64,000 nucleotides of DNA from Daejeonella sp. (lineage in GTDB: Bacteria; Bacteroidota; Bacteroidia; Sphingobacteriales; Sphingobacteriaceae): the NCBI RefSeq assembly GCF_030684675.1, contig NZ_JAUXXZ010000059.1:62001-126000 (forward strand), written 5' to 3'. Below, in pieces: positions 1-64,000 of this stretch. Numbering within the stretch: position 1 is the first letter of the stretch; every line of letters begins with the position of its first letter. The notes beneath the pieces were generated by a model. It had not been told where the DNA came from and ran no database searches. It saw nothing but the letters and a program-made list of their open reading frames with translations. The position numbers and the translations under genes are program-made.

Positions 1-333
1 ATTTATGAGAAAATGGATTCAATCGCAATTCTAAAAGCTACAGGCTTTTCCGGGAAAGATGTGAACCGGATCTTTATCACCATTGCGCTTAGTATTGGTA
101 TTTTCGGAGGTATTCTCGGACTCATTTTTGGTTTCGGTCTTTCTGCATTGATTGATCAGGTTCCTTTCAATACACAGGCACTGCCTACCATTAAAACATA
201 TCCTGTTAATTATAATCCTATATTTTATGTCATTGGAGCAGTTTTTTCAATTGTCACGACATATTTAGCAGGTTACTTCCCTTCCCGGAAGGCCAGTAAA
301 ATCGATCCTGTAATTATTATAAGAGGCAAATAA
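1..333 (+). CDS. ABC transporter permease, FtsX/MacB-LolE type (3' fragment)
   Basis: This is the C-terminal end of an FtsX-family permease whose 5' part lies outside the window; frame 1 is open from the first base (IYEKMDSIAILKATG). Two membrane segments are visible, about residues 25-50 and 75-95 of the fragment. The ending PSRKASKIDPVIIIRGK is the usual tail of MacB, LolC/E and FtsX permeases (AS..DPV..IRG). Such proteins couple ATP hydrolysis to lipoprotein or substrate movement across the inner membrane. The stop is one base before the start of the ATPase at 335, so the two are co-transcribed and probably form one transporter. The exact substrate cannot be told. Confidence 0.85.
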   Translation: MYEKMDSIAILKATGFSGKDVNRIFITIALSIGIFGGILGLIFGFGLSALIDQVPFNTQALPTIKTYPVNYNPIFYVIGAVFSIVTTYLAGYFPSRKASKIDPVIIIRGK

Positions 334-334
334 A

Positions 335-1015
335 ATGGATCTGAAAATTCTCGAGGCCAAAAGTGTTACCAAATACTTTCACGATCCAATTACCTATCAG
401 GTACTCAAAGAGATCAGTTTCTCTGTCAATAGAGGAGATTTCATTTCGGTAATAGGCAAATCAGGCTGCGGGAAATCGACATTATTGTATATACTTTCAA
501 CAATGGATACCGACTATGAAGGAGATATTTTGATTGATGGTGAAAGTATGGTGAACAAAAAGGAAGCCGAGCTTGCAATGGTTAGAAATGAGAAAATAGG
601 CTTTGTCTTTCAGTTTCATTATCTCTTGAATGAATTCTCTGTTTTAAAGAATGTGATGCTTCCGGGTTTGAAATCAGGAAAGTACTCAGAAGCAGAAGTG
701 GAACACAGAGCCTTCGAAAAATTGAAAATCCTTGGAATAGAATCCGAAGCCTTAAAAAAGCCAAATCAGGTTTCAGGGGGACAAAAGCAGCGTGTGGCTA
801 TTGCCCGTGCCCTGATCAATGATCCCTTAATAATCATGGGGGATGAGCCAACCGGAAATCTTGATAAAAAGAACAGCGAAATTGTTTTCAATATCTTTCA
901 GGAACTGGCAGAAGTATATAATCAATCCTTGCTGATCGTAACTCATGATAATGAGTTTGCAGCCCGTACTCACCGGATTATAGAGATGGAAGACGGGCGT
1001 ATCATTAAAAAATAG
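335..1015 (+). CDS. ABC transporter ATP-binding protein, LolD/MacB-like
   Basis: 226 residues, the usual size of a stand-alone ABC ATPase. Walker A is GKSGCGKST (about residues 41-49), the Q-loop is in FVFQFHYLL, the signature is VSGGQKQR, and Walker B with the following D-loop is GDEPTGNLD, with a switch histidine in VTHD. The FQFHxLL..F-V..NV stretch is typical of the LolD/FtsE/MacB branch that works with FtsX permeases, matching the permease fragment directly upstream. It should energise that permease at the inner membrane. Lipoprotein release, macrolide-type efflux and cell-division roles cannot be separated from sequence. Confidence 0.9.
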
Positions 1016-1034
1016 GGTAGATAATTCTGCCGTT

Positions 1035-1886
1035 TTATTCAGTAAAACGGTTACAGAGATCTTCAACTTCGGAAATTATTTTTTTGATTCTGGGCTCTGA
1101 AATTTGAATTTCTTTCAGGACTTTTTCCTTGCCGATCAGGTTTTTACATAATATGATTCCTTTATCAAGCAATTGTTGTTTTTCAAATTTGCTTAAAGTG
1201 AGTAAGCTGGTTAAAGGGTGTAAACCCGATTGATCAATCAGCGATTTTAAACTTTTTCCTACTGGATAATCCCAGCTAAGCAGATACATTCCCATACAAA
1301 GGCCGTACTTAAGTGCATCACTCGAAAACCGGGTATTTGTAACCAGTCCGCCGATAAATATCGTGTCCTTATGCCCGGATTTCTTTTTTAGTTCCTGTTC
1401 TACATCCATGAATCTGGAATGGATATACAGGGGAACTTTTACATCGCAAAAACGACGCTGGTCACTGTGAAATTTACATTCCAGTAAGATGTGTCGATTA
1501 TCCCGCTCCGCAATAATGTCTATCTCATGACTTACACAATGCCCTTCAACTATATTTCCTACCTCTGTTCGATAGTTTTTAAATTTCAATAATTCACTGA
1601 TATAGTCTTCGAAAGGAAAGCCGGTTGGACCTAATTCAAGGATTGATTGTTTTAGTTTATATCTTGATGCGGAGTGGGAAGAACTCTTACGAAGATGAGC
1701 AAAAGCCATACGGTAGATTTCTTTCGTCGAAATGGAGTCCCTCAGTTCAGTCTTAACTTTTTCTACCACCTTATCAATAATATCATCTTCAGCTTTCGAA
1801 CGTTTTAATGAATTTCTTAGCTTTTCTTCGTCAAATATGGTTCTCTCACCCGACATCTTGGTGACATAGATTTGTTTGGAATTCAT
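1035..1886 (-). CDS. ATP-cone domain protein with a restriction-endonuclease-like (PD-(D/E)xK) domain
   Basis: 283 residues. The N-terminal ~90 resemble an ATP-cone (IYVTKMSGERTIFDEEKL...SISTKEIYRMAFAHL), the nucleotide-sensing module best known from ribonucleotide reductases and NrdR. Residues ~95-200 read as a PD-(D/E)xK nuclease core: the acidic residue in EIDIIAE followed by LLECKFH (E-x-K). A helical tail of ~80 residues follows. ATP-cone plus Mrr-like nuclease proteins are known in Bacteroidota, but their role is not settled. A nucleotide-regulated DNA-cleaving or repair activity is inference. It converges on the ABC ATPase gene and has its own upstream region. Confidence 0.7.
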   Translation of the reverse strand: MNSKQIYVTKMSGERTIFDEEKLRNSLKRSKAEDDIIDKVVEKVKTELRDSISTKEIYRMAFAHLRKSSSHSASRYKLKQSILELGPTGFPFEDYISELLKFKNYRTEVGNIVEGHCVSHEIDIIAERDNRHILLECKFHSDQRRFCDVKVPLYIHSRFMDVEQELKKKSGHKDTIFIGGLVTNTRFSSDALKYGLCMGMYLLSWDYPVGKSLKSLIDQSGLHPLTSLLTLSKFEKQQLLDKGIILCKNLIGKEKVLKEIQISEPRIKKIISEVEDLCNRFTE

Positions 1887-1965
1887 TAATAAGGGTCTTA
1901 ATTAATCATAAAATTCTTAATGCTCAATTATGTGCCCCGGCAAATTAAGAATGTTTTAGGGAAAT

Positions 1966-2418
1966 TTAACGGCCATATTTTAAAATAATGGCTAATTGTC
2001 CTGCATGATATGCTGTATGAGTAATGATGCGGCCAAGTGCCTCAGATTTGGTCTTGGTGCCAAATTCTTTCGTGTTAATCGGATCTTCCCAGGCTTCGTC
2101 ATTCTGAATTGAAATGGCTGTTTTTAATCCCTCGTAGGCTTTTTGATTATATTCAAGCAGATCGCTGAGATCGGTCCATTCACCTGTGTCCCTCTGGTCA
2201 ATTATGGTTTGGGCATATACCTGAATACCTTCTGTTTTAAATACATTTTTCGCAAACAATAGTTCTACATCCGCAATATGTCTGATGATGAATCCGGCAG
2301 AGTTAGGAGCAGGGGCAAGTGTTTTTTTGAGGTCTTCTTCTTTAATTTCAAATAGTAGTTTTGAAAATCTGGTTCGTCCCTCTTCCCATAGTCTTAAAAA
2401 ATGCTGATTACTGCTCAT
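1966..2418 (-). CDS. DinB-family protein (putative metal-dependent hydrolase/transferase)
   Basis: 150 residues, the usual DinB/YfiT length, expected to form a four-helix bundle. The metal-binding histidines are plausible: one in IIRHIADVELL and the HxxxH pair in THTAYHAGQLAII near the C-terminus. DinB-like proteins form a broad family including thiol-dependent transferases such as bacillithiol S-transferase. The substrate here is unknown. It is monocistronic, with ~80 bp to the next gene on either side of its operon neighbours. Confidence 0.8.
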   Translation of the reverse strand: MSSNQHFLRLWEEGRTRFSKLLFEIKEEDLKKTLAPAPNSAGFIIRHIADVELLFAKNVFKTEGIQVYAQTIIDQRDTGEWTDLSDLLEYNQKAYEGLKTAISIQNDEAWEDPINTKEFGTKTKSEALGRIITHTAYHAGQLAIILKYGR

Positions 2419-2624
2419 ATATTAAATACCTTGTATTTGCCGTTTTTTTATGGGTTTATTCGTTAGAGGATATATTTTGTTTCAATTTTTTTGATTAAAA
2501 GCTCTTTTCAGAGTTAAAACTGACCAGATAGGTTTAAATTATCTGACCTTTACACAATCAGGCAAAATATGCCAATCAGATTTGCCTTTTTGCCAATCTG
2601 TGCCTGAGTTATTTTGTTAATAGT

Positions 2625-2834
2625 CTATTTCTTCTCTTTTTGAACAGTAGATAATCCAAAAGGCAGATATAATGGGCAAAAACTCATAAAGCTTGTTATT
2701 ATAAAGGCTCCTGCGACAATTAAAAGCACAATTGCAAGTGTTCCTGAAATTAATTGCATGAAATAAAGAACTCCAATTAAAATTGCTGCCAGAATTCTGA
2801 TGATTTTGTCGGTATTACCCATGTTTGCTTTCAT
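2625..2834 (-). CDS. Small DUF2892 (YgaP-type) inner-membrane protein
   Basis: 69 residues with two hydrophobic helices (about 12-28 and 31-50) after the conserved opening MGNTDKIIRILAAI. The end CPLYLPFGLST is characteristic of DUF2892 proteins, small membrane domains sometimes fused to rhodanese. Function is unknown. The ORF may start at M1 or at the MGN five residues in. It lies 116 bp downstream of... its SulP neighbour's start side is at 4633, so it is a separate unit on the same strand. Confidence 0.75.
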   Translation of the reverse strand: MKANMGNTDKIIRILAAILIGVLYFMQLISGTLAIVLLIVAGAFIITSFMSFCPLYLPFGLSTVQKEKK

Positions 2835-2950
2835 AACCTTTTATTATTTGTTTATTAAATATACCAAATAATTTTAAAAATGAGATTCAATCAATTCATT
2901 TGAAATTCTTAGTTTGAATTAATCCTGAATGGTTAAAACTCTTTATCTGC

Positions 2951-4633
2951 CTATTTTTTTATGGTATTTAATTCTTTTGACTTTTGTAATGCATCATTGA
3001 TGTTTAATACAATATTATGTTTATCAATTATTGAATATAACTGAGCTTTCAGCATTTCATGTCTGACCTCATGATTAGCTTCTGAAATTATAATTGTGGT
3101 ACCTTTAGCAAGAAGCTGTTTACACATCTCTTTGAGGCGGTTAATACCGGTGGCATCTATAAAAGGAACATGCCTCATTCTCAGAATTAGAATTTCAGGT
3201 TGTTTATTCAGATCTGTAATCACTTCCTGAAATTTTTGAGATGCACCAAAGAATAGGGGGCCATTAATTTCATAGATCTGCACATTTTTTGGTATTCCTG
3301 TAAGCTCTTCTTCAAACAGTATTCCTTCGTTTTCAGACTTGGGTTCCAGTAGATTTCCGGCAGTCTTTATTGACGTTGCTTCACTCATCCGTTTCATAAA
3401 TATAAAACTGGATAATATCATCCCTATTTCGATGGCTACAATCAGATCAAAGAAAACGGTGAGAAAGAATGAAGTCAGCAGCACAAGCACATCCATACGG
3501 TTGCTCTTCATCATCGAAAAGAAGTGATGCCATTCACCCATATGCCAGGCAACAACCACCAGAATCCCTGCCAGACATGGAAGGGGGATCAGTTTAGCAA
3601 TCGGTGCGAGCAATAGCATAATTAATAATAGTACCAGTGCATGAAAAATTCCTGCAATTGGGGTTCTTCCACCGTTTTTTATATTGGTTGCGGTTCTTGC
3701 TATAGCACCGGTAACAGGAATGCCTCCAAATAATCCTGAAAAGATATTAGAAGCCCCCTGTGCTACCAATTCCATATTTGAACGGTGCCGGCCTCCAATC
3801 ATTCCATCTGCAACAACAGCCGAAAGCAAAGACTCAATGCTTCCCAGTAAAGCGATCGCAATGGCAGGTTGTATTAGCAGTTTGATTGTAGCAAAATCAA
3901 TACCCGGTACAGAAGGCATAGAGATTTTGTTTGGGATCTCTCCGAATTTACTTTCAATTGTTTCAACCGGCAGTTTGAAAAAATATACGACTGCAGTACT
4001 TAACACAATTACAACAATTGATCCCGGGATCTTCGTGCTGATCCTGTGAAAGTTCAGGGATAATAGCACAGTTCCCAGCGCAATGGCAAATGCGGTCCAG
4101 TTGATCTGACCAATATAATCCCCATATACCAACCATTTATTTACAAAATCCGGAGGTAAGTTCTGAATCGGGAGACCGAGAAAATCTTTTATTTGTGAAG
4201 AGAAGATGATTAGTGCAATACCGCTTGTAAAACCAACAATAAGCGGGTAGGGTATGAATCTCAGGTAGTTGCCAAGTTTGGCAAAACCCATTCCGAGCAT
4301 CAAAAAACCAGCCATAAAGGTTGCAATTGTTAGTCCATCAACCCCGTGATCATGAACAATGGCATATACAATGACAATGAAGGCACCCGTTGGCCCACCA
4401 ATCTGTACCCGGCTTCCTCCTAAAACTGAAACAATAAGTCCGCCAATAATTGCTGTAATCAGCCCTTTTTCAGGGCTAACCCCCGAAGCAATCGCAAAAG
4501 CAATTGCCAGGGGTAATGCTACTATCCCAACAATTATACCGGCTAAAATATCTTTACTGATCTGTTGTTTGCTGATACCCGAACGAAGAAGGGAGATAAA
4601 TTTCGGGGTAAACTCATTCTGTTTCATATTCAA
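2951..4633 (-). CDS. SulP-family anion transporter with STAS domain
   Basis: 560 residues. About ten to twelve hydrophobic segments fill residues 25-440 (for example GIIVGIVALPLAIAFAIASG, the typical SulP opening helix), followed by a cytoplasmic STAS domain at ~445-550 with VPFIDATGINRL. SulP proteins carry sulfate, bicarbonate or other anions, usually with H+ or Na+. The family cannot be narrowed to one anion here. Length and order are normal for bacterial SulP. No cysteine-biosynthesis or carbonic-anhydrase gene is adjacent, so context does not decide the substrate. Confidence 0.9.
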   Translation of the reverse strand: MNMKQNEFTPKFISLLRSGISKQQISKDILAGIIVGIVALPLAIAFAIASGVSPEKGLITAIIGGLIVSVLGGSRVQIGGPTGAFIVIVYAIVHDHGVDGLTIATFMAGFLMLGMGFAKLGNYLRFIPYPLIVGFTSGIALIIFSSQIKDFLGLPIQNLPPDFVNKWLVYGDYIGQINWTAFAIALGTVLLSLNFHRISTKIPGSIVVIVLSTAVVYFFKLPVETIESKFGEIPNKISMPSVPGIDFATIKLLIQPAIAIALLGSIESLLSAVVADGMIGGRHRSNMELVAQGASNIFSGLFGGIPVTGAIARTATNIKNGGRTPIAGIFHALVLLLIMLLLAPIAKLIPLPCLAGILVVVAWHMGEWHHFFSMMKSNRMDVLVLLTSFFLTVFFDLIVAIEIGMILSSFIFMKRMSEATSIKTAGNLLEPKSENEGILFEEELTGIPKNVQIYEINGPLFFGASQKFQEVITDLNKQPEILILRMRHVPFIDATGINRLKEMCKQLLAKGTTIIISEANHEVRHEMLKAQLYSIIDKHNIVLNINDALQKSKELNTIKK

Positions 4634-4686
4634 ATCGTCTTTTGTGGAATTGATTCAGGAAAGGTTTTAAGCAAACAGTTTAATTT

Positions 4687-5781
4687 CTAATCCTTAAAGG
4701 TAATTGTAAATGTTGCTCCTTCATTGATTTTACTGTCCAGTGAAATTCTTCCCCCAAGGCTGTTGATATGATTATAGACCAGATACAAACCGATCCCCTT
4801 ACTATCAGGATGGTCGTGGAATTTTTGATTCAGACCGAATACCTTATCCCTGACTTTTTCCATGTCAAAGCCCATTCCATTATCAGAAATGATCAGCTGA
4901 CTTAGTCCATTCGACCGCCTGGAGTAAATTGATATAAGAGGAGGGATACCGGATCTGGCATATTTAATAGAGTTGGTAATCAGATTAAGTAATATGCTTT
5001 CCAGGTAATTCCTATTGAATTTGATCGTTTCAAGTTCAGAAAAATCTGCTTTTATACTAACATTTGAGCCCTCTAAGATAGACTGGATTGAACCTAATAC
5101 CGAATTCAGATGCTGGTTGAGGTTTAATTCTTCAATCTGAATATTCAATTGGTCTTTTTGAGTTAAAACATCTACAGAATTGTTCAGGATCTCACTTAAA
5201 TTTTCTGCTGATGATTTCAGGAATGTGAGATACTGTAAAATCTCGGGATCATCTACTTTTGAATCATCCAGAAGACCTACTAATGAGAGTAAGTTATTTA
5301 TTGGAGATCTGAGGTCATGGGAAGTTGCATAAGTCAATTGTTTCAAATCCTGATGGCTTTTCGTTAGATTGGCAAGTTGCTGGTTTCTTTCTTCTTCCAG
5401 TTTCTTCTTGTAAGTAATATTTTTCGCTATGGCATAGATTAGTTTTTCCTTTTCAACAGGCATTGAAGTCCAGGAAAGCCAGATAATTCTCCCATCCTTT
5501 GTGATATACCGGTTTTCAAAGTTTATCAGTGGATTGCTTTCTGTTAAATACTCACGGGATTCGTCTGTCTTTATCTTGTCTTCAGGGTGTACAAAGCTTG
5601 AAATTGGTCTGGACGTAAGCTCTTCAACAGAATACCCTAAAGTACGCGAAACGGAAGGGTTAATCCTTTTCCAATACCCGTCAAAACCTGCAATGCATAG
5701 CAAATCAGGGGATAATTCGAAAAAATGCTCGAATTTATACAGGGAGTATGAATCCAGGCTCAGGTTTTTCATGACTAACAT
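4687..5781 (-). CDS. PAS-domain sensor histidine kinase (cytoplasmic, orphan)
   Basis: 364 residues with no membrane helix. A PAS domain (~15-130, with YWKRINPSVSRTLGYS and the PAC-type WLSWTSMPV) is followed by a short coiled coil, a HisKA dimerisation helix with the phospho-acceptor in TSHDLRSPINNL, and an HATPase domain with N-box NLITNSIKYA, G1 DNGMGFD and G2 KGIGLYLV. It should autophosphorylate on the SHDLRSP histidine and pass phosphate to an unlinked receiver; no response regulator is nearby. PAS kinases of this plan are abundant in Bacteroidota. The ligand is unknown. A second possible start lies three codons in. Confidence 0.88.
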   Translation of the reverse strand: MLVMKNLSLDSYSLYKFEHFFELSPDLLCIAGFDGYWKRINPSVSRTLGYSVEELTSRPISSFVHPEDKIKTDESREYLTESNPLINFENRYITKDGRIIWLSWTSMPVEKEKLIYAIAKNITYKKKLEEERNQQLANLTKSHQDLKQLTYATSHDLRSPINNLLSLVGLLDDSKVDDPEILQYLTFLKSSAENLSEILNNSVDVLTQKDQLNIQIEELNLNQHLNSVLGSIQSILEGSNVSIKADFSELETIKFNRNYLESILLNLITNSIKYARSGIPPLISIYSRRSNGLSQLIISDNGMGFDMEKVRDKVFGLNQKFHDHPDSKGIGLYLVYNHINSLGGRISLDSKINEGATFTITFKD

Positions 5782-5879
5782 TTGGTAAATGTTTCGGAAA
5801 ATTAAGAAAAAAGATTCATTTTTTAACGATTAGATCGTTACAACTATATACGAAAATAAACATGCTCAGTTGTGATTAA

Positions 5880-7145
5880 TTAATTTTCTGATCTCTTTGA
5901 TCTGAACCAATCATAGATCAGATGCTTAAATCCGCCTTTAATTTGAGAAGTATAAATACCAGTACCGCCTGAAAACAGGTACGAAAAGGCACAGGCAATG
6001 CCGATAAAATACATACTTTCCATTCCGAAGAGCTCTATGCCCAGAATAGTTGATGCAATGGGGGTATTACTTGCGCCTGCAAATATTGCTGCCAGACCCA
6101 TTCCGGCAAGAAGAGCTAAGGGTAGAGGTACAAACCAGACCAGTGTATTTCCCAAAGCAGCACCAATGAAAAACAAAGGAGTAACTTCCCCGCCTTTGAA
6201 TCCGGCTCCAATGGTGATGGAGGTAAACAAGAGCTTTAGCAGAAAATCGTAGGAATTAAGATCAGTTTTGAATGCACTTTCGATAATGGGTATGCCTAAT
6301 CCCATATATTTATAACTACTTGTTATCCAGATAACTGCAGCGATAAAGATCCCGCCAATAAAAGGTCTGATCGGCGCATAATTTATCTTCTTGAAAATAT
6401 CCGTACAGAAATGTGTCGTTTTGGAAAAAAGCATAGCGGCAAGTCCGAAAATCATTCCTGCCAAAGCTGCCCATAAAATGTTTACAGTACTCATCACCGG
6501 CACAAAAGGGATGTTGTATTGGGTATGACTGACATTCCAGGCTGTACAGGTATAATCGGCTATCAGGGCGGCTAATAAGCTGGGTAAAATAGCGTCATAG
6601 CGATATTTTTTCAGGATCAGTACTTCCAGAGCAAAAATAGCCCCGGCTATCGGAGTGCCGAATACGGATGCAAAGCCAGCACTGATACCAACGATAATCA
6701 GAATCTGCCGGTCTTGTTGCTCCAGTTTGAATACTCTGCTGAACTGGTCGGATATCGCTGCGCCCATCTGCACCGCAGTTCCTTCACGTCCCGCAGAACC
6801 ACCGAAAAGATGAGTGATCAATGTTCCGAACAATACCATTGGTACCATTTTTAACGGAATCACCTGTTTTGGGCTATGAAACTCTTCCAGTAATTGATTA
6901 TTGCCTTTAACTATATCGGTACCCCAATAATGATAGGCCAGGCCAATGATGAGTCCACCAAGCGGTAAAAAAGCAATTATCCAGAGATTGCTTTCACGAA
7001 GCTTTGTTACCCAATCTAAAGAAACCAGGAAGAAAACGGAGGCAGTTCCGGCAAGGATTCCTGCAATGATTGAAAGGGATACCCACTTTAAGATGTAAAC
7101 CAGCAAATGACTTTGTACTTTATTTAGAATATTAGACGGACTCAT
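5880..7145 (-). CDS. CLC-family chloride channel/antiporter-like membrane protein
   Basis: 421 residues with roughly ten membrane segments. The CLC fingerprint GSAGREGTAVQMG (~110-125) supplies the gating glutamate in GREG. The third CLC motif appears as GFKGGEVTPLFFIGA in place of the classical GxFxP, a variant common in the bacterial voltage-gated chloride channel subgroup annotated beside SulP or fluoride genes. No regulatory CBS domains are present. Probable role is chloride/proton exchange or anion flux. Transport mode is not decided by the sequence. Confidence 0.87.
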   Translation of the reverse strand: MSPSNILNKVQSHLLVYILKWVSLSIIAGILAGTASVFFLVSLDWVTKLRESNLWIIAFLPLGGLIIGLAYHYWGTDIVKGNNQLLEEFHSPKQVIPLKMVPMVLFGTLITHLFGGSAGREGTAVQMGAAISDQFSRVFKLEQQDRQILIIVGISAGFASVFGTPIAGAIFALEVLILKKYRYDAILPSLLAALIADYTCTAWNVSHTQYNIPFVPVMSTVNILWAALAGMIFGLAAMLFSKTTHFCTDIFKKINYAPIRPFIGGIFIAAVIWITSSYKYMGLGIPIIESAFKTDLNSYDFLLKLLFTSITIGAGFKGGEVTPLFFIGAALGNTLVWFVPLPLALLAGMGLAAIFAGASNTPIASTILGIELFGMESMYFIGIACAFSYLFSGGTGIYTSQIKGGFKHLIYDWFRSKRSEN

Positions 7146-7342
7146 TTTGCCATGATGCAGATTTACTGGTACGCGGATGATCTCGTATTGTGGAGGCTAA
7201 TGTAATTTTTTTTTATTAATGTTTGAGATTATAGAGATTTTCTGCGAGGTATTGTGTGATTCTTAAGGAGTTCATTGCGAAGGAAGCCCGGCAGGCACAA
7301 CAGAGGAATCTTTTTTAGGTAGCTTGATTCCTCGAGTTCTAT

Positions 7343-7774
7343 TTATTTGGATTTCTCCATGACCTCTTTGACCTCTTCATCAGTCAGAAATTGAAAATGA
7401 CTAAAAACAGAAGCGCCATTCAATCTTGTCAGCTGCCTGTATCCCACCATGGTATCTTGTTTGCTTTGAACAATTTGAATAACAACCACCAGGTCTTTTT
7501 TCCCTCTTTTTGGGTAGGAGTAATAAGCGAGTTTAGGTAATTTCATATCATAAGCTTTTACATCCCTACCGGGGTTTGGATAATAAAGGAGCGCAGTACC
7601 ATTGTCAATTTCTTCCTTAGTTGGAAGACGGCCATTTACAACAGGAGTTCTTTCCCATTCCTTGATCTTGATCGGAGGAAAGAGTTCAGCGACAGACTTT
7701 TGATCCCTTTGTTTCATCTCCGCACAGGATGCAAGAATCAGCAGAATGATAATCCCGGTAATTTGTGTTTTCAT
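7343..7774 (-). CDS. Hypothetical lipoprotein
   Basis: 143 residues beginning with a lipoprotein signal (hydrophobic IIILLILASC, lipobox cysteine at ~16), so the protein is probably anchored in the outer or inner membrane. The mature part is polar with no domain I recognise. Its start overlaps the end of the upstream methyltransferase gene by 4 bp (ATGA), implying translational coupling. The 3' flank (7307-7337) holds an imperfect GAGGAATC/GATTCCTC hairpin without a clear U tract. Confidence 0.75.
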   Translation of the reverse strand: MKTQITGIIILLILASCAEMKQRDQKSVAELFPPIKIKEWERTPVVNGRLPTKEEIDNGTALLYYPNPGRDVKAYDMKLPKLAYYSYPKRGKKDLVVVIQIVQSKQDTMVGYRQLTRLNGASVFSHFQFLTDEEVKEVMEKSK

Positions 7775-8361
7775 CTCTTTTGAGCAATAATATTAATATG
7801 GTTTTCGGGATATTGGTCAAGCTCAAGATGAAGGCATTCGCAGCCTGATTCCATGATGGTCTTCAGGTTTCCATTTATTCCGATGCTACTGTATGGGAAA
7901 TGATCCCCATGCCATTCGCTTTCATGCTCGTCAATAGTATCCCCAAAAGTGTAAATCAGTATTCCAGAATTTTTGAGCATCCTGCATAGTTTGGCGATAA
8001 CCGGTTTTTGCATAGCCATTGGTAAATGAAATATGCTGTCCCAGGCAATGATCAGATCAAACTTCTGATCGCTTTCCCAATCGATGATATTGCAGTTTGT
8101 TAAATTAATATCCTTGTGTTCCGATTGTGCAATTGCGATCATCTCTGCTGATGCATCAATTCCGTACACAGTAAAATTTTCCTGGATTAATTTGCGGATT
8201 ATACGGCCACCGCTTCCGCAACCCACATCAAGGGCAGAATTTTTATGCTTACAATAACGGATCGCCCGTTCAATCTGTTCTAAACCATACGAGCTGTTGA
8301 CATGATTCTCATGCCACCACTTTGCAATTTTATCGTATTTTTTGCCGATGTCAGAATCCAT
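7771..8361 (-). CDS. Class I SAM-dependent methyltransferase
   Basis: 196 residues. SAM-binding motif I is ALDVGCGSGGRII (~40-52), followed by an acidic end of strand 2 (VYGIDASAEMI) and motif IV-like FDLIIAWDSIFHLP, all in the order of the Methyltransf_11/25 fold. The size suggests a small-molecule methyltransferase. The substrate is unknown. Operon with the lipoprotein downstream (4-bp overlap). Confidence 0.85.
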   Translation of the reverse strand: MDSDIGKKYDKIAKWWHENHVNSSYGLEQIERAIRYCKHKNSALDVGCGSGGRIIRKLIQENFTVYGIDASAEMIAIAQSEHKDINLTNCNIIDWESDQKFDLIIAWDSIFHLPMAMQKPVIAKLCRMLKNSGILIYTFGDTIDEHESEWHGDHFPYSSIGINGNLKTIMESGCECLHLELDQYPENHINIIAQKR

Positions 8362-8448
8362 GCAGTAAAAATATAAAATTTGCTATTCCCCTGATCTCAA
8401 AATCGTTTTTACATTTAGAATTAAATTATTTAATCTTAAATCAATATC

Positions 8449-8697
8449 GTGGACGAATTTATTGGTATTGTTAAACTTTTTTAGAGGCAATTTTGCGCCT
8501 CAGGCCGGGCTTTTTGTGATGGAGCTTTACTTTCAATTGCTCAGAATCAGGTATTATTTGCATTGCTGGGCAATCAATTTGGTGGTGACGGACTTACTAC
8601 CTTCGCGCTTCCGAACCTTCAGCCCCTAATATCAGCAAACGAAGCGCCGGTTCAATATATCATCTGTTTGTTTGGGGTTTTTCCATCAAGAGGATAA
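8449..8697 (+). pseudogene. Degenerate phage tail collar / microcystin-dependent-protein (MdpB-like) gene
   Basis: Not an intact ORF. From a GTG at 8449 the frame reads VDEFIGIVKLF and then hits a TAG. Shifting by one base at the T7 run (about 8470-8476) gives RGNFAPQ. A further shift near the GCCGGG after it gives AFCDGALLSIAQNQVLF, ALLGNQFGGDGLTTFALPN and finally YIICLFGVFPSRG before TAA at 8695. These are the opening and closing blocks of tail-collar family proteins, which are normally ~170-190 residues. The middle is missing, so there are at least two frameshifts and an internal deletion. It is probably a relic of a tail-fibre or contractile-injection-associated gene. Confidence 0.8.
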
Positions 8698-8803
8698 AGA
8701 GTTTTTAGTTACCTGAATAATTTGGAATCATTTCAGGAATCATCCCATTTAAGCATAGTTTTTCTGAACCTGAATGGTTTATCACCAGTTTCAGATTCAA
8801 TTC

Positions 8804-11119
8804 TCAGAAATTCTGTTGGCCCAGGGTTAATCGCGCCATCAGGTAACTCACTGTTGATTCTGCTCCCTGGTTGAGGTTTACATTATTGAGTTCAATTCCG
8901 TCATAGCATCCTCCCGTACAAGGATTATATACGATCTGATTTAAATGATTATTGCCTTGAAACCAGCTGAATGCTGATTCCATTTTTCTCCGGTAAGAGG
9001 GCTCCCTAAAATGCCTGTAGAATTTGCTCAACGCAATTATTGTATAGGCGACATCAATAGGTTGCTCACCTCCGGCATGATCAGCAGGTTGATTTTCGCC
9101 TTTTTGAAGCCAGGTTATATTAGAAATTACCTTGATATTGTCATCATTAAAGGTTTTTTCTAATAGAAAATCAAAGCTTGATTTGGCAATGTCTTTATAA
9201 ACCGTTTTGCCGGTAGCCAGCCAGGCACATAGCAGGGCTTCAGGTAAAATGCTGTTCGCATAGGTGAGATAGCTTTCATACCAGGTCCAATCTTCATCGG
9301 ATTCATGCCTGAACATTTGAACAAGGCGGTCTGCGAGTTCAATAATTAATCCATGATCTTCTTTTGAATTACGGTAATAAAGACCTTTGATGATGAAACC
9401 CATTGACCGTGTTGAGTGGGTAGTATAAGTATTCGGAAGTGCTTTCCGGATGATCAATTCAGCTTCTTCCCTGATTTCAGGTGGCAATAGTTCAGCAATT
9501 GAGATCAGGTAACCCAATGCCCAGATGGCTCTTCCGTTTGCATCAGAAAGATTGGTTGAATCATTTTGTTCGGTAAAATCTTTATCAGCATTCACATAAT
9601 TGAGAAAGTTCCCCCCAGCCTGAATACAGTATCCTATAAAGTTCAGATAGATCTTAATATATCCGATATCGGCTTTGTCGCCACACATTTCATAATGCTG
9701 ACAAAGGGCTATCATAGCTCTTGCATTATCATCCAGTGTATATCCTGACTCCATATCGGGATGATTAAGCTTTGAAAACTGGATCATTCCAAACTCTGTA
9801 GTCATATTTTTTATATGCGACAGATTTAACTCTGGCAAATTATAACGCAGTTCAAGTTTTTCATGACTTATTTTCTCAATTAAAAGGGCATGGGCAATAG
9901 CCGAATTTTCCCATGATGTAGCAGCCATCCTGTGTAATCCATTTGAACTGATATTGGTCCGCAGAACTTCATCATCCATTAAACTGTTGACTGCATCGGC
10001 CAGTTGATCCGGATTTTCGAAGTCAAAAATTATCCCCGCATCATTGCCTAAAACCTCGAGGGCATGTGGAATTGGAGTGGAAATGATCGGACATCCTGAA
10101 CTAATGGCATAGGAAAAAGTGCCACTAACAGCCTGATTTCGATCTTTTGAGGTGAATAAATAGACATCCGTAAGCTGCAGGTATTCCAGAAGTTCAGGCA
10201 GCGGTAAAAACTGGTTCACAAAGCGGATATGCTTCTGAAGATCTAAGGATTCAATTATTGACAACAGCATTTCCCTGTACCATTCCCCTTCCTGTTTAAC
10301 AACAGAGGGATGTGTTTTTCCAATGATCAGAAAAATAATGTCGGGATCCCTTTTAATGATATCAGGCAATGCATAAAGTGTGGTTTCAATACTCTTTCCT
10401 GAGCTTAAGAGACCAAATGTGGAGAGTACTTTTTTGCCCAGCAGATTATATTTAGTCTTTAGATGTGTTGCATCAACCTGTGGAACCAAATGTGTACCAT
10501 GTGGTATGATCACGATCTTTTCAGATTTTATGCCATATTCCTCCATTAAGATTTTTGCAGAAGAATGGGTCATAACAATAATAGATTCTGCAGCAGCGGC
10601 AATATTCTGAACGTTTAATTTTAGTACTTCATCAGCACGAGGTAAAACGGTGTGAAAGGCAATAATGACAGGTTTTGTAATGGATTCAATCAGTTTAATG
10701 AATTTGACTTCTTTTTTGGCGAAGAATCCAAATTCATGCTGTATGATGACCATCTTGATCTCAAGATTTTGACTGATCTTATCTGCGAGTTTTATAAATG
10801 AGTCCTCTTTGTCGGTATTCAGGATATATTTGATAGCATCAGGGTAGCTGTGTATTTCATTTTCTGATTCAAGCGGACAAAGACTGATATTAAAAGATTG
10901 ACCGAATTTATTGTTCAGGACTTTTATCAGATCCTGTGAATAGGTTGCAATACCACACTCCCGTGGGGGAAAAGAGCTGATCACCAGGATTTCGGGCAGA
11001 TTAAGTATTTTGGCTGGTGTTTTATGGTTCAGAATCGTTTTTTTGTAGCGCGTTAAATTAAACTGAGCAATATTATTGCCTGTCATTGGCCTGTCAAGAA
11101 GGTATGTTTCAGTTCTCAT
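8804..11119 (-). CDS. GT4 glycosyltransferase fused to a C-terminal helical (alpha/alpha-toroid-like) domain
   Basis: 771 residues. Residues ~40-410 are a GT-B fold GT4 enzyme: ILVISSFPPRECGIATYSQDL at the N-terminus, the donor-binding strand STFGLLSSGKSIETTL, and the E-x7-E-type region ISSGCPIISTPIPHALEVLG. The remaining ~350 residues are helical with repeated Gly/aromatic pairs, reminiscent of alpha/alpha-barrel glycosidase or epimerase folds. Its start overlaps the GH130 gene upstream by 11 bp, so both work together, probably in building or turning over mannosides. GT4-GH130 pairing is recurrent in Bacteroidota. Donor and acceptor are not determined. Confidence 0.85.
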   Translation of the reverse strand: MRTETYLLDRPMTGNNIAQFNLTRYKKTILNHKTPAKILNLPEILVISSFPPRECGIATYSQDLIKVLNNKFGQSFNISLCPLESENEIHSYPDAIKYILNTDKEDSFIKLADKISQNLEIKMVIIQHEFGFFAKKEVKFIKLIESITKPVIIAFHTVLPRADEVLKLNVQNIAAAAESIIVMTHSSAKILMEEYGIKSEKIVIIPHGTHLVPQVDATHLKTKYNLLGKKVLSTFGLLSSGKSIETTLYALPDIIKRDPDIIFLIIGKTHPSVVKQEGEWYREMLLSIIESLDLQKHIRFVNQFLPLPELLEYLQLTDVYLFTSKDRNQAVSGTFSYAISSGCPIISTPIPHALEVLGNDAGIIFDFENPDQLADAVNSLMDDEVLRTNISSNGLHRMAATSWENSAIAHALLIEKISHEKLELRYNLPELNLSHIKNMTTEFGMIQFSKLNHPDMESGYTLDDNARAMIALCQHYEMCGDKADIGYIKIYLNFIGYCIQAGGNFLNYVNADKDFTEQNDSTNLSDANGRAIWALGYLISIAELLPPEIREEAELIIRKALPNTYTTHSTRSMGFIIKGLYYRNSKEDHGLIIELADRLVQMFRHESDEDWTWYESYLTYANSILPEALLCAWLATGKTVYKDIAKSSFDFLLEKTFNDDNIKVISNITWLQKGENQPADHAGGEQPIDVAYTIIALSKFYRHFREPSYRRKMESAFSWFQGNNHLNQIVYNPCTGGCYDGIELNNVNLNQGAESTVSYLMARLTLGQQNF

Positions 11120-12152
11120 CGTTTATGGGATGTTTTAGCAATTCTTTGATTAATTCAGATAGACTCATCGAGGCAGTGGCCACCCGTTCATCGGCTGCGC
11201 CATAATAAATGTAAAGTGTGTCGTCAAACAAGACCGCTCCTGTTGGGAAGCAAACATTATTGACTTCTCCGTTTAATTCCCAGCTTTGTTCCGGTTTAAA
11301 AAGAGGGTACGGAAGGCGGGCTATTTCTTTTTGCGGATCATCAAGGTCTAAGAGGGCTGCACAAGCAGAATACACATATCCTTTGGTAGTATCGTGTACA
11401 CTATGGTAGATCAGGAGCCAGCCTTCTTTAGTTTCGATAGGTGGACATCCCCCACCAACATAGCTGATTTCATGTTTGTATTTAGGAGAGATAACGATGC
11501 AGCATTCAATATTAAGGAAATAGTTTTGCCAGAACTCTTTAGTAAGCTCTTTCAAATCTTCGACTGCAACTACTTGAATATCAGGTTTTATCCTGTGCAG
11601 GAATTGTAATTTTCCATTTATCCTGCGGGGGAAAAAGATCACATTCTTATCCCACATCAAAATGTTTACATCCAGTTTTTCAATACTATGCCAGGGCTCA
11701 TTATAACGAAGGTATTTTTCGTTGATCGATTTTTTTGATGCAGCCAGGTGATTGAATTCCTGAAAGGTCATTTGTGGACTTATTATCCCATGTTTCTCCC
11801 ATGTTTTAAGATCTTTTGAGGTAGCAAGAGCTCCCAGCGCATTGATACCATCGTAAGCAGTATAGGTGAGATAGTAGAGATCATCAATCTTTGTAATCCT
11901 TGGGTCCTCAACACCATGCAATTCATAGGCTGCCTGCGGAAAAATAAGCGGCGTATCTGAGCGTTCTGTTATTGTTAGCGGACCATTAAGTTTACAATAG
12001 CCAATAGTCGAATAATTGCCTTTACTGACTGCCCTATAGAACAAATGAACCTCTTCGCCAATCCGGATCGCGGCAGGATTTAATACACCTTCATTTTCAA
12101 ATCCCAGCGCGGTTTTTTCGATTAGAATACCTTCTTTTATAACTTCGATCAT
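11109..12152 (-). CDS. GH130-like glycosidase / mannoside phosphorylase
   Basis: 347 residues, the right length for a five-bladed beta-propeller GH130 enzyme. Expected blade signatures include NPAAIRIGEEVHLFYRA, GVEDPRITKIDDLYYLTY (acidic catalytic region), NVLMWDKNVIFFP and YYGAADERVATAS near the end. GH130 members phosphorolyse or hydrolyse beta-mannosides. Some Bacteroidota members act on 1,2-linked mannosides. First gene of the pair with the GT4 protein (11-bp overlap). Specificity cannot be assigned. Confidence 0.85.
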   Translation of the reverse strand: MIEVIKEGILIEKTALGFENEGVLNPAAIRIGEEVHLFYRAVSKGNYSTIGYCKLNGPLTITERSDTPLIFPQAAYELHGVEDPRITKIDDLYYLTYTAYDGINALGALATSKDLKTWEKHGIISPQMTFQEFNHLAASKKSINEKYLRYNEPWHSIEKLDVNILMWDKNVIFFPRRINGKLQFLHRIKPDIQVVAVEDLKELTKEFWQNYFLNIECCIVISPKYKHEISYVGGGCPPIETKEGWLLIYHSVHDTTKGYVYSACAALLDLDDPQKEIARLPYPLFKPEQSWELNGEVNNVCFPTGAVLFDDTLYIYYGAADERVATASMSLSELIKELLKHPINDEN

Positions 12153-12396
12153 GATTAATTTGGATGAATATCCTTTAATAGTAATACAATCTGAGAATTA
12201 TAAAGGTGCTTAATAAACGCCCGAAAGGCTTACATAACAAAAGGAAAAGCTTATATTATTCACACTTTGGGGGGCTTGAGTGAACTGGATTAAGGAAATT
12301 TTCAGGATCCATCGCAAAGGGGTGAAAATCGGGGTAGTGCTACCGATTTTTCAGGGAATTTCAAGAAATCATGACAGGGCCTTAATCGCAGAATGT
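12153..12396. other. Intergenic region between GH130 and SDR-DUF2867 genes
   Basis: Holds the presumed promoter of the GH130/GT4 operon and the 3' flank of the SDR gene, including the hairpin at 12325-12351. A short plus-strand ORF (12280-12477) runs into the SDR gene and has no recognisable features, so I do not count it as a gene. Confidence 0.5.
12325..12351 (-). terminator. Hairpin downstream of the SDR-DUF2867 gene
   Basis: An AAAATCGG..TAG arm pairs with CTACCGATTTT across a two-base turn, with two unpaired G. It lies ~45 bp 3' of the minus-strand gene ending at 12397, and the A/T-rich arm ends resemble a short bidirectional terminator. The U tract is short. Confidence 0.45.
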
Positions 12397-13818
12397 TTAT
12401 CCGGCAATTTTATTGATCATTCCATTGAAAATAAAGCCATGAAATGGAAGAACTGCATACCAGTAAAGCCGTCCTAATACACCCAGGGGTCTAAAAGTCG
12501 CGGTTTGAGTTAGGATATCATTTTCGTCAATTTTAAACTCCAGCCAGGCCTCACCGGGTAATTTCATTTCGGCATACAATAGCAGTCGCTTTTCATCTTT
12601 ATCGGCCAGGAGTACACGCCAAAAATCAAGCGCATCACCTGAAACTATTTCAGTATCGCTTTTTCTTCCTCTGCGCATTCCAACACCTCCGGCAAGCTGA
12701 TCAAGAAATCCTCTGATTTCCCATAACCAGTTACCGTAATACCAACCATTTTTACCACCTATGGACCAGATTTTTTCCAGGGAAGCCTGACTGTTTTTAA
12801 CCTCAACTCTGCAGATGTCTTTAAAACAACCATTTACTGGAACTTCAATGAATTTTGAAAACCCTTCCCTGAATATATCGCTTGTTTGTGCATCCTTCCA
12901 GCTGGAAAGCACCTGGTTTTGTTCTATTTTGTCGAAAGCGAGTTTTATGGATGTGTCGAAATCAACCAGGGTTATACCCAGCATTTCAGCTAAGTTATTG
13001 GGTTTACAAATCACTTCAACCTTCATACTGTTTACTAAATTCTTTGCGAGAGCATAGGATGTTGCCGTGACAAAATATAACCAGTAAGAAGAAATTTTTG
13101 GAGTCATTACCGGTACAATAAGTATGCGCCGCTTCAATCCCCGGATCTTTGCAAAATGCAAAAGCATTTCTTTATAACTTAAAATATCTGGTCCGCCGAT
13201 ATCGTAGCTCTTATTGTAAGTTTCGGATTTACCAATTGCACGCTCTAAAAATTCCACAACATTCCGAATAGCGATTGGCTGGCACCTTGTTTTCAACCAG
13301 CGGGGAGTAATCATAAAGGGTAATTTCTCCACCAAATCGCGAATAATTTCAAAGGAAGCACTCCCGGAGCCCACGATAATACCTGCTTTTAGGGTTGTGA
13401 GTGCAAATTTGGAACCCGAAAGAATAGTTTCGACGTTTTTACGGGATGACAAATGTTTAGATAGCTCTTCTGCATTGCCGATTCCACTCAGATAGATCAC
13501 TTGTTTGGCATTTGTTTGTTCAATCCGATTTTTAAAATTGCTGGCACAAAGCTCCTCCATGTTTTCGAAGTCGCCGCTTTGTGTTGACATGGAATGAATG
13601 AGGTAATAAGCTACATCAATATCATTTGGAATTTCCTGCAGACTTGACTCATTTAAAAAATCTGACTCAATTACGGTAAGATTTGACGTCGAATAATTTT
13701 TCCTGTTAAATCTGTTTTTATCCCGCACACAACAGATGACTTCATGACCATTTTCCAATAAAACGGGCAATAATCTTTGTGCAATATATCCGGTTACACC
13801 GGTAAGCAGAATTTTCAT
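12397..13818 (-). CDS. SDR-type NAD(P)-binding protein with C-terminal DUF2867 domain
   Basis: 473 residues. The N-terminal half is an atypical short-chain dehydrogenase/NmrA-like Rossmann fold: KILLTGVTGYIAQRLLPVL supplies the GxxGxxx dinucleotide loop, and YLIHSM and VIYLSGIG follow. Residues ~330-470 correspond to DUF2867, with the WY..LW.IRG.LD region and the W.VL..D....L.L..EMK.PGEAWLEF pattern. This two-domain plan is known from many bacteria, but the reaction is not established. It stands alone with its own upstream region. Confidence 0.85.
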   Translation of the reverse strand: MKILLTGVTGYIAQRLLPVLLENGHEVICCVRDKNRFNRKNYSTSNLTVIESDFLNESSLQEIPNDIDVAYYLIHSMSTQSGDFENMEELCASNFKNRIEQTNAKQVIYLSGIGNAEELSKHLSSRKNVETILSGSKFALTTLKAGIIVGSGSASFEIIRDLVEKLPFMITPRWLKTRCQPIAIRNVVEFLERAIGKSETYNKSYDIGGPDILSYKEMLLHFAKIRGLKRRILIVPVMTPKISSYWLYFVTATSYALAKNLVNSMKVEVICKPNNLAEMLGITLVDFDTSIKLAFDKIEQNQVLSSWKDAQTSDIFREGFSKFIEVPVNGCFKDICRVEVKNSQASLEKIWSIGGKNGWYYGNWLWEIRGFLDQLAGGVGMRRGRKSDTEIVSGDALDFWRVLLADKDEKRLLLYAEMKLPGEAWLEFKIDENDILTQTATFRPLGVLGRLYWYAVLPFHGFIFNGMINKIAG

Positions 13819-13885
13819 GGATTAATTATGTATGGGAATTTAATTAAAGGTAGGGTTTAGGAATTAAAATGGGGGTGTATGTCAG

Positions 13886-13963
13886 TATTAGGATTTTTGG
13901 ATTGATAGGAATGTTAGGATTTCTCATGTTAATCATCCTAATCATATAAATCATAGTTCAGAT
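13886..13963. repeat. AT-rich dispersed repeat, copy 1
   Basis: The stretch contains GGATTTCTCATGTTAATC and ATAAATCATAGTTCAGAT. It matches in inverted orientation the TCTGAACTRTGATT core seen at 14810, 17053 and 50540. It lies between two minus-strand genes and has no coding potential. Confidence 0.6.
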
Positions 13964-14005
13964 ATCAGCTGTTCGATATGCTTTTCAAAAAAAGCCTAAT
14001 TTCTA

Positions 14006-14614
14006 CTACCTGTGAATAGTCCTGAACGTGAGGTTTACTCTGGGCCTGCTGATTAATTTGGTAGGAGGGAGCCTGTGCAGCCAATAGGATTGTGTATTGT
14101 CCTTCATAACAAGTAAACTGCCATGCTCTAAAACTAGGCTGATAGTTTCTTTATTTTCTTTGTGTTTGAATGCAAATTTTCGTTCTGCACCAAAACTTAT
14201 GGATGCTATTGCTCCGTTCTTCTTCAAATCCTTTTCAGCATCACTATGCCAGGCCATGCCTTCTTCACCGTTATGATACAAGTTTAAGAGACAGGAATTA
14301 AAGGTTTCACCGGTTTGATGTTCAATGAGCAATTTAAGTTCCAGCAGTTCTTTAGTCCAGGGTAATGCTGATTTTGTGGTGTTGGAGTAGGTATATTCAT
14401 AGGACTTGTCTCCATACCAGGCAACTTTTCGTTTGGTGATGATTCTTTTGCCATAGATAATAGCCTCATCATTACGCCATTCAATTGAATCCAACAAGGT
14501 TTTAAGATAATAATCAGCCTCTTTTTGATTCAGCACTTTGCCATAGTAATTTACTGTTCCGTCTTTGGGCAGGTAATTTTTGTTTATATCTGGAAGGGTA
14601 TTGAATAGGTCCAT
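14006..14614 (-). CDS. AlkB-like 2-oxoglutarate/Fe(II) dioxygenase
   Basis: 202 residues, normal for AlkB homologues. The iron-binding HxD is in GMAWHSDAEKDL, the distal histidine in SYWLHRLPPT, and the 2-oxoglutarate-binding arginine pattern RPRVNLTFR closes the protein (RxNxTxR). PYTYSN-type substrate-lid residues and FNSCLLNLYHNGEEGM fit the ALKBH2/3 class of DNA/RNA alkylation repair enzymes, which oxidatively remove methyl groups from bases. No adaptive-response regulator is next to it. Confidence 0.9.
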   Translation of the reverse strand: MDLFNTLPDINKNYLPKDGTVNYYGKVLNQKEADYYLKTLLDSIEWRNDEAIIYGKRIITKRKVAWYGDKSYEYTYSNTTKSALPWTKELLELKLLIEHQTGETFNSCLLNLYHNGEEGMAWHSDAEKDLKKNGAIASISFGAERKFAFKHKENKETISLVLEHGSLLVMKDNTQSYWLHRLPPTKLISRPRVNLTFRTIHR

Positions 14615-14711
14615 TTGCTAAATTAAGAATTAGATGATGCGGTGTAGATCCCGTTATGGTCGAATTAATTGTTGATAATCGATTCATTACACCAGTCAAA
14701 TTTACCTAAAC

Positions 14712-14925
14712 TCTGTCTGAAATAGGATTGGTAGGATTAAGATGATTAATAGGATTTTTCAAAATCATCTTAATCACCAAAATCACAGTTCAGGCACCGT
14801 TATCCACCCATTATCTGAACTATGATTGTTTTGATTTTTGTGATTTTTCTGATTAAGGTGATTCTGCTTTTTCATAATAATCCTGCTAATCCTACTAATC
14901 AAGTAAATCCTAATTCAGACTATCC
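14712..14925. repeat. AT-rich dispersed repeat, copies 2 and 3 in inverted orientation
   Basis: Two arms face each other. Left (14712-14797): GTCTGAAATAGGATTGG, then AATCACAGTTCAGG. Right (14810-14925): TCTGAACTATGATTG through GATTAAGGTGATTCTG to TAAATCCTAATTCAGAC. Each arm ends in the TCTGAA-type motif, so the whole could fold into a long imperfect stem. The right arm runs to the stop of the DUF2306 gene. Confidence 0.65.
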
Positions 14926-15517
14926 TGCTTGTAATTAGTTTCGCAACCAATAGATTTGGAACCCAGCACAACCAGGCTACAATCACATAAGCTTTATTAA
15001 AATCGCCAAAAATCATGATTAAAATCGGAAGCCATATTCTTAATGTTACAGCTGCAAAGCATGCAGCATAGCTATAAATCATCATTTTTTGATGTTGTTC
15101 AATCCGTTTGTTTCGGATATGTAAATAGGCCATCAGAGTAGTGTAGAACCAGATAATACCCAAAGAAATAAAACCCAGGGAGCTTACGATGCCACCGGTA
15201 GCATAAAATCCGATGTAAATTCCTGCAATCGAACTTAGAAAAACTGCTATCAAGTAAAGCTTGCCAACCTGTCTATGCAGCAAAATATTCCTGGTCCGCA
15301 TTTTTGAATTGAATTGGATCCAGCCAATAAGTAAAGCAAGTCCTCCTAAAATTATGTGGGTATAAAAACCAATGTTCCAGAATATGTTGTTTAATAATTC
15401 AGTTTTTTTTGAAGATAACAGGCCAAATTCTCTGGGGATCAGGAAATATATACCCGGATAAAGTCCGATAACAATAGCCATGGTCACAAACAAAATCCAG
15501 GATGTTTTTTTTATCAT
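14915..15517 (-). CDS. DUF2306 membrane protein
   Basis: I take the ATG at 15517 (MIKKTSWILF), giving ~200 residues; an upstream in-frame start at 15547 would add ten residues before the first membrane helix. Five or so hydrophobic segments are seen, with histidines in FYTHIILGGLAL, ILLHRQVGKLYL and RIEQHQKMMIYS at positions typical of DUF2306, a putative heme- or quinone-associated membrane family. Function unknown. Confidence 0.75.
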   Translation of the reverse strand: MIKKTSWILFVTMAIVIGLYPGIYFLIPREFGLLSSKKTELLNNIFWNIGFYTHIILGGLALLIGWIQFNSKMRTRNILLHRQVGKLYLIAVFLSSIAGIYIGFYATGGIVSSLGFISLGIIWFYTTLMAYLHIRNKRIEQHQKMMIYSYAACFAAVTLRIWLPILIMIFGDFNKAYVIVAWLCWVPNLLVAKLITSRIV

Positions 15518-15625
15518 AATAGTATACGAAGCCGGTTTGCCAAACAAAATTCTTTATAATTTTTTTATTTGCTGAATTTTATTTTTTCTCTCCAGCAATA
15601 AACGTAATAGATAACATTAACATCC

Positions 15626-16420
15626 TCATGGGATATTTGTTAAATCGAAAAGCTTTATTGTGTAATCAAATAATTCAGTTCCGCCCCATTTTCCGTGTCC
15701 AGGAATTACAATTTTTGCTCCCGGATAAGTTTGTTTGATTTTACGCACGGTTTCCGACCAGGCATCGGTATTGGCATCTCCAAGAAAGCCTTTTGAAGCA
15801 CCACTTTCTTTTATCAGACATCCCCCAAAAATTGCATCGTCCTTAGGGAAATATCCGATGATATTGTCTCTGGTATGCCCTTCTCCAAAATATGTTGCAT
15901 ACACTTTTTTGTGCCCTATTTTAATGCTGAATTTATTATCAAATGAGTTTATAGGTTTTGAGAATTTTATTCCGCGCTGGTTCAGCAAATCAATAGTCTT
16001 AGCCGATGCATATGCCGGGATGTTGAATTCATTAAATTTTTCCAGACCTCCTACACAGTCATTATGAAAATGGGTAGGGATAATTGCCTTTATCTTGCAT
16101 TTAAGCGTATTAGTTACATAGTTTATTAACTCTGCAGATCCTTGATTGTTTGAAGGAGTGTCGAAAATAATTGCTTCATTTTTGTTAACCACAATCATTC
16201 CATTGCAGGCCACATTTCCAAAATCATTTGTTTTTAAAAATGAAACATGAGCATAAATATGATTTGAGAGTTTCTGAATGATCAGATTTTGAGTTTTATA
16301 AGAGGCTAAGCTATCTGCTCTGTCTCTGAGATTTTCAGCTGCATTGATTTGCTCAGTTGCAAAAATTTGAAATAGGGTAATTAAAAGGACTTTAATTAGA
16401 ATAAAACGATGTTTTTCCAT
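15626..16420 (-). CDS. Subclass B1-like metallo-beta-lactamase-fold hydrolase, exported
   Basis: 264 residues with an N-terminal signal-like segment. All six B1-type zinc ligands can be placed: HxHxD in PTHFHNDCVGG, the third His in GEGHTRDN, the Cys in FGGCLIKES, and the last His in IPGHGKWGG. The order and spacing match class B1 beta-lactamases, which hydrolyse carbapenems in the periplasm and are intrinsic in many Flavobacteriia and Sphingobacteriia. HFHND replaces the more usual HSHDD/HSHAD. The ESGASKGFLGDAN stretch deviates from VKS...LGN around the substrate-binding Lys. A non-antibiotic hydrolase is therefore possible. Confidence 0.75.
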   Translation of the reverse strand: MEKHRFILIKVLLITLFQIFATEQINAAENLRDRADSLASYKTQNLIIQKLSNHIYAHVSFLKTNDFGNVACNGMIVVNKNEAIIFDTPSNNQGSAELINYVTNTLKCKIKAIIPTHFHNDCVGGLEKFNEFNIPAYASAKTIDLLNQRGIKFSKPINSFDNKFSIKIGHKKVYATYFGEGHTRDNIIGYFPKDDAIFGGCLIKESGASKGFLGDANTDAWSETVRKIKQTYPGAKIVIPGHGKWGGTELFDYTIKLFDLTNIP

Positions 16421-16515
16421 ATGTTCTTAATTATACCCTGGTGATTTATTCAGGATTATTTGCCCGAATAACTTGTGTTTTTTATTTATTTTCGAGATTA
16501 AGACGGTATTTTATG

Positions 16516-16890
16516 TCAATCATTCTTTGATTTTATTACACCTGTTCTGTACAAGTCCAGCGCTTTTTGTAAAATATTTTCAATTGTCCTGATGGGTAAA
16601 TCTTTGTCTGGATCAACTCTGAAAATTTTCATTCTTGCGCGATCGCCTGATTCTAATTCAGGATGATCAAGGTGTTTTCCTTCCACCAATAGTATATAAG
16701 GTTTATGCGTCTTTTTATCGACCCATAGATAACAAAACATCTTCTTTCTATAGCAAAAGCAGGGCATACCATACTTCTGAGTTTCAGTTATTTCTTGGTT
16801 CTGAGCAAGTATAATATCTCGTAAGGCAAGCAAACAACTTTTGATTGGTTCTTCCTTACTAAAGTAGAAGTTATGAAGAGCTTCTGGCAT
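16516..16890 (-). CDS. DUF1801 domain protein
   Basis: 124 residues. The opening FYFSKEEPIKSCLLALRDIIL and the central KYGMPCFCYRKKMFCYLWVDKKT follow the DUF1801 pattern (YdhG-like, ..W.MP.F...GK). Members are small cytoplasmic proteins related to the iron-chaperone-like YdhG family. The role here is unknown. Confidence 0.75.
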   Translation of the reverse strand: MPEALHNFYFSKEEPIKSCLLALRDIILAQNQEITETQKYGMPCFCYRKKMFCYLWVDKKTHKPYILLVEGKHLDHPELESGDRARMKIFRVDPDKDLPIRTIENILQKALDLYRTGVIKSKND

Positions 16891-17052
16891 TGGTTACTGT
16901 TTTGGACTTGTATAAATTGGATTTATTCCTGTTAAAGATAAAGGATTTGTGGAGATGAGAATTAATGTCTAAATAATTTCCGGGGTGAAGGAGGGACGAA
17001 CTGTGGCTTAAATCTGCTTATTATTTGGACTTGAAAATGTGGAGATTATCAA

Positions 17053-17102
17053 TTGTCTGAACTGTGATTTGTTTGATTAACGTGATTAAGATGATTGAAA
17101 AA
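17053..17102. repeat. AT-rich dispersed repeat, copy 4
   Basis: TGTCTGAACTGTGATTTG is followed by GATTAACGTGATTAAGATG, the same core as 14810-14870 and the complement of 50520-50560. Confidence 0.6.
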
Positions 17103-17217
17103 CTCAATCCGGATGTTAAAATTTAGGGCCATATAGCCTTTATTTTTGTAAATTCTATTCTGTAAACCGCTTTGCTTTCTGTAAAGCTTTTTCCGTATAA
17201 GACAGTATAAGACACTT

Positions 17218-17335
17218 CTTGAAGTGTTCTTGAAGTGTTCGGGAAGCGTTCGACTGTTCTTCGAATCGGCTTCGACACTTGTTCGACAGCTGTTCGACCG
17301 GAAGGTACTTTTGTCGAAGCGCAGTCGAACAATTT
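17218..17335. repeat. Cluster of TTCGAC/GTTCG short direct and inverted units
   Basis: GAAGTGTTC occurs three times in 17218-17242, then GTTCGACTGTTCTTCGAA, CTTCGACACTTGTTCGAC and a reverse GTCGAAGCGCAGTCGAAC. The overlapping minus-strand ORFs it creates are repeat artefacts. Similar TTCGAC arrays are common in Pedobacter-like intergenic DNA; that is recalled, not checked. Confidence 0.55.
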
Positions 17336-17510
17336 GCACTTCTTTCTCCTATCATTTCAGGTTTAATTGCCCGGGAGTTTATGGCTCAAAAGTCTCCTGA
17401 TAGTGTTTTCGCTGAATCTTTATTTGTGCCAATCCTGGTCAAATTACGAAAAAATTTGAGTTTTGATGCATCAATTCCGATGTTATAGACTGCGTTTATT
17501 TCTTTGTATT

Positions 17511-17538
17511 TTCAATCCCGATAGTTATCGGGATTGAA
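17511..17538. repeat. Perfect palindrome with TCCCGATA core, probable terminator of the SRPBCC gene
   Basis: TTCAATCCCGATA and TATCGGGATTGAA pair perfectly (13 bp, 2-base turn). It sits 5 bp beyond the minus-strand stop at 17543, as a transcription terminator would. The core recurs at 18051-18069 and 19903-19920, so it is also a dispersed element. Confidence 0.65.
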
Positions 17539-17542
17539 ATTG

Positions 17543-18028
17543 TTATTTTTCACAAAGTTCTTTCAATTTATTGAGTGCTTTTGGGTAGGTCTGGTTCATA
17601 TAATCTACAAAATCTTCAGTGGTGTCTAAGTCAACAGTAAGACTTGTAGTTCCCCGCCCAACCGGATTGTCCGGGCGGGCATTGCTTTCTTCGAAGGAAT
17701 AGTTTTCAAATCCGTTTGCCCATTTTTCTACTTCTGGTCCTTCTGTAATTTCCTTGTCAGCTTTTAAAAGACCATAATGTTGAATTGAAACAAATCGGTG
17801 GGGAATGTTTTCAGCTATCCTGGAAACCATACCTCCCTTTTCTCCTTTCTCATCCACTCCAACAAATAGAATTTTATTCCCCTTGTCCCAACTTCCTTCA
17901 TAAGTCGATGTTGGGTTAAATAAAGAAGTCCATTGCTCATAAGTTGATTTACTGTTAATGCCAAGCATAAAATCATATACCCTGCTTACAGGTGCATTGA
18001 TGCTTACTTTGAATTGTAACTTTTTCAT
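17543..18028 (-). CDS. SRPBCC / AHSA1-like ligand-binding domain protein
   Basis: 161 residues, typical for the START/Bet v1-like SRPBCC fold: KLQFKVSINAPVSRVYDFML at the N-terminus (beta-helix opening of AHSA1 proteins), a central ..G.ILFVGVDEKGEKGGMVSRI, and a long C-terminal helix YPKALNKLKELC. The family binds hydrophobic ligands or co-chaperone partners; the ligand here is unknown. It lies at the left edge of the cassette-like island, bracketed by TCCCGATA palindromes, and may itself be the last cassette. Confidence 0.75.
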   Translation of the reverse strand: MKKLQFKVSINAPVSRVYDFMLGINSKSTYEQWTSLFNPTSTYEGSWDKGNKILFVGVDEKGEKGGMVSRIAENIPHRFVSIQHYGLLKADKEITEGPEVEKWANGFENYSFEESNARPDNPVGRGTTSLTVDLDTTEDFVDYMNQTYPKALNKLKELCEK

Positions 18029-18050
18029 ATATTAATATTTGTTTAAATTA

Positions 18051-18069
18051 TCCCGATAGCCTTTCGGGA
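18051..18069. repeat. TCCCGATAGCCTTTCGGGA palindrome
   Basis: Imperfect inverted repeat just upstream of the SRPBCC gene; same core as 17511-17538 and 19903-19920. Confidence 0.55.
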
Positions 18070-18112
18070 TTGAGTTGTTATTTTTAGTAATACTTAGGAG
18101 TCGTTTAACATT

Positions 18113-18258
18113 GCCTATAACGGCGTTTTCGGGCTTTGAGTTCGGGCGGGTTTCAAAGCACAAAACTATCTGCAAGCATTGAACTTGAATAGAAGCACAA
18201 AGATCCAAGTTTGCACGTAAGCCCGCCTGACGCAAAACCCGTGTTGCCAGCCGTAGGG
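18113..18258 (-). repeat. attC-like stem-loop element D (end of cassette 4)
   Basis: On the minus strand it opens with CCCTACGGCTGGCAAC, then ACGGGTTTTGCG...GGCGGGCTT, a variable centre with GCAGATAGTTTTGTGC, the complementary arm AACCCGCCCGAACTCAAAGC, and closes with GTTATAGGC. It starts 85 bp after the amidohydrolase stop. The opening arm GACCCTACGGCTG is the reverse complement (12 of 13) of the first bases of the cassette that begins at 19874. The element shares its centre with those at 20374 and 26623. Confidence 0.75.
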
Positions 18259-18343
18259 TCTTGTATCCACTTTATTTCGTAACCAGTATTTCGTCCCAAG
18301 TTAATTGTCAAATAAATCCTTTATTCATTCCGGGTTAAAAAGT

Positions 18344-19771
18344 TCAATCAAGTCCTAGTTTACCTTTCACTGATTCAAATATTTTGTTTGAATTAAAACC
18401 TACTCCACTCTTGAATATAATTTCCATATTTCTGATTTTGGAGATATCCTTCGATAAATTACCATTTATGAGAATTAAATCCGCTTTCTTTCCAACTTCT
18501 ATGCTTCCTGTTTCCTTAGCAATATCAAGGTAGTTTGCGCCATTTAATGTAGATATTTTTATTGCTTCCTCAATATTGAAACCTGCTTCAATAAGTAATT
18601 CAATCAACCGTTGGTTTGAATAACCGGCTATTGTTCTGCCTGCACCTGTAGGGTCTGTCCCTACAACTACTTTACCCCCCATCGAGTGGAATTGTTTTAT
18701 TCTCCTCATGTCATTTTTAAAACTTTTATAGCTTATTGAATCTAAACTTGAATTAGCATAGTATTTGTGTATGCCTTGTATTTGTTTCAGTAAAAAGGAT
18801 GCCATAGCAACGTCACCTCCTCCTGGGATAACTTCTCTTCCTTTAAAAGGTTCAAAGACGGTTGGGGTATATGTAATGGTAACATTCTTTTTAATTAGGT
18901 GTTCCATTAACTTTTTCAATTCCGGATTGTTGTCATCCAGACTCAATAAGGATTGAGCAATTTTACTATTGTCACACTCATTCTCTTTTTTATCAGGTAT
19001 AAAATCAGAAGATGCTGCAAACCCATGCTCAAGGTTATCAATACCAAGGTCGGCCGCTTCACGATATGTAATGGAGCATAAATGTCCAGTCACTTTCATG
19101 TTTCTTGCGTGAGCGGCTTTGATAATTCTTTCTAAATCATCTTTTGTGATATTGTTATAAGCCTTTACGGAAGTTACACCCTTGTCTGCCCAATAATTTA
19201 TCCAGTTTTCAATACTCTCATTTCCATACAGTGATTGAATCTGAGGTATAAAACCTTGCCGTTCGATATGCGGTGTTGAAACATCCATATTCGGCCCAAC
19301 CATCTTACCTTCATTAATAAGGTTTTTTATATTCAAATCGGTATTAGCCTCAATACTACCGGCCGTTCTCATAGTTGTTACGCCTCCTGCAAGATACATT
19401 TTTGGAAAAGTATTGGTCATGTGAACCGCCTTATATGCACCTTCAAAAGGTTTTGCATAGAATAAGTGTTCATGTAGCATAACAAAACCCGGAACTACAG
19501 TTTTGCTATTACCATCAATAACTTTTGCGGTGGGAGGAATTTTAATCTTCCCCGAATTACCAATAGCAGTTATGCGGTCACCAGTAATAACAATGTCTTG
19601 ATTTATTCTTGTCGGGCCACCTGTCCCGTCTATCATAGTTACATTTTTAAGAGCAATGATGGGCGCTTGGATTTCAATGAATTTAGTTACCTCTTCGGAA
19701 ACCTGTTGTCCGTAAGTTTCACACAACGGTAACAGTAAAACGGAGAGAAGAATAATAAATATTTTTTTCAT
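18344..19771 (-). CDS. Exported metal-dependent amidohydrolase (imidazolonepropionase/prolidase-like)
   Basis: 475 residues with a signal peptide (IFIILLSVLLLPLCETYG). The amidohydrolase TIM-barrel ligands are in place: HxH in FVMLHEHLFYA, a candidate bridging Lys in SVKAYNNI, His in VTGHLCS and LEHGFAA, Asp in VVGTDPTG. The C-terminal small-domain strand GSIEVGKKADLILINGNL is typical. This subgroup includes secreted dipeptidases and carboxylate or lactone hydrolases; the substrate is open. It is the only ORF of predicted cassette 4, flanked by attC-like elements at 18113 and 19862, and a non-defence cargo. Confidence 0.85.
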   Translation of the reverse strand: MKKIFIILLSVLLLPLCETYGQQVSEEVTKFIEIQAPIIALKNVTMIDGTGGPTRINQDIVITGDRITAIGNSGKIKIPPTAKVIDGNSKTVVPGFVMLHEHLFYAKPFEGAYKAVHMTNTFPKMYLAGGVTTMRTAGSIEANTDLNIKNLINEGKMVGPNMDVSTPHIERQGFIPQIQSLYGNESIENWINYWADKGVTSVKAYNNITKDDLERIIKAAHARNMKVTGHLCSITYREAADLGIDNLEHGFAASSDFIPDKKENECDNSKIAQSLLSLDDNNPELKKLMEHLIKKNVTITYTPTVFEPFKGREVIPGGGDVAMASFLLKQIQGIHKYYANSSLDSISYKSFKNDMRRIKQFHSMGGKVVVGTDPTGAGRTIAGYSNQRLIELLIEAGFNIEEAIKISTLNGANYLDIAKETGSIEVGKKADLILINGNLSKDISKIRNMEIIFKSGVGFNSNKIFESVKGKLGLD

Positions 19772-19861
19772 AACTGGTTTATTTTCAATTTGACAATATT
19801 AGCAATGCCCAAGTCATTATTTATAAGATGTTGCCTGTTAATGGTCAGCTCCTTTGTCCGA

Positions 19862-20010
19862 CCCTATGGCTGACGTTTTGTGACTTCAAGTTGTAGCGGT
19901 TATCCCGATAGCTATCGGGAGCACTTCGTCCGGCCTTAGCACTAAAGTAGTTAGAAATCAGGTAGTTTCAAATAGCTGTGACCGCTATAGCTTGAAGCCG
20001 TTGTTAGGTG
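19862..20010 (-). repeat. attC-like stem-loop element C (end of cassette 3)
   Basis: Minus strand: CACCTAAC, then AACGGCTTCAAGCTATAGCG, a variable centre, TAACCGCTACAACTTGAAGT, closing with GTCAGCC. ACCTAAC fits the integron R'' consensus RYYYAAC, and CACCTAAC is the exact complement of GTTAGGTG that opens cassette 3 at 20381. The closing arm seems to lack three bases compared with its partner GGCTGGCAAC. The loop carries a TCCCGATAGCTATCGGGA palindrome (19903-19920), probably a later insertion or hairpin exchange. It begins 5 bp after the stop of the 96-residue ORF. Confidence 0.75.
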
Positions 20011-20015
20011 ACGTT

Positions 20016-20306
20016 TTATTTGCTGAATGATGCTATCAAACTTTTGCATTTCCAAAGAATGTCTGCCTTGAATAACAAATTCGCCTGATCAAACTCTGAT
20101 TCAATTTCGATGAGTTTTTCAATATTCCAATTAAACCGTTCCGTTCCCAGTGGTAAGTCGTCTGTATTTATATCATAGTCGCGAAAAACACTAAGATCCT
20201 CCTTTAGCGGTTCAATATCATTAATCCATGTGATTATCTTATTCATTTTTTGCACTCCTAACGGTAGAGCAACTTGGTTTGAAATAATCGCCTTGGCATT
20301 TGACAC
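20016..20306 (-). CDS. Hypothetical 96-residue protein, sole gene of cassette 3
   Basis: I do not recognise a family. The protein is acidic, likely helical, cytoplasmic, without cysteine-rich or membrane segments; GTERFNWNIEKLIEIESEF and ILWKCKSLIASF are its clearest helices. Translation could begin at M1 or at the Met 21 residues in. It fills a predicted cassette of only ~380 bp between elements at 20374 and 19862, the classic one-gene-per-cassette size, which supports it being a real gene. Confidence 0.65.
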   Translation of the reverse strand: MSNAKAIISNQVALPLGVQKMNKIITWINDIEPLKEDLSVFRDYDINTDDLPLGTERFNWNIEKLIEIESEFDQANLLFKADILWKCKSLIASFSK

Positions 20307-20373
20307 TAATTTTTCGATTAGCTGTTGTCGACGCTAATTTTGGTAGTTCATGGTGTTGTGGATTTCATAATGG

Positions 20374-20507
20374 CACCTAACGGTTACGGGCTTGGCGAAG
20401 GTGGCGATTTTCATCGAAAACTTGATGCGGAGAACCAACGTTTGATGAACCACAAAACTGTCTGCGGAGTACTGAACCGCCACTTTTGCCAAACGCCTGT
20501 TATAGCC
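20374..20507 (-). repeat. attC-like stem-loop element B (end of cassette 2)
   Basis: Minus strand: GGCTATAAC, AGGCGTTTGGCAAAAGTGGC, centre with GTTCAGT and GCAGACAGTTTTGTG, ATCGCCACCTTCGCCAAGCC, closing with GTTAGGTG (GTTAGGT fits the R' consensus GTTRRRY). The arms pair over ~20 bases with bulges. GGCTATAAC is the exact 9/9 complement of GTTATAGCC that opens cassette 2 at 26631; the match extends to TACCA-TGGCTATAAC with one mismatch. Confidence 0.8.
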
Positions 20508-20725
20508 AGTGGTATTTGTCGTCCGTGTGTGCAAACCATTGTCGTTATTGAGTTTCATTGTCTTTGTCGTGGCGGGTTGTGCGGTCGGGTACTTTTTTAT
20601 TTTTAGAAGGGGAGGAGATTTTTTAATTCAATTTTTTCGGGCGGAAAACTTGGAAGCTCTTTTACAATTTTTGGTTTGTGTGTCGGTCTGTGCGAATTGT
20701 AAATGTGCTTACAAGTGTGTGTCGG
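20508..20725. other. G/T-rich (plus strand) intergenic stretch 3' of the DUF1016 gene
   Basis: Strongly strand-asymmetric sequence full of GTGTGT and GTCGG words. It gives small ORFs in several frames on the plus strand, none with protein-like composition. The same texture appears at 26379-26616 and 35990-36060, that is at cassette edges. Confidence 0.5.
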
Positions 20726-21808
20726 CTATTTGTTGTCTAGCAGTTCCCGCATTTTCTTTTGGAGCACTTTTTTGTCTGGTAGGTATAACTGGTATTTTGA
20801 AACGAAAATTTTATTTGAAATTCCTCTTGTCGCGTATTCGACTGTCACATCGTCCTTGTGTTTCGAAAGAATAATTCCGATTGGTGGATTGTCGCCTTCC
20901 ACGTTTTGTTCTGTATCAAAGTAGTTCAGGTAAAGATTCATTTGTCCGATGTCGTGGTGCTTTACCGATTTTACTTTCAGGTCTATGAGCACAAAGCATT
21001 TGAGGATGCGGTGATAAAAGACCAGGTCAACATAGAAATGTGTATTGTCAAGTGTAATGCGGTATTGCCGGCCAATGAAAGCAAAACCTTTTCCGAGTTC
21101 AAGTATGAAGCTCTGCAGGTTGTCAATAATGCGCTGCTCCAAATGTTTTTCAGTGTACTTGTGGTCTTCAGGAATTTGCAGGAACTCTAAAACATAAGGA
21201 TCACGGGTAATGTCTGTTTCCTTTTCAACAATATGTCCTTTGTTTGCCAGCTTCATTACTCCCTTGGCATCCTTGCTCAAAGCAATGCGTTCAAACAATG
21301 CGGTGTCCATTTGCCTGCGTAGTTCTCTCACCGACCAGTTTTCGTGAATCGCTGTCTGCTGGTAAAAGCCGGTTTCCTGTTCAGTATTACATTTTAACAG
21401 TTCATAATAGTGCGACCAGCTAAGTTGGTGTGACACTGTCAGACCACTTGATTTTATAGTCTTCTTGCTCTTTTGGTGTGACGCTGTCAAACCAGTTCTG
21501 GATTTCCCGGACACAGTCTGGAAAGCCTTAAAACGCTGGTAAAATAAACGCATATAGGTTAGCTGGCTGCGGCTAAAGCCTTTCCCTAATTCTTTTGTCA
21601 AGTCCTTGGATAAGTCTATGAGCATTTGCCTTACCGAAACCTCATCGTATTTCTCGCTATGTTCCTTTTGAACAATCAGTTTTCCGACTGTCCAATAAGT
21701 CTGAAGCAATTCAACATTGATATTGCGAGCAATATTGTGCCTTGCCTGTTCTACCAGTTGCCTGATTTCAGCTATCAGGTCGTTATAAGCGTTCTTAGCT
21801 GGTTTCAT
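20726..21808 (-). CDS. DUF1016 (YhcG-like) protein with PD-(D/E)xK nuclease domain
   Basis: 360 residues. The N-terminal helical DUF1016_N part (IRQLVEQARHNIARNINVEL, TYWTVGKLIVQ, GFSRSQLTYMRLFYQRF, LSWSHYYELLKC) is followed by a nuclease core with FIGRQYRI, FYVDLVFYHRILKCFVLIDLK (D and D-x-K) and DIGQMNLYLNYF. DUF1016 proteins are widespread in mobile and defence contexts. An odd feature is an internal duplication at ~125-150, TGLTASHQ then SGLTVSHQ, mirrored by a DNA direct repeat near 21430 and 21474. The gene overlaps the HTH gene by 4 bp. Confidence 0.85.
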   Translation of the reverse strand: MKPAKNAYNDLIAEIRQLVEQARHNIARNINVELLQTYWTVGKLIVQKEHSEKYDEVSVRQMLIDLSKDLTKELGKGFSRSQLTYMRLFYQRFKAFQTVSGKSRTGLTASHQKSKKTIKSSGLTVSHQLSWSHYYELLKCNTEQETGFYQQTAIHENWSVRELRRQMDTALFERIALSKDAKGVMKLANKGHIVEKETDITRDPYVLEFLQIPEDHKYTEKHLEQRIIDNLQSFILELGKGFAFIGRQYRITLDNTHFYVDLVFYHRILKCFVLIDLKVKSVKHHDIGQMNLYLNYFDTEQNVEGDNPPIGIILSKHKDDVTVEYATRGISNKIFVSKYQLYLPDKKVLQKKMRELLDNK

Positions 21809-22020
21809 TTTTCAAGCTTGAGATGGCCGCAAACCTCCTTTAAAATCTCGCAGGGGTCAACATTAATGGCAAGAGCAATAAGATACAGTTCGTCTGCTCT
21901 TAGTTTGGTGGAAGTATTCAAAGTCAATTCACTGATACGGACTTTGCTGATTCCGGTTCTTCGAGATACTTCGGATTTATTAACCGACCTTTTTGCAAGA
22001 TACTTCCCAAGTAGAGTCAT
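21805..22020 (-). CDS. Small XRE-family helix-turn-helix protein
   Basis: 71 residues with a Cro/C1-type HTH: LAKRSVNKSEVSRRTGISKV forms helices 2-3 and RISELTLNTSTKLRADELYLIALAINV completes the fold. It sits 4 bp overlapping before the DUF1016 nuclease, so it probably autoregulates that pair. Candidate operators TGTACA and ACGTAC lie upstream (22081-22148). Confidence 0.85.
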   Translation of the reverse strand: MTLLGKYLAKRSVNKSEVSRRTGISKVRISELTLNTSTKLRADELYLIALAINVDPCEILKEVCGHLKLEK

Positions 22021-22175
22021 CTGATTATTAAGATTTTCTTATCCAAAGTTCATATAAAAATGCCAAATGTTAATAAAATCCGTACATCCGTTTTGTATTT
22101 TGAAATATAATCCTTAAGATTGTACAGAAAATATGTAAATACGTACATTTAATATTAACCAAATATTCAATCACA
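22021..22175. promoter_or_regulatory. Divergent control region with repeated GTACA words
   Basis: Between the minus-strand HTH gene and a plus-strand small ORF. CGTACAT (22081), TGTACA (22121) and ACGTACAT (22141) are spaced at 20-40 bp. They could be operator half-sites for the HTH protein; this is inference from position and repetition only. Confidence 0.4.
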
Positions 22176-22379
22176 ATGAGACAATACACAAAGGCTGATT
22201 TGGAATCACTTGTTTCCTGTCAACTGGAAAACCTGAATGCAATGCACGATTTGTTAAGCATTATGAAGGTTCAGAACGAACTACTTCATAACACGAATAA
22301 AAAATTGAAAGAAGAAATTTCGGAGTTTAAAGAGAAACAGTTCCCTTACCCGACAAGGAAAAGAAATACAAAATTGTAA
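22176..22379 (+). CDS. Hypothetical 67-residue coiled-coil protein
   Basis: Unrecognised. The sequence is mostly helical (ADLESLVSCQLENLNAMHDL, NTNKKLKEEISEFKEKQ) with heptad-like leucines and a basic tail (PTRKRNTKL). It is the only plus-strand ORF in the island apart from the transposase, is divergent from the HTH gene and shares its control region. It converges on gajB. It may be a small partner of the HTH/nuclease pair or a fragment. Confidence 0.5.
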   Translation: MRQYTKADLESLVSCQLENLNAMHDLLSIMKVQNELLHNTNKKLKEEISEFKEKQFPYPTRKRNTKL

Positions 22380-22425
22380 GTCCCACCTTGGAACAGCTTC
22401 CTGAATTTACCAAAGGTCTAAATTT

Positions 22426-24201
22426 TTATATTTCATCGTACCGAAAGACTTTACTTGCTAATTCAGGTGTGATAGTAAGTGCATCTCCTCGTCTCGTTGT
22501 TCTCCCAGTCTCGCTAATTAAATGCAAGTTTGTTTTTGCCCGCGAGCAAATAACATACATCAGTTTCTTTGATGCATCGGTTGCATTACCTGAAAAAATC
22601 TCATTCCAATGAGGAATATATCCATTTAAAAGCCCGTAGGCAATCACTGTTTCAAATTCTTCCCCTTTTACTCCAACACAGGTATTGATAATTACTCCCG
22701 TCATTTCTCTATAGAAACTTTTGAATGATTGAATATCGCTGGGAACTTTAAAGTCGGGATCATTTAATCTGCTTTCTATACTATCAAAGAATAGCTTTCT
22801 ATTCTCCACCAATTGAGGGTATTTCGTGACATCAATTTCTACGGCCTCAAGAAATTGATCAAAGCAATCGTTCAAATAATCTATTCCTTCTGGTTCACTT
22901 GATTTAATGGAATTGATTAACTTCAATAAGTTTCTTTCAATTCTAAACTCTTCATTGAACTCAGTATTTGTTTGAACTCTGAAATTATCAATCAACTCGG
23001 CAGCCCATCGGTATCTTGAAGAATATATTTTAGGATTTGGTTCCGTTAAAAATAGTCGTGAGAGTTTATACCAAATGTTTTCTCTATTTCTTGACATTGG
23101 TGCTAAACCGGAAGCATCAAAGTGTACATCGGGCAATGTGGCTCTTAGTTTTTTTGATACTGAAGTTATCAGCCACCATTGAGGAACAAGAACGCAAATC
23201 TCATCTTCCGGAATGCCGCTATCTAAACTCATCTGAATTAACCGGGCAATCTCATCAACTATTTTCGCATGATGGATAGTATTATTGAGAGTAATTAGTC
23301 CTACTGTTTCCGAATTACTGCCAACCGCTTCAATTTTTATAGTTTGAGTTTGGAAGTGTGTGTAAAAATCAATTATTCTCTGACTTGACCTGTAATTTCC
23401 AGTAAGTGTTAATGGATTAATCGGCATTCCGTCAATTTCTGCCTTAATCTCTGCCATACTTTTTGCTACACCTCCAAGAGAAGCATAAATCGCTTGGTCA
23501 GTATCACCAACAAGAAATAAAGATGTATTTCCGTTACCCGCTTTGATAATTACCGAGATAATAGCATACAGCAAATCTTGAGTATCTTGATACTCATCAA
23601 CGCAAATTAACTTAAACAAGTTAGAAAGTGTTTGCTGAATTTTTGGGTAAGTTATAAGAATCCTATATGAGTAAAAGAGAAGTAACTCAAAGTCAATAAG
23701 CTTTTTGCTTTTAAGAATTTCGTGATACTCTTTCAAAAGTTTCCTCTGAACGCTTTTGGGTTCTATGAAACTTCCATCTCTATTGAACCTCAGATTAACA
23801 GGGTCTATTTGCTGTAAGCCGTGTTTCTCCTTTAAGCTGTTAATCAAATCCGAACAGAATGTTTCGTCCGCAATTGAATAACCATTTTTTAATTCGGGCA
23901 AGTAACAAGAGTATGGCTTTATTATCCACTCAAAGCAAAATGAATGAAGTGTACCTGACCAAATTTTGCCGCTGTTAATTCCCATTGCATTCAGTCGTCT
24001 GAAAATCTCTTCCGAGGCACGAACAGTGAAGGTTAGGGCAACAATTCTCTTTTTACTGCTTTGATCAAGTTGTGTTAATTCGTAGGCCAACTTATGAATA
24101 ATTACTCGTGTCTTGCCACTGCCAGGGCAAGCGGTTAACAAAACGTTTCCTTCCTGTTTAACCGCTACTCTTTGTTCATTATTTAATTTGTCAAGTATCA
24201 T
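22426..24201 (-). CDS. gajB: UvrD/PcrA-like helicase, GajB-like (Gabija)
   Basis: 591 residues of superfamily 1 helicase. Motif I is ACPGSGKTR (~24-32), Ia region ALTFTVRASEEI, motif II VDEYQDTQ, motif III LVGDTDQAIYA, motif IV LTGNYRSSQRIID, and a motif V/VI-like TCVGVKGEEFETVIAYG near the end. Its start overlaps the upstream OLD-type ATPase gene by 4 bp. That pairing and order (ATPase/TOPRIM nuclease then UvrD helicase) is the Gabija anti-phage layout, where GajB associates with the GajA nuclease. The end lacks a long 2B region, as in GajB. Lies in predicted cassette 2. Confidence 0.82.
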   Translation of the reverse strand: MILDKLNNEQRVAVKQEGNVLLTACPGSGKTRVIIHKLAYELTQLDQSSKKRIVALTFTVRASEEIFRRLNAMGINSGKIWSGTLHSFCFEWIIKPYSCYLPELKNGYSIADETFCSDLINSLKEKHGLQQIDPVNLRFNRDGSFIEPKSVQRKLLKEYHEILKSKKLIDFELLLFYSYRILITYPKIQQTLSNLFKLICVDEYQDTQDLLYAIISVIIKAGNGNTSLFLVGDTDQAIYASLGGVAKSMAEIKAEIDGMPINPLTLTGNYRSSQRIIDFYTHFQTQTIKIEAVGSNSETVGLITLNNTIHHAKIVDEIARLIQMSLDSGIPEDEICVLVPQWWLITSVSKKLRATLPDVHFDASGLAPMSRNRENIWYKLSRLFLTEPNPKIYSSRYRWAAELIDNFRVQTNTEFNEEFRIERNLLKLINSIKSSEPEGIDYLNDCFDQFLEAVEIDVTKYPQLVENRKLFFDSIESRLNDPDFKVPSDIQSFKSFYREMTGVIINTCVGVKGEEFETVIAYGLLNGYIPHWNEIFSGNATDASKKLMYVICSRAKTNLHLISETGRTTRRGDALTITPELASKVFRYDEI

Positions 24202-26309
24202 AGAAGAGCTAAAAACTTTGTCAATTGGTCTTCCTTGAAGGCATCACAAAATGTGGTTAGAATTTCTTCTTCACTTTTTCCTCGTGTCTTAAATTTTTTA
24301 GCCTCACCTTGTAAATCGTCATTCGCATTATTCCTCATCGAACGCAGACGATATAGAGCCGCTTTTGCTTTTGAAGATTGGTTAATGTGGGAAGAAGAAA
24401 ATGCAATAGCTTTAAGAATATAGTTTGGAATGTAGGTATTGTAAAAAATATGTTCAGCGACCAAAAGAGCTAACCAACCTTTGCCTTGTTTATCAGCAAT
24501 TCTTAAAACTTCTACGCCCGCCACTTCAACAGAGGTATCTTCAAGCTTGACCTTTGCTTTCGCTATGTCCGCTGGTCTTGAATAAATTTTATCAAGACAC
24601 TCAGTAAGCTCAAAGCTATTGCCCTTCATTAGAAAATCAACTTCAAATGTATGTTTGAAGTAGAATGTCTTTAAAAATGTGTTTCCATTACAAAAATCAG
24701 TTAATCGAACTTTGCGCTCTTCCCCACTTTTTTCTGATGCCCTGCAATGCTTTTGATAGTCATCATCGTCTTTTGGATCTGCTGGAAGTGTTACAATGGA
24801 TTTGTCCAGATCAGTAAGTATTGCACAATTCTTATTGATTCTGTCTGCGTGGAATATTCTCGCAACATTCTCAAACCCTGTACTACCAATATTTACTAAA
24901 CTTATTCCAATTTCATCGAGTGAAAGTCCAAATACCTTTTTGAACATTTCTGGAATTAAGATTTGCTCTGCATCACCTTCAACCAAAATAATTCCTTTTG
25001 CAAAGAGTAAATTGCTTCGCACGGCATCTAAATACCTCTCAATCCTAACAATTTCTTCCGGTTGAAGATTATTCGAAGGATGAAAAACTAATGCTTCTCT
25101 TTCCCCCCTACTCAATACATTCAGGCTGCTAATTTTACTCACAGATGAAATATGAGTTGAATGAGTTGAAATTATTACTTGCGTTCTATTTTCTTTGATG
25201 TTGTTAAAAAGCGTTTTTTGGATATGTGTATGAATATGAGCTTCTGGCTCTTCTATCAGGAGAAAATTTGCAATCCTGTCAGTTTTCACCTTCTCATATT
25301 CAAGCAGCTTTAATGAAAGATAAATGAGATTAGCTCCACCTAGACTTAGTTCCCATATTCTTCCTTTGTAACCTTCATCATCAGGGTCACCTACCCAAAG
25401 TCTTAATGATTGGAATAGTTTTTCCATTTCGTTTGGCAACTCAGATTTAATTTCAATGTTTGGGGCATAGGTAGTGCCAACAGCTTCTTTAATGCTTTTG
25501 TCAATTCCCCTCTGAACTTCTTTCACTTCATCAAGCGAACTGATTTGATCATTAAGTTTGTCGATGCTCTCAATTATTTCATTTGATTTTGCGACTTCAA
25601 CGGTTTTCTCCTTTCCTCTTAAAAGGTTTATCAAGGGATTGCTTGCATATGATCTTAAATCACTTTCAACATCTCTCAACGCTTTTATAAAGGTGCAGGA
25701 AACTTCATTGTGAATATTAATTTCTTTCGGTAGCCAAGTTCCAAATATTAGTTCCTCTTTATCATCAGGATCGGGGAATTCGACTGTTTCAAAATTGCCC
25801 ACGTACTTGGAATAAACTGAATCCTGGCTAAAATCAGCAGATCCTCTACTTAAATAAACTGTTTCGTAATCTTCAAGAGTGAGCTTGTCAAGGATAAGCT
25901 GTAAGTCAGTTACATTTTTTCCAGACGTTTGAGAGTAGTCATAAAGTTCTTTTCTAAATTGGTACTTTGGCCTGAAGTAAACCGCATAACTGCCTTGTGT
26001 AGCCGTGTCCATATGTCCGCTTGATTGCACCGCCAATGCTTGCGCTTCTTCACTTGAATCTAATTCGTCAAAGACAATTGAAATAATTATCCAATGGCCT
26101 GCCCAATTCCCTATGGCTCTATTAAAGTCTGCCGGATAAAAATTGATGTATCTTGGAAGAGTATCATCAATTAGTATTCTCAAAGCATAAAACAAGTTTG
26201 TTTTCCCTGAGCCGTTTTCGCCAATAATAGTATTTATGCCGTTCTTAAAGTTTAGTTTTACTTTTCTGAAATTCCTGTAATTTCTAATTGATAAAGAAGA
26301 TATGTGCAT
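24198..26309 (-). CDS. gajA: OLD-family ATPase/TOPRIM nuclease, GajA-like (Gabija)
   Basis: 703 residues from the ATG at 26309 (MHISSLSIRNYRNF), which is where OLD proteins normally start; the frame is open 37 codons further upstream, but that part reads as leader. Walker A GENGSGKT (30-37), an ABC-type signature LSLGGANLIYL, Walker B LLIEEPEAH (~350), STHSTHISS, then a TOPRIM domain with VEGDAEQILIPEMF (~440) and TDLDKS (~500). GajA senses nucleotides and nicks DNA. The protein is longer than classical GajA (~580), so another class-2 OLD/UvrD subtype is possible. Confidence 0.82.
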   Translation of the reverse strand: MHISSLSIRNYRNFRKVKLNFKNGINTIIGENGSGKTNLFYALRILIDDTLPRYINFYPADFNRAIGNWAGHWIIISIVFDELDSSEEAQALAVQSSGHMDTATQGSYAVYFRPKYQFRKELYDYSQTSGKNVTDLQLILDKLTLEDYETVYLSRGSADFSQDSVYSKYVGNFETVEFPDPDDKEELIFGTWLPKEINIHNEVSCTFIKALRDVESDLRSYASNPLINLLRGKEKTVEVAKSNEIIESIDKLNDQISSLDEVKEVQRGIDKSIKEAVGTTYAPNIEIKSELPNEMEKLFQSLRLWVGDPDDEGYKGRIWELSLGGANLIYLSLKLLEYEKVKTDRIANFLLIEEPEAHIHTHIQKTLFNNIKENRTQVIISTHSTHISSVSKISSLNVLSRGEREALVFHPSNNLQPEEIVRIERYLDAVRSNLLFAKGIILVEGDAEQILIPEMFKKVFGLSLDEIGISLVNIGSTGFENVARIFHADRINKNCAILTDLDKSIVTLPADPKDDDDYQKHCRASEKSGEERKVRLTDFCNGNTFLKTFYFKHTFEVDFLMKGNSFELTECLDKIYSRPADIAKAKVKLEDTSVEVAGVEVLRIADKQGKGWLALLVAEHIFYNTYIPNYILKAIAFSSSHINQSSKAKAALYRLRSMRNNANDDLQGEAKKFKTRGKSEEEILTTFCDAFKEDQLTKFLALL

Positions 26310-26622
26310 AAGAATCTCAGATTTAGGATGTGAATTTGAAAATAACTGGGTAGGTGAAATTGGCTCTTTTGGTTTTGCCCGTGTGTCGGTTTGTGGGTAG
26401 CGCAAAACCAAATGTGCCAATGTGGGCTGGTATAAATTGAATTAAAAAATGTGCGGTGGGGAAAAATAAAAAATACAGAAGTGTCGGCAAGGAGTGTCGG
26501 TTTACTCGTTGTCCGTTTGAAATATGATTTGTATGTAGGTCACCTGTCAAAATGGTTTGTCTTTGTGTTAATATTTAAATTTTAGGTCGGTCGGTCGTCT
26601 TTGGAACGGTCGTCCTACCATT
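26310..26622. other. Leader/promoter region of the gajA-like gene
   Basis: No gene. C/A-rich on the coding (minus) strand, without a clear TAnnTTTG box that I could fix. ACGGTCGTC at 26606-26614 lies exactly 17 bases inside the cassette start, the same as at 36049-36057. Confidence 0.45.
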
Positions 26623-26757
26623 GGCTATAACGTTTCGGGGGTTTAAGAAGTTGGGGATTTCGGAGCACAAAACTGTCTGCCACCACTGAACTTGATACGA
26701 AGCACAAATGTTTGATTAACCACTGAACCCCCAATTTCTTAAACCCCTTGTTATCGG
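26623..26757 (-). repeat. attC-like stem-loop element A (end of cassette 1)
   Basis: 135 bp. Minus strand: CCGATAAC, then AAGGGGTTTAAGAAATTGGG, centre with GTTCAGTGG twice and GCAGACAGTTTTGTG, then TCCCCAACTTCTTAAACCCC, closing with GTTATAGCC. The long arms pair over about 20 bases with few mismatches. CCGATAAC is the exact complement of GTTATCGG at the attI-like point (36074-36067), the predicted start of cassette 1, and the match continues as AGAG..ACCGATAAC. Confidence 0.8.
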
Positions 26758-26929
26758 TTGCTCTTCTGTCCGTCTGAAGATGTGTCGTGTCAAGTTTGCT
26801 CACACTTTGTCCGAAGCCGCCTAAGATAGAAGCACTGTCTGTCCAGTTACGCACTGTGCGGTTGGAAAAAAAATTAAAACACCGTAGGGTGGGAAAAAAA
26901 ATAATTTGAATTTCTTCTTGGGTAGGAGA

Positions 26930-26996
26930 AAAAAATACTCTCTTAAAAACTTTGGTCGTGGGCTGGCTTGCAGCGGTTTTTAAGAGTGTATTTTTT
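26930..26996 (-). terminator. Strong hairpin 3' of the TerB-like gene
   Basis: AAAAATACTCTCTTAAAAAC pairs with GTTTTTAAGAGTGTATTTTT around a ~25-base loop. It is placed ~25 bp beyond the stop at 27021 and followed by a T-rich run on the minus strand, so it should end transcription of the five-gene operon. A hairpin of related design is found upstream of the operon (35837-35900). Confidence 0.65.
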
Positions 26997-27020
26997 TGTG
27001 CGTGGGCTTCTACCTTCATT

Positions 27021-27551
27021 TCAATTTTCGTCTTTAGATTTTGAAAAGTCAACTGCCACAAGGTCTATGAAGTCAGGAATTGCTATTGAAGCAAACAAGT
27101 CGTCATGCGTTTCTGATTTTACAATGTCTTGTGAATAATCTTTGTCAAACAAATATTCAACCACTCCAAACCTGTCACGAATTACTTCATCATGAACTTT
27201 GAGTTTAGAACGCAAGAAGCGAAGAAACTTAATTTCATTCTCGTCAACTTTCTCGTCTGCGTGAACAAGGCGAAAAGAAACTTCAAGAATTAAAAGTTCT
27301 TGAACAACACCGATGTCAAGTTTTGCAAGTGTGTCAAACAGTTCGTCAACTATGTGTTTACCTCTTGCTTTTAAGTCAGAGAGTAATTCTTCTAACTCGT
27401 CTGTCAAGTCAATGCCGTTGAAATATGCTGATGATTTGTTCATCAACTTAATTTCTTTGACTTCTCTATCGTCAATGTGTCCGTCACAAGCCATTAAGCA
27501 AAATGCTGTGCGAAATAATAAGCGTTGAAAATCTGGTCTTTCTAATGTCAT
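27021..27551 (-). CDS. TerB-like protein, last gene of the Hsp70/AAA operon
   Basis: 176 residues. Two TerB-type acidic helix-loop units are visible: FCLMACDGHIDDREVKEI (~17-34) and RLVHADEKVDENEIKFLRFL (~98-117), the duplicated D..ID..E/E..+ pattern of the tellurite-resistance TerB fold, a possible metal-binding or scaffolding helical bundle. TerB domains recur in predicted stress and anti-phage systems (for example Shango). It is 14 bp from the AAA gene and ends the operon. C-terminal ~40 residues are of unknown type. Confidence 0.72.
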   Translation of the reverse strand: MTLERPDFQRLLFRTAFCLMACDGHIDDREVKEIKLMNKSSAYFNGIDLTDELEELLSDLKARGKHIVDELFDTLAKLDIGVVQELLILEVSFRLVHADEKVDENEIKFLRFLRSKLKVHDEVIRDRFGVVEYLFDKDYSQDIVKSETHDDLFASIAIPDFIDLVAVDFSKSKDEN

Positions 27552-27565
27552 CGTTTTTTGAATTA

Positions 27566-29344
27566 TTATTTGAAACCTATTGGAGTTCTATCGTTATCGT
27601 CTTTGCCTCCTTTTTCGTTATCCCACTTCTGTTTGAGTGCAACATATTTATTGATTTCCTTTAGAGTTACTGATGGCTTGTTTGTTTTGATAACTGTTTG
27701 CAAAACTTCCATTGTAATTCTGCTCTTTACTTTCAATGCTTGTCTTGATGCTTCATCAATTAAAAACTTGATGTCGCTTGAAACATAGTTCTCTGTTAGG
27801 AGTGAAAGAATATCGTAATCAACTGAAAGGTCAACTGGTCTGTCTTTCAAATACAATTTGAACATTGCTGCTCTTGCCGCTTTGTCGGGTGGTGATAAAT
27901 AAATTGTCTTGTCTAATCTTCCTGCTCTCAAAATTGCAGCATCTATTTTTTCAGGTCGGTTTGTTGCACCGATTACAAATATTCCTCTCTCTCCGCAATT
28001 TGTCATTTGTGCTAAAACTTCATTCACTGCTGATGCTGCTCCTTGATGAAGGTCGCCTTCTCTGCTTGGAACAATTGCATCTAATTCGTCAATGAAAATT
28101 ATTGTCGGTGCGTTTGCTTCCGCTTCCTTAAAAAGTTTTCCAATGTTTTCTTCCGTTGCATTTACCCACTTACTTTTTAAGTCAGAAGGTTTAATCATTA
28201 CGAAGTTGTAACCAATTTCATCGGCAAACTTTTGAGCAATAAAAGTTTTTCCGCATCCGGGTGGACCATAAAGCAACATTCCGTTAGGAATGGTAATTCC
28301 GTAACTGGCGTAAAGTTCTTTCTCACTCAATGCACGAATTACATCCGTGTAAAGAATTTCTTTCAACTCACTCATTCCCGCAATCTGGTCAAAGCCGCTG
28401 CCTTTTTTCTTTTCTTTCTTCTCAATTTTCTTCTCAAATGATTTTTCAACTTCCTGTTTCTCTAACATCACTTCACGCTTCAATGCTTTTGAAAAATCTT
28501 CTGCTGTTTGAAATCTTTGCTCAATGTCAATGGAAAGTGCTTTTGTCAAAGTGAATTTCAGTTGGTCGTCAATTTCATTTTCGTCTGCAAAATCAAAACT
28601 CAATTTCTTTTCTCTTGCTTGTTCAACCAATCCTTTCACTTTGTTTAAAGGTTGGCTCAAAATATTTTCATTATACCAAGGTGCAACTCCGAAAAGTAAA
28701 TGATGCAACAATGCACCAACTGAAAACAAATCACTCTGCGGAATGAAAACTCCGTTTAATAATTCGGGTGCGGAATGAAAAAATGAAAGTCCTTTGATTG
28801 AAACACTTTGATTGCTGTTCTCTAATGTTCTTGCTTGTTCAAACCCTGTCAAAACAGGCTTCTCTCTTTTGGTTGAAAGGTCAAGAAAAATAGAAGTTGG
28901 CAAAATGCCGTTGTGAATTATTGGTTCAGATTTGTTGTGCAAATATTCAATTGCCTCTAACAACTCTGTAACTATCGGCACTGCTTCGTATGGAGAAAGT
29001 TTGCCTTCCCGTTTTAATTTTTCTGCAAGCGTTTCACCACTAATAAAATCAAAAGTGAGATAGGCGAATTTCTGTTTGTCAATTATCGTTTCGCCTTCTT
29101 CTTTCAATGCAGAAATATTTGTGTGCTTAATTTTTTTCAGCAAAGAAACCTGAATGAGTTTTCCTTCCTCAAAAAAAGAAGATGGGAGTGAAGCAAGATT
29201 TATCAAGTCAAGCCGAATAATATTTCCGCTTTTGTTTTTGGCTCTGTATGACTGAACAAAAGAATTGCTTCCGATTGGAAATTGAATTTCGTATCGGTCT
29301 GCAATTACAGTTCCTTTTGGAAATATGTTTTGCTTACTTTCCAT
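27566..29344 (-). CDS. Pseudokinase-AAA+ ATPase fusion
   Basis: 592 residues. Residues ~15-290 follow the Ser/Thr kinase fold (IADRYEIQFPIGSNSF, EAIEYLHNKSEPIIH, the SAPELLNG P+1 region, DLFSVGALLHHLLFG), but every catalytic position is lost: the VAIK Lys site reads RLDLI, HRDLKPEN reads HNGILPTS, DFG reads GFE. A charged linker (KKIEKKEKKKG) leads to a classical AAA domain with Walker A GPPGCGKT (~360), Walker B IIFIDELDAI (~415), sensor/second region of homology ATNRPEKIDAAILRAGRLD. This is a substrate-remodelling motor with a probable protein-binding pseudokinase. It shares one base with the Hsp70 gene (TAATG). Confidence 0.85.
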   Translation of the reverse strand: MESKQNIFPKGTVIADRYEIQFPIGSNSFVQSYRAKNKSGNIIRLDLINLASLPSSFFEEGKLIQVSLLKKIKHTNISALKEEGETIIDKQKFAYLTFDFISGETLAEKLKREGKLSPYEAVPIVTELLEAIEYLHNKSEPIIHNGILPTSIFLDLSTKREKPVLTGFEQARTLENSNQSVSIKGLSFFHSAPELLNGVFIPQSDLFSVGALLHHLLFGVAPWYNENILSQPLNKVKGLVEQAREKKLSFDFADENEIDDQLKFTLTKALSIDIEQRFQTAEDFSKALKREVMLEKQEVEKSFEKKIEKKEKKKGSGFDQIAGMSELKEILYTDVIRALSEKELYASYGITIPNGMLLYGPPGCGKTFIAQKFADEIGYNFVMIKPSDLKSKWVNATEENIGKLFKEAEANAPTIIFIDELDAIVPSREGDLHQGAASAVNEVLAQMTNCGERGIFVIGATNRPEKIDAAILRAGRLDKTIYLSPPDKAARAAMFKLYLKDRPVDLSVDYDILSLLTENYVSSDIKFLIDEASRQALKVKSRITMEVLQTVIKTNKPSVTLKEINKYVALKQKWDNEKGGKDDNDRTPIGFK

Positions 29345-31908
29345 TAGTCAGTTAATACGCTGTCGTCACCAGCAAAAATTGGTTTATCGCTTTTCGGTAA
29401 CAGTTTGTAAAGTTCCATTACAATAGGTCTCAACCTTTGTTTTGTAGGTGTTGTTGCTGCAATACTCAAACCTTGTTGGATTAACATTTTCGCTTTGCTC
29501 CTGTCACTCCATTCATTAAGGTCAAACTCATCATTAAACTCTTTTAGAATTTGAATTTCCATTTGTGCTCCCATTGCGGCATCAACCAACATAAAATCAA
29601 GTGCTCTCATTTGGTCAATCAATTCCTTCGCAACTTTTACATTCTTCTCTTTTATCACTTGCGGAATTTGCTCTTTGAATTGTGCAATTGCTGCTTTTAC
29701 TCCTTCATCATTTATTCCCTCAACCCTGCCTTCAACTTTTTTGAAAGTTTCTTCTAAGCGGTAAAAGGAATTTTTCAATTCTTCTTCTGTCTTTGGAAAC
29801 TCTGCTGCATCTTGTAAATCATCAATCTTTCTTAAACTTCTGCGAAGGTTGTCTAACACTTGTTTCTTTCTATCGTAATCACTTCTGCCTTGCTCCAAAA
29901 GTTTTTCAAGTTCTGCAACCTCTGAATTTATTTTCGTCAATTCATCTTTGCTTGTTGTTCCGCCTTCGTTCTTGATAATATTTAATGATTGTTTCGCTTT
30001 TGCAATCTCTGTTTCCAACCAATCAGCATCAATGTCTTCTTGATTTTTGCTTTCATATTCAATTTCGTGAGAGTATTCAAGAATGGGGAAATATGCACTA
30101 AGTGAAATTCTACCATCTTTTACTTTTACAGTTAATTCAACACTACTTCCAGACGGTAATAGTTTTGGCAAATCCTCTCCTGTAATAATTGCGTTAAATA
30201 CATGTTGATTGTAAATAGACCTTGAACCGTTTGCATCATTCTCGGCTTCATATACAGGAACTTTTATAAAATCTCCTTTCAGTCCAGGTCTTAAATCTTT
30301 TTGTGTTTTTAAATCGTTAGCAATACCTGTTGCAGGTTGGGATTGATTTTTTTCCAATCCTTTAATTGACCTAAAGATTAATTTGTTGCTTGCTCTGCTC
30401 TTAATCTCAATTCCGATATGGTAAGGAAGTGTGGCACTTCCAATTTTTGAACCTTGAATAATTAAAAACTCCGTTGGCTCACTTGGCAATAAATCTCCCT
30501 TTTCATTGTAAACAAAAACATTAAAAGAGTTTGCTTTCCCAGCGTTTAATTTTATTTCAATTACTTCACCCGCTTCATCTATTTGAACTTTGCCACTGTC
30601 CCACGCTTTATCAGAACGGGCAATCATTGCATAAACTTTATCGGGAATATTTCCTTCCGTTTTGTCTTTTAAAATTTTCACCGTTATGAATTGCTCCATC
30701 TCAACCGTTGTCGGTTCGTAACCAAGACCTAATTGAATTTTAGTCCTGTCTCGGTTTTGCTCTACAAGTTCTTCCGAAACATTTATGGTTGAGGCAAACA
30801 ACGCGGCACCTTCTGCAACTGCTGTCATTGGGTCAATGCTTGTATCAACTTTGTCGGTTATTTGCTCTTTCAACATTCTCCGAAGGATAGGAGAATAAGT
30901 CGGCCCTCCAACTAAAATTAAAGCACCAATGTTTTTTCCAACAAGTGAATTTCTTTGTAGTAATTCTTTGCAGATGTCAATTGCCTTTTGGAAAATTGGC
31001 GATATGACAGGGCTTAAAATTTCTTCTGTAATTTTAATGTCTAATTCAATTTCAACTCCTTTATCATCTTCAGGAAAATCATCAGGGTCGGAGAGTGAAT
31101 GAGAGGAGTTAGCAAATGATAAATCTATTTTGGCTTTTTCGGCAAAAACTTTTAATGCTTCTCTGAAATATTCTTTTTTATCTCCTTGCTCAATAAAACT
31201 ATTGATTGAAAACTTTTCACCTAAATGAGGAATTAAGATGTCATCTACAATAGCAAAATCAATATTCTTTCCCCCTAAATAATTGTCTCCTTCTGTATCA
31301 ATTACTTTCATAATTCCATCTTCCACTTTCAAAAGTGCTGCATCAAAAGTTCCACCACCAAAGTCAAAAACTAACCAAAGACCGTCTTTGCTTTTTGCAT
31401 CAAGCCCGTATGCCATTGATGCTGCAATTGGTTCTTGTAAAAGTTCGCAATGTTCAAACCCCGCAAGTTTAGCTGCTCTGCTTGTTGCATCTTTCTGATT
31501 GATGGTAAACTTAGCGGGAACTGTAACGATAACAGATTTCAGTTCTTCGTCTGTGATAAACGATTTCAGTTTCTTCAACACTTCTGCTGATAATTCTTCC
31601 GAAGTGTAATCTCGGCTCATGTTTGAACTGGAATATTTTTTATCAGTTCCCATTGTCCGCTTAAACTCAATGTAGGTATTGGTATCGGCTTGTAATGTTT
31701 TCAATGCTTTCAGTTTGTCTGAACGAAAAGCGTTTGCAGCTCCATCACCAGCGACAATGGATTGCTTTCTATTAAAGTTGATACAGGAAGGCATTGTATC
31801 TTTTAGGGTGTCTGTTTTTTTAATTACAGGTTTCCCATTTTCAATTCTTGAGATAGCGGAATTTGTTGTTCCTAAATCAATACCGTAGTCAATTTTTGTT
31901 CTTGCCAT
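29344..31908 (-). CDS. Hsp70 (DnaK-like) chaperone with extended coiled-coil C-terminus
   Basis: 854 residues against ~640 for DnaK. The actin-like ATPase has phosphate-1 GIDLGTTNSAIS (~9-20), phosphate-2 LVFDFGGGTFDAALLKVE, and adenosine motif ALILVGGPTYSP. The substrate-binding part diverges from DnaK (VPVYEAENDANGSRSIYNQH in place of the IPT..F-PVQF block). The last ~220 residues are predicted coiled coil (EVAELEKLLEQGRSDYDRKK). It is clearly not the housekeeping DnaK and has its own J-like and GrpE-like neighbours. It probably acts with them on a specific target. Confidence 0.9.
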   Translation of the reverse strand: MARTKIDYGIDLGTTNSAISRIENGKPVIKKTDTLKDTMPSCINFNRKQSIVAGDGAANAFRSDKLKALKTLQADTNTYIEFKRTMGTDKKYSSSNMSRDYTSEELSAEVLKKLKSFITDEELKSVIVTVPAKFTINQKDATSRAAKLAGFEHCELLQEPIAASMAYGLDAKSKDGLWLVFDFGGGTFDAALLKVEDGIMKVIDTEGDNYLGGKNIDFAIVDDILIPHLGEKFSINSFIEQGDKKEYFREALKVFAEKAKIDLSFANSSHSLSDPDDFPEDDKGVEIELDIKITEEILSPVISPIFQKAIDICKELLQRNSLVGKNIGALILVGGPTYSPILRRMLKEQITDKVDTSIDPMTAVAEGAALFASTINVSEELVEQNRDRTKIQLGLGYEPTTVEMEQFITVKILKDKTEGNIPDKVYAMIARSDKAWDSGKVQIDEAGEVIEIKLNAGKANSFNVFVYNEKGDLLPSEPTEFLIIQGSKIGSATLPYHIGIEIKSRASNKLIFRSIKGLEKNQSQPATGIANDLKTQKDLRPGLKGDFIKVPVYEAENDANGSRSIYNQHVFNAIITGEDLPKLLPSGSSVELTVKVKDGRISLSAYFPILEYSHEIEYESKNQEDIDADWLETEIAKAKQSLNIIKNEGGTTSKDELTKINSEVAELEKLLEQGRSDYDRKKQVLDNLRRSLRKIDDLQDAAEFPKTEEELKNSFYRLEETFKKVEGRVEGINDEGVKAAIAQFKEQIPQVIKEKNVKVAKELIDQMRALDFMLVDAAMGAQMEIQILKEFNDEFDLNEWSDRSKAKMLIQQGLSIAATTPTKQRLRPIVMELYKLLPKSDKPIFAGDDSVLTD

Positions 31909-31931
31909 TTTTATAATCTTTAAATGATAGT

Positions 31932-32846
31932 TTATTCTCCTTGGCTTACTTCAATTTGTGCTGACTGTATCATCACACCTTTGAAATTTACTTGTGGCTT
32001 AATAATTCTTGTAATGATTTGCTCACCTGCTTTTAAGGTTTCATCAGGTTTAAAGTTTGCCGTTACTTTCATTCCTTGGTCATACGGCTTATTGAGCATA
32101 TCAACCAGTTCATAACCGTTCGCCTCAAAGTTGTCTTGAATTCTTTTTACAGAAGCAACAAGTTGTTTCAATCCTTTTGTTTCAGCATCCATGTTTCCTA
32201 AATTCTTTTGGATGCGAATTATTTCATCAGCCACCTTCAAAGCAAGTTCGTGATTTACTTCTTCGGCTTTTGAAGAAGGAACGGCTTGCCGTTCCTCTTT
32301 CATCAGTTGCATTTGCGAAGCAAGTAAATCAGCCAACTTGCTGTCAAGTTTTACTCCTTCTTCTTCTAATGCTTTTTTCGTTTGCTGAATGTTGGCTGTA
32401 ATGTCGGTTTTATTTTTTGAGACTTGTTTGCGGAGCAAACCGAAAAGCAAAACAGAAAGCAATGCAATTCCTAAAACTGCAATTATCCAATAAAGTGTGT
32501 TCTTGCTTACTGTTTCTTGAACTCCCTGTATTTGTTTTTCTGCTGTGGTCTTGTTGTCTTGAATTTTAACTCCCAAATCGTTGCTAAGAGTTTGAATGTT
32601 TGCCTTGCTGTTCTCTATTTCTGCCCTTAAATTTTTGATGCTGTCATTTGCAGCAGCAAGTTTATTTGAAAAATCAGTTTTCTGATTTTTCAATTCTGTT
32701 TTCAAACTGCTGTTTGCAGTTTCAATTTTTTGCAACCTGTCTTGTAGGTCTTTTATTTCGGGGCTTATATCCGTTTGTGCAAGTGTAACTTGCACTATGA
32801 ACAGCAAAAGCAAACTTGTTGCTATGTGTAGAATTGTTTTTCTCAT
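31932..32846 (-). CDS. Membrane-anchored coiled-coil protein with GrpE-like C-terminal domain
   Basis: 304 residues. A signal peptide (LHIATSLLLLFIVQVTLAQ), then a long coiled coil outside (~25-110), one membrane helix (LYWIIAVLGIALLSVLLFGLL, ~116-136), and a cytoplasmic part. The last ~70 residues (FEANGYELVDMLNKPYD, KAGEQIITRIIKPQV, GVMIQSAQIEV) resemble the GrpE beta domain, which ends ..GY...GR.IR.A.V.V. An inner-membrane-tethered nucleotide-exchange factor for the adjacent Hsp70 is inferred from this and from position. GrpE homology is the weakest link and needs a structure-based search. It overlaps the upstream J-like gene by 4 bp. Confidence 0.6.
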   Translation of the reverse strand: MRKTILHIATSLLLLFIVQVTLAQTDISPEIKDLQDRLQKIETANSSLKTELKNQKTDFSNKLAAANDSIKNLRAEIENSKANIQTLSNDLGVKIQDNKTTAEKQIQGVQETVSKNTLYWIIAVLGIALLSVLLFGLLRKQVSKNKTDITANIQQTKKALEEEGVKLDSKLADLLASQMQLMKEERQAVPSSKAEEVNHELALKVADEIIRIQKNLGNMDAETKGLKQLVASVKRIQDNFEANGYELVDMLNKPYDQGMKVTANFKPDETLKAGEQIITRIIKPQVNFKGVMIQSAQIEVSQGE

Positions 32847-34519
32847 TTATTTCCTGTTAGTTTTTTTAACTCTGCGTTCTTTAAGATTATTTGCTCTTCA
32901 AGTTTTGATATTTCTTTTTTCCTATCGCTTTCCCCTTTTGATTTTAAGCGTTCAATTTTCTCGTGTTGTTCAGCAATTTGCCGTTGCTTGGTTTCACTTG
33001 AACGGAACAATTGCCATTCATTAATACTTGCCATTTCAGTTTCTAATGTTTGCATTTCAGAGGCATACATTTTTTTACTTTTAGTATTTGATAACTCCTT
33101 TTGAAGTTTGCTAATTTCACCATCTAATTTTGATTTTTCAAAATTGAATTTTATGCTGTTAGTAATTGGTAGGAGGGAGAGAAATGTGGACTTTTTACTT
33201 TTAAAGAAATCAGAGCTTTTGTAAGATAATTTTGCCAACAGTTTATCCAGCGAGGTGTAAAAATTCTTTATTAAATCGTCCTTTCCTGACTTGGCGATTT
33301 TTTCAATCATGCTATTATCAAGTAATGGTATTGCTGCTTCCCTTATCTTATCTTCATTCACAACTTTAGACCTTCCGCTAATTATAGCATCAATACCAGA
33401 GTTTTCCTTTTCTACTTCCGCATAGACATTAATTACTTGGTTTAGAAATGCTATTACTTGTTTAGCATCCCTGTAACGCATTTCTTCAAGAGTGTCTAAA
33501 GCTTCATCAATTCTGTTTTTTACTTGTCCAGTTGCTCCAATGCTCTTAGCGTAATTTGCAATCTTTAAGGCATCTTCAAACGGGTCAAAATCTGTGTCAT
33601 TATCAGAGTTGTAATAGTTGAAAAAATCAATGGAGCATTGGAGCAATTCATTTGATACTTTGTTTACTATGACCTGATAATTCACATTGCCTGCTCCCAA
33701 CACATTTTTTAGAAATGCTAAATCAGTCTTGGTCTGTTGGTATAGTTCTTCCCCGTATTCCTCGGCATCACTCGCATCTTCTGTTCTGCTTTGTTTTGTT
33801 TTTTCAACTTGATTTTCAATGTTACTTACAGGTCTGTCAGTAAATTTTGCAGCTACATATTGCTTTGTCTCTGATGGGAAACTGCTGAAAGCATCAATTA
33901 ATTGAGATGAAGTAATTCCCTTTGTCTTGTTCAAATACGGTTTTAGTATTTGTAAAATTTCGTCAACAAATTCCTTTCTGATTGTTTCCTTACTTACGCT
34001 TGTATTGTCTCCTGCAACCGTTTGAACGAAGTTCAAAAAAGCATCTGATGAAATGATGTGTCCTTTGAGTTCAACACACTTTTTTAATTGTATAGGATTG
34101 AATGAGCCGTTAAGCGTGGTCATTCCTAATTGGAGAGTTGAAAGATTTAATGCTGCCGAATAATTCTTTGCAGTAATCGTGTTATCCTTGATTAGCTTCT
34201 CCCAAATTTCAGTTGCCTTGTCAATATTGGCTTCTTTCAAATGGTTTAGTGCCGCTTCGTCAATGTGGTTGGTGTTTAGAAACCAAAATAAAGAGAAGTG
34301 AACTTTGTTTTTCGCCTGTTCAATTTTACTGGCTGCTGCTGCAACTGTTTGTTCTTCCCGTTTGAAGTCGCCAAGAAAAGGAAAATCATAGTCAAAGGAT
34401 TTGGACTTGCCAACCTCTGCATAGCGTTTGATAGTTGCAATTTGCTTTTGCAACTCTTTCTCGGTCGCATTGCCGAAAAGTCCTAAAGTCCTGTATGGAT
34501 TTTCTCTTACTGCGTTCAT
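32843..34519 (-). CDS. J-domain-like, coiled-coil protein (first gene of the Hsp70/AAA operon)
   Basis: 558 residues. The start NPYRTLGLFGNATEKELQKQ followed by a second helix KRYAEVGKS has the NPY..LG...A...EI...... layout of J domains, but the HPD tripeptide is absent. A middle domain has LFWFLNTNHIDEAALNHLK and TEIWEKLIKD, and helical stretches to ~430. The C-terminal ~120 residues are a coiled coil (SKLDGEISKLQKELSN). Similar NPYR-type proteins are found next to Hsp70 genes in Bacteroidota (recall, not checked). A substrate-delivery role for the neighbouring Hsp70 is inferred. Confidence 0.65.
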   Translation of the reverse strand: MNAVRENPYRTLGLFGNATEKELQKQIATIKRYAEVGKSKSFDYDFPFLGDFKREEQTVAAAASKIEQAKNKVHFSLFWFLNTNHIDEAALNHLKEANIDKATEIWEKLIKDNTITAKNYSAALNLSTLQLGMTTLNGSFNPIQLKKCVELKGHIISSDAFLNFVQTVAGDNTSVSKETIRKEFVDEILQILKPYLNKTKGITSSQLIDAFSSFPSETKQYVAAKFTDRPVSNIENQVEKTKQSRTEDASDAEEYGEELYQQTKTDLAFLKNVLGAGNVNYQVIVNKVSNELLQCSIDFFNYYNSDNDTDFDPFEDALKIANYAKSIGATGQVKNRIDEALDTLEEMRYRDAKQVIAFLNQVINVYAEVEKENSGIDAIISGRSKVVNEDKIREAAIPLLDNSMIEKIAKSGKDDLIKNFYTSLDKLLAKLSYKSSDFFKSKKSTFLSLLPITNSIKFNFEKSKLDGEISKLQKELSNTKSKKMYASEMQTLETEMASINEWQLFRSSETKQRQIAEQHEKIERLKSKGESDRKKEISKLEEQIILKNAELKKLTGNK

Positions 34520-34536
34520 AATGTTAAGGTAATTTC

Positions 34537-34544
34537 AAATGTAG
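34537..34544 (-). promoter_or_regulatory. -7 box TACATTTG of the chaperone operon, separated from its -33 box by an IS
   Basis: On the minus strand TACATTTG fits the Bacteroidota TAnnTTTG consensus and ends 17 bases before the ATG at 34519. With the IS and one target copy removed, the upstream sequence reads TTTTTG-CCACGCTCTATTAAATTATC-TACATTTG, a 20-base spacer, an excellent TTTG/TAnnTTTG promoter. The TTTG part is now at 35836-35839, 1.27 kb away. The IS end places TTCG 19 bases upstream of the -7 box, so weak hybrid activity is possible. Confidence 0.7.
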
Positions 34545-34553
34545 ATAATTTAG

Positions 34554-35816
34554 GTTCTGCCACGAACCTTGTGAAAATAAGGAAAAAGTTGGAAACTTGA
34601 TGCGTGGAAAAAACGGCACTTTATCACAAGCTTTTGGAGCTTGATTCAAATTGGAAGGTTAATGAAGTTGAGTTAATTGAGGGAGACATTGTGATTTTCG
34701 TGGAGTATGTTTCAAACCACTGGGTTGATAAACAAACTGGAGAAGAGTTGCCGATTTATGATTTAAGGGAAGAACGGATGTGGCGTCATTTAAATACGAT
34801 GCAGTATAAGACGTTCATACATTGTCGAGTTCCCCGGGTTCGAGATTCTAACGGCAAGGTTCGCACAATAGATACGCCATGGGCGAAGGATTTAGACCGA
34901 TTCACGGTCTGGTTTGAAGCCTTTGTGATTGAGGTTTTACTAGCGACAAAAAATCAAACTAAAACGGCAAAGCTTCTTGGTATGGGCTTTAACCAGGTAA
35001 ACCGGATTATGCATAGGGCTAGCGCAAGAGGATTGGCCAGACGTGACCTAAAGGAAGTAGTGAATCTGTCTATAGATGAGAAGTCTTTTCGTAAAGGTCA
35101 TCAATATGTTAGTGTTCTCTCCAGCCCTGATACCGGTGCTATATTGAATGTGACGGAAGATCGCACACAAGTTTCTGCTGAATTGTTGCTTACTGAAACA
35201 TTTGGGTCTGACCAATTAAGGGAGATTCAAACTATTAGCCTGGATATGTGGAAGGCCTTTATCAATGCTGCTGAGAAGGTTTGTCCAAAGGCAGCACTCT
35301 GTCACGATAAATTTCATCTGGTTCAGCATATGAATAAGGCCGTTGATCAGGTACGAAGAGAAGAAACAAAGACCCAGCATGAGCTGAAAAAGACCCGGTA
35401 TATCTGGCTTAAGGATCACGCAAAACTGACCGATTACCAAAGAGAGATGTTTGACACGATCAAAGATATAAACCTAAAAACTGCCCCGGCTTGGCGATTA
35501 AAGGAGATGCTGCGAGACTGCATACCGCATTGTAGTGTCAAATCATTAACAGCTTTTACATTGTGGTTAAGTGAAGCTAATCGAAGTGCACTAAAACCGG
35601 TTATAAGAGTAGCCAAAATGTTTACAAAGCATCTTAAAGGAATACTAAATGCCCTTGGACTTCAAAAATCCAACGCAATGGCGGAAAGATTGAATGGAAA
35701 AATACAGGAGCTAAAAACGGTTGGAAGAGGTTATAGGACGTTCATAAACTTTAAATCCGCCATACTGTTTTTTAACGGAAAATTAGACTTGCTACCACAA
35801 GGTTCGTGGTAGAGCC
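34554..35816 (+). mobile_element. ISL3-family insertion sequence, intact
   Basis: 1263 bp. Terminal inverted repeats GGTTCTGCCACGAACCTTGTG (left) and its partner, read on the minus strand from 35816, GGCTCTACCACGAACCTTGTG, agree at 19 of 21 positions. The direct repeats ATAATTTA at 34546-34553 and 35817-35824 are an 8-bp target duplication, the size usual for ISL3. It carries one transposase gene. The ends and duplication are uncorrupted, so the insertion looks recent. Confidence 0.93.
34604..35812 (+). CDS. ISL3-family transposase
   Basis: 402 residues from a GTG at 34604. A zinc-finger-like and helical N-terminal part is followed by an HTH (KTAKLLGMGFNQVNRIMHRA) and the DDE nuclease: first Asp in LSIDEKSF, second in ISLDMWKAF, then CHDKFHLVQHMNKAVDQVRR, and a final Glu in AMAERLNGKIQELK. 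The order matches ISL3 transposases. The stop codon lies inside the right inverted repeat. It is transcribed away from the chaperone operon. Confidence 0.92.
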   Translation: MEKTALYHKLLELDSNWKVNEVELIEGDIVIFVEYVSNHWVDKQTGEELPIYDLREERMWRHLNTMQYKTFIHCRVPRVRDSNGKVRTIDTPWAKDLDRFTVWFEAFVIEVLLATKNQTKTAKLLGMGFNQVNRIMHRASARGLARRDLKEVVNLSIDEKSFRKGHQYVSVLSSPDTGAILNVTEDRTQVSAELLLTETFGSDQLREIQTISLDMWKAFINAAEKVCPKAALCHDKFHLVQHMNKAVDQVRREETKTQHELKKTRYIWLKDHAKLTDYQREMFDTIKDINLKTAPAWRLKEMLRDCIPHCSVKSLTAFTLWLSEANRSALKPVIRVAKMFTKHLKGILNALGLQKSNAMAERLNGKIQELKTVGRGYRTFINFKSAILFFNGKLDLLPQGSW

Positions 35817-35836
35817 ATAATTTAATAGAGCGTGGC

Positions 35837-35900
35837 AAAAACACTCTTTCATTTTTTTTGGGTTGGGTTTGAGCCGGGCAAAAAAATGAAAGTGTGTTTT
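35837..35900. other. Hairpin upstream of the chaperone operon
   Basis: AAAACACTCTTTCATTTTTT pairs with AAAAAATGAAAGTGTGTTTT around a G-rich loop. In A/T-rich arms, ACTC core and G-rich loop it resembles the hairpin that ends the operon at 26930-26996. It overlaps the -33 box (TTTTTG on the minus strand at 35841-35836), so it may shape expression, or end read-through from the recombinase gene. Confidence 0.55.
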
Positions 35901-36066
35901 CTGCGAGGGCATAGAAATTCAAATTATTTTTTGTGCGGAGGCGGTGGTTTAATTTTTTTTGAAGCGTCTGCCTGTTGGTTAGAAGTCCTGTCATGTCGTT
36001 ACTTGTTGTCTTAAATGTTTGTTCAATGTCGTGTCGTTTGATGTTACCACGGTCGTCATAGAGTTA

Positions 36067-36143
36067 CCGATAACTTGTACATAAGGATGATAAAACTACC
36101 ACAAGCCCATCAAATTCGGGTGTATTGTGGCATGTTTGTACAT
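36067..36143 (-). other. attI-like recombination site next to the recombinase
   Basis: On the minus strand GTTATCGG (36074-36067) is the predicted crossover arm. On its far side are two direct TTGTACAT copies (36075-36082 and 36136-36143) flanking a hairpin (CCACAAGCCC with GGGTGTATTGTGG, 36099-36130). Such repeats recall accessory integrase-binding sites in attI, but that is inference. It lies ~95 bp beyond the recombinase stop. Confidence 0.6.
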
Positions 36144-36167
36144 CCTTTATTTAAATATGCTATTTAC

Positions 36168-37220
36168 CTATTCAATATCCAAATCATCGAAAGGGCTTTT
36201 GATGTTCTGCAAGCTTTTAGTGCTTACATGGGTATAGATTTCAGTTGTTTTACTGCTTTTATGGCCCAATATTTCTTGTATGTATCGCAGATCGGTGCCA
36301 TTCTCTAATAAATGAGTGGCATAGCTGTGTCTCAGCCAATGAAGACTTACAGGCTTTTTGATTTTGGCAATGCTTAAAGCTTGTTTAAGTACGCTTGCTA
36401 AACTCCTTTCACTGTACTGCTCCCCGGGATCTTGCCCTTCGAACAGCCACACTTTGGGCCGGTATAGTTTATAATATTCCTGCAATTGGGAAATTATCTT
36501 TTCTGATAAGGGGACTACCCGGTCTTTCCTACCTTTTGCCTGCTTGATTATCAGCAGCTTTCTTTTGGAATCCACATGCATGATCTTCAAATTTAGGATT
36601 TCTGATCGGCGTAGTCCGCTACTATACAGCAAGCAGAGCATTGCCTTGTGTTTGATGTTCTTAGGAGAATTCAGGATCAGTTTAATCTCTTCTTTACTCA
36701 AAACATTTGGTAAAACATGAGCCCTTTTTGGTCGGTGTATCAGGTCTGGATTGATTCGAAGGTCTGTTTGTGTTTTAAAGAATAATTTAATGGCATTGAC
36801 AACCTGGTTTTGGTAAGATGCAGATAATCCGTTTTTAAGCACATAATTATTATTGTATAAAATCACATCTGCATTGCAAATTTCAGTAATTGATTTATCC
36901 TGGTGAAAGGTCAGGAATGAACTTAATGCGTTCATATATGTTTCGATGGTATTTTCGCTATAACGTTTCGATCGAAGCCATAATTTAAACGCAGCAATTT
37001 CTGTCGACTTATTGGCTAAGGGATCTGCAGGACCATGGATTTTGAATTTTTCCAGATATTCCTCTGTCATAGGTAAATGCCATACTTTTAAGCTACTACT
37101 CCATTTTGCACCGGCTAATTTTCTCATTCTAATAACAAGTTCAGTCTTATTCGGAAAATGAACTGCAATTCTTTTTTCTCCCCTGAGTTTCACAAGTTCA
37201 GCCTTCCATTGAATTTCCAT
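36168..37220 (-). CDS. Tyrosine recombinase (XerC/D- or integron-integrase-like)
   Basis: 350 residues. The catalytic set is complete: Arg in SSGLRRSEIL (~200), Lys in QAKGRKDRVV, HxxR in LHWLRHSYATHLL (~293), His in LGHKSSKT, and Tyr in TEIYTHVST (~326). An unusual ~80-residue N-terminal module (AVHFPNKTELVIRMR...WHLPMTEEYLEKF) precedes the SAM-like core-binding domain. The tail IKSPFDDL resembles the VRSPLD end of IntI enzymes, but the IntI-specific insertion between boxes I and II is missing. It is transcribed toward the cassette-like array, as reported for some non-proteobacterial integrons. Confidence 0.9.
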   Translation of the reverse strand: MEIQWKAELVKLRGEKRIAVHFPNKTELVIRMRKLAGAKWSSSLKVWHLPMTEEYLEKFKIHGPADPLANKSTEIAAFKLWLRSKRYSENTIETYMNALSSFLTFHQDKSITEICNADVILYNNNYVLKNGLSASYQNQVVNAIKLFFKTQTDLRINPDLIHRPKRAHVLPNVLSKEEIKLILNSPKNIKHKAMLCLLYSSGLRRSEILNLKIMHVDSKRKLLIIKQAKGRKDRVVPLSEKIISQLQEYYKLYRPKVWLFEGQDPGEQYSERSLASVLKQALSIAKIKKPVSLHWLRHSYATHLLENGTDLRYIQEILGHKSSKTTEIYTHVSTKSLQNIKSPFDDLDIE

Positions 37221-37412
37221 TTTCTTTAGTATTTAGTATTAATATATTCACTGCTTCATTTTATATTTGACAATCAATTTCTAACAAAAACAAGCGCAAA
37301 GATTCTTCATTAAGTTCAGGATGACGGTCATAGGGAAATTAGGAGCCAGGATTCCTTCATTTGACAATTTTATAATCAATCGCCGTCAACCGACACCCGA
37401 ATTATACAGCTT
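37221..37412. other. Intergenic sequence right of the recombinase
   Basis: No gene. A short GATTCTTCATTAAGTTCAG-GATGACGG word (37299-37328) looks like a remnant of a dispersed intergenic repeat; GGATGACGG recurs at 38334. The recombinase promoter should lie near 37225-37290. Confidence 0.4.
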
Positions 37413-37781
37413 TCAGCCTTTCGTTTTCTGCTCAAAACCTTGTTTAACCACTAAATAAACATCCCCTTCAAGCTTCAAAAAGCCATATTCATAACAAAAG
37501 TAATAGGTATTTCCGTTCTGGGTTTGATGCAGGTGGGTATGATAATCGGGGTTGAAGCCATTTTTTAGCAGATCGTCTTTTTTAATTCTGATTTTGTTTT
37601 CAGGGCAAAGTCTGGATAGGATTGCATGGTTTTTCCGGAGGATGGAGTTTACAGGTTTCATGCTTGAGTTAATGCCGGCCTTCATCCGGTTATTGAAACT
37701 ACTGCGGCACTGGTCATCGCAGAATTTTTTATCGCTGCGCCCGTGCAGCACTGCGCCACAGTCTAAACATTCACGTTCCAT
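37413..37781 (-). CDS. Small zinc-ribbon protein of unknown function
   Basis: I choose the ATG at 37781 (MERECLDCG), giving 122 residues; a start at 37829 would add 16 non-conserved residues. Two CxxC-type pairs, CLDCG and CDDQCRSSF, make an N-terminal zinc ribbon (DUF2116-like). The rest has PENKIRIKKDDLLKNGFNPD and ends in short strands with aromatic residues (YYFCYEYGFLKL). The family is common near the 5' side of ssb or mobile regions in Bacteroidota. Function unknown. Confidence 0.7.
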   Translation of the reverse strand: MERECLDCGAVLHGRSDKKFCDDQCRSSFNNRMKAGINSSMKPVNSILRKNHAILSRLCPENKIRIKKDDLLKNGFNPDYHTHLHQTQNGNTYYFCYEYGFLKLEGDVYLVVKQGFEQKTKG

Positions 37782-37941
37782 AGGCTTGATGTTGAATTGT
37801 TTGATGAATTTAAGTCCAATTCGCATCAATCGCTTATAAACGTATGTATCCGTTTATTGTACGGTAAATTAAATCCGATCTCCTCAACTTTATTCTGCTC
37901 CTGCCGGGTGGCAGGTATTGGTAAACATAATTAATTGAGAA

Positions 37942-38295
37942 ATGAGCAATCTAAGAAACAGTGTACGTCTGATGGGATTTTTAGGAAATGATCCGGAAAT
38001 AAAAACCATCGGCGAGAAAAAGAAAATGGCCAGGGTATCTATCGCCACGAACGACTCCTATAAAAATGATAAAGGAGAGAAAATTGAAGAAACACAATGG
38101 CATAACCTGGTACTATGGGACCGGCTCGCCAATCTCGCGGAAAGCTACCTGCACAAAGGCTCAGAAGTCTGCATAGAAGGTAAACTCAACAGTCGGGCTT
38201 ACACAGATAAGGAAGGCGCCAAGCGCTATATTACCGAGGTGATTGTGCATGATGTGCAGATGTTGGGGAAAAAGGGAGGGGCAATTGATAATTGA
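37942..38295 (+). CDS. ssb: Single-stranded DNA-binding protein
   Basis: 117 residues with an OB fold. NSVRLMGFLGNDPEI, ARVSIATNDSYK, TQWHNLVLWDRLANLAESYL, KGSEVCIEGKLNSRAY and RYITEVIVHDVQML run in the SSB order. The acidic C-terminal tail that recruits partner proteins (D-D-x-P-F) is absent; it ends GGAIDN. That and the short length point to an accessory or recombination-type SSB more than the replication SSB. Confidence 0.88.
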   Translation: MSNLRNSVRLMGFLGNDPEIKTIGEKKKMARVSIATNDSYKNDKGEKIEETQWHNLVLWDRLANLAESYLHKGSEVCIEGKLNSRAYTDKEGAKRYITEVIVHDVQMLGKKGGAIDN

Positions 38296-38695
38296 GAGTG
38301 GAGAGTGGAGAGCAAAGAGATCCCTCCTGTGTTGGGATGACGGTGAGGTGCCTCTTATACCGGGATGAAATTGCCGGGTAAAAAAGCTGGGAGTGGGGGA
38401 TTGGGGCTCCTGCTTCTGGCTTTTAGCCCTCAACTTTGCAGCTTTTTACCAAGGAGCAATTTCTGCTTTAAACATTTTTGATTGTGTTTTGTACACTTGG
38501 AACCCAAAATTTGCAATTAAGAGCAGTGCAGACCTGTGGGTGTAATGTCACGCCATATTTTTGCTTTCCAATTCCCCATTCCCAATACTCTTAAAACGTA
38601 TAAATTCCATCTTCAGCTGCCTTACAACCTACAACCTACAACCTATAACTTATAACCTACAACTTATAACTTACAGACCATTATCTACAACTCCT
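38296..38695. other. Intergenic region with TATAACCTACAACTT repeat
   Basis: No gene. GAGAGTGGAGAGTGGAGAG occurs at 38293-38311. A run of ACAACCTA / TATAACTTAT units lies at 38623-38674. The same family, inverted, ends the window at 63952-64000 after pheT. Both sit 3' of a gene. It may hold a terminator for the lipoprotein gene. Confidence 0.5.
38623..38674. repeat. Tandem ACAACCT/TATAACTT repeat
   Basis: Imperfect tandem 7-8-mers such as ACAACCTACAACC and TATAACTTATAACC. Complement of the 63952-64000 repeat. Confidence 0.6.
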
Positions 38696-39187
38696 TCAAT
38701 TAAATCCCTTAAAATCCTCCCTCTTATAAACCCCCGGCCTGGCATGGTCACCTTCCTTAAAGCTGAAATCAACTTCGCTTATGCCTTCCAGTTCGGTCAG
38801 CGAGAAAGTAACTTCGGCAAGGTAAGCACGGGCACCTTCGGTACCTGATTCACGTGTTAGATAGTCGGAATCCTGAATTTTGACAAAAGCTTTATTACCT
38901 TCCTGCTTTACCCATTCCAGTTTAATTTGCGGGTATTTGTAGTTGAGGGCATCAATGATATCGAGATTACTTAAATTGGTCATGTTTGCAGCCGGATTTC
39001 GTTTGATCTCCATCATATGGGTATTGTCATTCAAGGTTGCTTCCCAGGGAACGACAAGTGTTTTATTCTGGTCGGCAAGTGCTGCTGAATCTGCAGCCAT
39101 TTCTTCCAGGGATTTTTTTGAGGAATCGCTCTGGCAGGATGCTAATAAGAGCAAAGCAATAAATGCGATATAAAGTTCTGTCTTCAT
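38696..39187 (-). CDS. Hypothetical lipoprotein
   Basis: 163 residues with a lipoprotein signal: FIALLLLASC gives the lipobox cysteine at ~18. The mature part is a small mixed alpha/beta protein, with NLSNLDIIDALNYKYPQIKL and TLTELEGISEVDFSFKEG. I do not recognise a family. It sits 11 bp downstream of an SDR gene on the same strand, so the two are probably co-transcribed with the hydroxylase gene before them. Confidence 0.75.
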   Translation of the reverse strand: MKTELYIAFIALLLLASCQSDSSKKSLEEMAADSAALADQNKTLVVPWEATLNDNTHMMEIKRNPAANMTNLSNLDIIDALNYKYPQIKLEWVKQEGNKAFVKIQDSDYLTRESGTEGARAYLAEVTFSLTELEGISEVDFSFKEGDHARPGVYKREDFKGFN

Positions 39188-39198
39188 AATCAGATAGG

Positions 39199-39903
39199 TT
39201 AAGGTGTGCTATGTGCTACCGGAAGGATCTTTCCGTTAAAAAATTTATGTCCGCTTAGGGCGAAATCAGCAATGTACTTGCCCATTTCGAAGGCCATAAC
39301 CGGCGACTGATAATCGGGGAATGCTTTTTCAAGCATTTCGGTTTGAGCTGAGCCCAGTGCCAGACAATTGACTGCAATATCAAGACCTGAAAGTTCTGCA
39401 GCAAGGCATTCGGTCAGGGTATGTAAGGCTGATTTACTGGCTGAATAAGCCGATAAACCGGAAAATTTTTGGGTGCCCTGAAATCCGCCCATACTGCCAA
39501 TATTTACGATATGACTTTTTACAGGCATCAGCGGCACAATCTTTTGAATCATTTTAACATGGCCTAAAAGATTATTCTGCAACATTTCTGCAAAATCAAG
39601 CTGAGAAAGCTGCATAAAAGGCTTGTTAACCAGTGATCCGGCATTATTGATCAAAATATCCACATGTCCAATTTTTTCCTTTATGAAAGGAATCAGGCCA
39701 TTTTCATAATCATCATGAACGATATCAAATTTAGCCGTGTAGAGCATACAACCGGGGTTCAGGGCGAAAGCGATCTCCTGTAATTTGTATAATTTATCCT
39801 CCGATCTTGCCAGTGCGATGATCTTATGATTCCCGCTTCCGATCAGTTCGAGAACGGCTTCAAATCCTACACCACTACTGGCACCGCTGATTACAATATT
39901 CAT
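39199..39903 (-). CDS. Short-chain dehydrogenase/reductase
   Basis: 234 residues. Classical SDR motifs: cofactor loop VISGASSGVGFEA (TGxxxGxG), NNAG in VDILINNAGSLV, catalytic Ser in VNIGSMGGFQG and YxxxK in YSASKSAL. It starts only 14 bp after the stop of the hydroxylase gene. Likely NAD(P)H-dependent, for example pterin or carbonyl reduction. A role in regenerating the hydroxylase pterin cofactor is a tempting but unproven inference. Confidence 0.88.
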   Translation of the reverse strand: MNIVISGASSGVGFEAVLELIGSGNHKIIALARSEDKLYKLQEIAFALNPGCMLYTAKFDIVHDDYENGLIPFIKEKIGHVDILINNAGSLVNKPFMQLSQLDFAEMLQNNLLGHVKMIQKIVPLMPVKSHIVNIGSMGGFQGTQKFSGLSAYSASKSALHTLTECLAAELSGLDIAVNCLALGSAQTEMLEKAFPDYQSPVMAFEMGKYIADFALSGHKFFNGKILPVAHSTP

Positions 39904-39916
39904 AAATTCATTTTTA

Positions 39917-41695
39917 TTAAAGACCAGATTCCATTTGAGTTTTACTGATCAGATAAAACCCGTTTTGGATCAGTTTGTTCAGTTCAGGTTCATTTGAAGC
40001 CTTCAATTCCAGATATATCCGGATGTCTCGTGCTATCTCCTGAAATATGTTTCTCTGCTCTAATATCTCTAAAATTTCGATAGCACAGAGCCAATCCTCC
40101 CTAAAATCTTGCTTTAGCTCTTTCCAGATATCTTTTAAACGTTCAAATTCATTTTGTGTTTCACGGCATAATCGCAACTGCCTGAACAATTCATGATAGC
40201 GTTTTCGATGCGCAGTGTATTCGGGATGAAAAGTTGCAGATTTTGCTTTTGGGGCAATTTCTTCAAAGGCATCCTTATCTGCCGCTCCGCTATAGACCGA
40301 TACAATTTTCTCTCCAACAGCCATATCATAGACACCCCAGGAAGGTTCGAAATAAACATTTCCCTGCTCATCTTTCAGCGTGCAATCTGTAAAACTGATC
40401 AGTATCAGTTTAGAATTACGATTCAAAATTGAACTGACCATTCCTCTCAGATTTAAGCCGCCAACGAAGTTTAATTCTGCAGTATTTCCGCATATGATTC
40501 CCAGTTTTTCAAGCTCATCTTCATTTGCATCCTCAAGAGCCTTGCCAAAGTTTTTTAAACGACCAACCAGCGAAGAAAAACCATCAGCATGTATTTGTTT
40601 TCCATGCCCTTCCAGTTGTTTATTATCATAAGAAAGCGCGCTGCCCCCGCTTGTTTTCAGGAACAATAATTCATCATTGTTATCCATCCGCAAATCACAA
40701 AAAACTCCGCTGATTTGCAAGCCCGAGCTGTAAACTGCTGTACAAGTGTTTTTGCACTCAATCGCTTTTAAAATACTTTCCGATCCGCCTTTTCTGAAAG
40801 CCATGGTATCTGCAAAATTCTCCAGAACCAGTGTCAGGTTTTGAAAATTGGGTGTTACAAATAACTGTGGCTGTGGTTTAGTGATATCAAATGGGAAATT
40901 GACGGCATCAGCAGTATACCAGTATTTTTTTACCGAAGGGTCCATGCAGCTTTTACTTTCTCCGATAGAGGAGAGCAGTCCCGCACCATAAATTTTCGGA
41001 TTTTCAAGTGTTCCAATCAGTCCGTATTCAACTGTCCACCAATGCAGACGACTCAATAATGCCATTTCTGAAGGATCTCCAAGGTTCTTCTGGCAAAATA
41101 AGACCCGCTTTTCGGAATTTTTCAAGATTTGTGGATCAGGATCTGGCATTTCTTTTAGAATGGACAGCTCCCGAATTGCTTCATAAAGCTCAAAGTCTTT
41201 TGAAGAATACATGGCTTTAGCCCCGATGGAGCCAAAATAGCTCAGGTATTGATGATAATCCGGATCGGCAATGATTGGGGCATGACCTGCCGATTCATGA
41301 ATGATGTCGGGGGCAGGAGTGTATTCAATATGATGCAATTGTCTGATGTCAGCAGCAATGACCAATACCCTGCAGGATTGATATTCCATGAATGCGGCCG
41401 GCGGAATAAAGCCATCGACAGTTACTGCACCCCAGCCAATCTTTTTGAGCGCATCATTCATTTCCTGGAGATCCGGTATTTTTTCGATACTTAATCCTGC
41501 GGCTTCAAGTCCGGGGATATAAGGGTAGTATGCAATATCCTTCAGAAAATGGTAATTCTGCCGCATCACGAAGCGCCACACCGCCTGATCAACAGGGGTG
41601 TAATGTTCATAATGTTGCTCAACAATAAATTGCTTCAGATGTTCAGGTAATTTTTTTACCTGAGGATTGTTGAAATCGTTAAAGTTACTCATCAT
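39917..41695 (-). CDS. Aromatic amino acid hydroxylase (phenylalanine/tryptophan 4-monooxygenase-like)
   Basis: 592 residues. The catalytic iron site is in DIIHESAGHAPI (the H-E-x2-G-H-x-P facial-triad motif) with the third ligand Glu in LHWWTVEYGLIG. AVTVDGFIPPAAFME fits the biopterin-dependent hydroxylase fold. Bacterial phenylalanine hydroxylases are ~290 residues; here ~250 extra C-terminal residues follow. It uses tetrahydropterin and O2 to hydroxylate Phe or Trp. The adjacent SDR gene could supply the pterin reductase. Substrate choice needs biochemistry. The start may be M1 or M2. Confidence 0.85.
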   Translation of the reverse strand: MMSNFNDFNNPQVKKLPEHLKQFIVEQHYEHYTPVDQAVWRFVMRQNYHFLKDIAYYPYIPGLEAAGLSIEKIPDLQEMNDALKKIGWGAVTVDGFIPPAAFMEYQSCRVLVIAADIRQLHHIEYTPAPDIIHESAGHAPIIADPDYHQYLSYFGSIGAKAMYSSKDFELYEAIRELSILKEMPDPDPQILKNSEKRVLFCQKNLGDPSEMALLSRLHWWTVEYGLIGTLENPKIYGAGLLSSIGESKSCMDPSVKKYWYTADAVNFPFDITKPQPQLFVTPNFQNLTLVLENFADTMAFRKGGSESILKAIECKNTCTAVYSSGLQISGVFCDLRMDNNDELLFLKTSGGSALSYDNKQLEGHGKQIHADGFSSLVGRLKNFGKALEDANEDELEKLGIICGNTAELNFVGGLNLRGMVSSILNRNSKLILISFTDCTLKDEQGNVYFEPSWGVYDMAVGEKIVSVYSGAADKDAFEEIAPKAKSATFHPEYTAHRKRYHELFRQLRLCRETQNEFERLKDIWKELKQDFREDWLCAIEILEILEQRNIFQEIARDIRIYLELKASNEPELNKLIQNGFYLISKTQMESGL

Positions 41696-41762
41696 TGGTT
41701 AGGGGAGCAGATGCCATAAAGTTATTAATTTTTTAAAACCTTGTTCTCCCCATACTGCGATT

Positions 41763-41797
41763 TTTGTCAGAATCAAAAGGGGATTTTCGTATTTTTG
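41763..41797 (+). promoter_or_regulatory. Promoter of the epimerase gene
   Basis: TTTG (41763-41766), a 23-base spacer and TATTTTTG (41790-41797), nine bases before the ATG. Both boxes fit the Bacteroidota promoter, though the spacer is at the long end. Confidence 0.6.
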
Positions 41798-41805
41798 CTT
41801 AGAAA

Positions 41806-42774
41806 ATGGGAACAAAAAAGCGAATTCTGATCACCGGTGCTGCGGGTTTTATTGGGAGTAATCTGATTAACAGATTGTTGCAAAGTGGCATCTATCAGGT
41901 TATTGGATTTGATAATTTCGACGATTTTTACAGCAGGGAACAGAAGGAAAAGAACGTAGCCCCATTTACTCCTCACCCGGATTTTCAATTTGCTGAAGGA
42001 GATATCCGAAATATGGATGATCTCAATGCATTGGGCGATTTGGATGTGATTGTGCATCTTGCTGCCAAAGCAGGAGTGAGGCCAAGTATACAGAATCCGG
42101 TTTTATACCAGGAGGTGAATGTTGCCGGAACTCAAAATCTGCTGGAGTTTGCCAGAGAAAGGAATATCAGGCAGTTTGTGTTCGCCTCATCAAGCAGTGT
42201 ATACGGTATTAATGACAATATTCCCTGGAATGAAGAGGAAAAACTGAAACCCATCAGTCCCTATGCTTCAACCAAACTTTCCTGCGAAATGCTCGGGCAT
42301 GTTTACAGTCATTTATACGGGATTCGTTTTCTGGCACTTCGTTTCTTTACAGTTTATGGCCCGGCTCAGCGCCCTGATCTGGCCATTCATAAATTTTTCA
42401 ATTCTATTTCCAAAGGCCAGGCAATCCCTGTTTTTGGGGATGGTTCCACCAGCCGTGACTATACTTTTGTAGAAGATACGATACAGGGCATTGAGGCTGC
42501 TATAAATTATGAGCAGTCTGATTTCGAGATCATTAATCTGGGAAATCATCAGACAGTAACTTTATCTGAACTGATTGCCGCGATAGAAAAGATCTGCGGG
42601 AAAAAGGCCATTATTGATCGCCAGTCGGAACAGCCAGGGGATGTACCTCAAACCTATGCAGATATCAGTAAGGCCCGGAAGTTATTGAACTACCACCCGG
42701 AAACCGGACTTGAAACGGGCCTGCTTAGATTCTATGAGTGGTACAATCTTCAAAACCCGAAAAACAATCATTAA
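41806..42774 (+). CDS. NAD-dependent nucleotide-sugar epimerase (UDP-glucuronate 4-epimerase-like)
   Basis: 322 residues of the extended SDR fold. Nucleotide loop LITGAAGFIGSNLINR, NVAGTQNLLEFA, SSSSVYG, YxxxK in SPYASTKLSCEM, and the substrate-binding FFTVYGPAQRPDLAIHKF. The GPxxRPDMA.. block and length resemble UDP-glucuronate epimerases of capsule pathways. Product sugar is not fixed by sequence. Sits near the envelope-glycan genes. Confidence 0.87.
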   Translation: MGTKKRILITGAAGFIGSNLINRLLQSGIYQVIGFDNFDDFYSREQKEKNVAPFTPHPDFQFAEGDIRNMDDLNALGDLDVIVHLAAKAGVRPSIQNPVLYQEVNVAGTQNLLEFARERNIRQFVFASSSSVYGINDNIPWNEEEKLKPISPYASTKLSCEMLGHVYSHLYGIRFLALRFFTVYGPAQRPDLAIHKFFNSISKGQAIPVFGDGSTSRDYTFVEDTIQGIEAAINYEQSDFEIINLGNHQTVTLSELIAAIEKICGKKAIIDRQSEQPGDVPQTYADISKARKLLNYHPETGLETGLLRFYEWYNLQNPKNNH

Positions 42775-42793
42775 ATATTTCTTAAAACGAAAA

Positions 42794-45442
42794 TTATTTT
42801 CTTGCAAGTTTAGGGTAGAGTGTATTATATCCTTTAACCGAATACCATAAAATAAGGTTTAAGGTATCCTCATTCGCCTGGTCAAGTTCATCCAGTGACA
42901 TTTCCATTGATTTTTGAGCCCAAAATTTCCTCTTGCCGGACAAAGCTGAAAGTTTAGGATTCATTTCATCGAGTGGAATCTGATTAGGCAATGCTTTGTA
43001 TGGCCTGAAGTCGGGTTTACTTGTAAAACAATCGGTCATTGGATTTGCGATCATATCGAACTGGCTCATTGGTGGCAGCCCTAAAATCAATTCGATGGTC
43101 CTTAAAATACTGTTTTGATTGTAATGGGTATTCACTACAGCGCCCCTCTTGGTATATGGACTGATGCAGAGTGCTACTGTGCGGCGACCATCAATATGAT
43201 CGAGGCCAGCCTGAGGATCATCCTCAATGACGAAAATAGCCGTTTCTTTCCAGAATTTACTGTTACTTACCGCTTCCACAATTTGCCCGAGTGCCAAATC
43301 ATTATCGGCCACCTGAGCCCTTGGAGTCGGATAGCCTTCCCTGGTGCCTGTTGTATGATCATTAGGTAATAGCATGATCATGAAATTGGGTAAGGAGTTT
43401 GTTTTCTCATATTCCCTGAATTCCTTTAGAAATTCCCTGGCACGGTAAACATCCGGTATAGAGCTTGGAAAGCCAACGAAGGTAGGGCAGAGGTAAGGCT
43501 CCAGGGTATGTAATTTACTGATGGCTTTGATCTTTACATTCCTGGTCCCGTTTTTATAGTCATTATATAACTGCGTCCAGCTGGCATTGGCGGGCTCAAC
43601 TTTTGCTGTAACGAATTCGCCATAATTCCGGAATGTAAGTCCGGCTTCCAAAACTTTATCCCATATAAAACCCGATGAAGCAAATGCTAAGGCATCATCA
43701 CCCTCATAAGGATAGCTGCGTACGAATCCTCCAAAGCTTTTTTCAAGGTAATCGGTCACATATCCCTCATTAGCCCACTGATGCCCGTCGGCACTCAATA
43801 CCCCATTGCAATAGGTATTATCCAGAAGTACAAAATTCTCAGCCAGCGCATGATGATTTGGCGTCACTTTTCTGCCGAACTGAGTCAATGAACTGTCTCC
43901 TTTGCCTTGTGGAAGATCTCCAAAAACCTGGTCGTAGGTGCGGTTTTCTTTGATGATATACAATACATGCTTGAATACAGATTTTTCACCCGGACGTGTA
44001 GGTACCGGAACAATCCGTTCATTAACTCGTTCCAGCCGCAATGACTGAGTGATTTTAGGTAGTCGCATGGTCGTAGCAGCCCGAATCGTATATTCTCTTA
44101 AATTTTCAGAATCGGGTACTGTAATAAAGGAAACTGAACCCGAGTGATCATGCGAGTTGATGCCTTTTTCGCGTAAACCCGTCTGGGGACTGCCATTTCC
44201 CTTAATATTTGCAACAAAAAGTTTGCTTCCATCCCGTGATAATAGAACCGCACCGGGATACCAACCGCTAGGGATAAGTCCCTTAACTTTTCCGCTATTA
44301 AGGTCAATAACTGCAATATGATTATTGCCTCCATTGGCTGCAAATAATGTTTTGCCATCCGGACTTACCGCAACTGCATTTGGTGCGCTACCAAAAGGTA
44401 ACTCAGCCATCGGCTTAGAACTCAAATCCTTTATGACAGAATTTGTCCTGGTATCGATCACGGAAATCAAATCACTATTGGCGTTGGCAACATAGAGCTT
44501 TGTCTTGTCGGGAGAATAGCTCATCCCGCTGGGATGCAAATGAACCTCAATTTCTTTTATCACTTTCTTAGTATTCAGATCAAGCACAGAGACAGTCCCG
44601 GAAGAGGCAATACCTGTTTTAGGATCGACTACGACATTTGAACCGCCCGATGGACCCGTTTTATCGCCGGAGATTGGCTGACGACCACCCCAATTGGAAA
44701 CATAAGCTCTATTTTCGTGCATGAGTACAGTGTATGGAGCGATTCCTACGCTGATCTGCGATTCAAGTTGTTTGGTCTTAAGATTAACTATTCCGAGGGT
44801 GTTATTGCGGCTTAAAGCCACATAAGCATACCCCTTCTGATCATCAATTGTCAAACCGCCCGGATAGGGGCCACTTTTATCATCTGGATTTGGTCCGGGC
44901 AGTAAAATGGCATCATCCCAGGCATAGCTGCCATTGATTAATTTTGCGGAGCGTAAATATCCCCGGCTATCTGTAGTCCAGACTTTTTGATCATCAGAGT
45001 TCCAGGTAATGCCGTTAAAACTATGACCTCCTGCCGGGAGTTTCAGGGTTTGCATTACAGTATGATTTTCTGCACTCATAAACACAATCGAAGTATTGTT
45101 TTTAACGGCTAAAACACTTCCTGAATTATTCAGTGCCAGATCTACCGGACGGCCTGGAAAGCTGATGGTCTCACCTGCAGGATCAATTATTTGTGAAGTA
45201 GCCACAATCCGGGTATTATCCTCCTGCGCACCCACTACTGAATTGCTTTTAAACATGTCCTTTGACTTTTCAAATAAAGTATTCAGATTCCATTCTTTAT
45301 TATTTACGCCGCAGCCGGATAAGCAGATCAGGGAAAGGAAAGCAATTGCAATGGCATAATTCTGCCTTTTGGGTTGGATCATGCTTAATGATCTCTTAGG
45401 TTTTGACATAAATTCAAAAATCGATTTGATTACAGACATCAT
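42794..45442 (-). CDS. YVTN/beta-propeller and phosphoesterase (PF04185-type) lipoprotein
   Basis: 882 residues. A lipoprotein signal ends in LSLICLSGC, so the true start may be the Met at 45382 (MIQPKRQNYA). Residues ~60-450 hold repeated YVTN-type strands (KLYVANANSDLISVIDTRT, KTLFAANGGNNHIAVIDL, KLFVANIKGNG) forming a beta propeller. The second half has the acid-phosphatase/phospholipase C-like core: IIKENRTYDQVFGDLPQG, MLPNDHT and FVIEDDPQAGLDHIDG. Phosphoesterase activity on an extracytoplasmic substrate is inferred. Such fusions are common in Bacteroidota. Confidence 0.82.
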   Translation of the reverse strand: MMSVIKSIFEFMSKPKRSLSMIQPKRQNYAIAIAFLSLICLSGCGVNNKEWNLNTLFEKSKDMFKSNSVVGAQEDNTRIVATSQIIDPAGETISFPGRPVDLALNNSGSVLAVKNNTSIVFMSAENHTVMQTLKLPAGGHSFNGITWNSDDQKVWTTDSRGYLRSAKLINGSYAWDDAILLPGPNPDDKSGPYPGGLTIDDQKGYAYVALSRNNTLGIVNLKTKQLESQISVGIAPYTVLMHENRAYVSNWGGRQPISGDKTGPSGGSNVVVDPKTGIASSGTVSVLDLNTKKVIKEIEVHLHPSGMSYSPDKTKLYVANANSDLISVIDTRTNSVIKDLSSKPMAELPFGSAPNAVAVSPDGKTLFAANGGNNHIAVIDLNSGKVKGLIPSGWYPGAVLLSRDGSKLFVANIKGNGSPQTGLREKGINSHDHSGSVSFITVPDSENLREYTIRAATTMRLPKITQSLRLERVNERIVPVPTRPGEKSVFKHVLYIIKENRTYDQVFGDLPQGKGDSSLTQFGRKVTPNHHALAENFVLLDNTYCNGVLSADGHQWANEGYVTDYLEKSFGGFVRSYPYEGDDALAFASSGFIWDKVLEAGLTFRNYGEFVTAKVEPANASWTQLYNDYKNGTRNVKIKAISKLHTLEPYLCPTFVGFPSSIPDVYRAREFLKEFREYEKTNSLPNFMIMLLPNDHTTGTREGYPTPRAQVADNDLALGQIVEAVSNSKFWKETAIFVIEDDPQAGLDHIDGRRTVALCISPYTKRGAVVNTHYNQNSILRTIELILGLPPMSQFDMIANPMTDCFTSKPDFRPYKALPNQIPLDEMNPKLSALSGKRKFWAQKSMEMSLDELDQANEDTLNLILWYSVKGYNTLYPKLARK

Positions 45443-45727
45443 TGCTTTTGTTTTTAAATAAGATATATCCCAAATAATAACCCGCTATTCAATGTGACGC
45501 AAGTTCTGAATTGGACAAGAGCCCAACACTTAATTAAAATTAAACATTCAATGTTAAGTATGTTTTAATTTTTTATGATCAAGCCTGATAATTTTTTGAA
45601 TGGGATTTATGGATACGATTTAACCACAACTATTTTACTGGTATTTGGAAGATCCAAAAGAGCTTTTGGATATGAGCCGCTGCATTTAAGATTCCCTTCT
45701 CACAACTCATATCTCACATCTCCCATC
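45443..45727. other. Intergenic region with CTCATATCTCACATC repeat
   Basis: No gene. An imperfect inverted repeat (ATTAAACATTCAATG and AAGTATGTTTTAAT, 45537-45571) follows the phosphoesterase leader. A run of TCTCA/CATCTC units (45705-45740) reaches the flippase stop, like the TC-rich run at 61490-61520. Confidence 0.45.
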
Positions 45728-46624
45728 TCATTTCTCAATCCCCTGTTTCAGATCAATTTTATTCACTCCGATTTTCTGAGGATGAAAAACAAAATAAATT
45801 CCGCTGAATGACAGCAGTGCCGATATGCAATAGAAGAGCAGGCTGATGATAACCGCCAGGTGCTGGTTCATCTGGAAATATTGAGCGCCATAAACAAACA
45901 CTAATTCTCTGGCACCAAGTCCGCCAACAGTAAAAGGAAAAATGGCCACTAGTGAGGAAATCAGAAACATAAAGAGGTATGGAGAGAATTTTCCTTCAAA
46001 ATTCAAGGCGTACAAGAGCAGAATAACCGAAATTACCTGCATAGATTGTACCATCAGGGCTTTGATGTGCGAAAGCACAAACTGCTTGCTGTAGTCACTG
46101 AAGAATTTTCTCATGACCGCATAATAGGCTACCGTGCCTGCTGATACTACCAGCACCGGAACCCAGTTCGGGATGCCCAGGTGCGGGATAAAGATGACCA
46201 GTGCCGAAATGATCAGCCCTAATGCCCACAGGCCACTCAGCCGATCGAAGAATATCGCCTGAAACAACCTTCTTCCTTTAATTTCGAATTTCTTTCGCAG
46301 CAGAAATATTTTGTAACCATCTCCGCCAATCCCACCCGGCAGAAAAAGATTGTAGAACATACCAAGCAAATAGATCTTGAAATTGTACGTTTCAGAGATC
46401 TTCAATCCGATACCCTTAAAAAAGGTATTCAGACGCGAAGAAGAGATCAGTTGGGAGATCACAAATGCGATGAATGCTAAAAACAGAAAAATAGGGTTGG
46501 ACTTATCAAAAGCATCTTTCAGGTCGTTGAATTCGACCTTTCTTGACACAAGATATAAAGAAAGACCTGTTATTGAAATTTTTAACAGGGTCTTAGTGAT
46601 GTTCCAGATCTTCTTTTTTTCCAT
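45728..46624 (-). CDS. Flippase-like integral membrane protein (LPG-synthase TM / AglD-YbhN family)
   Basis: Start chosen at 46624 (MEKKKIWNIT), 298 residues; the longer ORF to 46684 would overlap the GT2 gene more and add no membrane segment. Eight to nine hydrophobic helices, with FLPGGIGGDGYKIFLLR and FPFTVGGLGARELVFVYG, the two glycine-rich loops typical of lysylphosphatidylglycerol-synthase TM and YbhN/AglD proteins. Third gene of an operon with GT2 and an ArnT-like protein, so a role in lipid-linked sugar flipping or modification is likely. Confidence 0.82.
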   Translation of the reverse strand: MEKKKIWNITKTLLKISITGLSLYLVSRKVEFNDLKDAFDKSNPIFLFLAFIAFVISQLISSSRLNTFFKGIGLKISETYNFKIYLLGMFYNLFLPGGIGGDGYKIFLLRKKFEIKGRRLFQAIFFDRLSGLWALGLIISALVIFIPHLGIPNWVPVLVVSAGTVAYYAVMRKFFSDYSKQFVLSHIKALMVQSMQVISVILLLYALNFEGKFSPYLFMFLISSLVAIFPFTVGGLGARELVFVYGAQYFQMNQHLAVIISLLFYCISALLSFSGIYFVFHPQKIGVNKIDLKQGIEK

Positions 46625-47549
46625 TAAAAATTCGTCTAACCTGGTATGTTTTTCTGTTTGTACCTTCAAAATAGGTACGCACATTAATTTCTGCTAAAAT
46701 TCCGAAGGTAATCAGTTGTATACCTCCCAGTAAAAAAATAAGGCCTAGTATCAATATTGGTTTACCCCAGATATCCTGACCCATCAGTTTCAGAATAAGG
46801 AGATAAGTATTGATGAGGATACCAAGTCCCAGGGAAATGAATCCCATACTTCCAAAGAGGTGCATGGGCTTCTGTATGTATTTTCGGAAGAAAACCATCG
46901 TAATCAGGTCGGCCATTACCTTAAATGTGCGGTTAAGCCCATATTTGGATGTTCCATGAATCCGTGCATGATGCTTCACATCAACCTGAGTGATGCTTGC
47001 GCCCTGTAATTTGGCGAGCACAGGAATAAAGCGGTGCAATTCTCCATAAATACCAAGATCTTCGGCGATCTCACGCTTAAAAACCTTTAATGTACAGCCA
47101 TAATCCTTGATATAAACCCCGGTCATCCTCCGGATAATCGCATTGGCGATCTTTGAGGGGATCTTACGCAAGAAAATTCCATCCTGGCGGTTCGCCCGGT
47201 TTCCGGCAACTACATCCCAGTCTTCATCCTTCATTTTTTGGAGCATAAAAGGGATATCGGAAGGGTCATTCTGAAGATCGCCATCAATCAATGCGATATA
47301 TGTGCCTTCTGCATGATCAATTCCGGCGGTCATAGCGGTACTCTGTCCGTAGTTTTTTCTTAATTCGACCAGTTTGATTTTATCATCTGCATGCTCACGG
47401 ATCTGTTTCTGAGTTCCGTCATTTGAACCATCGTCAACAAAAATTACTTCGTAATCAATTCCTGTTAAGGCATCTTGTAAAGCGCCGATCAGTGGTACAA
47501 TATTATCCCGCTCGTTTAAAACGGTGATTACAACAGATAGTTCTCTCAT
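46593..47549 (-). CDS. GT2 glycosyltransferase (dolichol/undecaprenyl-phosphate mannosyltransferase-like)
   Basis: 318 residues. The GT-A domain has SVVITVLNERDNI, VDDGSNDGT, GIDHAEGTYIALIDGDLQNDP (DxD region), and QxxRW-like GNRANRQDG. Two C-terminal membrane helices (PMHLFGSMGFISLGLGIL, PILILGLIFLLGGIQLI) anchor it as in ArnC/DPMS-like enzymes. It should load a sugar on undecaprenyl phosphate for the ArnT-like transferase upstream. Its start overlaps that gene by 4 bp. Confidence 0.87.
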   Translation of the reverse strand: MRELSVVITVLNERDNIVPLIGALQDALTGIDYEVIFVDDGSNDGTQKQIREHADDKIKLVELRKNYGQSTAMTAGIDHAEGTYIALIDGDLQNDPSDIPFMLQKMKDEDWDVVAGNRANRQDGIFLRKIPSKIANAIIRRMTGVYIKDYGCTLKVFKREIAEDLGIYGELHRFIPVLAKLQGASITQVDVKHHARIHGTSKYGLNRTFKVMADLITMVFFRKYIQKPMHLFGSMGFISLGLGILINTYLLILKLMGQDIWGKPILILGLIFLLGGIQLITFGILAEINVRTYFEGTNRKTYQVRRIFNGKKEDLEHH

Positions 47550-49144
47550 TTTACCTGGTAGAGTTTGAGGTTCCGGTATGTTTTTACCAATGTCGCTTTG
47601 GGATTATCCAAATCTTTGTCAAAGGTAAAATAATAACCTGGCTTACTAAGCGCTTCGGTAAATTTCACCTGCTGCATCCGGCTGCACTGAATATAGAATA
47701 TGAGCCGGTCGTGATGCGGAATATCCAGCTCAGAAGGATGATACTGATAAAGATAAAATGGCTGATTTTTCGAAATATTGCCCATTTCAATTGCTGCATC
47801 GCGGTATTTACGATCTTCGAGGTGTTCAAACCTGTGCGGAATTACAAACCAGCTGAAAGCAAATCTGACTACGATCAAAAGGCTGATGAATGCAAATATT
47901 TTTCCGGTTTTCAGCCGGAAGATTGTGTAGGAGATCAATGCACCGGCAATGCTAAGCGCAATGACCTTGGGCAGAAGATACGGTACATAATTCTGTAAAT
48001 CGAAAAATAATGCCCCCGGAATACATAAACTAACCATCACTGCAAGGATCAGCATTAATTTATTGAAGAAACTATTAATTTCCGGTAATTTTTCACGGTA
48101 TGTGAAATAAGCATGACTCCAGATGATGAACAGAAGTGGGTACAGCATCAATAAATATCTCGGTCTGGTTTGAGGCGATAACCAGTAAACCCAGATATTC
48201 GCCAGGAAAACGAGGGAGATGAATGTTAAAAATGGATTGTTTTTAATTCCAGTCAAAAAGTTCTTATGAAAGCAAAATAGCAGCAATAAACTGGCCGGGA
48301 ACAGATGCCCGGCATGTTCAAAAGGGAAGATGATGAAATGTGTTAAGCTTTGTCCGATGCCGAATTCAGAAGCCGTTCTCCGGCTACTTTGATTCCAGAT
48401 GGTGCTAAAATAGCCCTCTAAATTGGGATTGTACTGATAATAGTTCCAGAAATAAGCAGCAATAATTAATACACAAATTAGTCCGCTTAGTATATGCTGC
48501 CAACTAAAGAGTTTTTTAAAGTTTTTGGTATAGGCGAGAACTGCGATGAGTGTAAAACCCTGAAAAACAATTGATGGTAGTCCTTTGCTGAGAAAGGTAA
48601 TGGCTGTAATCAAATAGGAAATGAAGAAAAGCAAAAACCAATTCTTTTTTTGAAGGAAATAAAAGATCAGCATAAAGGAGCTGAAGCTTAGCCAGGAATA
48701 GAAAAGATCAATATGTCCAAGCATGGAATCATAGATCAGCATCCTCCCGTTAACCAGAAACAGAATTCCACTGATTGCTGCTATTCTTTTGTCCTTTAGA
48801 AAAAAGGATACAGAAAAATAGATTGTGAATGCAAACAGGAACATCGGAATGATCGCAGGCAGGCGAGTGGTAAATTCTGAATAATTTCCGCTGAGCTGGT
48901 AAATTCCGGCAAGTATCCAGTTATAAAAAGGGGGCTTATTGTAATAATACTCTGCTCCAATGGTGGGCACAGCATAGTTTTTGCTGAGAATCATTTCAAG
49001 GGCTACGTTTGCCCGGGTAGGTTCATCAGCAAATAAGGCTAAAAGCCCCAGATTGATAAAAAATGCAGGTATGGAAAAGATAATCAGGAAGAGGAATGCC
49101 TTTCCCGGATGTTTAATCAGGAAATTTTCCAGTTTTTGCATCAT
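47546..49144 (-). CDS. ArnT/PMT-like (GT39/GT83) membrane glycosyltransferase
   Basis: 533 residues from ATG 49144; the frame extends to a TTG at 49153, less likely because the -7 box TATCTTTG lies at 49158-49151. About 10-12 membrane helices. The first loop has ADEPTRANVALEM with the acidic pair required in ArnT/PMT enzymes, and YYYNKPPFYNW nearby. It moves a sugar from undecaprenyl phosphate to lipid A, protein or glycan on the periplasmic side. First gene of the three-gene operon. Confidence 0.85.
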   Translation of the reverse strand: MMQKLENFLIKHPGKAFLFLIIFSIPAFFINLGLLALFADEPTRANVALEMILSKNYAVPTIGAEYYYNKPPFYNWILAGIYQLSGNYSEFTTRLPAIIPMFLFAFTIYFSVSFFLKDKRIAAISGILFLVNGRMLIYDSMLGHIDLFYSWLSFSSFMLIFYFLQKKNWFLLFFISYLITAITFLSKGLPSIVFQGFTLIAVLAYTKNFKKLFSWQHILSGLICVLIIAAYFWNYYQYNPNLEGYFSTIWNQSSRRTASEFGIGQSLTHFIIFPFEHAGHLFPASLLLLFCFHKNFLTGIKNNPFLTFISLVFLANIWVYWLSPQTRPRYLLMLYPLLFIIWSHAYFTYREKLPEINSFFNKLMLILAVMVSLCIPGALFFDLQNYVPYLLPKVIALSIAGALISYTIFRLKTGKIFAFISLLIVVRFAFSWFVIPHRFEHLEDRKYRDAAIEMGNISKNQPFYLYQYHPSELDIPHHDRLIFYIQCSRMQQVKFTEALSKPGYYFTFDKDLDNPKATLVKTYRNLKLYQVK

Positions 49145-49165
49145 ATCCGGCAAAGATATAAAAGC

Positions 49166-49199
49166 AAAAGGGAGATTTGATTGCTCAAATCTCCCTTTT
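49166..49199 (-). terminator. Perfect 15-bp hairpin after the L,D-transpeptidase gene
   Basis: AAAAGGGAGATTTGA / TCAAATCTCCCTTTT with a 4-base loop, T-rich on both sides. It ends the minus-strand transcript of the 49214 gene, 15 bp before the next promoter. Confidence 0.85.
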
Positions 49200-49213
49200 T
49201 ATATTGTCAGGAC

Positions 49214-50041
49214 TTAAATACTTGTCAGGACTGTATTTGCTGTTGAAATAAAGTTCGAGACAGCGATATTCTGATCTAAGAAATTTGAATTGTATTTTTC
49301 TTCGGGTCCGTTAATAAACAAGCAGGTCTGACCTTTGATAACATTGATAATTGTTTTAGTCAAATCTGTTGGTAAAGCCGGACAACCGTGGCTTCTTCCC
49401 AAACGTCCGTGAGTTTTTACAAACGATTCGCTGACGTAATCAGCACCATGAACCACAACCGCACGATCCATTGCATTGGTGTTGAATCCTTTATCCATTC
49501 CCTCTAGGCGCATAGAAAGTCCGTGTTTTCCCTGATAAGTATCGCTGGTTACGTAAAACCCAAGACTACTTTGATGCGAATTAGGCTGGTTAGAGAAACT
49601 GGTTGCCATATCCATTCCGCTGCCTTGGCCATGAGCCACAAGCGTATGGAATAAAAGCTTGTTATTTGCAAGATCTACTATCCATAATCTTTTCTGGCTG
49701 CTTTTTTTACTGAAATCGATTATAGTAATGATAGCTTTTTGAGCAGATAGTAATTGTGTTTTCTTAAGATTATAATAGCCAACCAGTGCTTTTTTAAATA
49801 CGTCCTGATCCAATCCGCTCTCGGCTAATCCGGCTTGTTCATAAACAGAATTTACATGCTGAACGAAGAGTTCGGCGCTTGAGCTTGTGTTGTTGGTAGT
49901 AGTTTTAGACTTTTCACCACCTTCATCGCCTACAGAATCAAAAAACTTTAAGTGTGACTTAGTAGCTGAAACCCAGCTGATTGCCGGTATTGTGGTGATT
50001 AATAGCAGAGCGAAAATTGCCCGGAAAGAATGTTTCTTCAT
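49214..50041 (-). CDS. Murein L,D-transpeptidase catalytic-domain family protein
   Basis: 275 residues with a signal peptide (AIFALLLITTIPAISWV). The C-terminal part has the catalytic pattern VVHGADYVSE...GRLGRSHGCPALP, where His and Cys (SxGCP) match L,D-transpeptidase-like proteins of the YkuD-related YcfS-type family in Bacteroidota. It likely acts on peptidoglycan cross-links or lipoprotein attachment in the periplasm. A Ser/Thr-rich linker precedes the domain. Confidence 0.85.
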   Translation of the reverse strand: MKKHSFRAIFALLLITTIPAISWVSATKSHLKFFDSVGDEGGEKSKTTTNNTSSSAELFVQHVNSVYEQAGLAESGLDQDVFKKALVGYYNLKKTQLLSAQKAIITIIDFSKKSSQKRLWIVDLANNKLLFHTLVAHGQGSGMDMATSFSNQPNSHQSSLGFYVTSDTYQGKHGLSMRLEGMDKGFNTNAMDRAVVVHGADYVSESFVKTHGRLGRSHGCPALPTDLTKTIINVIKGQTCLFINGPEEKYNSNFLDQNIAVSNFISTANTVLTSI

Positions 50042-50619
50042 AAATTTCTCTGGTTAAACCCTTTTTAAACGTATTTCTTGATGATTAATTGTTTAAAACT
50101 TTATTGAGTAAATTAATGCTATAGGCTTTTCGTTTTTCTGTTACAAAGGTACGGTTTTTGAATTTCTCTATTGTCATGGCAAAGTAGAAAGCTTTTTGCT
50201 GAAAATGAGGGGTTTAGGGTTTTGGGGTCTCCTAAAGAGGGGGAGGCATGATGCCTAAAAATTTGTGTTCATTACAAATAGTTATTCTTGAGTACTATTC
50301 CTGTGCACCCAATATCCCCCGCAGGTCCAAAGGACTCCTTCGGAGCGGGGGAATTAAAGGGGGAGGATAACATGATATTTCATTGAAATGAGTATAACCT
50401 CCCCCTGCCATCGCACAAAGCCAAGGCGCCCCCTCCAAAGGGGGATAGCGTGGCGCCTAAAGGTTTGAATTCATAAAAAATTATTTTTCTTAGTTGATTA
50501 GTCCAGACCTGGAGTAAAAATCACCAGAATCACCTTAATCAAACCAATCACAGTTCAGACAAGTATCATCTCCTGAAAAAATCCTACAATCCTTTAATCC
50601 TACAATCCTAACAATTAAC
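50042..50619. other. Long intergenic region with G/C-rich and AT-rich repeats
   Basis: No gene. Two G-rich runs facing C-rich runs (CCTAAAGAGGGGGAGG at 50231-50246, GGAATTAAAGGGGGAGG at 50351-50367, CCTCCCCCTGCC at 50400, CCCCCTCCAAAGGGGG at 50430) can fold into hairpins. The AT-rich TCTGAAC repeat (50511-50562) follows, then AATCCTACAATCCT tandem units to the glyS stop. Confidence 0.5.
50504..50615. repeat. AT-rich dispersed repeat, copy 5
   Basis: AATCACCAGAATCACCTTAA to AATCACAGTTCAGACAAG is the complement of the 14810 and 17053 copies. It is followed by three AATCCTACAATCCTTT-like units. Confidence 0.6.
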
Positions 50620-52080
50620 CTATTTCAACAGATTTTTCCAACTTACCATATCAGAAATGATCTTCTCCAGCTGGTCTGCATTCACACGTTCCTGTTCCAT
50701 GCTGTCGCGGTGCCTGATGGTAACGGTATTATCCTCGAGAGTTTGATGATCGACAGTAATACATATAGGTGTACCTATCGCATCTTGTCTGCGGTATCTT
50801 TTTCCAATTGAATCCTTTTCATCATACTGTAAATTAAAATCAAGTTTAAGCAGATCCATGATTTCACGTGCTTTTTCAGGTAAACCATCCTTTTTAGTTA
50901 AAGGGAAGATGGCTGCTTTGACCGGCGCAAGACAAGGGTGTAAGTGTAAAACAGTACGTGAATCCTGCTTTTCTTCATTGCTCAAATCCTGTTCTTCATA
51001 GGCATTGCAGAGTGTTAACAAGAATAAGCGGTCTAAACCAATGGAGGTCTCAATAACATAAGGCACATAATTCTTATTCTCGGCAGTGTCAAAGTACTGG
51101 AGTTTTTTGCCTGAGAATTTTTCATGCTGACTAAGATCGAAATCGGTACGGCTGTGAATGCCTTCTACCTCTTTAAATCCAAAAGGGAATTCAAATTCGA
51201 TATCTACAGCAGCATTGGCATAATGTGCAAGTTTGGTATGATCATGGTAACGATATTTTTCAGCCGGAGTGCCCAAAGCAAGATGCCATTTTAAACGGGC
51301 ATCTTTCCAGTGATTATACCATTCCATTTCTGTTCCCGGTTTCACGAAGAACTGCATTTCCATCTGCTCAAACTCACGCATTCGCATAATGAACTGTCTC
51401 GCAATGACTTCATTACGAAAGGCTTTTCCGATTTGCGCGATTCCAAATGGAATTCGCATTCTGCCTGATTTCTGAACATTCAGGAAGTTGACAAAAATTC
51501 CCTGGGCAGTTTCTGGACGCAGATACACTTCGTCAGATCCTTCGGCCATGGCACCCATCTGGGTAGAAAACATAAGGTTGAATTGTCTCACCTCTGTCCA
51601 GTTGCGGGTTCCTGAAACCGGACAAACGATTTCGTGTTCCTCAATGAGTTCCTTTAATCGTGGCAGGTCATCGGCAGATAAAGCTGCTTCCATATCAGCC
51701 TGTAACTTATCCGCTTTTTCAACTTTGCCATCCTTAATATATCTGACGATCTTATCCTCCAATAAATTGTCGGCACGATAACGTTTTTTAGAATCTTTAT
51801 TATCGATCATCGGATCGGCAAAGCCATCCACATGCCCGCTTGCTTTCCATACTTTAGGATGCATGAAAATTGCGGAGTCAATCCCTACAATATTCTCGTT
51901 TAACTGCACCATGCTCTTCCACCAGTATGTTTTCAGGTTATTCTTCAGTTCAGATCCCAGCTGTCCGTAATCATAAACCGCACTTAAGCCATCATATATT
52001 TCGCTTGATTGAAATACAAAACCATATTCCTTGGTATGCGATACCACATTTTTAAAAAGTTCGTCTGTGTTTTTGCTCAT
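50620..52080 (-). CDS. glyS: Glycine--tRNA ligase (single-chain class II type)
   Basis: 486 residues, the alpha2 type as in eukaryotes and many Bacteroidota. Opening GFVFQSSEIYDGLSAVYDYG, then motif 2 with FRNEVIARQFIMRMREFEQME and motif 3 region TSIGLDRLFLLTL. It charges tRNA-Gly in the cytoplasm. A -7 box TATCTTTG lies at 52097-52090, upstream of the ATG at 52080. Confidence 0.95.
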   Translation of the reverse strand: MSKNTDELFKNVVSHTKEYGFVFQSSEIYDGLSAVYDYGQLGSELKNNLKTYWWKSMVQLNENIVGIDSAIFMHPKVWKASGHVDGFADPMIDNKDSKKRYRADNLLEDKIVRYIKDGKVEKADKLQADMEAALSADDLPRLKELIEEHEIVCPVSGTRNWTEVRQFNLMFSTQMGAMAEGSDEVYLRPETAQGIFVNFLNVQKSGRMRIPFGIAQIGKAFRNEVIARQFIMRMREFEQMEMQFFVKPGTEMEWYNHWKDARLKWHLALGTPAEKYRYHDHTKLAHYANAAVDIEFEFPFGFKEVEGIHSRTDFDLSQHEKFSGKKLQYFDTAENKNYVPYVIETSIGLDRLFLLTLCNAYEEQDLSNEEKQDSRTVLHLHPCLAPVKAAIFPLTKKDGLPEKAREIMDLLKLDFNLQYDEKDSIGKRYRRQDAIGTPICITVDHQTLEDNTVTIRHRDSMEQERVNADQLEKIISDMVSWKNLLK

Positions 52081-52353
52081 AACCTTGCAAAGATAGTATT
52101 GGTGACTATATTTTGAGTCATATTTGTAAGTTTTAGGCGGTAAGTTTTAAAGACTACTTCGAATTAAATTTCTTATTAGCTAAAAGGGTAAAGCTGAAAG
52201 CTAAAAGCAGGGATTTCACTTGATATGGAAATCACCCTTAAAACTTAGTTAAATAGACGTAACATATAAGTATTAAATATTAAAGTTTCAAAATGACCAA
52301 TTAATTCTCCATTCTCCATTCTCCATTCTCAATTCAATAACTACCTTTGAACC
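52081..52353. other. Divergent intergenic region (glyS / gldA)
   Basis: Promoter boxes for glyS (TATCTTTG, minus, 52097-52090) and gldA (TACCTTTG, 52342-52349, four bases before the ATG). In between lie short direct repeats TAAGTTTTAGGCGG/TAAGTTTTAAAG and a TTCTCCA tandem (52309-52333). Confidence 0.5.
52309..52333. repeat. TTCTCCA tandem repeat
   Basis: Three and a half units of ATTCTCC in the gldA 5' region. Length is likely variable between strains. Confidence 0.55.
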
Positions 52354-53073
52354 ATGAGTATTGTGGTAGAGAACCTCAGTAAAATTTACGGAGCGGAGAA
52401 AGCGATCGACGGTATCTCGTTTCGGACTTCGCCGGGGAATGTGCTTGGTTTTTTAGGGCCAAATGGTGCCGGAAAATCCACAACCATGAAAATTCTGACC
52501 TGCTTCATACCTCAAAGTTCCGGAACCGCCTCTGTTTGCGGGATGGATGTGAATACTCATTCAATGGAAGTACGCAGGAATATCGGCTATCTGCCTGAAC
52601 ATAATCCACTCTACCTTGAGATGTACGTTCGTGAGGCACTAACTTTTATTGGTTCTGTTTATAACCTTGAAAATTCAAAAAGAAGAATTGAGGAGGTCAT
52701 TGAACTTTGCGGATTAGGGGAGGAGCAGAATAAGAAGATTGGTACCTTATCTAAGGGTTACAGGCAGCGTTTAGGACTTGCTCAGGCTATTTTTTCAGAC
52801 CCTGCAGTATTGATTCTTGATGAACCAACTTCCGGACTCGACCCGAATCAGGTGATCGGTATTCGAAATCTGATCACTGAATTGGGAAAAACTAAAACGG
52901 TGATACTTTCAACGCACATTATGCAGGAAGTAGAGGCAGTTTGTGGGCAGGTAATCATAATCAATAGAGGTAAGATAGTTGCTGATGATAAACTGAGCAG
53001 TCTGAAAGAAGCACACCAGAATAAAAGTCTGGAAGATATATTCATCGGACTAACGGGTTCGGTTGTTCATTGA
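52354..53073 (+). CDS. gldA: Gliding-motility ABC transporter ATP-binding protein GldA
   Basis: 239 residues, ABC ATPase: Walker A GPNGAGKST (~36-44), Q-loop region YLPEHNPLYLEMYV, signature LSKGYRQRLGLAQAI, Walker B LILDEPTSGLDPNQ, His in STHIM. Order with an ABC-2 permease and a GldG protein just downstream matches gldA-gldF-gldG, needed for gliding in Flavobacterium; many non-gliding Bacteroidota keep the set, so motility cannot be concluded. Confidence 0.88.
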   Translation: MSIVVENLSKIYGAEKAIDGISFRTSPGNVLGFLGPNGAGKSTTMKILTCFIPQSSGTASVCGMDVNTHSMEVRRNIGYLPEHNPLYLEMYVREALTFIGSVYNLENSKRRIEEVIELCGLGEEQNKKIGTLSKGYRQRLGLAQAIFSDPAVLILDEPTSGLDPNQVIGIRNLITELGKTKTVILSTHIMQEVEAVCGQVIIINRGKIVADDKLSSLKEAHQNKSLEDIFIGLTGSVVH

Positions 53074-53115
53074 ATTTCATATAATTTTAATTTTAACAAA
53101 GGAAAATCAGATCGG

Positions 53116-53844
53116 GTGTTAAGTATCTTAAATAAAGAAATAAGCGGTTTTTTCAGTTCCCTTGCGGCCTATATTTCAATGGGTGTATTTCTGTTGGTTA
53201 CCGGACTTTTTCTATGGGTTTTCCCAGATTCAAGTATTCTGGATTATGGCTATGCTGGTCTTGATAGCTTTTTCAATATCGCACCCTACCTGTTTATGTT
53301 TCTTATCCCTGCAGTTACTATGCGTTCTCTAGCAGAAGAGCAAAAGGATGGCACATTCGAATTACTGGCAACCCGCCCTCTGAGCGACTGGCATATAGTT
53401 CTTGGAAAGTTTCTGGCATCCCTGCTAATTGTGGTGCTGACTCTCGTACCAACACTCATTTATTATATAAGTGTGTATCAATTGGGGATAAGCAAAGGAA
53501 ATATTGATACCGGTGCCGTGATTGGCTCTTACCTTGGTTTGGTCTTATTGGGAGGGGCTTTCACTTCAATTGGCCTGTTTACCTCCTCTTTGGGAAAAAA
53601 TCAGATCATTGCCTTTACACTTTCAGTTTTTCTATGTTTTCTTAGTTTCAGCGCTTTTGATTCAGTCAGTAAGCTTATTGCATTTCAGGCTTTTGAGAGT
53701 AGCTTAACCAGCCTGGGTATTAACCAACATTATCAGTCAATTAGCAGGGGAGTGCTGGATAGCCGTGATTTTATATACTTCTTAAGTTTTGCCGGATTGT
53801 TTCTTTTATTAACTAAAACAGTATTGGGAGCAAGGAAATGGTAA
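53116..53844 (+). CDS. gldF: Gliding-motility ABC transporter permease GldF
   Basis: 242 residues, six membrane segments, beginning at a GTG (53116). The ABC-2 permease features FIAPYLFMFLIPAVTMRSLAEE and KDGTFELLATRPLSDW fit GldF. It lies 42 bp after gldA and its last bases overlap gldG by 7 bp, so it is coupled. Confidence 0.87.
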   Translation: MLSILNKEISGFFSSLAAYISMGVFLLVTGLFLWVFPDSSILDYGYAGLDSFFNIAPYLFMFLIPAVTMRSLAEEQKDGTFELLATRPLSDWHIVLGKFLASLLIVVLTLVPTLIYYISVYQLGISKGNIDTGAVIGSYLGLVLLGGAFTSIGLFTSSLGKNQIIAFTLSVFLCFLSFSAFDSVSKLIAFQAFESSLTSLGINQHYQSISRGVLDSRDFIYFLSFAGLFLLLTKTVLGARKW

Positions 53845-55520
53845 ACCGCCGTAAACGTGATTTGAACAATTTGGTCCTTGCAATAGCAGGTATAGTGATA
53901 CTGAATGTTCTTTCATCATTTTTCTTTACCCGTATTGATTTTACTGCTGAAAAGCGATATACACTTTCGGACATTACCAAAACTATTCTGGCAGATCTGG
54001 ATGATGCGGTTCAAATAACGGTTTACCTTGAAGGGGAATTTCCGGCAGGATTCAAGCGATTAAGAAATTCCACCGCCGACCTTTTGCGGGATTTTAAAAC
54101 CTATTCAAACGCCAATCTGAAATTTGATTTTGTAAACCCGCTCTCCGGAGATCAGAAGTCGCAGGAAGATGCGTATCAGTTATTGATTGAAAAGGGCATT
54201 GAGCCAACTAATTTGAGCGTCAAGACTGAGGATGGGATGTCGCAGAAAATCATTTTTCCTGCAGCTTTGATTACCTATAAAGGAAGGCAGATCCCAGTAA
54301 AGCTCTTGCAATCGAGGGCTGGGATTAGTCCGGAAGAAGTTCTGAATAATTCAATACAGAACCTGGAATATGCCTTTGCCAGTGCGATAAAAAAGATAAA
54401 TAAAAATGAATCAGGGCGCATTGGTTTTACCGAAGGACATGGTGAATTAAGTGATCAGCAGCTGAGTGACGCGATGAAATCATTGGGAGATTCTTATGAA
54501 GTTGGCCGTGTTGATCTGAATACTATACCCTTCGCCGGACTTGATCAGCTGAAAGTATTGATCATTGCAAAACCGGAACAGCCCTTTACTGAAGCTGAGA
54601 AATATAAGATCGATTATTTCCTGATGAAGGGTGGAAGGATAATCTGGTCGATTGATCAGGTCAGTGCTGACCTTGATAGCCTTCGAGGCGCTACTGAGCA
54701 GCTTGCCTTTGCTAAAAAGCTGAATCTGGATGACTTGCTCTTTAAGTATGGGGTTCGTCTGAACTATATCCTTCTGGCAGATATGAATTCTGCGCAGATT
54801 CCCGTAAATGTTGGAGAAGTGGGCGGGCAATCCCAAATCCAGCTATTGCCCTGGTTGTTTTATCCTGTATTTGTTCCTGTTTCTACTCATCCATTGGTTA
54901 AAAATCTGGATGGGATACGTTCAGAGTTTCCGGGAACTATTGATCTTATTTCTGTGAAAGGTTTAAAGTCGGAAGTAATTCTTTCTTCATCCCCCTTCAA
55001 TCGTCAATTGGAAGTGCCGGTGCTGCTTTCTCTCCAAATGGTGGAGGAAGAGCCTGATCCCAAGCAGTTTCAATCTGATCCAAAGCCCTTTGGAGTGCTT
55101 CTTGAGGGAATATTTCCATCAAACTTCAAGAACCGGCCTATTCCGGTGGGTATTTCAGAGCCATTGGCCATTCCGGAAGTGGCTAAGCCCGGAAAAATGA
55201 TTGTCCTTGCCGATGGGGATATCTTTAAAAATCAGATCAACAATACAGATGGCTCTGCCTATCCTTTGGGATTTGACCGTTTTACGAGAGAACAGTATGC
55301 AAATAAGAGTTTTCTGCTGAATGCTGCAGATTATCTGTACGATGACTCAGGTATTATTAGTTTGCGGAACAAGGAGATCAAACTCAGATTGCTTGACCGT
55401 GCAAAAATCCGCCAGGAAAAAATATTCTGGCAGTTCCTGAACATCGGTTTACCACTGATATTGTTGATAGCTTGCGGTATTTTTCAACATTACTATCGCA
55501 TTCGCAAGTATACACATTAA
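53838..55520 (+). CDS. gldG: Gliding-motility-associated protein GldG
   Basis: 560 residues. N-terminal membrane anchor (LVLAIAGIVILNVLSSFFFT) followed by a large extracytoplasmic domain of the ABC_transp_aux type (IDFTAEKRYTLSD, ITVYLEGEFPAGFKRLRNST, FTEGHGELSDQQLS) and a C-terminal helix IFWQFLNIGLPLILLIACGI. Overlaps gldF by 7 bp. It works with GldA and GldF as a complex in the inner membrane. Confidence 0.9.
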   Translation: MVNRRKRDLNNLVLAIAGIVILNVLSSFFFTRIDFTAEKRYTLSDITKTILADLDDAVQITVYLEGEFPAGFKRLRNSTADLLRDFKTYSNANLKFDFVNPLSGDQKSQEDAYQLLIEKGIEPTNLSVKTEDGMSQKIIFPAALITYKGRQIPVKLLQSRAGISPEEVLNNSIQNLEYAFASAIKKINKNESGRIGFTEGHGELSDQQLSDAMKSLGDSYEVGRVDLNTIPFAGLDQLKVLIIAKPEQPFTEAEKYKIDYFLMKGGRIIWSIDQVSADLDSLRGATEQLAFAKKLNLDDLLFKYGVRLNYILLADMNSAQIPVNVGEVGGQSQIQLLPWLFYPVFVPVSTHPLVKNLDGIRSEFPGTIDLISVKGLKSEVILSSSPFNRQLEVPVLLSLQMVEEEPDPKQFQSDPKPFGVLLEGIFPSNFKNRPIPVGISEPLAIPEVAKPGKMIVLADGDIFKNQINNTDGSAYPLGFDRFTREQYANKSFLLNAADYLYDDSGIISLRNKEIKLRLLDRAKIRQEKIFWQFLNIGLPLILLIACGIFQHYYRIRKYTH

Positions 55521-55632
55521 TTTGTATATTTTTGATTCTGAGTTCCACTGGTTAATACTGATATTTAGCTCTTAACAGCTAATTAGGAACTACCAAAAAG
55601 CTTTACTATTATTGTTTTTCAGATATTTGAAT

Positions 55633-56757
55633 ATGAGATTTATAGTTTCAACATCGACCTTATTAAAACAGCTTCTTGCTGTCAATGGTGCATCCAGTAG
55701 CAGCACAGTATTGCCCATCCTGGAAAACTTTCTTTTTGAGATAAAGAATGGTATTTTGACTGTTTCTGCAACTGATCTGCAGACCAGCATGACTACTTCT
55801 TTATCGGTTGAATCAAAGGAAGATGGTAAGGTGGCAATCCCATCCAAGATATTGCTCGAAACTTTAAAAACACTTCCCGATCAGCCAATTTCATTTTCAG
55901 TTGATGATAAAACATTTGCAATTGAAATCAGTGCCGGAGATGGTAAGTACAAACTGAGCGGAGAGAATGGAGAAGATTTTCCGAAAATTCCTGTTGTTGA
56001 AAATCCTTCTTCGGTAGCTATGCCGGCATCTGTTTTATCTGAAGCTATAAATAAAACACTTTTTGCGGTCAGCGGAGACGAATTACGTCCGGCTATGACT
56101 GGTGTATATTGTCAGTTAAGTCCGCAGCACATAACTTTTGTTGCAACCGATGCTCATAAACTGGTGAGATACCGTCGTCTGGATACAAAATCTGAAGCTC
56201 CTGCCACCTTTATTCTTCCAAAGAAAGCTTTAACACTTTTAAAGGCATCCCTTCCTTCTGATGATGTCAGCGTTGCAGTTGAATATAACAATACCAGTGC
56301 ATTTTTCAGATTCGGCAATATCAACCTCATTTGCAGGTTGATTGACGAGCGTTATCCTGATTATGAAGCAGTTATCCCTACTAATAATCCGAATAAACTC
56401 ATTATTGACAGATCCCTTTTCCTGAACTGTCTGCGTCGTGTGGTGATTTTCGCAAACAAAACAACACATCAGGTACGATTGAAAATTTCAGGAAGTGAGT
56501 TGAATATTTCATCTGAAGACATCGATTTTGCAAATGAGGCACATGAACGTCTGTCCTGTCAATATGAAGGAGAGGATATGGAAATTGGTTTTAACGCTAA
56601 ATTCCTGATCGAAATGCTGAATAATCTTGGAGGTGAAGAAGTTCTTCTTGAAATGAGCAGTCCGAATCGTGCCGGATTATTGATGCCACAGACGCATGAT
56701 GAGCAGGAAGAAGTCCTGATGCTGGTTATGCCTGTGATGCTGAACAATTATGCATAG
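55633..56757 (+). CDS. dnaN: DNA polymerase III beta subunit (sliding clamp)
   Basis: 374 residues from ATG 55633 (MRFIVSTSTL), where DnaN proteins start; an ORF seven codons longer upstream is not conserved. Three clamp domains are recognisable by LLKQLLAVNGAS, GVYCQLSPQHITFVATDAHKLV and LIDERYPDYEAVIP. The end LVMPVMLNNYA corresponds to the M.M...P.R..-type terminus. It tethers polymerase to DNA. It is unusual only in not lying beside dnaA, as is normal in Bacteroidota. Confidence 0.95.
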   Translation: MRFIVSTSTLLKQLLAVNGASSSSTVLPILENFLFEIKNGILTVSATDLQTSMTTSLSVESKEDGKVAIPSKILLETLKTLPDQPISFSVDDKTFAIEISAGDGKYKLSGENGEDFPKIPVVENPSSVAMPASVLSEAINKTLFAVSGDELRPAMTGVYCQLSPQHITFVATDAHKLVRYRRLDTKSEAPATFILPKKALTLLKASLPSDDVSVAVEYNNTSAFFRFGNINLICRLIDERYPDYEAVIPTNNPNKLIIDRSLFLNCLRRVVIFANKTTHQVRLKISGSELNISSEDIDFANEAHERLSCQYEGEDMEIGFNAKFLIEMLNNLGGEEVLLEMSSPNRAGLLMPQTHDEQEEVLMLVMPVMLNNYA

Positions 56758-56809
56758 ATTTCTGAACAGTTTGATGTAAATACAAGCTATTGTTTATTGT
56801 TTTTAGCTA

Positions 56810-56840
56810 AATGGCCTGGTTCTTGAACCGGGCTATTTTG
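56810..56840 (+). terminator. Terminator of dnaN
   Basis: AATGGCCTGGTTC / GAACCGGGCTATT stem with G-U pairs, followed by TTTTG. Confidence 0.75.
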
Positions 56841-56884
56841 TTATAAAGCCAATTTGGCTTGATTGTAAACTAAAACATTGAATT

Positions 56885-57601
56885 ATGAAAACATCAAATC
56901 AATTAAGCAAGTATCAATTTTCTGGTCTCTTAAGCGGGCTTGTTATTGCCACTATGGTACTAGGTTCCTGCAGTAAAGAGGATAATGAGGTTATTATTGA
57001 GGGGCGGGCAAAGGTTATGATCGTTAATGCAGCCTCGGGTTCACCGGCTCAGGACTTTTACCTCGATAATTCGAAGGTGAATGCTGAGGCTCTTGCATAT
57101 TCTCAAAGTACATCTTATATTTCAACTGATGCAGGTAATGGTAGAAAGGCTGAATTTAAAAATAACAGCAATGCAAGCGTCAACTTTACGGGGTATGTGG
57201 ATTTGACTTCAAATGAAAGTTACACCTTCTTTTACACGGGAAAAGCAGATGGATCTGGAAACAGTAGTGCGGTATTTAAGGATGAGCAGGCTAGTCCTTC
57301 TCCAAATAAAGCAAAGCTAAGATTTGTAAATCTGTCGGAGGGTTTGGCGAGTGCCAACTTAATGATTACTGGAGGATTGGTGTTCGCATCGAATGTGGCT
57401 TTTGGGACTGCCTCAAATTTCTCTGAAGTTGATCCGGGCACATTTACCTTGCAGACCGTTCTGGCTACCAGTACTTCAACTTCTGCCAATCTGGGCAGTT
57501 TTACCCTGCAGGCCGGGAAAATCTATACAATTTATACAAGCGGGTCTTTAACCGGAAGTGCAGAAGCGGCCATATCAGCAAAAATGTTAATGCATAATTA
57601 A
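56885..57601 (+). CDS. DUF4397 lipoprotein
   Basis: 238 residues. Lipoprotein signal with lipobox MVLGSC (Cys ~29). The mature part is a repeated beta-sandwich DUF4397-like unit: AKVMIVNAASGSPAQDFYLD, AKLRFVNLSEGLASANL. This is an exported, surface-type protein of unknown function, common in Bacteroidota. Monocistronic, with terminators on both sides. Confidence 0.85.
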   Translation: MKTSNQLSKYQFSGLLSGLVIATMVLGSCSKEDNEVIIEGRAKVMIVNAASGSPAQDFYLDNSKVNAEALAYSQSTSYISTDAGNGRKAEFKNNSNASVNFTGYVDLTSNESYTFFYTGKADGSGNSSAVFKDEQASPSPNKAKLRFVNLSEGLASANLMITGGLVFASNVAFGTASNFSEVDPGTFTLQTVLATSTSTSANLGSFTLQAGKIYTIYTSGSLTGSAEAAISAKMLMHN

Positions 57602-57617
57602 TCATACTTATGCAATT

Positions 57618-57660
57618 AAAATAGAAAACTCAGAGCCTTTGGCCTGAGTTTTCTATTTTT
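57618..57660 (+). terminator. Rho-independent terminator after the DUF4397 gene
   Basis: AAAATAGAAAACTCAG and CTGAGTTTTCTATTTT, a perfect 16-bp stem with a short loop and following T run. Confidence 0.92.
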
Positions 57661-57679
57661 GTAAAAAAACAGATAAACA

Positions 57680-58336
57680 TTGGAAATTATTCAACAGCTT
57701 ATTGATTTCATACTTCACATCGATAAGCATTTAATAGAAATCGTTCAGGATTATCAAACCTGGACATACCTGATACTTTTTCTCATCATTTTTGCTGAAA
57801 CTGGTTTTGTCGTCACTCCATTTTTGCCGGGGGATTCTTTGTTGTTTGCCGCCGGAGCAATCATTGCAAAGCCTGAGAGCGGATTGAATATATTCCTGAT
57901 GTGCTTCCTGCTAATTATTGCAGCAATTTTTGGAGATCTTGTAAACTACCACATTGGAAATTATATTGGCCCGAAAGCTTTTAGCGGAAAAATCAAATTT
58001 CTTAAAAAGGAATATCTGGAGCAGACTCAGGCATTCTATGAGAAGCATGGAGGGAAGACGATTATTTATGCCCGATTTATACCTATTATCAGGACTTTTG
58101 CCCCTTTCGTAGCTGGAATTGGCACTATGAGTTATCTCAAATTTGCAACCTACAATATTACCGGTGGAGTGTTGTGGGTCACATCTTTTCTTTTCATCGG
58201 TTATTTCTTTGGCGGATTACCGGTCATAAAAGACAATTTCACCTACGTCATATTCGGAATTATCATTCTCTCCATTTTGCCTCCTGTGATTGAATTGATT
58301 CGTGAAAAGCAGAAAAGCAAATCCCCTAAGTATTGA
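57680..58336 (+). CDS. DedA-family membrane protein, copy 1
   Basis: 218 residues from a TTG (57680) conserved with copy 2. Four or five membrane helices with the family blocks VVTPFLPGDSLLFAAGA and YARFIPIIRTFAPFVAG. DedA proteins are lipid scramblase or flippase-like carriers, some recycling undecaprenyl phosphate. It forms a tandem pair with the next gene. Confidence 0.88.
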   Translation: MEIIQQLIDFILHIDKHLIEIVQDYQTWTYLILFLIIFAETGFVVTPFLPGDSLLFAAGAIIAKPESGLNIFLMCFLLIIAAIFGDLVNYHIGNYIGPKAFSGKIKFLKKEYLEQTQAFYEKHGGKTIIYARFIPIIRTFAPFVAGIGTMSYLKFATYNITGGVLWVTSFLFIGYFFGGLPVIKDNFTYVIFGIIILSILPPVIELIREKQKSKSPKY

Positions 58337-58418
58337 TCATTCCTTCAATAATCCCGAGATGCCTCAATGAGGTTGATCTTTTTATTTTCCCATTTACATC
58401 CCATTAAATATTAAAGTT

Positions 58419-59075
58419 TTGGAAATCATCAGCACCATTCTCGATTATATATTAAACATTGATAAACACCTGGTTAAGATTGTAAGTGATTACCGCACCT
58501 GGACCTATCTCATTATTTTCTTGATCATTTTTGCAGAAACCGGTTTTGTTGTTACACCATTTCTGCCCGGAGATTCGCTGCTTTTTGCTGTAGGAGCACT
58601 CATCGCAAAAGGAGATACTGGCCTGAATATTTATACCATGGGCCTGTTACTTATTATAGCCGCCATTACCGGAAATACTGTTAATTATACCTTAGGAAAT
58701 TTTCTTGGCCCTAAAGTCTTCAAGCCCGGCAACAGGATACTTAAGCTGGAGTATTATGAAAAGACAAAGGATTATTTTAACAAGAAAGGTGGTAATATGC
58801 TGATATTTAGTAGGTTTATGCCGATTTTCAGAACTCTTGCACCTTTTGTTGCAGGAGTTGGGAAAATGAAATTTGGACCCTTTACGTATTATAATGTTGT
58901 AGGCGGGGTTCTGTGGATCGTCAGTTTCCTTGGAATAGGTTTTATATTTGGTAACATCCCAATTATCAAGGATAACTTTACTTATGTTATGCTGGTCATC
59001 ATTGTTCTGACTATTTTGCCGGCTGTTATTGCCGCCTTCAAGGCTAAAAATAGTATCGAAGGCGGGAAACTTTAG
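58419..59075 (+). CDS. DedA-family membrane protein, copy 2
   Basis: 218 residues, also starting with TTG. Same length and plan as copy 1 (VVTPFLPGDSLLFAVGA, FSRFMPIFRTLAPFVAG), ~60% identical by eye, so a tandem duplication. The last four bases overlap the minus-strand phospholipase-like gene. Divergent C-termini suggest different partners. Confidence 0.88.
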   Translation: MEIISTILDYILNIDKHLVKIVSDYRTWTYLIIFLIIFAETGFVVTPFLPGDSLLFAVGALIAKGDTGLNIYTMGLLLIIAAITGNTVNYTLGNFLGPKVFKPGNRILKLEYYEKTKDYFNKKGGNMLIFSRFMPIFRTLAPFVAGVGKMKFGPFTYYNVVGGVLWIVSFLGIGFIFGNIPIIKDNFTYVMLVIIVLTILPAVIAAFKAKNSIEGGKL

Positions 59076-60034
59076 TTTTCGGATCTGCCAATGATCCGGC
59101 CCTGACCGAATAGTTTTTCTGCTCGTTCTGTAGTAAGTTTTTCTTCTTCACTGATTTGCTTCTCCTGGAAGTTTCTGAGTTGAGGTTGTCCGGCATCCAC
59201 CCAGGCAGAGAACCAAAAACTTCCGGTTATCAGGACAGATGCGCGCATCTGATTTTCTACCATTCCTTTTAGTGCGTTATGATAGGCTCTGGCATATTCT
59301 TTTGAATATTGTCTTTCAACTTTATCCTTACGCTCACTGAATGAAAACTTCAGATCAGATGCCATGTTTTTATTGAGTCTGGCCTCGACCAATAGGGTCG
59401 AATCGAGTAAACTGTGGCTGTTTCTTATGATTTTCCAGGATTCTTTTAATGGATTTTCCAGGTATTTCGCAGGGCCTGTAATAAAATCGTATTCTGTTGA
59501 GAAAAGCTCAGGAAGCCTGCTTTCCCAGAATCCGTGAATTCCTGTCTGTCCGCTTAATTGCCCATTGTAATTTTCTGTGGTATGAAGGGGAACATGAGCA
59601 TCCGAAACATAATGCCCTAAATCTGCCGAAAGTCGTAAGATCAGGATGGAATCACGTTCCCTGAAAGCTTTTACCAATGAGTAATAGATTCTTTCAATTT
59701 GCCAGGGGACAATACCGTTTTCAATGAGCCGGTTTGAAGTAAATTTTAATTCCGCATCCGCCCATTTTTCAGGAATACTGTCGAATGGATTTTTACCATA
59801 GCGGTCAGCATCAATAAAATGCCTGGGAGCTTCTGCGGTGTCTGAATAGCGGCGTTTGTCGGCATCTACAGCATGCTCTTTGATATACGAAATGTTGTTT
59901 TTGTAAAAGCGGATCATATCAGCCGGTAATATGAAAACAGCCATACGATTGATGTTCTGGTGTGCAAAAAATCCCCATGAGGAACAGGATATCCAGACAA
60001 TTACTGACAGAAGTATGAGCGGTTTTTTCTTCAA
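59072..60034 (-). CDS. Zinc-dependent phospholipase C / S1-P1 nuclease-like exported hydrolase
   Basis: 320 residues with a signal peptide (KPLILLSVIVWISCSSWG). The mature N-terminus begins near WGFFAHQNINRMA, as in zinc PLC/S1 nuclease-like enzymes where a terminal Trp helps bind zinc. Further ligands are HFIDADRYG and LGHYVSDAHVPLHTTENYNG...HGFWE. Substrate (lipid or nucleic acid) is not told. The terminal 4 bp overlap the DedA gene on the other strand. Confidence 0.82.
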   Translation of the reverse strand: MKKKPLILLSVIVWISCSSWGFFAHQNINRMAVFILPADMIRFYKNNISYIKEHAVDADKRRYSDTAEAPRHFIDADRYGKNPFDSIPEKWADAELKFTSNRLIENGIVPWQIERIYYSLVKAFRERDSILILRLSADLGHYVSDAHVPLHTTENYNGQLSGQTGIHGFWESRLPELFSTEYDFITGPAKYLENPLKESWKIIRNSHSLLDSTLLVEARLNKNMASDLKFSFSERKDKVERQYSKEYARAYHNALKGMVENQMRASVLITGSFWFSAWVDAGQPQLRNFQEKQISEEEKLTTERAEKLFGQGRIIGRSEN

Positions 60035-60391
60035 TTTAGAGGATGTTGAATTGCTATCTAATTTGAGTTTTTTATTCTTTCGGGTTCAGATCAATTTATT
60101 TAACGGTCGGATTGTTGATTTAACGGTAGTAGCAGAAGTAAAATGGGGGAATTAAAGCTAAAATTAGCATGTTTTTAATTATATCCATATGATTTATTTA
60201 CTCTGTTGGGATTAGTTCAATTAGTAATTGAAAGTTTCTGGTAGGCATCTGATAAGTACAAGGAAAATATTTGTTGGCACTATGAAGCTTAAATATACTA
60301 TTCTTCTTTTTTTAATTTATGCTTTGTATTTTAAAATAATCGGCATATATTTGCAGTCCTTAAAAGAAGGACGGAATAATAAGCTTAAGAA
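60035..60391. other. Intergenic region upstream of rpsT
   Basis: Contains the rpsT promoter (60323-60353) and the leader of the phospholipase-like gene. Nothing else is recognised; a short ORF at 60228-60416 overlaps the rpsT start and is not a gene. Confidence 0.5.
60323..60353 (+). promoter_or_regulatory. rpsT promoter
   Basis: TTTG (60323-60326), 19-base spacer, TATATTTG (60346-60353): a textbook Bacteroidota sigma-A-type promoter 39 bp before the rpsT ATG. Confidence 0.88.
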
Positions 60392-60646
60392 ATGGCAAAT
60401 CATAAATCATCGATAAAAAGAATTAGATCAAACGCGGCTAAGCGTTTACGTAATCGCTATCAGGCGAAAACCACCAGATCCGCAATCAAGAGATTACGTA
60501 TTACTACTGACAAATCTGAAGCGACTCCGCTTCTGAGCAAAGTGATCTCAATGCTTGATCGTTTGGCTAAAAAGAACATAATCCACAAAAACAAAGCTTC
60601 TAATAATAAATCCAAACTGACAAAATTTGTTAACGGATTAAAATAG
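60392..60646 (+). CDS. rpsT: 30S ribosomal protein S20
   Basis: 84 residues, highly basic: [40 protein letters not shown]. Binds 16S rRNA as an early assembly protein. Monocistronic, with a strong promoter and terminator. Confidence 0.97.
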
Positions 60647-60662
60647 TCTTTGAAGATATTTG

Positions 60663-60697
60663 AAAAAGGGGTACCGTTTAATCAGTACCCCTTTTTT
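60663..60697 (+). terminator. rpsT terminator
   Basis: GGGGTAC / GTACCCC stem with eleven-base loop, preceded by A5 and followed by T6, ~16 bp after the rpsT stop. Confidence 0.9.
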
Positions 60698-60725
60698 GTT
60701 TTCTACTGTTTCCATAAATTTAATT

Positions 60726-61427
60726 ATGGAAACCTATGATCATAAAATAAGCATCAAAGCCTGGGCAGAGGAAGACCGTCCTAGAGAGAAACTTTCAAAC
60801 CAGGGAAGACGAAGTCTGAGTGATGCTGAGCTTATCGCTATTCTGATCGGATCAGGTAATGTAAACGAAAGTGCAGTAGAGCTTAGTAAACGTATTCTTT
60901 ACTCCTGTGACTACGATCTGAACCAGCTCGCCCGGCTTGGCATTGCCGACCTTTCCAGATTTAAAGGGATCGGGGAAGCCAAAGCCATTACCATCATTGC
61001 TGCCCTGGAGCTCGGCCGCCGCAGAAAGGATACAGTAAGTGCACAACTGGTTCAGGTTAGTACAAGCATAGATGTTTATCAATCCATTGTAGCTCAATAT
61101 AAAGATCTTAATCATGAAGAGTTCTGGATTCTGCTTCTGAACCGTGCCAATAGAATCACATCCAGGCATTTGGTTAGTAAAGGCGGTCAGGCCGGAACTA
61201 TCGCCGATCCCAAAATCATTTTTAATATTGCCCTTGAGAATCATGCGGCTTCAGTTATTCTGACTCATAATCACCCCTCCGGAAACCTGAAACCCAGTCA
61301 GGCAGATCTCGAACTGACACGCAAATTAAAGTCGGCAGGGCAGTTTTTGGATATCCCTGTCCTTGATCATCTGATCATTACTGATCACGGCTTTCTTAGT
61401 TTCGCCGATGAAGGTTTACTCGACTAA
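60726..61427 (+). CDS. radC: RadC-family (JAB/MPN) DNA-repair-related protein
   Basis: 233 residues from ATG 60726 (METYDHKISI); the longer frame includes the terminator. An N-terminal helix-hairpin-helix (LARLGIADLSRFKGIGEAKA) precedes the JAB domain with ILTHNHPSGNLKPSQAD (HxHPSG...SxxD). Possible metal-dependent hydrolase; RadC's role is disputed. Promoter is in 60698-60725 or by read-through. Confidence 0.9.
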   Translation: METYDHKISIKAWAEEDRPREKLSNQGRRSLSDAELIAILIGSGNVNESAVELSKRILYSCDYDLNQLARLGIADLSRFKGIGEAKAITIIAALELGRRRKDTVSAQLVQVSTSIDVYQSIVAQYKDLNHEEFWILLLNRANRITSRHLVSKGGQAGTIADPKIIFNIALENHAASVILTHNHPSGNLKPSQADLELTRKLKSAGQFLDIPVLDHLIITDHGFLSFADEGLLD

Positions 61428-61432
61428 TTTAA

Positions 61433-61520
61433 TCTGAGGTCTGAGGCCTGAGATCTGAGGACCGACATCCGACATCCGACATCCGACATCTGAAATCTTC
61501 ATATCTCAATTCTCATATCT
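61433..61520. repeat. Short tandem repeats 5' of pheT
   Basis: CTGAGG/CTGAGATCTGAGGACCGA, then four CCGACAT units (61463-61490), then CTCATATCTC-type runs similar to 45705-45740. A TATCTTTG box (61526-61533) follows, 20 bases before the pheT ATG. Confidence 0.6.
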
Positions 61521-61552
61521 CTTACTATCTTTGACCTTTATTTTTTTAGAAC

Positions 61553-63952
61553 ATGAAGATCTCTTATAAGTGGCTGCAGCAATTCATTCAAACAAGCAAA
61601 ACCCCGGAAGAATTATCCCTTATTCTGACCAATATCGGGTTGGAGGTGGAGAGTCTTGAGAAGGTTCAGACTATTCCCGGCGGACTTGAAGGTTTGGTGA
61701 TTGGTTATGTTAAGGAATGCACACAGCATCCGAATGCAGATCGTCTTAAAGTAACCAGGGTAGATGTTGGCCTGGGAGAGGATCTTCAGATCGTTTGCGG
61801 GGCAAATAATGTGGCTGCAGGACAAAAGGTGGTTGTGGCAACAGTAAATACAACCGTTCACCCGACAACAGGTGAGCCTTTTAAAATTAATAAATCAAAA
61901 ATCCGGGGAGAGGTTTCAGAGGGTATGATCTGTGCTGAGGATGAGATTGGCTTAGGCCATGACCATGACGGAATTATGGAACTGAATGCCGATGCCATAA
62001 TTGGGTCGGCAGCAAAAGATTACTTCAATCTTCAGGATGATTTTGTTTTCGAGATTGGATTAACTCCGAACAGGGCCGATGCGGCTTCCCATTTAGGCGT
62101 TGCACGTGATCTTGCAGCCTATCTTAAAATTCCGGTCATCATGCCTGATTTATCGCGACTTAAAGTGCAGAATCAGGATTTGAATATTCCGGTTATTGTT
62201 GAAGATACGGAAGCATGTCCGCGTTACTCATCATTAAGCATTAGTGGAATAAATATCAAAGAATCGCCCGAATGGCTGAAAGATAAGCTGAATGCCATTG
62301 GTGTTCGACCTATAAATAATGTGGTTGACGTGACTAATTTTGTACTTCATGAACTCGGACAGCCCCTGCATGCTTTTGATGCGGATTCAATTAGCGGCAA
62401 TAAAGTTCTGGTCAAGAAATTAGCAGAGGGTACAGCATTCCGGACACTGGACGATGTTGATCGGAAATTATCTGCAGATGATCTGATGATCTGTAATGCT
62501 GATGGGCCAATGTGTATCGCGGGAGTGTTTGGTGGAATATCCTCAGGGGTAAAGCAATCCACAACAAAAATATTCCTGGAAAGCGCCTGGTTCAACCCGG
62601 TTTCGGTAAGAAAAACATCCAAACGACATGGATTAAAGACGGATGCTTCTTTCAGATTTGAGCGGGGTACGGATCCGGATATGACAGTCACAGCACTTAA
62701 ACGTGCTGCTATTCTGATTCAGGAACTGGCCGGCGGACAAATATCTTCGGAGATTTCAGATATTTATGCATCTCCGGCAAAACCATTCTCTGTGGAGATA
62801 TCTTTTAAGAATGTGAGCCGTTTGATAGGAAAGACAATACCAACCGATGAGATACGTGCTACTTTGTTGGGTTTAGGGATTAAAATCAGTTCAGAAGATT
62901 CTGAAGGAATGAAGCTGGAAGTTCCTGCTTATAAAGTTGACGTTACGCGAGAGGTTGACATCATCGAGGAGATTCTGAGGATACATGGATACAATAATGT
63001 GGAGATTCCATCCCAGATCCGCGCATCCCTGAACACGACAATAAAACCTGATAAGGAAGTTTTACAGAATCAGATTGCCGACCTTTTGTCTGCAAATGGA
63101 TTTTTCGAGATACTCAGTAATTCCCTGACTAAATTGAGCTACTCTGCCGAGCCTGAAAGGGCAGTCAGAATTTTGAATCCCCTGAGCAGCGATCTGGATG
63201 TTATGCGTCAGAGCCTCCTGTTTTCAGGACTTGAAGCTATAGCCTATAACCAGAACCGAAGAAATTCTGATCTCAAATTTTATGAATTTGGAAAGGTATA
63301 TAATCTTGATCGGGAAGGCTATAAAGAGAATCAACGGCTTTCTGTTTTTCTAAGCGGTTCAAAAAATGCTGAAAGCTGGAATTCAAAATCTCTTAATACA
63401 GGTTTTTATAATTTAAAGTCGGCTGTTGATCTGGTTATTAGCAGGTTAAATATAAAAGGATTAGCCAGCTCAGAAACCACAAATCCTGAACTTTCAACAG
63501 GAATCTCTTATCTTAAAGGTGAAAAGAGCCTTGTTGAATTTGGTGTAGTTTCAAAAAAATCATTGAAAAAGCTGGATATTAGTTCAGAGGTATTTTATGC
63601 CGATTTTGACTGGGATCTGATTGTTCGTTCAATCAGAAATAATAAAATAAACTATACTGAGGTTTCGAAATTTCCTTCAGTTAGAAGGGATCTTTCCATG
63701 TTGCTGAATAAGGATATAAGTTTCGATCAATTGAAACAGATTGCTCAAAAGACTGAAAAAGGCCTTTTGAAAGAAGTTAATGTGTTTGATGTGTACGTGG
63801 GGGATAAGCTTCCCGAAGGTAAAAAGTCGTATGCTCTTAGCTTCCTGCTCCAGGATGAAGAAAAAACCTTAACCGACAAGCAAATTGACGCGATCATGCA
63901 AAAATTAATTCTTAATTTCGAGAAGCAGGCGGGAGCGGAGATAAGAAAGTAA
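61553..63952 (+). CDS. pheT: Phenylalanine--tRNA ligase beta subunit
   Basis: 799 residues, full length. N-terminal KWLQQFIQTSKTPEELS, tRNA-binding OB-fold (VGLGEDLQIVCGANNVAAGQ), B3/4 domain with NNVVDVTNFVLHELGQPLHAFD, B5 domain, catalytic-like domain, and C-terminal anticodon-binding FDX-ACB (KFPSVRRDLSMLLNKDISFD). Forms the alpha2beta2 enzyme with PheS, which is not next to it. Confidence 0.97.
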   Translation: MKISYKWLQQFIQTSKTPEELSLILTNIGLEVESLEKVQTIPGGLEGLVIGYVKECTQHPNADRLKVTRVDVGLGEDLQIVCGANNVAAGQKVVVATVNTTVHPTTGEPFKINKSKIRGEVSEGMICAEDEIGLGHDHDGIMELNADAIIGSAAKDYFNLQDDFVFEIGLTPNRADAASHLGVARDLAAYLKIPVIMPDLSRLKVQNQDLNIPVIVEDTEACPRYSSLSISGINIKESPEWLKDKLNAIGVRPINNVVDVTNFVLHELGQPLHAFDADSISGNKVLVKKLAEGTAFRTLDDVDRKLSADDLMICNADGPMCIAGVFGGISSGVKQSTTKIFLESAWFNPVSVRKTSKRHGLKTDASFRFERGTDPDMTVTALKRAAILIQELAGGQISSEISDIYASPAKPFSVEISFKNVSRLIGKTIPTDEIRATLLGLGIKISSEDSEGMKLEVPAYKVDVTREVDIIEEILRIHGYNNVEIPSQIRASLNTTIKPDKEVLQNQIADLLSANGFFEILSNSLTKLSYSAEPERAVRILNPLSSDLDVMRQSLLFSGLEAIAYNQNRRNSDLKFYEFGKVYNLDREGYKENQRLSVFLSGSKNAESWNSKSLNTGFYNLKSAVDLVISRLNIKGLASSETTNPELSTGISYLKGEKSLVEFGVVSKKSLKKLDISSEVFYADFDWDLIVRSIRNNKINYTEVSKFPSVRRDLSMLLNKDISFDQLKQIAQKTEKGLLKEVNVFDVYVGDKLPEGKKSYALSFLLQDEEKTLTDKQIDAIMQKLILNFEKQAGAEIRK

Positions 63953-64000
63953 GTTGTAAGTTATAGGTTGTAAGTTATAGGTTATAAGTTATAGGTTATA
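63952..64000. repeat. TTATAGGTTGTAAG tandem repeat
   Basis: GTTATAGGTTGTAAG and GTTATAGGTTATAAG units right after pheT, the inverted counterpart of 38623-38674. It continues past the window end. Confidence 0.65.

What the first reader, a model, noticed from the sequence alone, without database searches (positions are those of the whole stretch)
27021..34519. Five-gene operon: J-like, membrane GrpE-like, Hsp70, pseudokinase-AAA+, TerB-like; a candidate undescribed defence or stress system
Genes overlap or lie within 23 bp, so form one operon. Together they supply a private Hsp70 machine plus an AAA+ motor and a TerB protein, none of them housekeeping copies (Hsp70 is 854 residues; kinase domain is dead; the GrpE-like factor is membrane-tethered). 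It sits in a predicted cassette next to a Gabija-like pair, so guilt by association suggests phage defence. I know of no named system with this gene set. A chaperone-based sensor that remodels or disassembles a phage or envelope protein at the membrane is a hypothesis.
Basis: partly seen in the sequence, partly recalled or inferred. Interest (0 to 1): 0.94.

Follow-up and report, generated by a model that had tools for sequence, protein, structure and literature searches.

The report
Mobile chaperone machine near phage-defence genes
Five adjacent genes encode a self-contained protein-unfolding machine (an Hsp70 chaperone, a membrane-anchored helper and a ring-shaped motor) that jumps between distantly related bacteria and keeps turning up among anti-virus genes, so it is probably an undescribed type of bacterial immune system, though no experiment has yet shown this.

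Summary
The five-gene operon is real and intact (27021-34519, minus strand). The same order recurs in 53 of 80 related loci, mostly Bacteroidota; the rest are cut by contig ends or lack a recognised member, usually TerB. It is accessory: absent from the same-genus genomes sampled, and strongly matched in 2 of 300 genomes of the order (one is its own). Its tree suggests cross-phylum transfer.

The 304-aa protein is a membrane-anchored GrpE-type exchange factor, by fold and by a homology chain. The Hsp70 has an intact ATPase and a divergent substrate-binding region. The AAA domain is Cdc48/p97-like with pore and finger residues kept. The last gene is TerB-like. The first protein is only J-like: HPD occurs in 0 of 69. 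The kinase domain is dead in this copy but not in most relatives.

Neighbourhoods are defence islands: Gabija here, BREX in Haliscomenobacter. A related Proteobacterial module sits among Zorya, Gabija and BREX in Polaromonas, and near RdrB (RADAR) in E. coli HeN100. I found no named system with this set. Most likely a new chaperone-based defence system; function untested. In this genome an ISL3 element splits the predicted promoter.

The parts
32843..34519 (-). Gene 1: 558-aa J-like, mostly helical protein (N-terminal NPYR..LG module at 34274-34519)
   Evidence: ORF; in 69 of 80 loci; model pLDDT 84.7 with N-terminal helices 8-11, 20-35, 56-65, 69-76 in J-domain-like order; no HPD in 69 members; no clear fold match
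31932..32846 (-). Gene 2: 304-aa membrane-anchored GrpE-like protein (hydrophobic N-terminus ending in conserved A-Q; coiled coil 32502-32762; TM about 32433-32495; GrpE-like domain 31938-32267)
   Evidence: Hydropathy peaks; AF2 pLDDT 87.6; top 12 Foldseek hits all GrpE, best E 2.4e-5; 1dkg_B Z 8.3, rmsd 3.2 over 104 residues; homology chain through a Proteobacterial mini-GrpE
29344..31908 (-). Gene 3: 854-aa Hsp70: intact NBD (30787-31884), about 100-aa extra segment, SBD-beta-like region (29989-30456), helical C-terminus
   Evidence: Pfam HSP70; ATPase signatures conserved in about 75 of 76 members; residues 485-640 align with DnaK SBD-beta, E 4e-4, probability 33%
27566..29344 (-). Gene 4: 592-aa protein kinase-like domain (28502-29278) fused to a Cdc48/p97-type AAA domain (27665-28387)
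   Evidence: Pfam; Cdc48/p97 best PDB match E 1e-117 to 1e-124; Walker A/B, pore-loop aromatic and arginine-finger positions conserved; kinase catalytic residues lost in this copy
27021..27551 (-). Gene 5: 176-aa TerB-like protein
   Evidence: Pfam TerB 21.1 bits, sub-threshold; in 62 of 80 loci; orthologue annotated TerB family in Haliscomenobacter
34536..34543 (-). Predicted -7 box TACATTTG (TAnnTTTG, Bacteroidota type) of the operon promoter
   Evidence: consensus from general knowledge
35836..35838 (-). Predicted -33 TTG, 20 nt from the -7 box in the empty site but now separated by the IS
   Evidence: flanks joined only to view the empty site
34553..35816 (+). ISL3-family insertion sequence (transposase 34604-35812) with 8-bp target duplication ATAATTTA at 34545-34552 and 35817-35824, inside the predicted promoter spacer
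   Evidence: NCBIfam transpos_ISL3 255 bits; inverted repeats; duplication
22426..24201 (-). GajB (Gabija helicase), neighbouring defence gene
   Evidence: PADLOC E 2.8e-232
24198..26420 (-). GajA (Gabija nuclease; true start probably downstream of the listed TTG)
   Evidence: PADLOC E 1.5e-289 for the protein read from position 26345
26625..26760 (.). attC-like imperfect palindrome between the operon and Gabija; related copies at 18103-18250 and 20370-20510
   Evidence: also near related operons in other genomes
36168..37220 (-). XerA/integron-type tyrosine integrase next to the operon
   Evidence: NCBIfam XerA 213 bits (cut-off 220), integron integrase 197 bits (cut-off 265); a tyrosine-recombinase cluster lies near 9 related loci

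Best explanation
A mobile anti-phage (or anti-mobile-element) system built around a private Hsp70 machine at the inner membrane. Shown by sequence or fold: a catalytically intact Hsp70, a GrpE-type nucleotide exchange factor with predicted membrane anchor and extracytoplasmic coiled coil, a Cdc48-type AAA motor with threading residues, and a TerB-like protein, in one horizontally moving operon inside defence islands. Inferred: the helical J-like protein selects or presents a client (a phage protein entering, assembling at or damaging the envelope, or a host protein whose state it changes). Hsp70 captures the client, the tethered GrpE resets Hsp70 at the membrane and may pass a signal from the coiled coil, and the AAA ring unfolds the client, so the phage step is dismantled or blocked. 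The kinase domain and TerB probably regulate or scaffold. No nuclease or toxin domain was found in the core set, so remodelling itself, or release of an unknown effector, is the likely action. My estimates: private Hsp70/AAA machine 0.9; defence function 0.65; direct remodelling of a phage component as the mechanism 0.35.
For: Conserved order and tight spacing. GrpE fold and homology chain. Hsp70 and AAA catalytic signatures, Cdc48 similarity. Patchy and horizontal: 0 of 59 relatives for the J-like gene, 2 of 300 in the order, 12 of 395 in the phylum, with nearest Hsp70 relatives in Chlorobiota and Ignavibacteriota MAGs. Defence association: Gabija next door; 97 PADLOC families hit among 110 nearest neighbours and 230 among 110 more distant ones, against 10 among 110 genes from random regions; BREX beside the same five genes on Haliscomenobacter pHALHY02; a related module between Zorya and Gabija plus BREX-2 in Polaromonas, near RdrB and a DptF remnant in E. 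coli HeN100, beside Tn7-like transposition genes, and near a ThsB-like gene in L025.
Against: No phage assay exists; association is not function, and islands also carry non-defence cargo. The core has no recognisable effector. The J-like protein lacks HPD, so it may not stimulate the Hsp70 by itself. PADLOC hit counts are families, not independent genes, and the control set is random genome regions, not matched accessory islands.
Confidence: 0.6

Rival explanations
1. A mobile envelope-stress or proteostasis module: the membrane-anchored NEF, Hsp70 and Cdc48-like motor extract or disaggregate damaged membrane or secreted proteins, giving tolerance to stress rather than phage.
For: All core parts are chaperone parts; a private GrpE with predicted extracytoplasmic coiled coil suits envelope sensing; accessory secreted SH3-domain, lipoprotein-like and DUF6804 membrane proteins occur in the operon; TerB proteins are linked to envelope stress (general knowledge).
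Against: Very patchy distribution and a defence-rich neighbourhood on plasmids, Tn7-like elements and islands.
Confidence: 0.2
2. A thresholding or regulatory add-on that gates the effector of neighbouring systems, as proposed for chaperone pairs in ternary and GTPase conflict systems, and not a stand-alone defence.
For: No effector in the core; Kaur et al. (PMC7159879) describe conflict systems in which Hsp70/GrpE or AAA chaperones are proposed to set effector thresholds; the bNACHT25 system needs host DnaJ with DnaK-interacting residues intact (PMC12169576).
Against: Neighbouring systems differ between genomes (Gabija, BREX, Zorya, type I RM, RADAR), so there is no fixed partner.
Confidence: 0.12
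3. A module serving the mobile element itself (plasmid, Tn7-like or prophage stability, transfer or anti-defence).
For: Found on plasmids, beside Tn7-like TnsD/TnsE genes, near integrases and relaxases.
Against: Carriers are unrelated; also on chromosomes; absent from 50,697 phage records and not confirmed in IMG/VR.
Confidence: 0.08

Closest known systems
Canonical DnaK-DnaJ-GrpE plus ClpB bi-chaperone disaggregase
   Same: Hsp70, GrpE-type exchange factor, J-like protein and an AAA+ threading motor as one machine
   Different: NEF is membrane-anchored, J-like protein lacks HPD, motor is a single Cdc48-type AAA domain fused to a kinase domain, mobile accessory operon; the genome keeps separate DnaK, DnaJ and GrpE genes
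GAP1-N2 GTPase conflict systems with Hsp70/GrpE/DnaJ (Kaur et al. 2020, PMC7159879)
   Same: Private Hsp70, GrpE and J-domain genes in predicted conflict operons
   Different: Those centre on GTPases and FNIII proteins, mainly in actinobacteria and firmicutes; here no GTPase was found, and there is a Cdc48-like AAA and TerB
CoCoNuT CnuD / Hsp70-McrB fusions (PMC11090510)
   Same: Hsp70 homologues in predicted defence systems
   Different: CnuD has a degenerate Walker A-like motif and works with McrBC homologues; here the Hsp70 ATPase is intact and no McrBC is in the operon
Shango (TerB, ATPase, DEAD/DEAH helicase; PMC10250203)
   Same: A TerB-like protein with an ATPase in defence loci
   Different: No helicase in the operon; chaperone core instead
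Mitochondrial import motor PAM (mtHsp70, Mge1, HPD-less Pam16)
   Same: Works-like analogy from general knowledge: Hsp70 and GrpE-type NEF acting at a membrane with an HPD-less J-like partner
   Different: Not homologous as a system; the NEF itself is anchored here; Cdc48-like motor added

Membership tests
Hsp70 | Actin-like ATPase domain with phosphate and adenosine motifs | tested here: met
   Pfam E 5e-61; DLGTTNS, FKRTMGT, DFGGGTFD, VGGPT conserved in about 75 of 76 members
Hsp70 | Substrate-binding beta domain | tested here: inconclusive
   hhalign of residues 485-640 to DnaK SBD-beta: E 4e-4 in register but probability 33%; Pfam match stops at residue 374
GrpE nucleotide exchange factor | GrpE fold (helices plus beta wing) | tested here: met
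   Foldseek top 12 all GrpE; 1dkg_B 104 residues, rmsd 3.2, Z 8.3; profile chain to mini-GrpE E 8.7e-9 and on to GrpE E 0.0014
GrpE nucleotide exchange factor | Pfam GrpE model over cut-off | tested here: not met
   No match of the window protein
J-domain protein | HPD motif between helices II and III | tested here: not met
   0 of 69 members
J-domain protein | J-domain fold | tested here: inconclusive
   Helix order fits; hhalign to J domains covers only 23 columns, probability 13%; no PDB match
Classical AAA (Cdc48/p97 type) | Walker A/B, arginine-finger region, pore-loop aromatic | tested here: met
Ser/Thr protein kinase | Catalytic Lys, catalytic-loop Asp, Asn, DFG Asp | tested here: not met
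   All lost in the window copy; in the family Lys 65/75, Asp 27 or Glu 30, Asn 64/75, DFG Asp 61/75
TerB | Pfam TerB over cut-off | tested here: inconclusive
   21.1 bits against 24.4; conserved acidic motifs
Known anti-phage system (PADLOC 2023) | System-specific models match the core genes | tested here: not met
   No relevant model for genes 1, 2, 3, 5; gene 4 only generic kinase/AAA models
Shango | TerB, ATPase and DEAD/DEAH helicase together | tested here: not met
   No helicase among the five genes; definition from PMC10250203
GAP1-N2 conflict system | GAP1-N2 GTPase core | tested here: not met
   No GTPase among the five genes
Integron cassette | IntI integrase and attC sites | tested here: inconclusive
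   Integrase below the integron-integrase cut-off; conserved attC-like palindromes
Anti-phage defence system | Protects cells from phage | not testable with these tools
   Needs a phage challenge

The most novel reading that the evidence does not exclude
A new principle of bacterial immunity: a private, membrane-tethered Hsp70/GrpE/Cdc48-like unfoldase that recognises and pulls apart a phage protein (entry, assembly or lysis apparatus) without a nuclease or toxin, spread by mobile elements across several phyla in at least two architectures (five-gene Bacteroidota form; mini-GrpE form in Proteobacteria).
Probability: 0.3. Interest if true: 0.92.

Novelty: new variant of a known kind. Interest (0 to 1): 0.77.

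Why it matters
Known phage-defence systems mostly cut nucleic acid, deplete metabolites or kill the cell. Here the recurring core of a defence-island system looks like protein-remodelling machinery with its own ATPase, exchange factor and threading motor, and a GrpE-type factor anchored in the membrane, which I have not seen described. If it protects, it would make protein unfolding an immune mechanism and tie proteostasis to defence. It is directly testable because a related module exists naturally in an E. coli chromosome.

Tried and rejected
GrpE identity by direct profile comparison failed and was settled by fold and an intermediate family. J-domain identity: hhalign weak, fold search gave only common helical arrangements. 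PDB sequence search of genes 1 and 2 gave only weak or coiled-coil matches. No homologue confirmed in IMG/VR or found in phage records. DUF6804, common downstream in relatives, was sought in the window and not found. Core-operon reading rejected on distribution. Dead kinase as a defining feature rejected. A 148-aa ORF at 26615-27061 is judged an artefact over an attC-like repeat.
Full report
Observation. The operon 27021-34519 (minus strand) holds five intact ORFs of 558, 304, 854, 592 and 176 aa with gaps of -4, 23, -1 and 14 bp. Pfam finds an HSP70 nucleotide-binding domain, a protein kinase domain fused to AAA, and a sub-threshold TerB; the first two proteins match no family. Upstream in transcription order lie an ISL3 element (34553-35816) and a XerA/integron-type integrase; downstream, about 600 bp away on the same strand, lies a clear Gabija pair.

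Conservation. A scan of 84,980 species genomes with the Hsp70 C-terminal alignment confirmed 160 relatives, of which 80 loci were kept. In 53 loci all five genes occur in the same order; the others are cut by contig ends or lack a recognised member, usually TerB. Median gaps are -1, 13, 3 and 7 bp. A DUF6804 membrane protein follows in 41 loci. Lipoprotein-like, SH3-domain and KilA-N genes, and in a few loci a second Hsp70 with an altered phosphate loop, are inserted. The J-like gene is in none of 59 relatives, including 19 of the same genus. The Hsp70 C-terminus is in 12 of 395 phylum genomes, six of them strong including the source, and in 2 of 300 genomes of the order at E 1e-30, one being the source. 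The Hsp70 tree puts the window copy among Bacteroidota, Chlorobiota and Ignavibacteriota sequences, and places a Flavobacterium next to a nearly identical Chitinophaga MAG copy. Many of these records are MAGs, so some placements may be binning errors; isolates such as Aliidiomarina, Haliscomenobacter, Plebeiobacterium and Flavobacterium omnivorum carry it too.

Parts. Hsp70: the ATPase motifs are essentially invariant in 76 sequences; residues 485-640 align in register with DnaK SBD-beta but with modest support, after an extra segment of about 100 residues. AAA: Cdc48/p97 is the best solved relative, with Walker A and B, the arginine-finger region and the pore-loop aromatic conserved. Kinase: this copy lost the lysine, the catalytic-loop aspartate and asparagine and the DFG aspartate, but most family members keep lysine, asparagine and DFG, with D or E at the catalytic position. 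Gene 2: hydrophobic stretches at about 1-23 and 118-138, and a confident model with one long helix, two short helices and a six-stranded domain, whose Foldseek hits 1 to 12 are all GrpE. 1dkg_B aligns over 104 residues at 3.2 A, Z 8.3; BAG domains and other helical bundles score similar or higher Z on the helices alone, so the Foldseek ranking and the beta wing carry the argument. An independent chain supports it: gene 2 C-terminus to a Proteobacterial 114-125-aa family, E 8.7e-9, and that family to GrpE, E 0.0014. Orientation (coiled coil outside, GrpE domain inside) is inferred from the signal-peptide-like N-terminus. Gene 1: helical, J-like helix order at the N-terminus, but no HPD in 69 members and no fold match.

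Defence association. With PADLOC at E 1e-15, 110 nearest neighbours hit 97 families (type I and II RM, HEC-06, Orf5, mad3 among the commonest), 110 genes more than 4.5 kb away in the same loci hit 230 families (type I and IIG RM, reverse transcriptases, ZorA, Cas1), and 110 genes from random Bacteroidota regions hit 10. These counts are families with overlap, not genes, so the contrast is qualitative. Named cases: Haliscomenobacter hydrossis plasmid pHALHY02 has the five genes beside BREX genes. A related Proteobacterial module (mini-GrpE, Hsp70, AAA, helical protein) lies between Zorya and Gabija plus BREX-2 on Polaromonas pPNAP01, is next to Tn7-like transposition genes in Shewanella and Aeromonas, and sits near RdrB and a DptF remnant in E. 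coli HeN100.

Mobility and state of this copy. attC-like imperfect palindromes lie between the operon and Gabija and further along the array (26625-26760, 18103-18250, 20370-20510), and related ones lie near several homologous operons. The integrase falls below the integron-integrase cut-off, so 'integron' is not claimed. The IS carries an 8-bp duplication, ATAATTTA, and sits between a predicted -33 TTG and -7 TACATTTG of a Bacteroidota-type promoter, so this copy may be silent or driven differently.

Mechanism. Shown: gene content, catalytic motifs, GrpE fold, predicted membrane anchor, horizontal spread, defence neighbourhood. Inferred: client capture by the J-like protein, Hsp70 cycling at the membrane, threading by the AAA ring, and phage as the target. 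Precedents for chaperones in conflict systems are GAP1-N2 operons with Hsp70/GrpE/DnaJ (PMC7159879), CoCoNuT Hsp70 homologues (PMC11090510) and the DnaJ dependence of bNACHT25 (PMC12169576). None has this gene set.

Verdict. Novelty: a new variant of chaperone-containing defence or conflict systems; it would become categorically new if protein unfolding itself proves to be the immune action. The literature library holds open-licence papers only, so a name given elsewhere cannot be excluded.

Noticed in passing
window 34545-35824: ISL3 element with intact 8-bp target duplication inserted inside the predicted promoter spacer of the operon; this copy may be silenced.
   Followed up: yes
window 18103-18250, 20370-20510, 26625-26760: attC-like imperfect palindromes, conserved near related operons in several other Bacteroidota genomes; a possible undescribed cassette system with a XerA-type integrase.
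   Followed up: partly
window 20726-21808: YhcG/DUF1016 PDDEXK nuclease next to one of the attC-like sites: possibly another cassette.
   Followed up: partly
L061:12630-14939, L097:12262-14874, L130:11563-13638: Second, divergent Hsp70 with an altered phosphate-binding loop inserted between the Hsp70 and kinase-AAA genes.
   Followed up: partly
L125:13923-14219 and 40 other loci: DUF6804 small membrane protein follows the operon in 41 of 80 loci; absent from the window.
   Followed up: partly
L198 (E. coli HeN100 4107463-4133949): Only 1 of 5426 complete E. coli genomes matched the Proteobacterial Hsp70 by DNA; it lies near RdrB and a DptF remnant in an island.
   Followed up: partly
L115/L019 (Flavobacterium omnivorum): Operon near genes that look phage-like by eye (GIY-YIG, helicase-like), possibly prophage cargo; not tested by family search.
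   Followed up: no

Follow-up and report, generated by a model that had tools for sequence, protein, structure and literature searches.

We found that a Daejeonella gene fusing a kinase fold to an AAA+ ATPase is co-inherited with four others, which encode a helical scaffold, an Hsp70, a TerB-like protein and a coiled-coil protein that spans the membrane. On balance, we lean towards the view that a mobile, membrane-tethered Hsp70-AAA unfoldase cassette, probably anti-phage, has its product as motor subunit, and that the pseudokinase would serve there as a docking or gating domain. Throughout, the window denotes the whole stretch of 64,000 nucleotides that was analysed; its relevant features are collected in Table 1.

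Table 1. Positions in the window, strand and supporting evidence for the features discussed
Feature	Position	Strand	Evidence
Pseudokinase-AAA+ fusion (kinase-AAA), 592 aa, ATG start	27566..29344	-	ORF list, Pfam, alignment, AlphaFold model, Foldseek
Kinase-fold domain, residues 10-292	28469..29317	-	Pfam Pkinase 1.6e-23; model
VAIK Lys position = Asp46	29207..29209	-	Homologue alignment
HRD position = HNG, residues 144-146	28907..28915	-	Homologue alignment
DFG position = GFE, residues 167-169	28838..28846	-	Homologue alignment
Cdc48-type AAA+ domain, residues 314-552	27689..28405	-	Pfam AAA 4.9e-38; Foldseek p97/Cdc48 E 5e-22
Walker A GPPGCGKT, residues 360-367	28244..28267	-	Homologue alignment
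Walker B D419-E420	28085..28090	-	Homologue alignment
Arginine fingers R473, R476 (RxGR)	27917..27928	-	Homologue alignment
TerB-like protein, 176 aa	27021..27551	-	Pfam TerB E 3.9e-4, below gathering; conserved motifs
Hsp70, 854 aa	29344..31908	-	Pfam HSP70 4.9e-61, residues 9-374; motifs
Signal/TM coiled-coil protein, 304 aa, possible GrpE-like C-terminal domain	31932..32846	-	TM-like segments; hhalign
NPYR scaffold, 558 aa, all-helical, coiled-coil-type variable C-terminus	32843..34519	-	Homologue comparison, model
GajA of Gabija	24198..26420	-	PADLOC 1.7e-289
GajB of Gabija	22426..24201	-	PADLOC 2.8e-232
DUF1016/YhcG nuclease (PDC-S02)	20726..21808	-	Pfam, PADLOC
Island of ~19.4 kb absent from congeneric genome G688	18066..37473	.	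Genome comparison
Tyrosine recombinase at island edge	36168..37220	-	Pfam
ISL3 transposase	34604..35812	+	Profile searches
Amidohydrolase-family gene, left island edge	18344-19771	-	

Domains, motifs and selection in the kinase-AAA protein

The original prediction described a kinase fold, complete in outline, fused to an AAA+ ATPase, with VAIK, HRD and DFG replaced by RLD, HNG and GFE, and both parts were confirmed. Pfam Pkinase (PF00069) matches residues 23-281 (E 1.6e-23; 83.9 bits against a gathering cut-off of 31.7) and Pfam AAA (PF00004) matches residues 356-483 (E 4.9e-38, above its gathering cut-off), while the AlphaFold model (pLDDT 84.4) places a two-lobed kinase ahead of the AAA domain; profile and model thus agree on a protein kinase fold. 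In an alignment of 83 homologues, IIRLDL stands at the VAIK position (Lys to Asp46), IIHNGILPTS at HRDxKxxN (Asp to Gly146, the catalytic-loop Asn being gone too) and VLTGFE at the DFG position (Asp to Gly167). The alphaC Glu column is also altered (LIQV here vs LEIE in the family), and two structural residues, the APE Glu and the alphaF Asp, are retained. With Asp46, HNG and GFE in place of the VAIK Lys, HRD Asp and DFG Asp, the protein does not qualify as an active Ser/Thr kinase. No substitute catalytic residues are visible in the motif table; homologues with the identical substitutions do exist, and nothing shows activity in them. Alignment and model together show a kinase fold without the residues for ordinary phosphotransfer, and normal Mg-ATP binding by this domain is probably absent.

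As aligned, the AAA+ domain carries every canonical hexameric-ATPase motif. The AAA half is complete, with Walker A GPPGCGKT, Walker B IIFIDELD, sensor-1 ATN and RxGR arginine fingers, and its Walker A, Walker B, sensor-1 Asn and arginine fingers make it Cdc48-like. An aromatic residue occupies the pore-loop position, and an IGF tail at the C-terminus is conserved in most homologues.

Most kinase-AAA homologues are not fully dead. When 79 of them were labelled at three catalytic positions (VAIK Lys, HxD Asp, DFG Asp), 65 kept the Lys, an acidic HxD residue and the DFG Asp, either as Lys-Asp-Asp (31/79) or as Lys-Glu-Asp, with Asp changed to Glu in HxD (34/79). All three were lost in six, including the window protein, and eight showed other partial losses. 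Asn takes the place of the HRD Arg in all members aligned, and therefore none of them is an RD-type kinase. Because the identical RLD/HNG/GFE set recurs in five homologues (L007-L011, 70-72% identity), the three substitutions reflect neither chance nor sequencing error. In the kinase-AAA tree, the six members with all three lost fall into a single clade (SH-aLRT 99), which spans Bacteroidota, Chlorobiota and Ignavibacteriota. The same clade appears in the Hsp70 tree (5 rows) and the coil tree (4 rows), with support of 99 each; in the TerB tree, the pseudokinase set groups with L012 (support 99).

Selection on the domain was assessed within the all-lost clade. Across 10 pairs with unsaturated dS, dN/dS was 0.072-0.137 for the pseudokinase domain and 0.023-0.087 for the AAA domain; pairs that included the window protein had saturated dS and were left out of this reading. 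Purifying selection on a dead domain implies that it is kept for something other than catalysis, and the pseudokinase domain is predicted to work without catalysis. The non-catalytic binding role that had been proposed for it stands in its first half, given that all three motifs are lost, that the loss is fixed in the clade (SH-aLRT 99) and that purifying selection fits; the second half, that it binds a partner or substrate, is conjectural.

Two other readings of the domain bear on the same evidence. WNK and SelO are precedents for rearranged kinase active sites, and the kinase could similarly still be active via unusual residues, phosphorylating or AMPylating a cassette partner; its complete fold is under purifying selection, and the Lys, HxD Asp and DFG Asp are retained in sister clades (31/79). 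We consider this very unlikely, as the clade is altered at each of those three residues and at the alphaC Glu column as well, the window protein having lost the catalytic-loop Asn besides, and the motif table offers no substitute. The domain might instead be a decaying relic beside an AAA part that alone matters, which would fit the graded loss of catalytic residues over the tree and the lower mean identity of the kinase half to the family (0.41 vs 0.65 for the AAA half). This seems to us the least probable of the readings, since dN/dS in close pairs is low (0.07-0.14, though above the 0.02-0.09 of the AAA domain), the dead clade is free of truncations, and its APE Glu and alphaF Asp are retained. 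We therefore keep to a pseudokinase maintained for a non-catalytic role.

The five-gene cassette and its variable modules

We rejected the view of this gene as a lone pseudokinase curiosity, as it is a member of a conserved five-gene operon. It is the fourth of five genes on one strand, in the order scaffold, coil, Hsp70, kinase-AAA, TerB-like; the gene ends touch or nearly touch, and the Hsp70 gene directly upstream overlaps kinase-AAA by 1 base. A genome scan gave 380 encoded relatives, from which 80 loci were kept; a plasmid, genome G038 and the window bring the total to 83 loci. Of the 83, 56 have the complete set, and 55 of these 56 share one gene order on a single strand. By gene, Hsp70 is present in 80 loci, the coil in 71, TerB in 70 and the scaffold in 67, so that the position next to Hsp70, at first thought unusual, is instead the rule for the family. 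The three loci without Hsp70 are truncated or broken, and absent scaffold, coil and Hsp70 genes are accounted for by truncated sequence ends, except at one frameshifted locus. Several loci truly lack TerB, their sequence running on for 5-10 kb downstream, and at L045 (9986-12337) kinase-AAA and the TerB-like protein share one reading frame.

The partner proteins were characterized by motifs, profiles and models. The Hsp70 has the expected nucleotide-binding motifs (DLGTTNS, FDFGGGTFD and VGGPT, with conservation of at least 90% across 80 rows); its Pfam match ends at residue 374 of 854, and the C-terminal half of ~480 aa is not recognised by Pfam. The TerB-like protein falls below the Pfam TerB cut-off (21.1 bits vs gathering 24.4). 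Its motifs DG.I...E and AD......E are at least 90% conserved, including the motif Asp/Glu, and its relative on plasmid NC_015512.1 is annotated as TerB family. In the coil protein, TM-like segments lie at residues 5-23 (signal-like) and 120-138. Compared with a wider profile drawn from 54 GrpE sequences, its C-terminal domain aligned with GrpE across 89 columns and up to its end (hhalign probability 53, E 1.4e-4), with scaffold and TerB controls scoring below 1; the result with 21 GrpE rows was weaker (probability 3). The coil protein had no Pfam GrpE match at 0.1, and a PDB search with its profile returned coiled coils, with no GrpE among the 60 matches listed. These comparisons are weakly suggestive of a GrpE-like C-terminal domain.

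The scaffold model is all-helical (pLDDT 87) and matched nothing in the PDB at E 1e-3 or better. We rejected the scaffold as a J-domain protein, as a 25-column resemblance to the J-domain start (E 2e-4) included no HPD column. Its structural matches (VIA rows) were likewise set aside, being scattered helical-repeat matches of a type on which the tool itself urges caution, and searches of the PDB with the TerB and scaffold profiles gave weak matches alone. Nothing in the cassette core was recognised as a nuclease, a toxin or another killing effector, and the PADLOC matches of kinase-AAA are to generic kinase/AAA models.

Two parts of the cassette vary among loci. Conservation in the scaffold covers its first ~340 residues, and the C-terminus is variable: a rough classifier sorted 67 C-termini into CFI-box (23), TM-like (25) and other or coiled-coil (19) types, and the scaffolds of L007 and L009, 84% identical over their N-terminal part, drop to 26% over the C-terminal part. 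The NCBIfam CFI-box model matched 19 of the 36 scaffold members scanned; the window scaffold had no match. Between Hsp70 and kinase-AAA, a gap of >400 bases with variable genes occurs in 41 of 80 loci, and the genes in this slot encode exported or lipoprotein-like proteins, an SH3 domain, KilA-N and a second Hsp70. A constant core whose peripheral modules are exchanged is, we infer, a pattern typical of conflict systems.

Two further observations concern the slot. Its second Hsp70-like protein is diverged (L031, 3260-5887; L044, 7552-10008; L010, 7687-9999). Slot genes (e.g., L043, 6816-7511) and the scaffold C-termini of L014, L073, L074 and L080 share an exported module that has no Pfam name.

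Genomic island and defence neighbourhood

A congeneric genome, G688, aligns with the window at about 90% identity to the left and right of the island and lacks about 18.07-37.47 kb. At the same site (L187/L188) it has about 1.4 kb with two small ORFs instead, which on reading the sequence resemble a toxin-antitoxin pair. A tRNA at the island edge was looked for and none was found anywhere in the window, and no direct repeats of >11 bases were found at the island borders. The kinase-AAA family was detected in 6 of 395 genomes of the phylum (at 1e-120; one with an internal stop) and in 2 of 300 genomes of the order (at 1e-60), the window's own genome being included in both counts. Island insertion, a pseudokinase clade spread across three phyla and presence in 6/395 genomes are all signs of a mobile cassette. 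A viral origin was rejected, as a viral-contig scan with 145 pattern matches gave no relative. Locus L005, on a Thermococcus peptonophilus plasmid, was also rejected as a cassette; there, kinase, AAA and PP2C are separate adjacent genes (7320-10947).

Known defence systems recur beside the cassette. In the window, a complete-looking Gabija pair lies directly downstream (22426-26420, minus strand). The same five genes adjoin BREX on the Haliscomenobacter plasmid NC_015512.1, and L056 (18-17071) carries brxA, brxB, brxC, the cassette, two further ORFs and pglX on one strand. Type I R-M genes flank the cassette in L017, L054 and L080. At 1e-10, PADLOC families (family counts, not gene counts) numbered 114 upstream (111 genes), 248 downstream (134 genes) and 6 in controls (126 genes), the controls coming from 16 stretches of one order and being phylogenetically narrower than the test set. 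When flanking proteins were scanned singly, 12 of 30 matched PADLOC at the thresholds used (4/10 per set), with sets 1 and 2 chosen largely by size and set 3 partly beside known matches; for two of the 12 (IetA-like in L007, DrmD-like in L041) the match may be a generic one to an ATPase or helicase. PADLOC matched none of ten window proteins lying outside the cassette/Gabija stretch of the island. From this genomic association, we infer a putative defence function for the cassette.

Possible mechanism and relation to known systems

We propose a p97-like hexamer of the AAA domain, through whose pore clients would be threaded. Six pseudokinase domains on the hexamer's entry face would dock or gate for Hsp70, TerB or the client, each acting as a fixed dock that would have replaced an ATP-binding switch possibly still working in sister lineages. 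The scaffold and the membrane coil, whose end may be GrpE-like, would hold Hsp70 at the inner membrane, and the membrane-held Hsp70 would pass clients to the kinase-AAA hexamer. The scaffold C-termini and the Hsp70/kinase-AAA gene slot may set location or target, and TerB may sense or couple. Because of the defence neighbours, the most likely trigger would be a phage-induced protein or envelope disturbance, sensed by Hsp70 or TerB; phage complexes or a key host complex would then be remodelled in anti-phage or anti-element defence. A precedent for host chaperones in phage sensing is bNACHT25, which needs DnaJ according to the available text of PMC12169576. A bolder reading, which we offer tentatively and would not yet favour, is an undescribed immune system that works by protein unfolding, without a nuclease or toxin: a membrane-tethered Hsp70 would feed a p97-like motor whose entry kinase stands at successive stages of catalytic loss, and interchangeable scaffold tails and the swap slot would retarget the core.

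The main alternative to a defensive role is a mobile proteostasis or envelope-stress cassette of DjlA/DnaK-like type, merely hitch-hiking in defence islands and giving protection from heat, metal or envelope stress rather than from phage. The recognised cassette parts are all chaperone or stress parts, the variable slot holds small exported or lipoprotein-like genes, and many flanking proteins have no PADLOC match. The TerB-like domain and membrane anchoring further recall DjlA, a membrane-anchored J-protein with a TerB-like domain and a partner of DnaK and GrpE, although in the available text DjlA is a single protein with a true J domain and no AAA motor (PMC11709261). We regard a stress cassette as unlikely, if still worth taking seriously, since conflict systems better fit the brxC-cassette-pglX placement in L056, the recurrent R-M, BREX and Gabija neighbours, and the low, patchy distribution (6/395) with modular variable ends. 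The membrane-tethered unfoldase with a probable anti-phage role is the reading that we carry forward.

Comparison with known systems places kinase-AAA near several of them. It shares Walker A/B, sensor-1, RxGR and the pore-loop aromatic residue with p97/Cdc48-type AAA+ proteins (also FtsH, CdvC and IetA; Foldseek E 5e-22), but has a single AAA ring, a pseudokinase rather than the Cdc48 N domain, and an Hsp70 cassette; TIGR01243 CDC48 matches it with E 2.5e-54, far below cut-off. The DnaK-ClpB bi-chaperone disaggregase pairs an Hsp70 with an AAA+ motor, like the cassette with its cochaperone-like parts. However, the cassette AAA is Cdc48-type, not ClpB-type, and comes with a membrane coil, a pseudokinase and TerB. 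Its AAA domain also matches IetA models (E 8e-34); membership of IetAS was rejected, with an IetA score of 98.6 against a cut-off of 510 and no IetS protease among ten neighbours scanned. A TerY-P triad was rejected as well, with no vWA or PP2C among ten proteins scanned.

Published systems show further resemblances. Predicted NTP-dependent conflict systems combine AAA+ or HSP70 with inactive kinases and modular effectors in predicted defence (Kaur et al., 2020; PMC7159879); their cores are MoxR-vWA or GTPase, and no kinase-Cdc48 fusion was found in the available text of that paper. CoCoNuT systems of type II/III contain Hsp70-like proteins, coiled coils and TerY-P kinases and share superoperons with type I RM and BREX, but the available text gives their core as McrBC GTPases and RNases, and the cassette has neither (PMC11090510). 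In their available text, neither PMC12839542 (a single match, in the reference list) nor PMC7824862 yielded a nearer system. The searched literature, which had most subscription papers outside its scope, held no description of the cassette.

We suggest that the cassette is a new form of chaperone-AAA machine or predicted conflict system, with a real chance of being a new immune system. We found no model in PADLOC 2023, Pfam or NCBIfam with a name for the cassette or for the conserved scaffold core, and the 380 relatives would therefore be left unannotated as a system. The stepwise loss of catalytic residues beside an intact AAA partner makes the role of a bacterial pseudokinase testable, through members labelled KDD, KED and DGG. 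If the cassette is defensive, it would mean that bacteria counter invaders at the membrane with a dedicated Hsp70-AAA unfolding machine in place of a nuclease or toxin.
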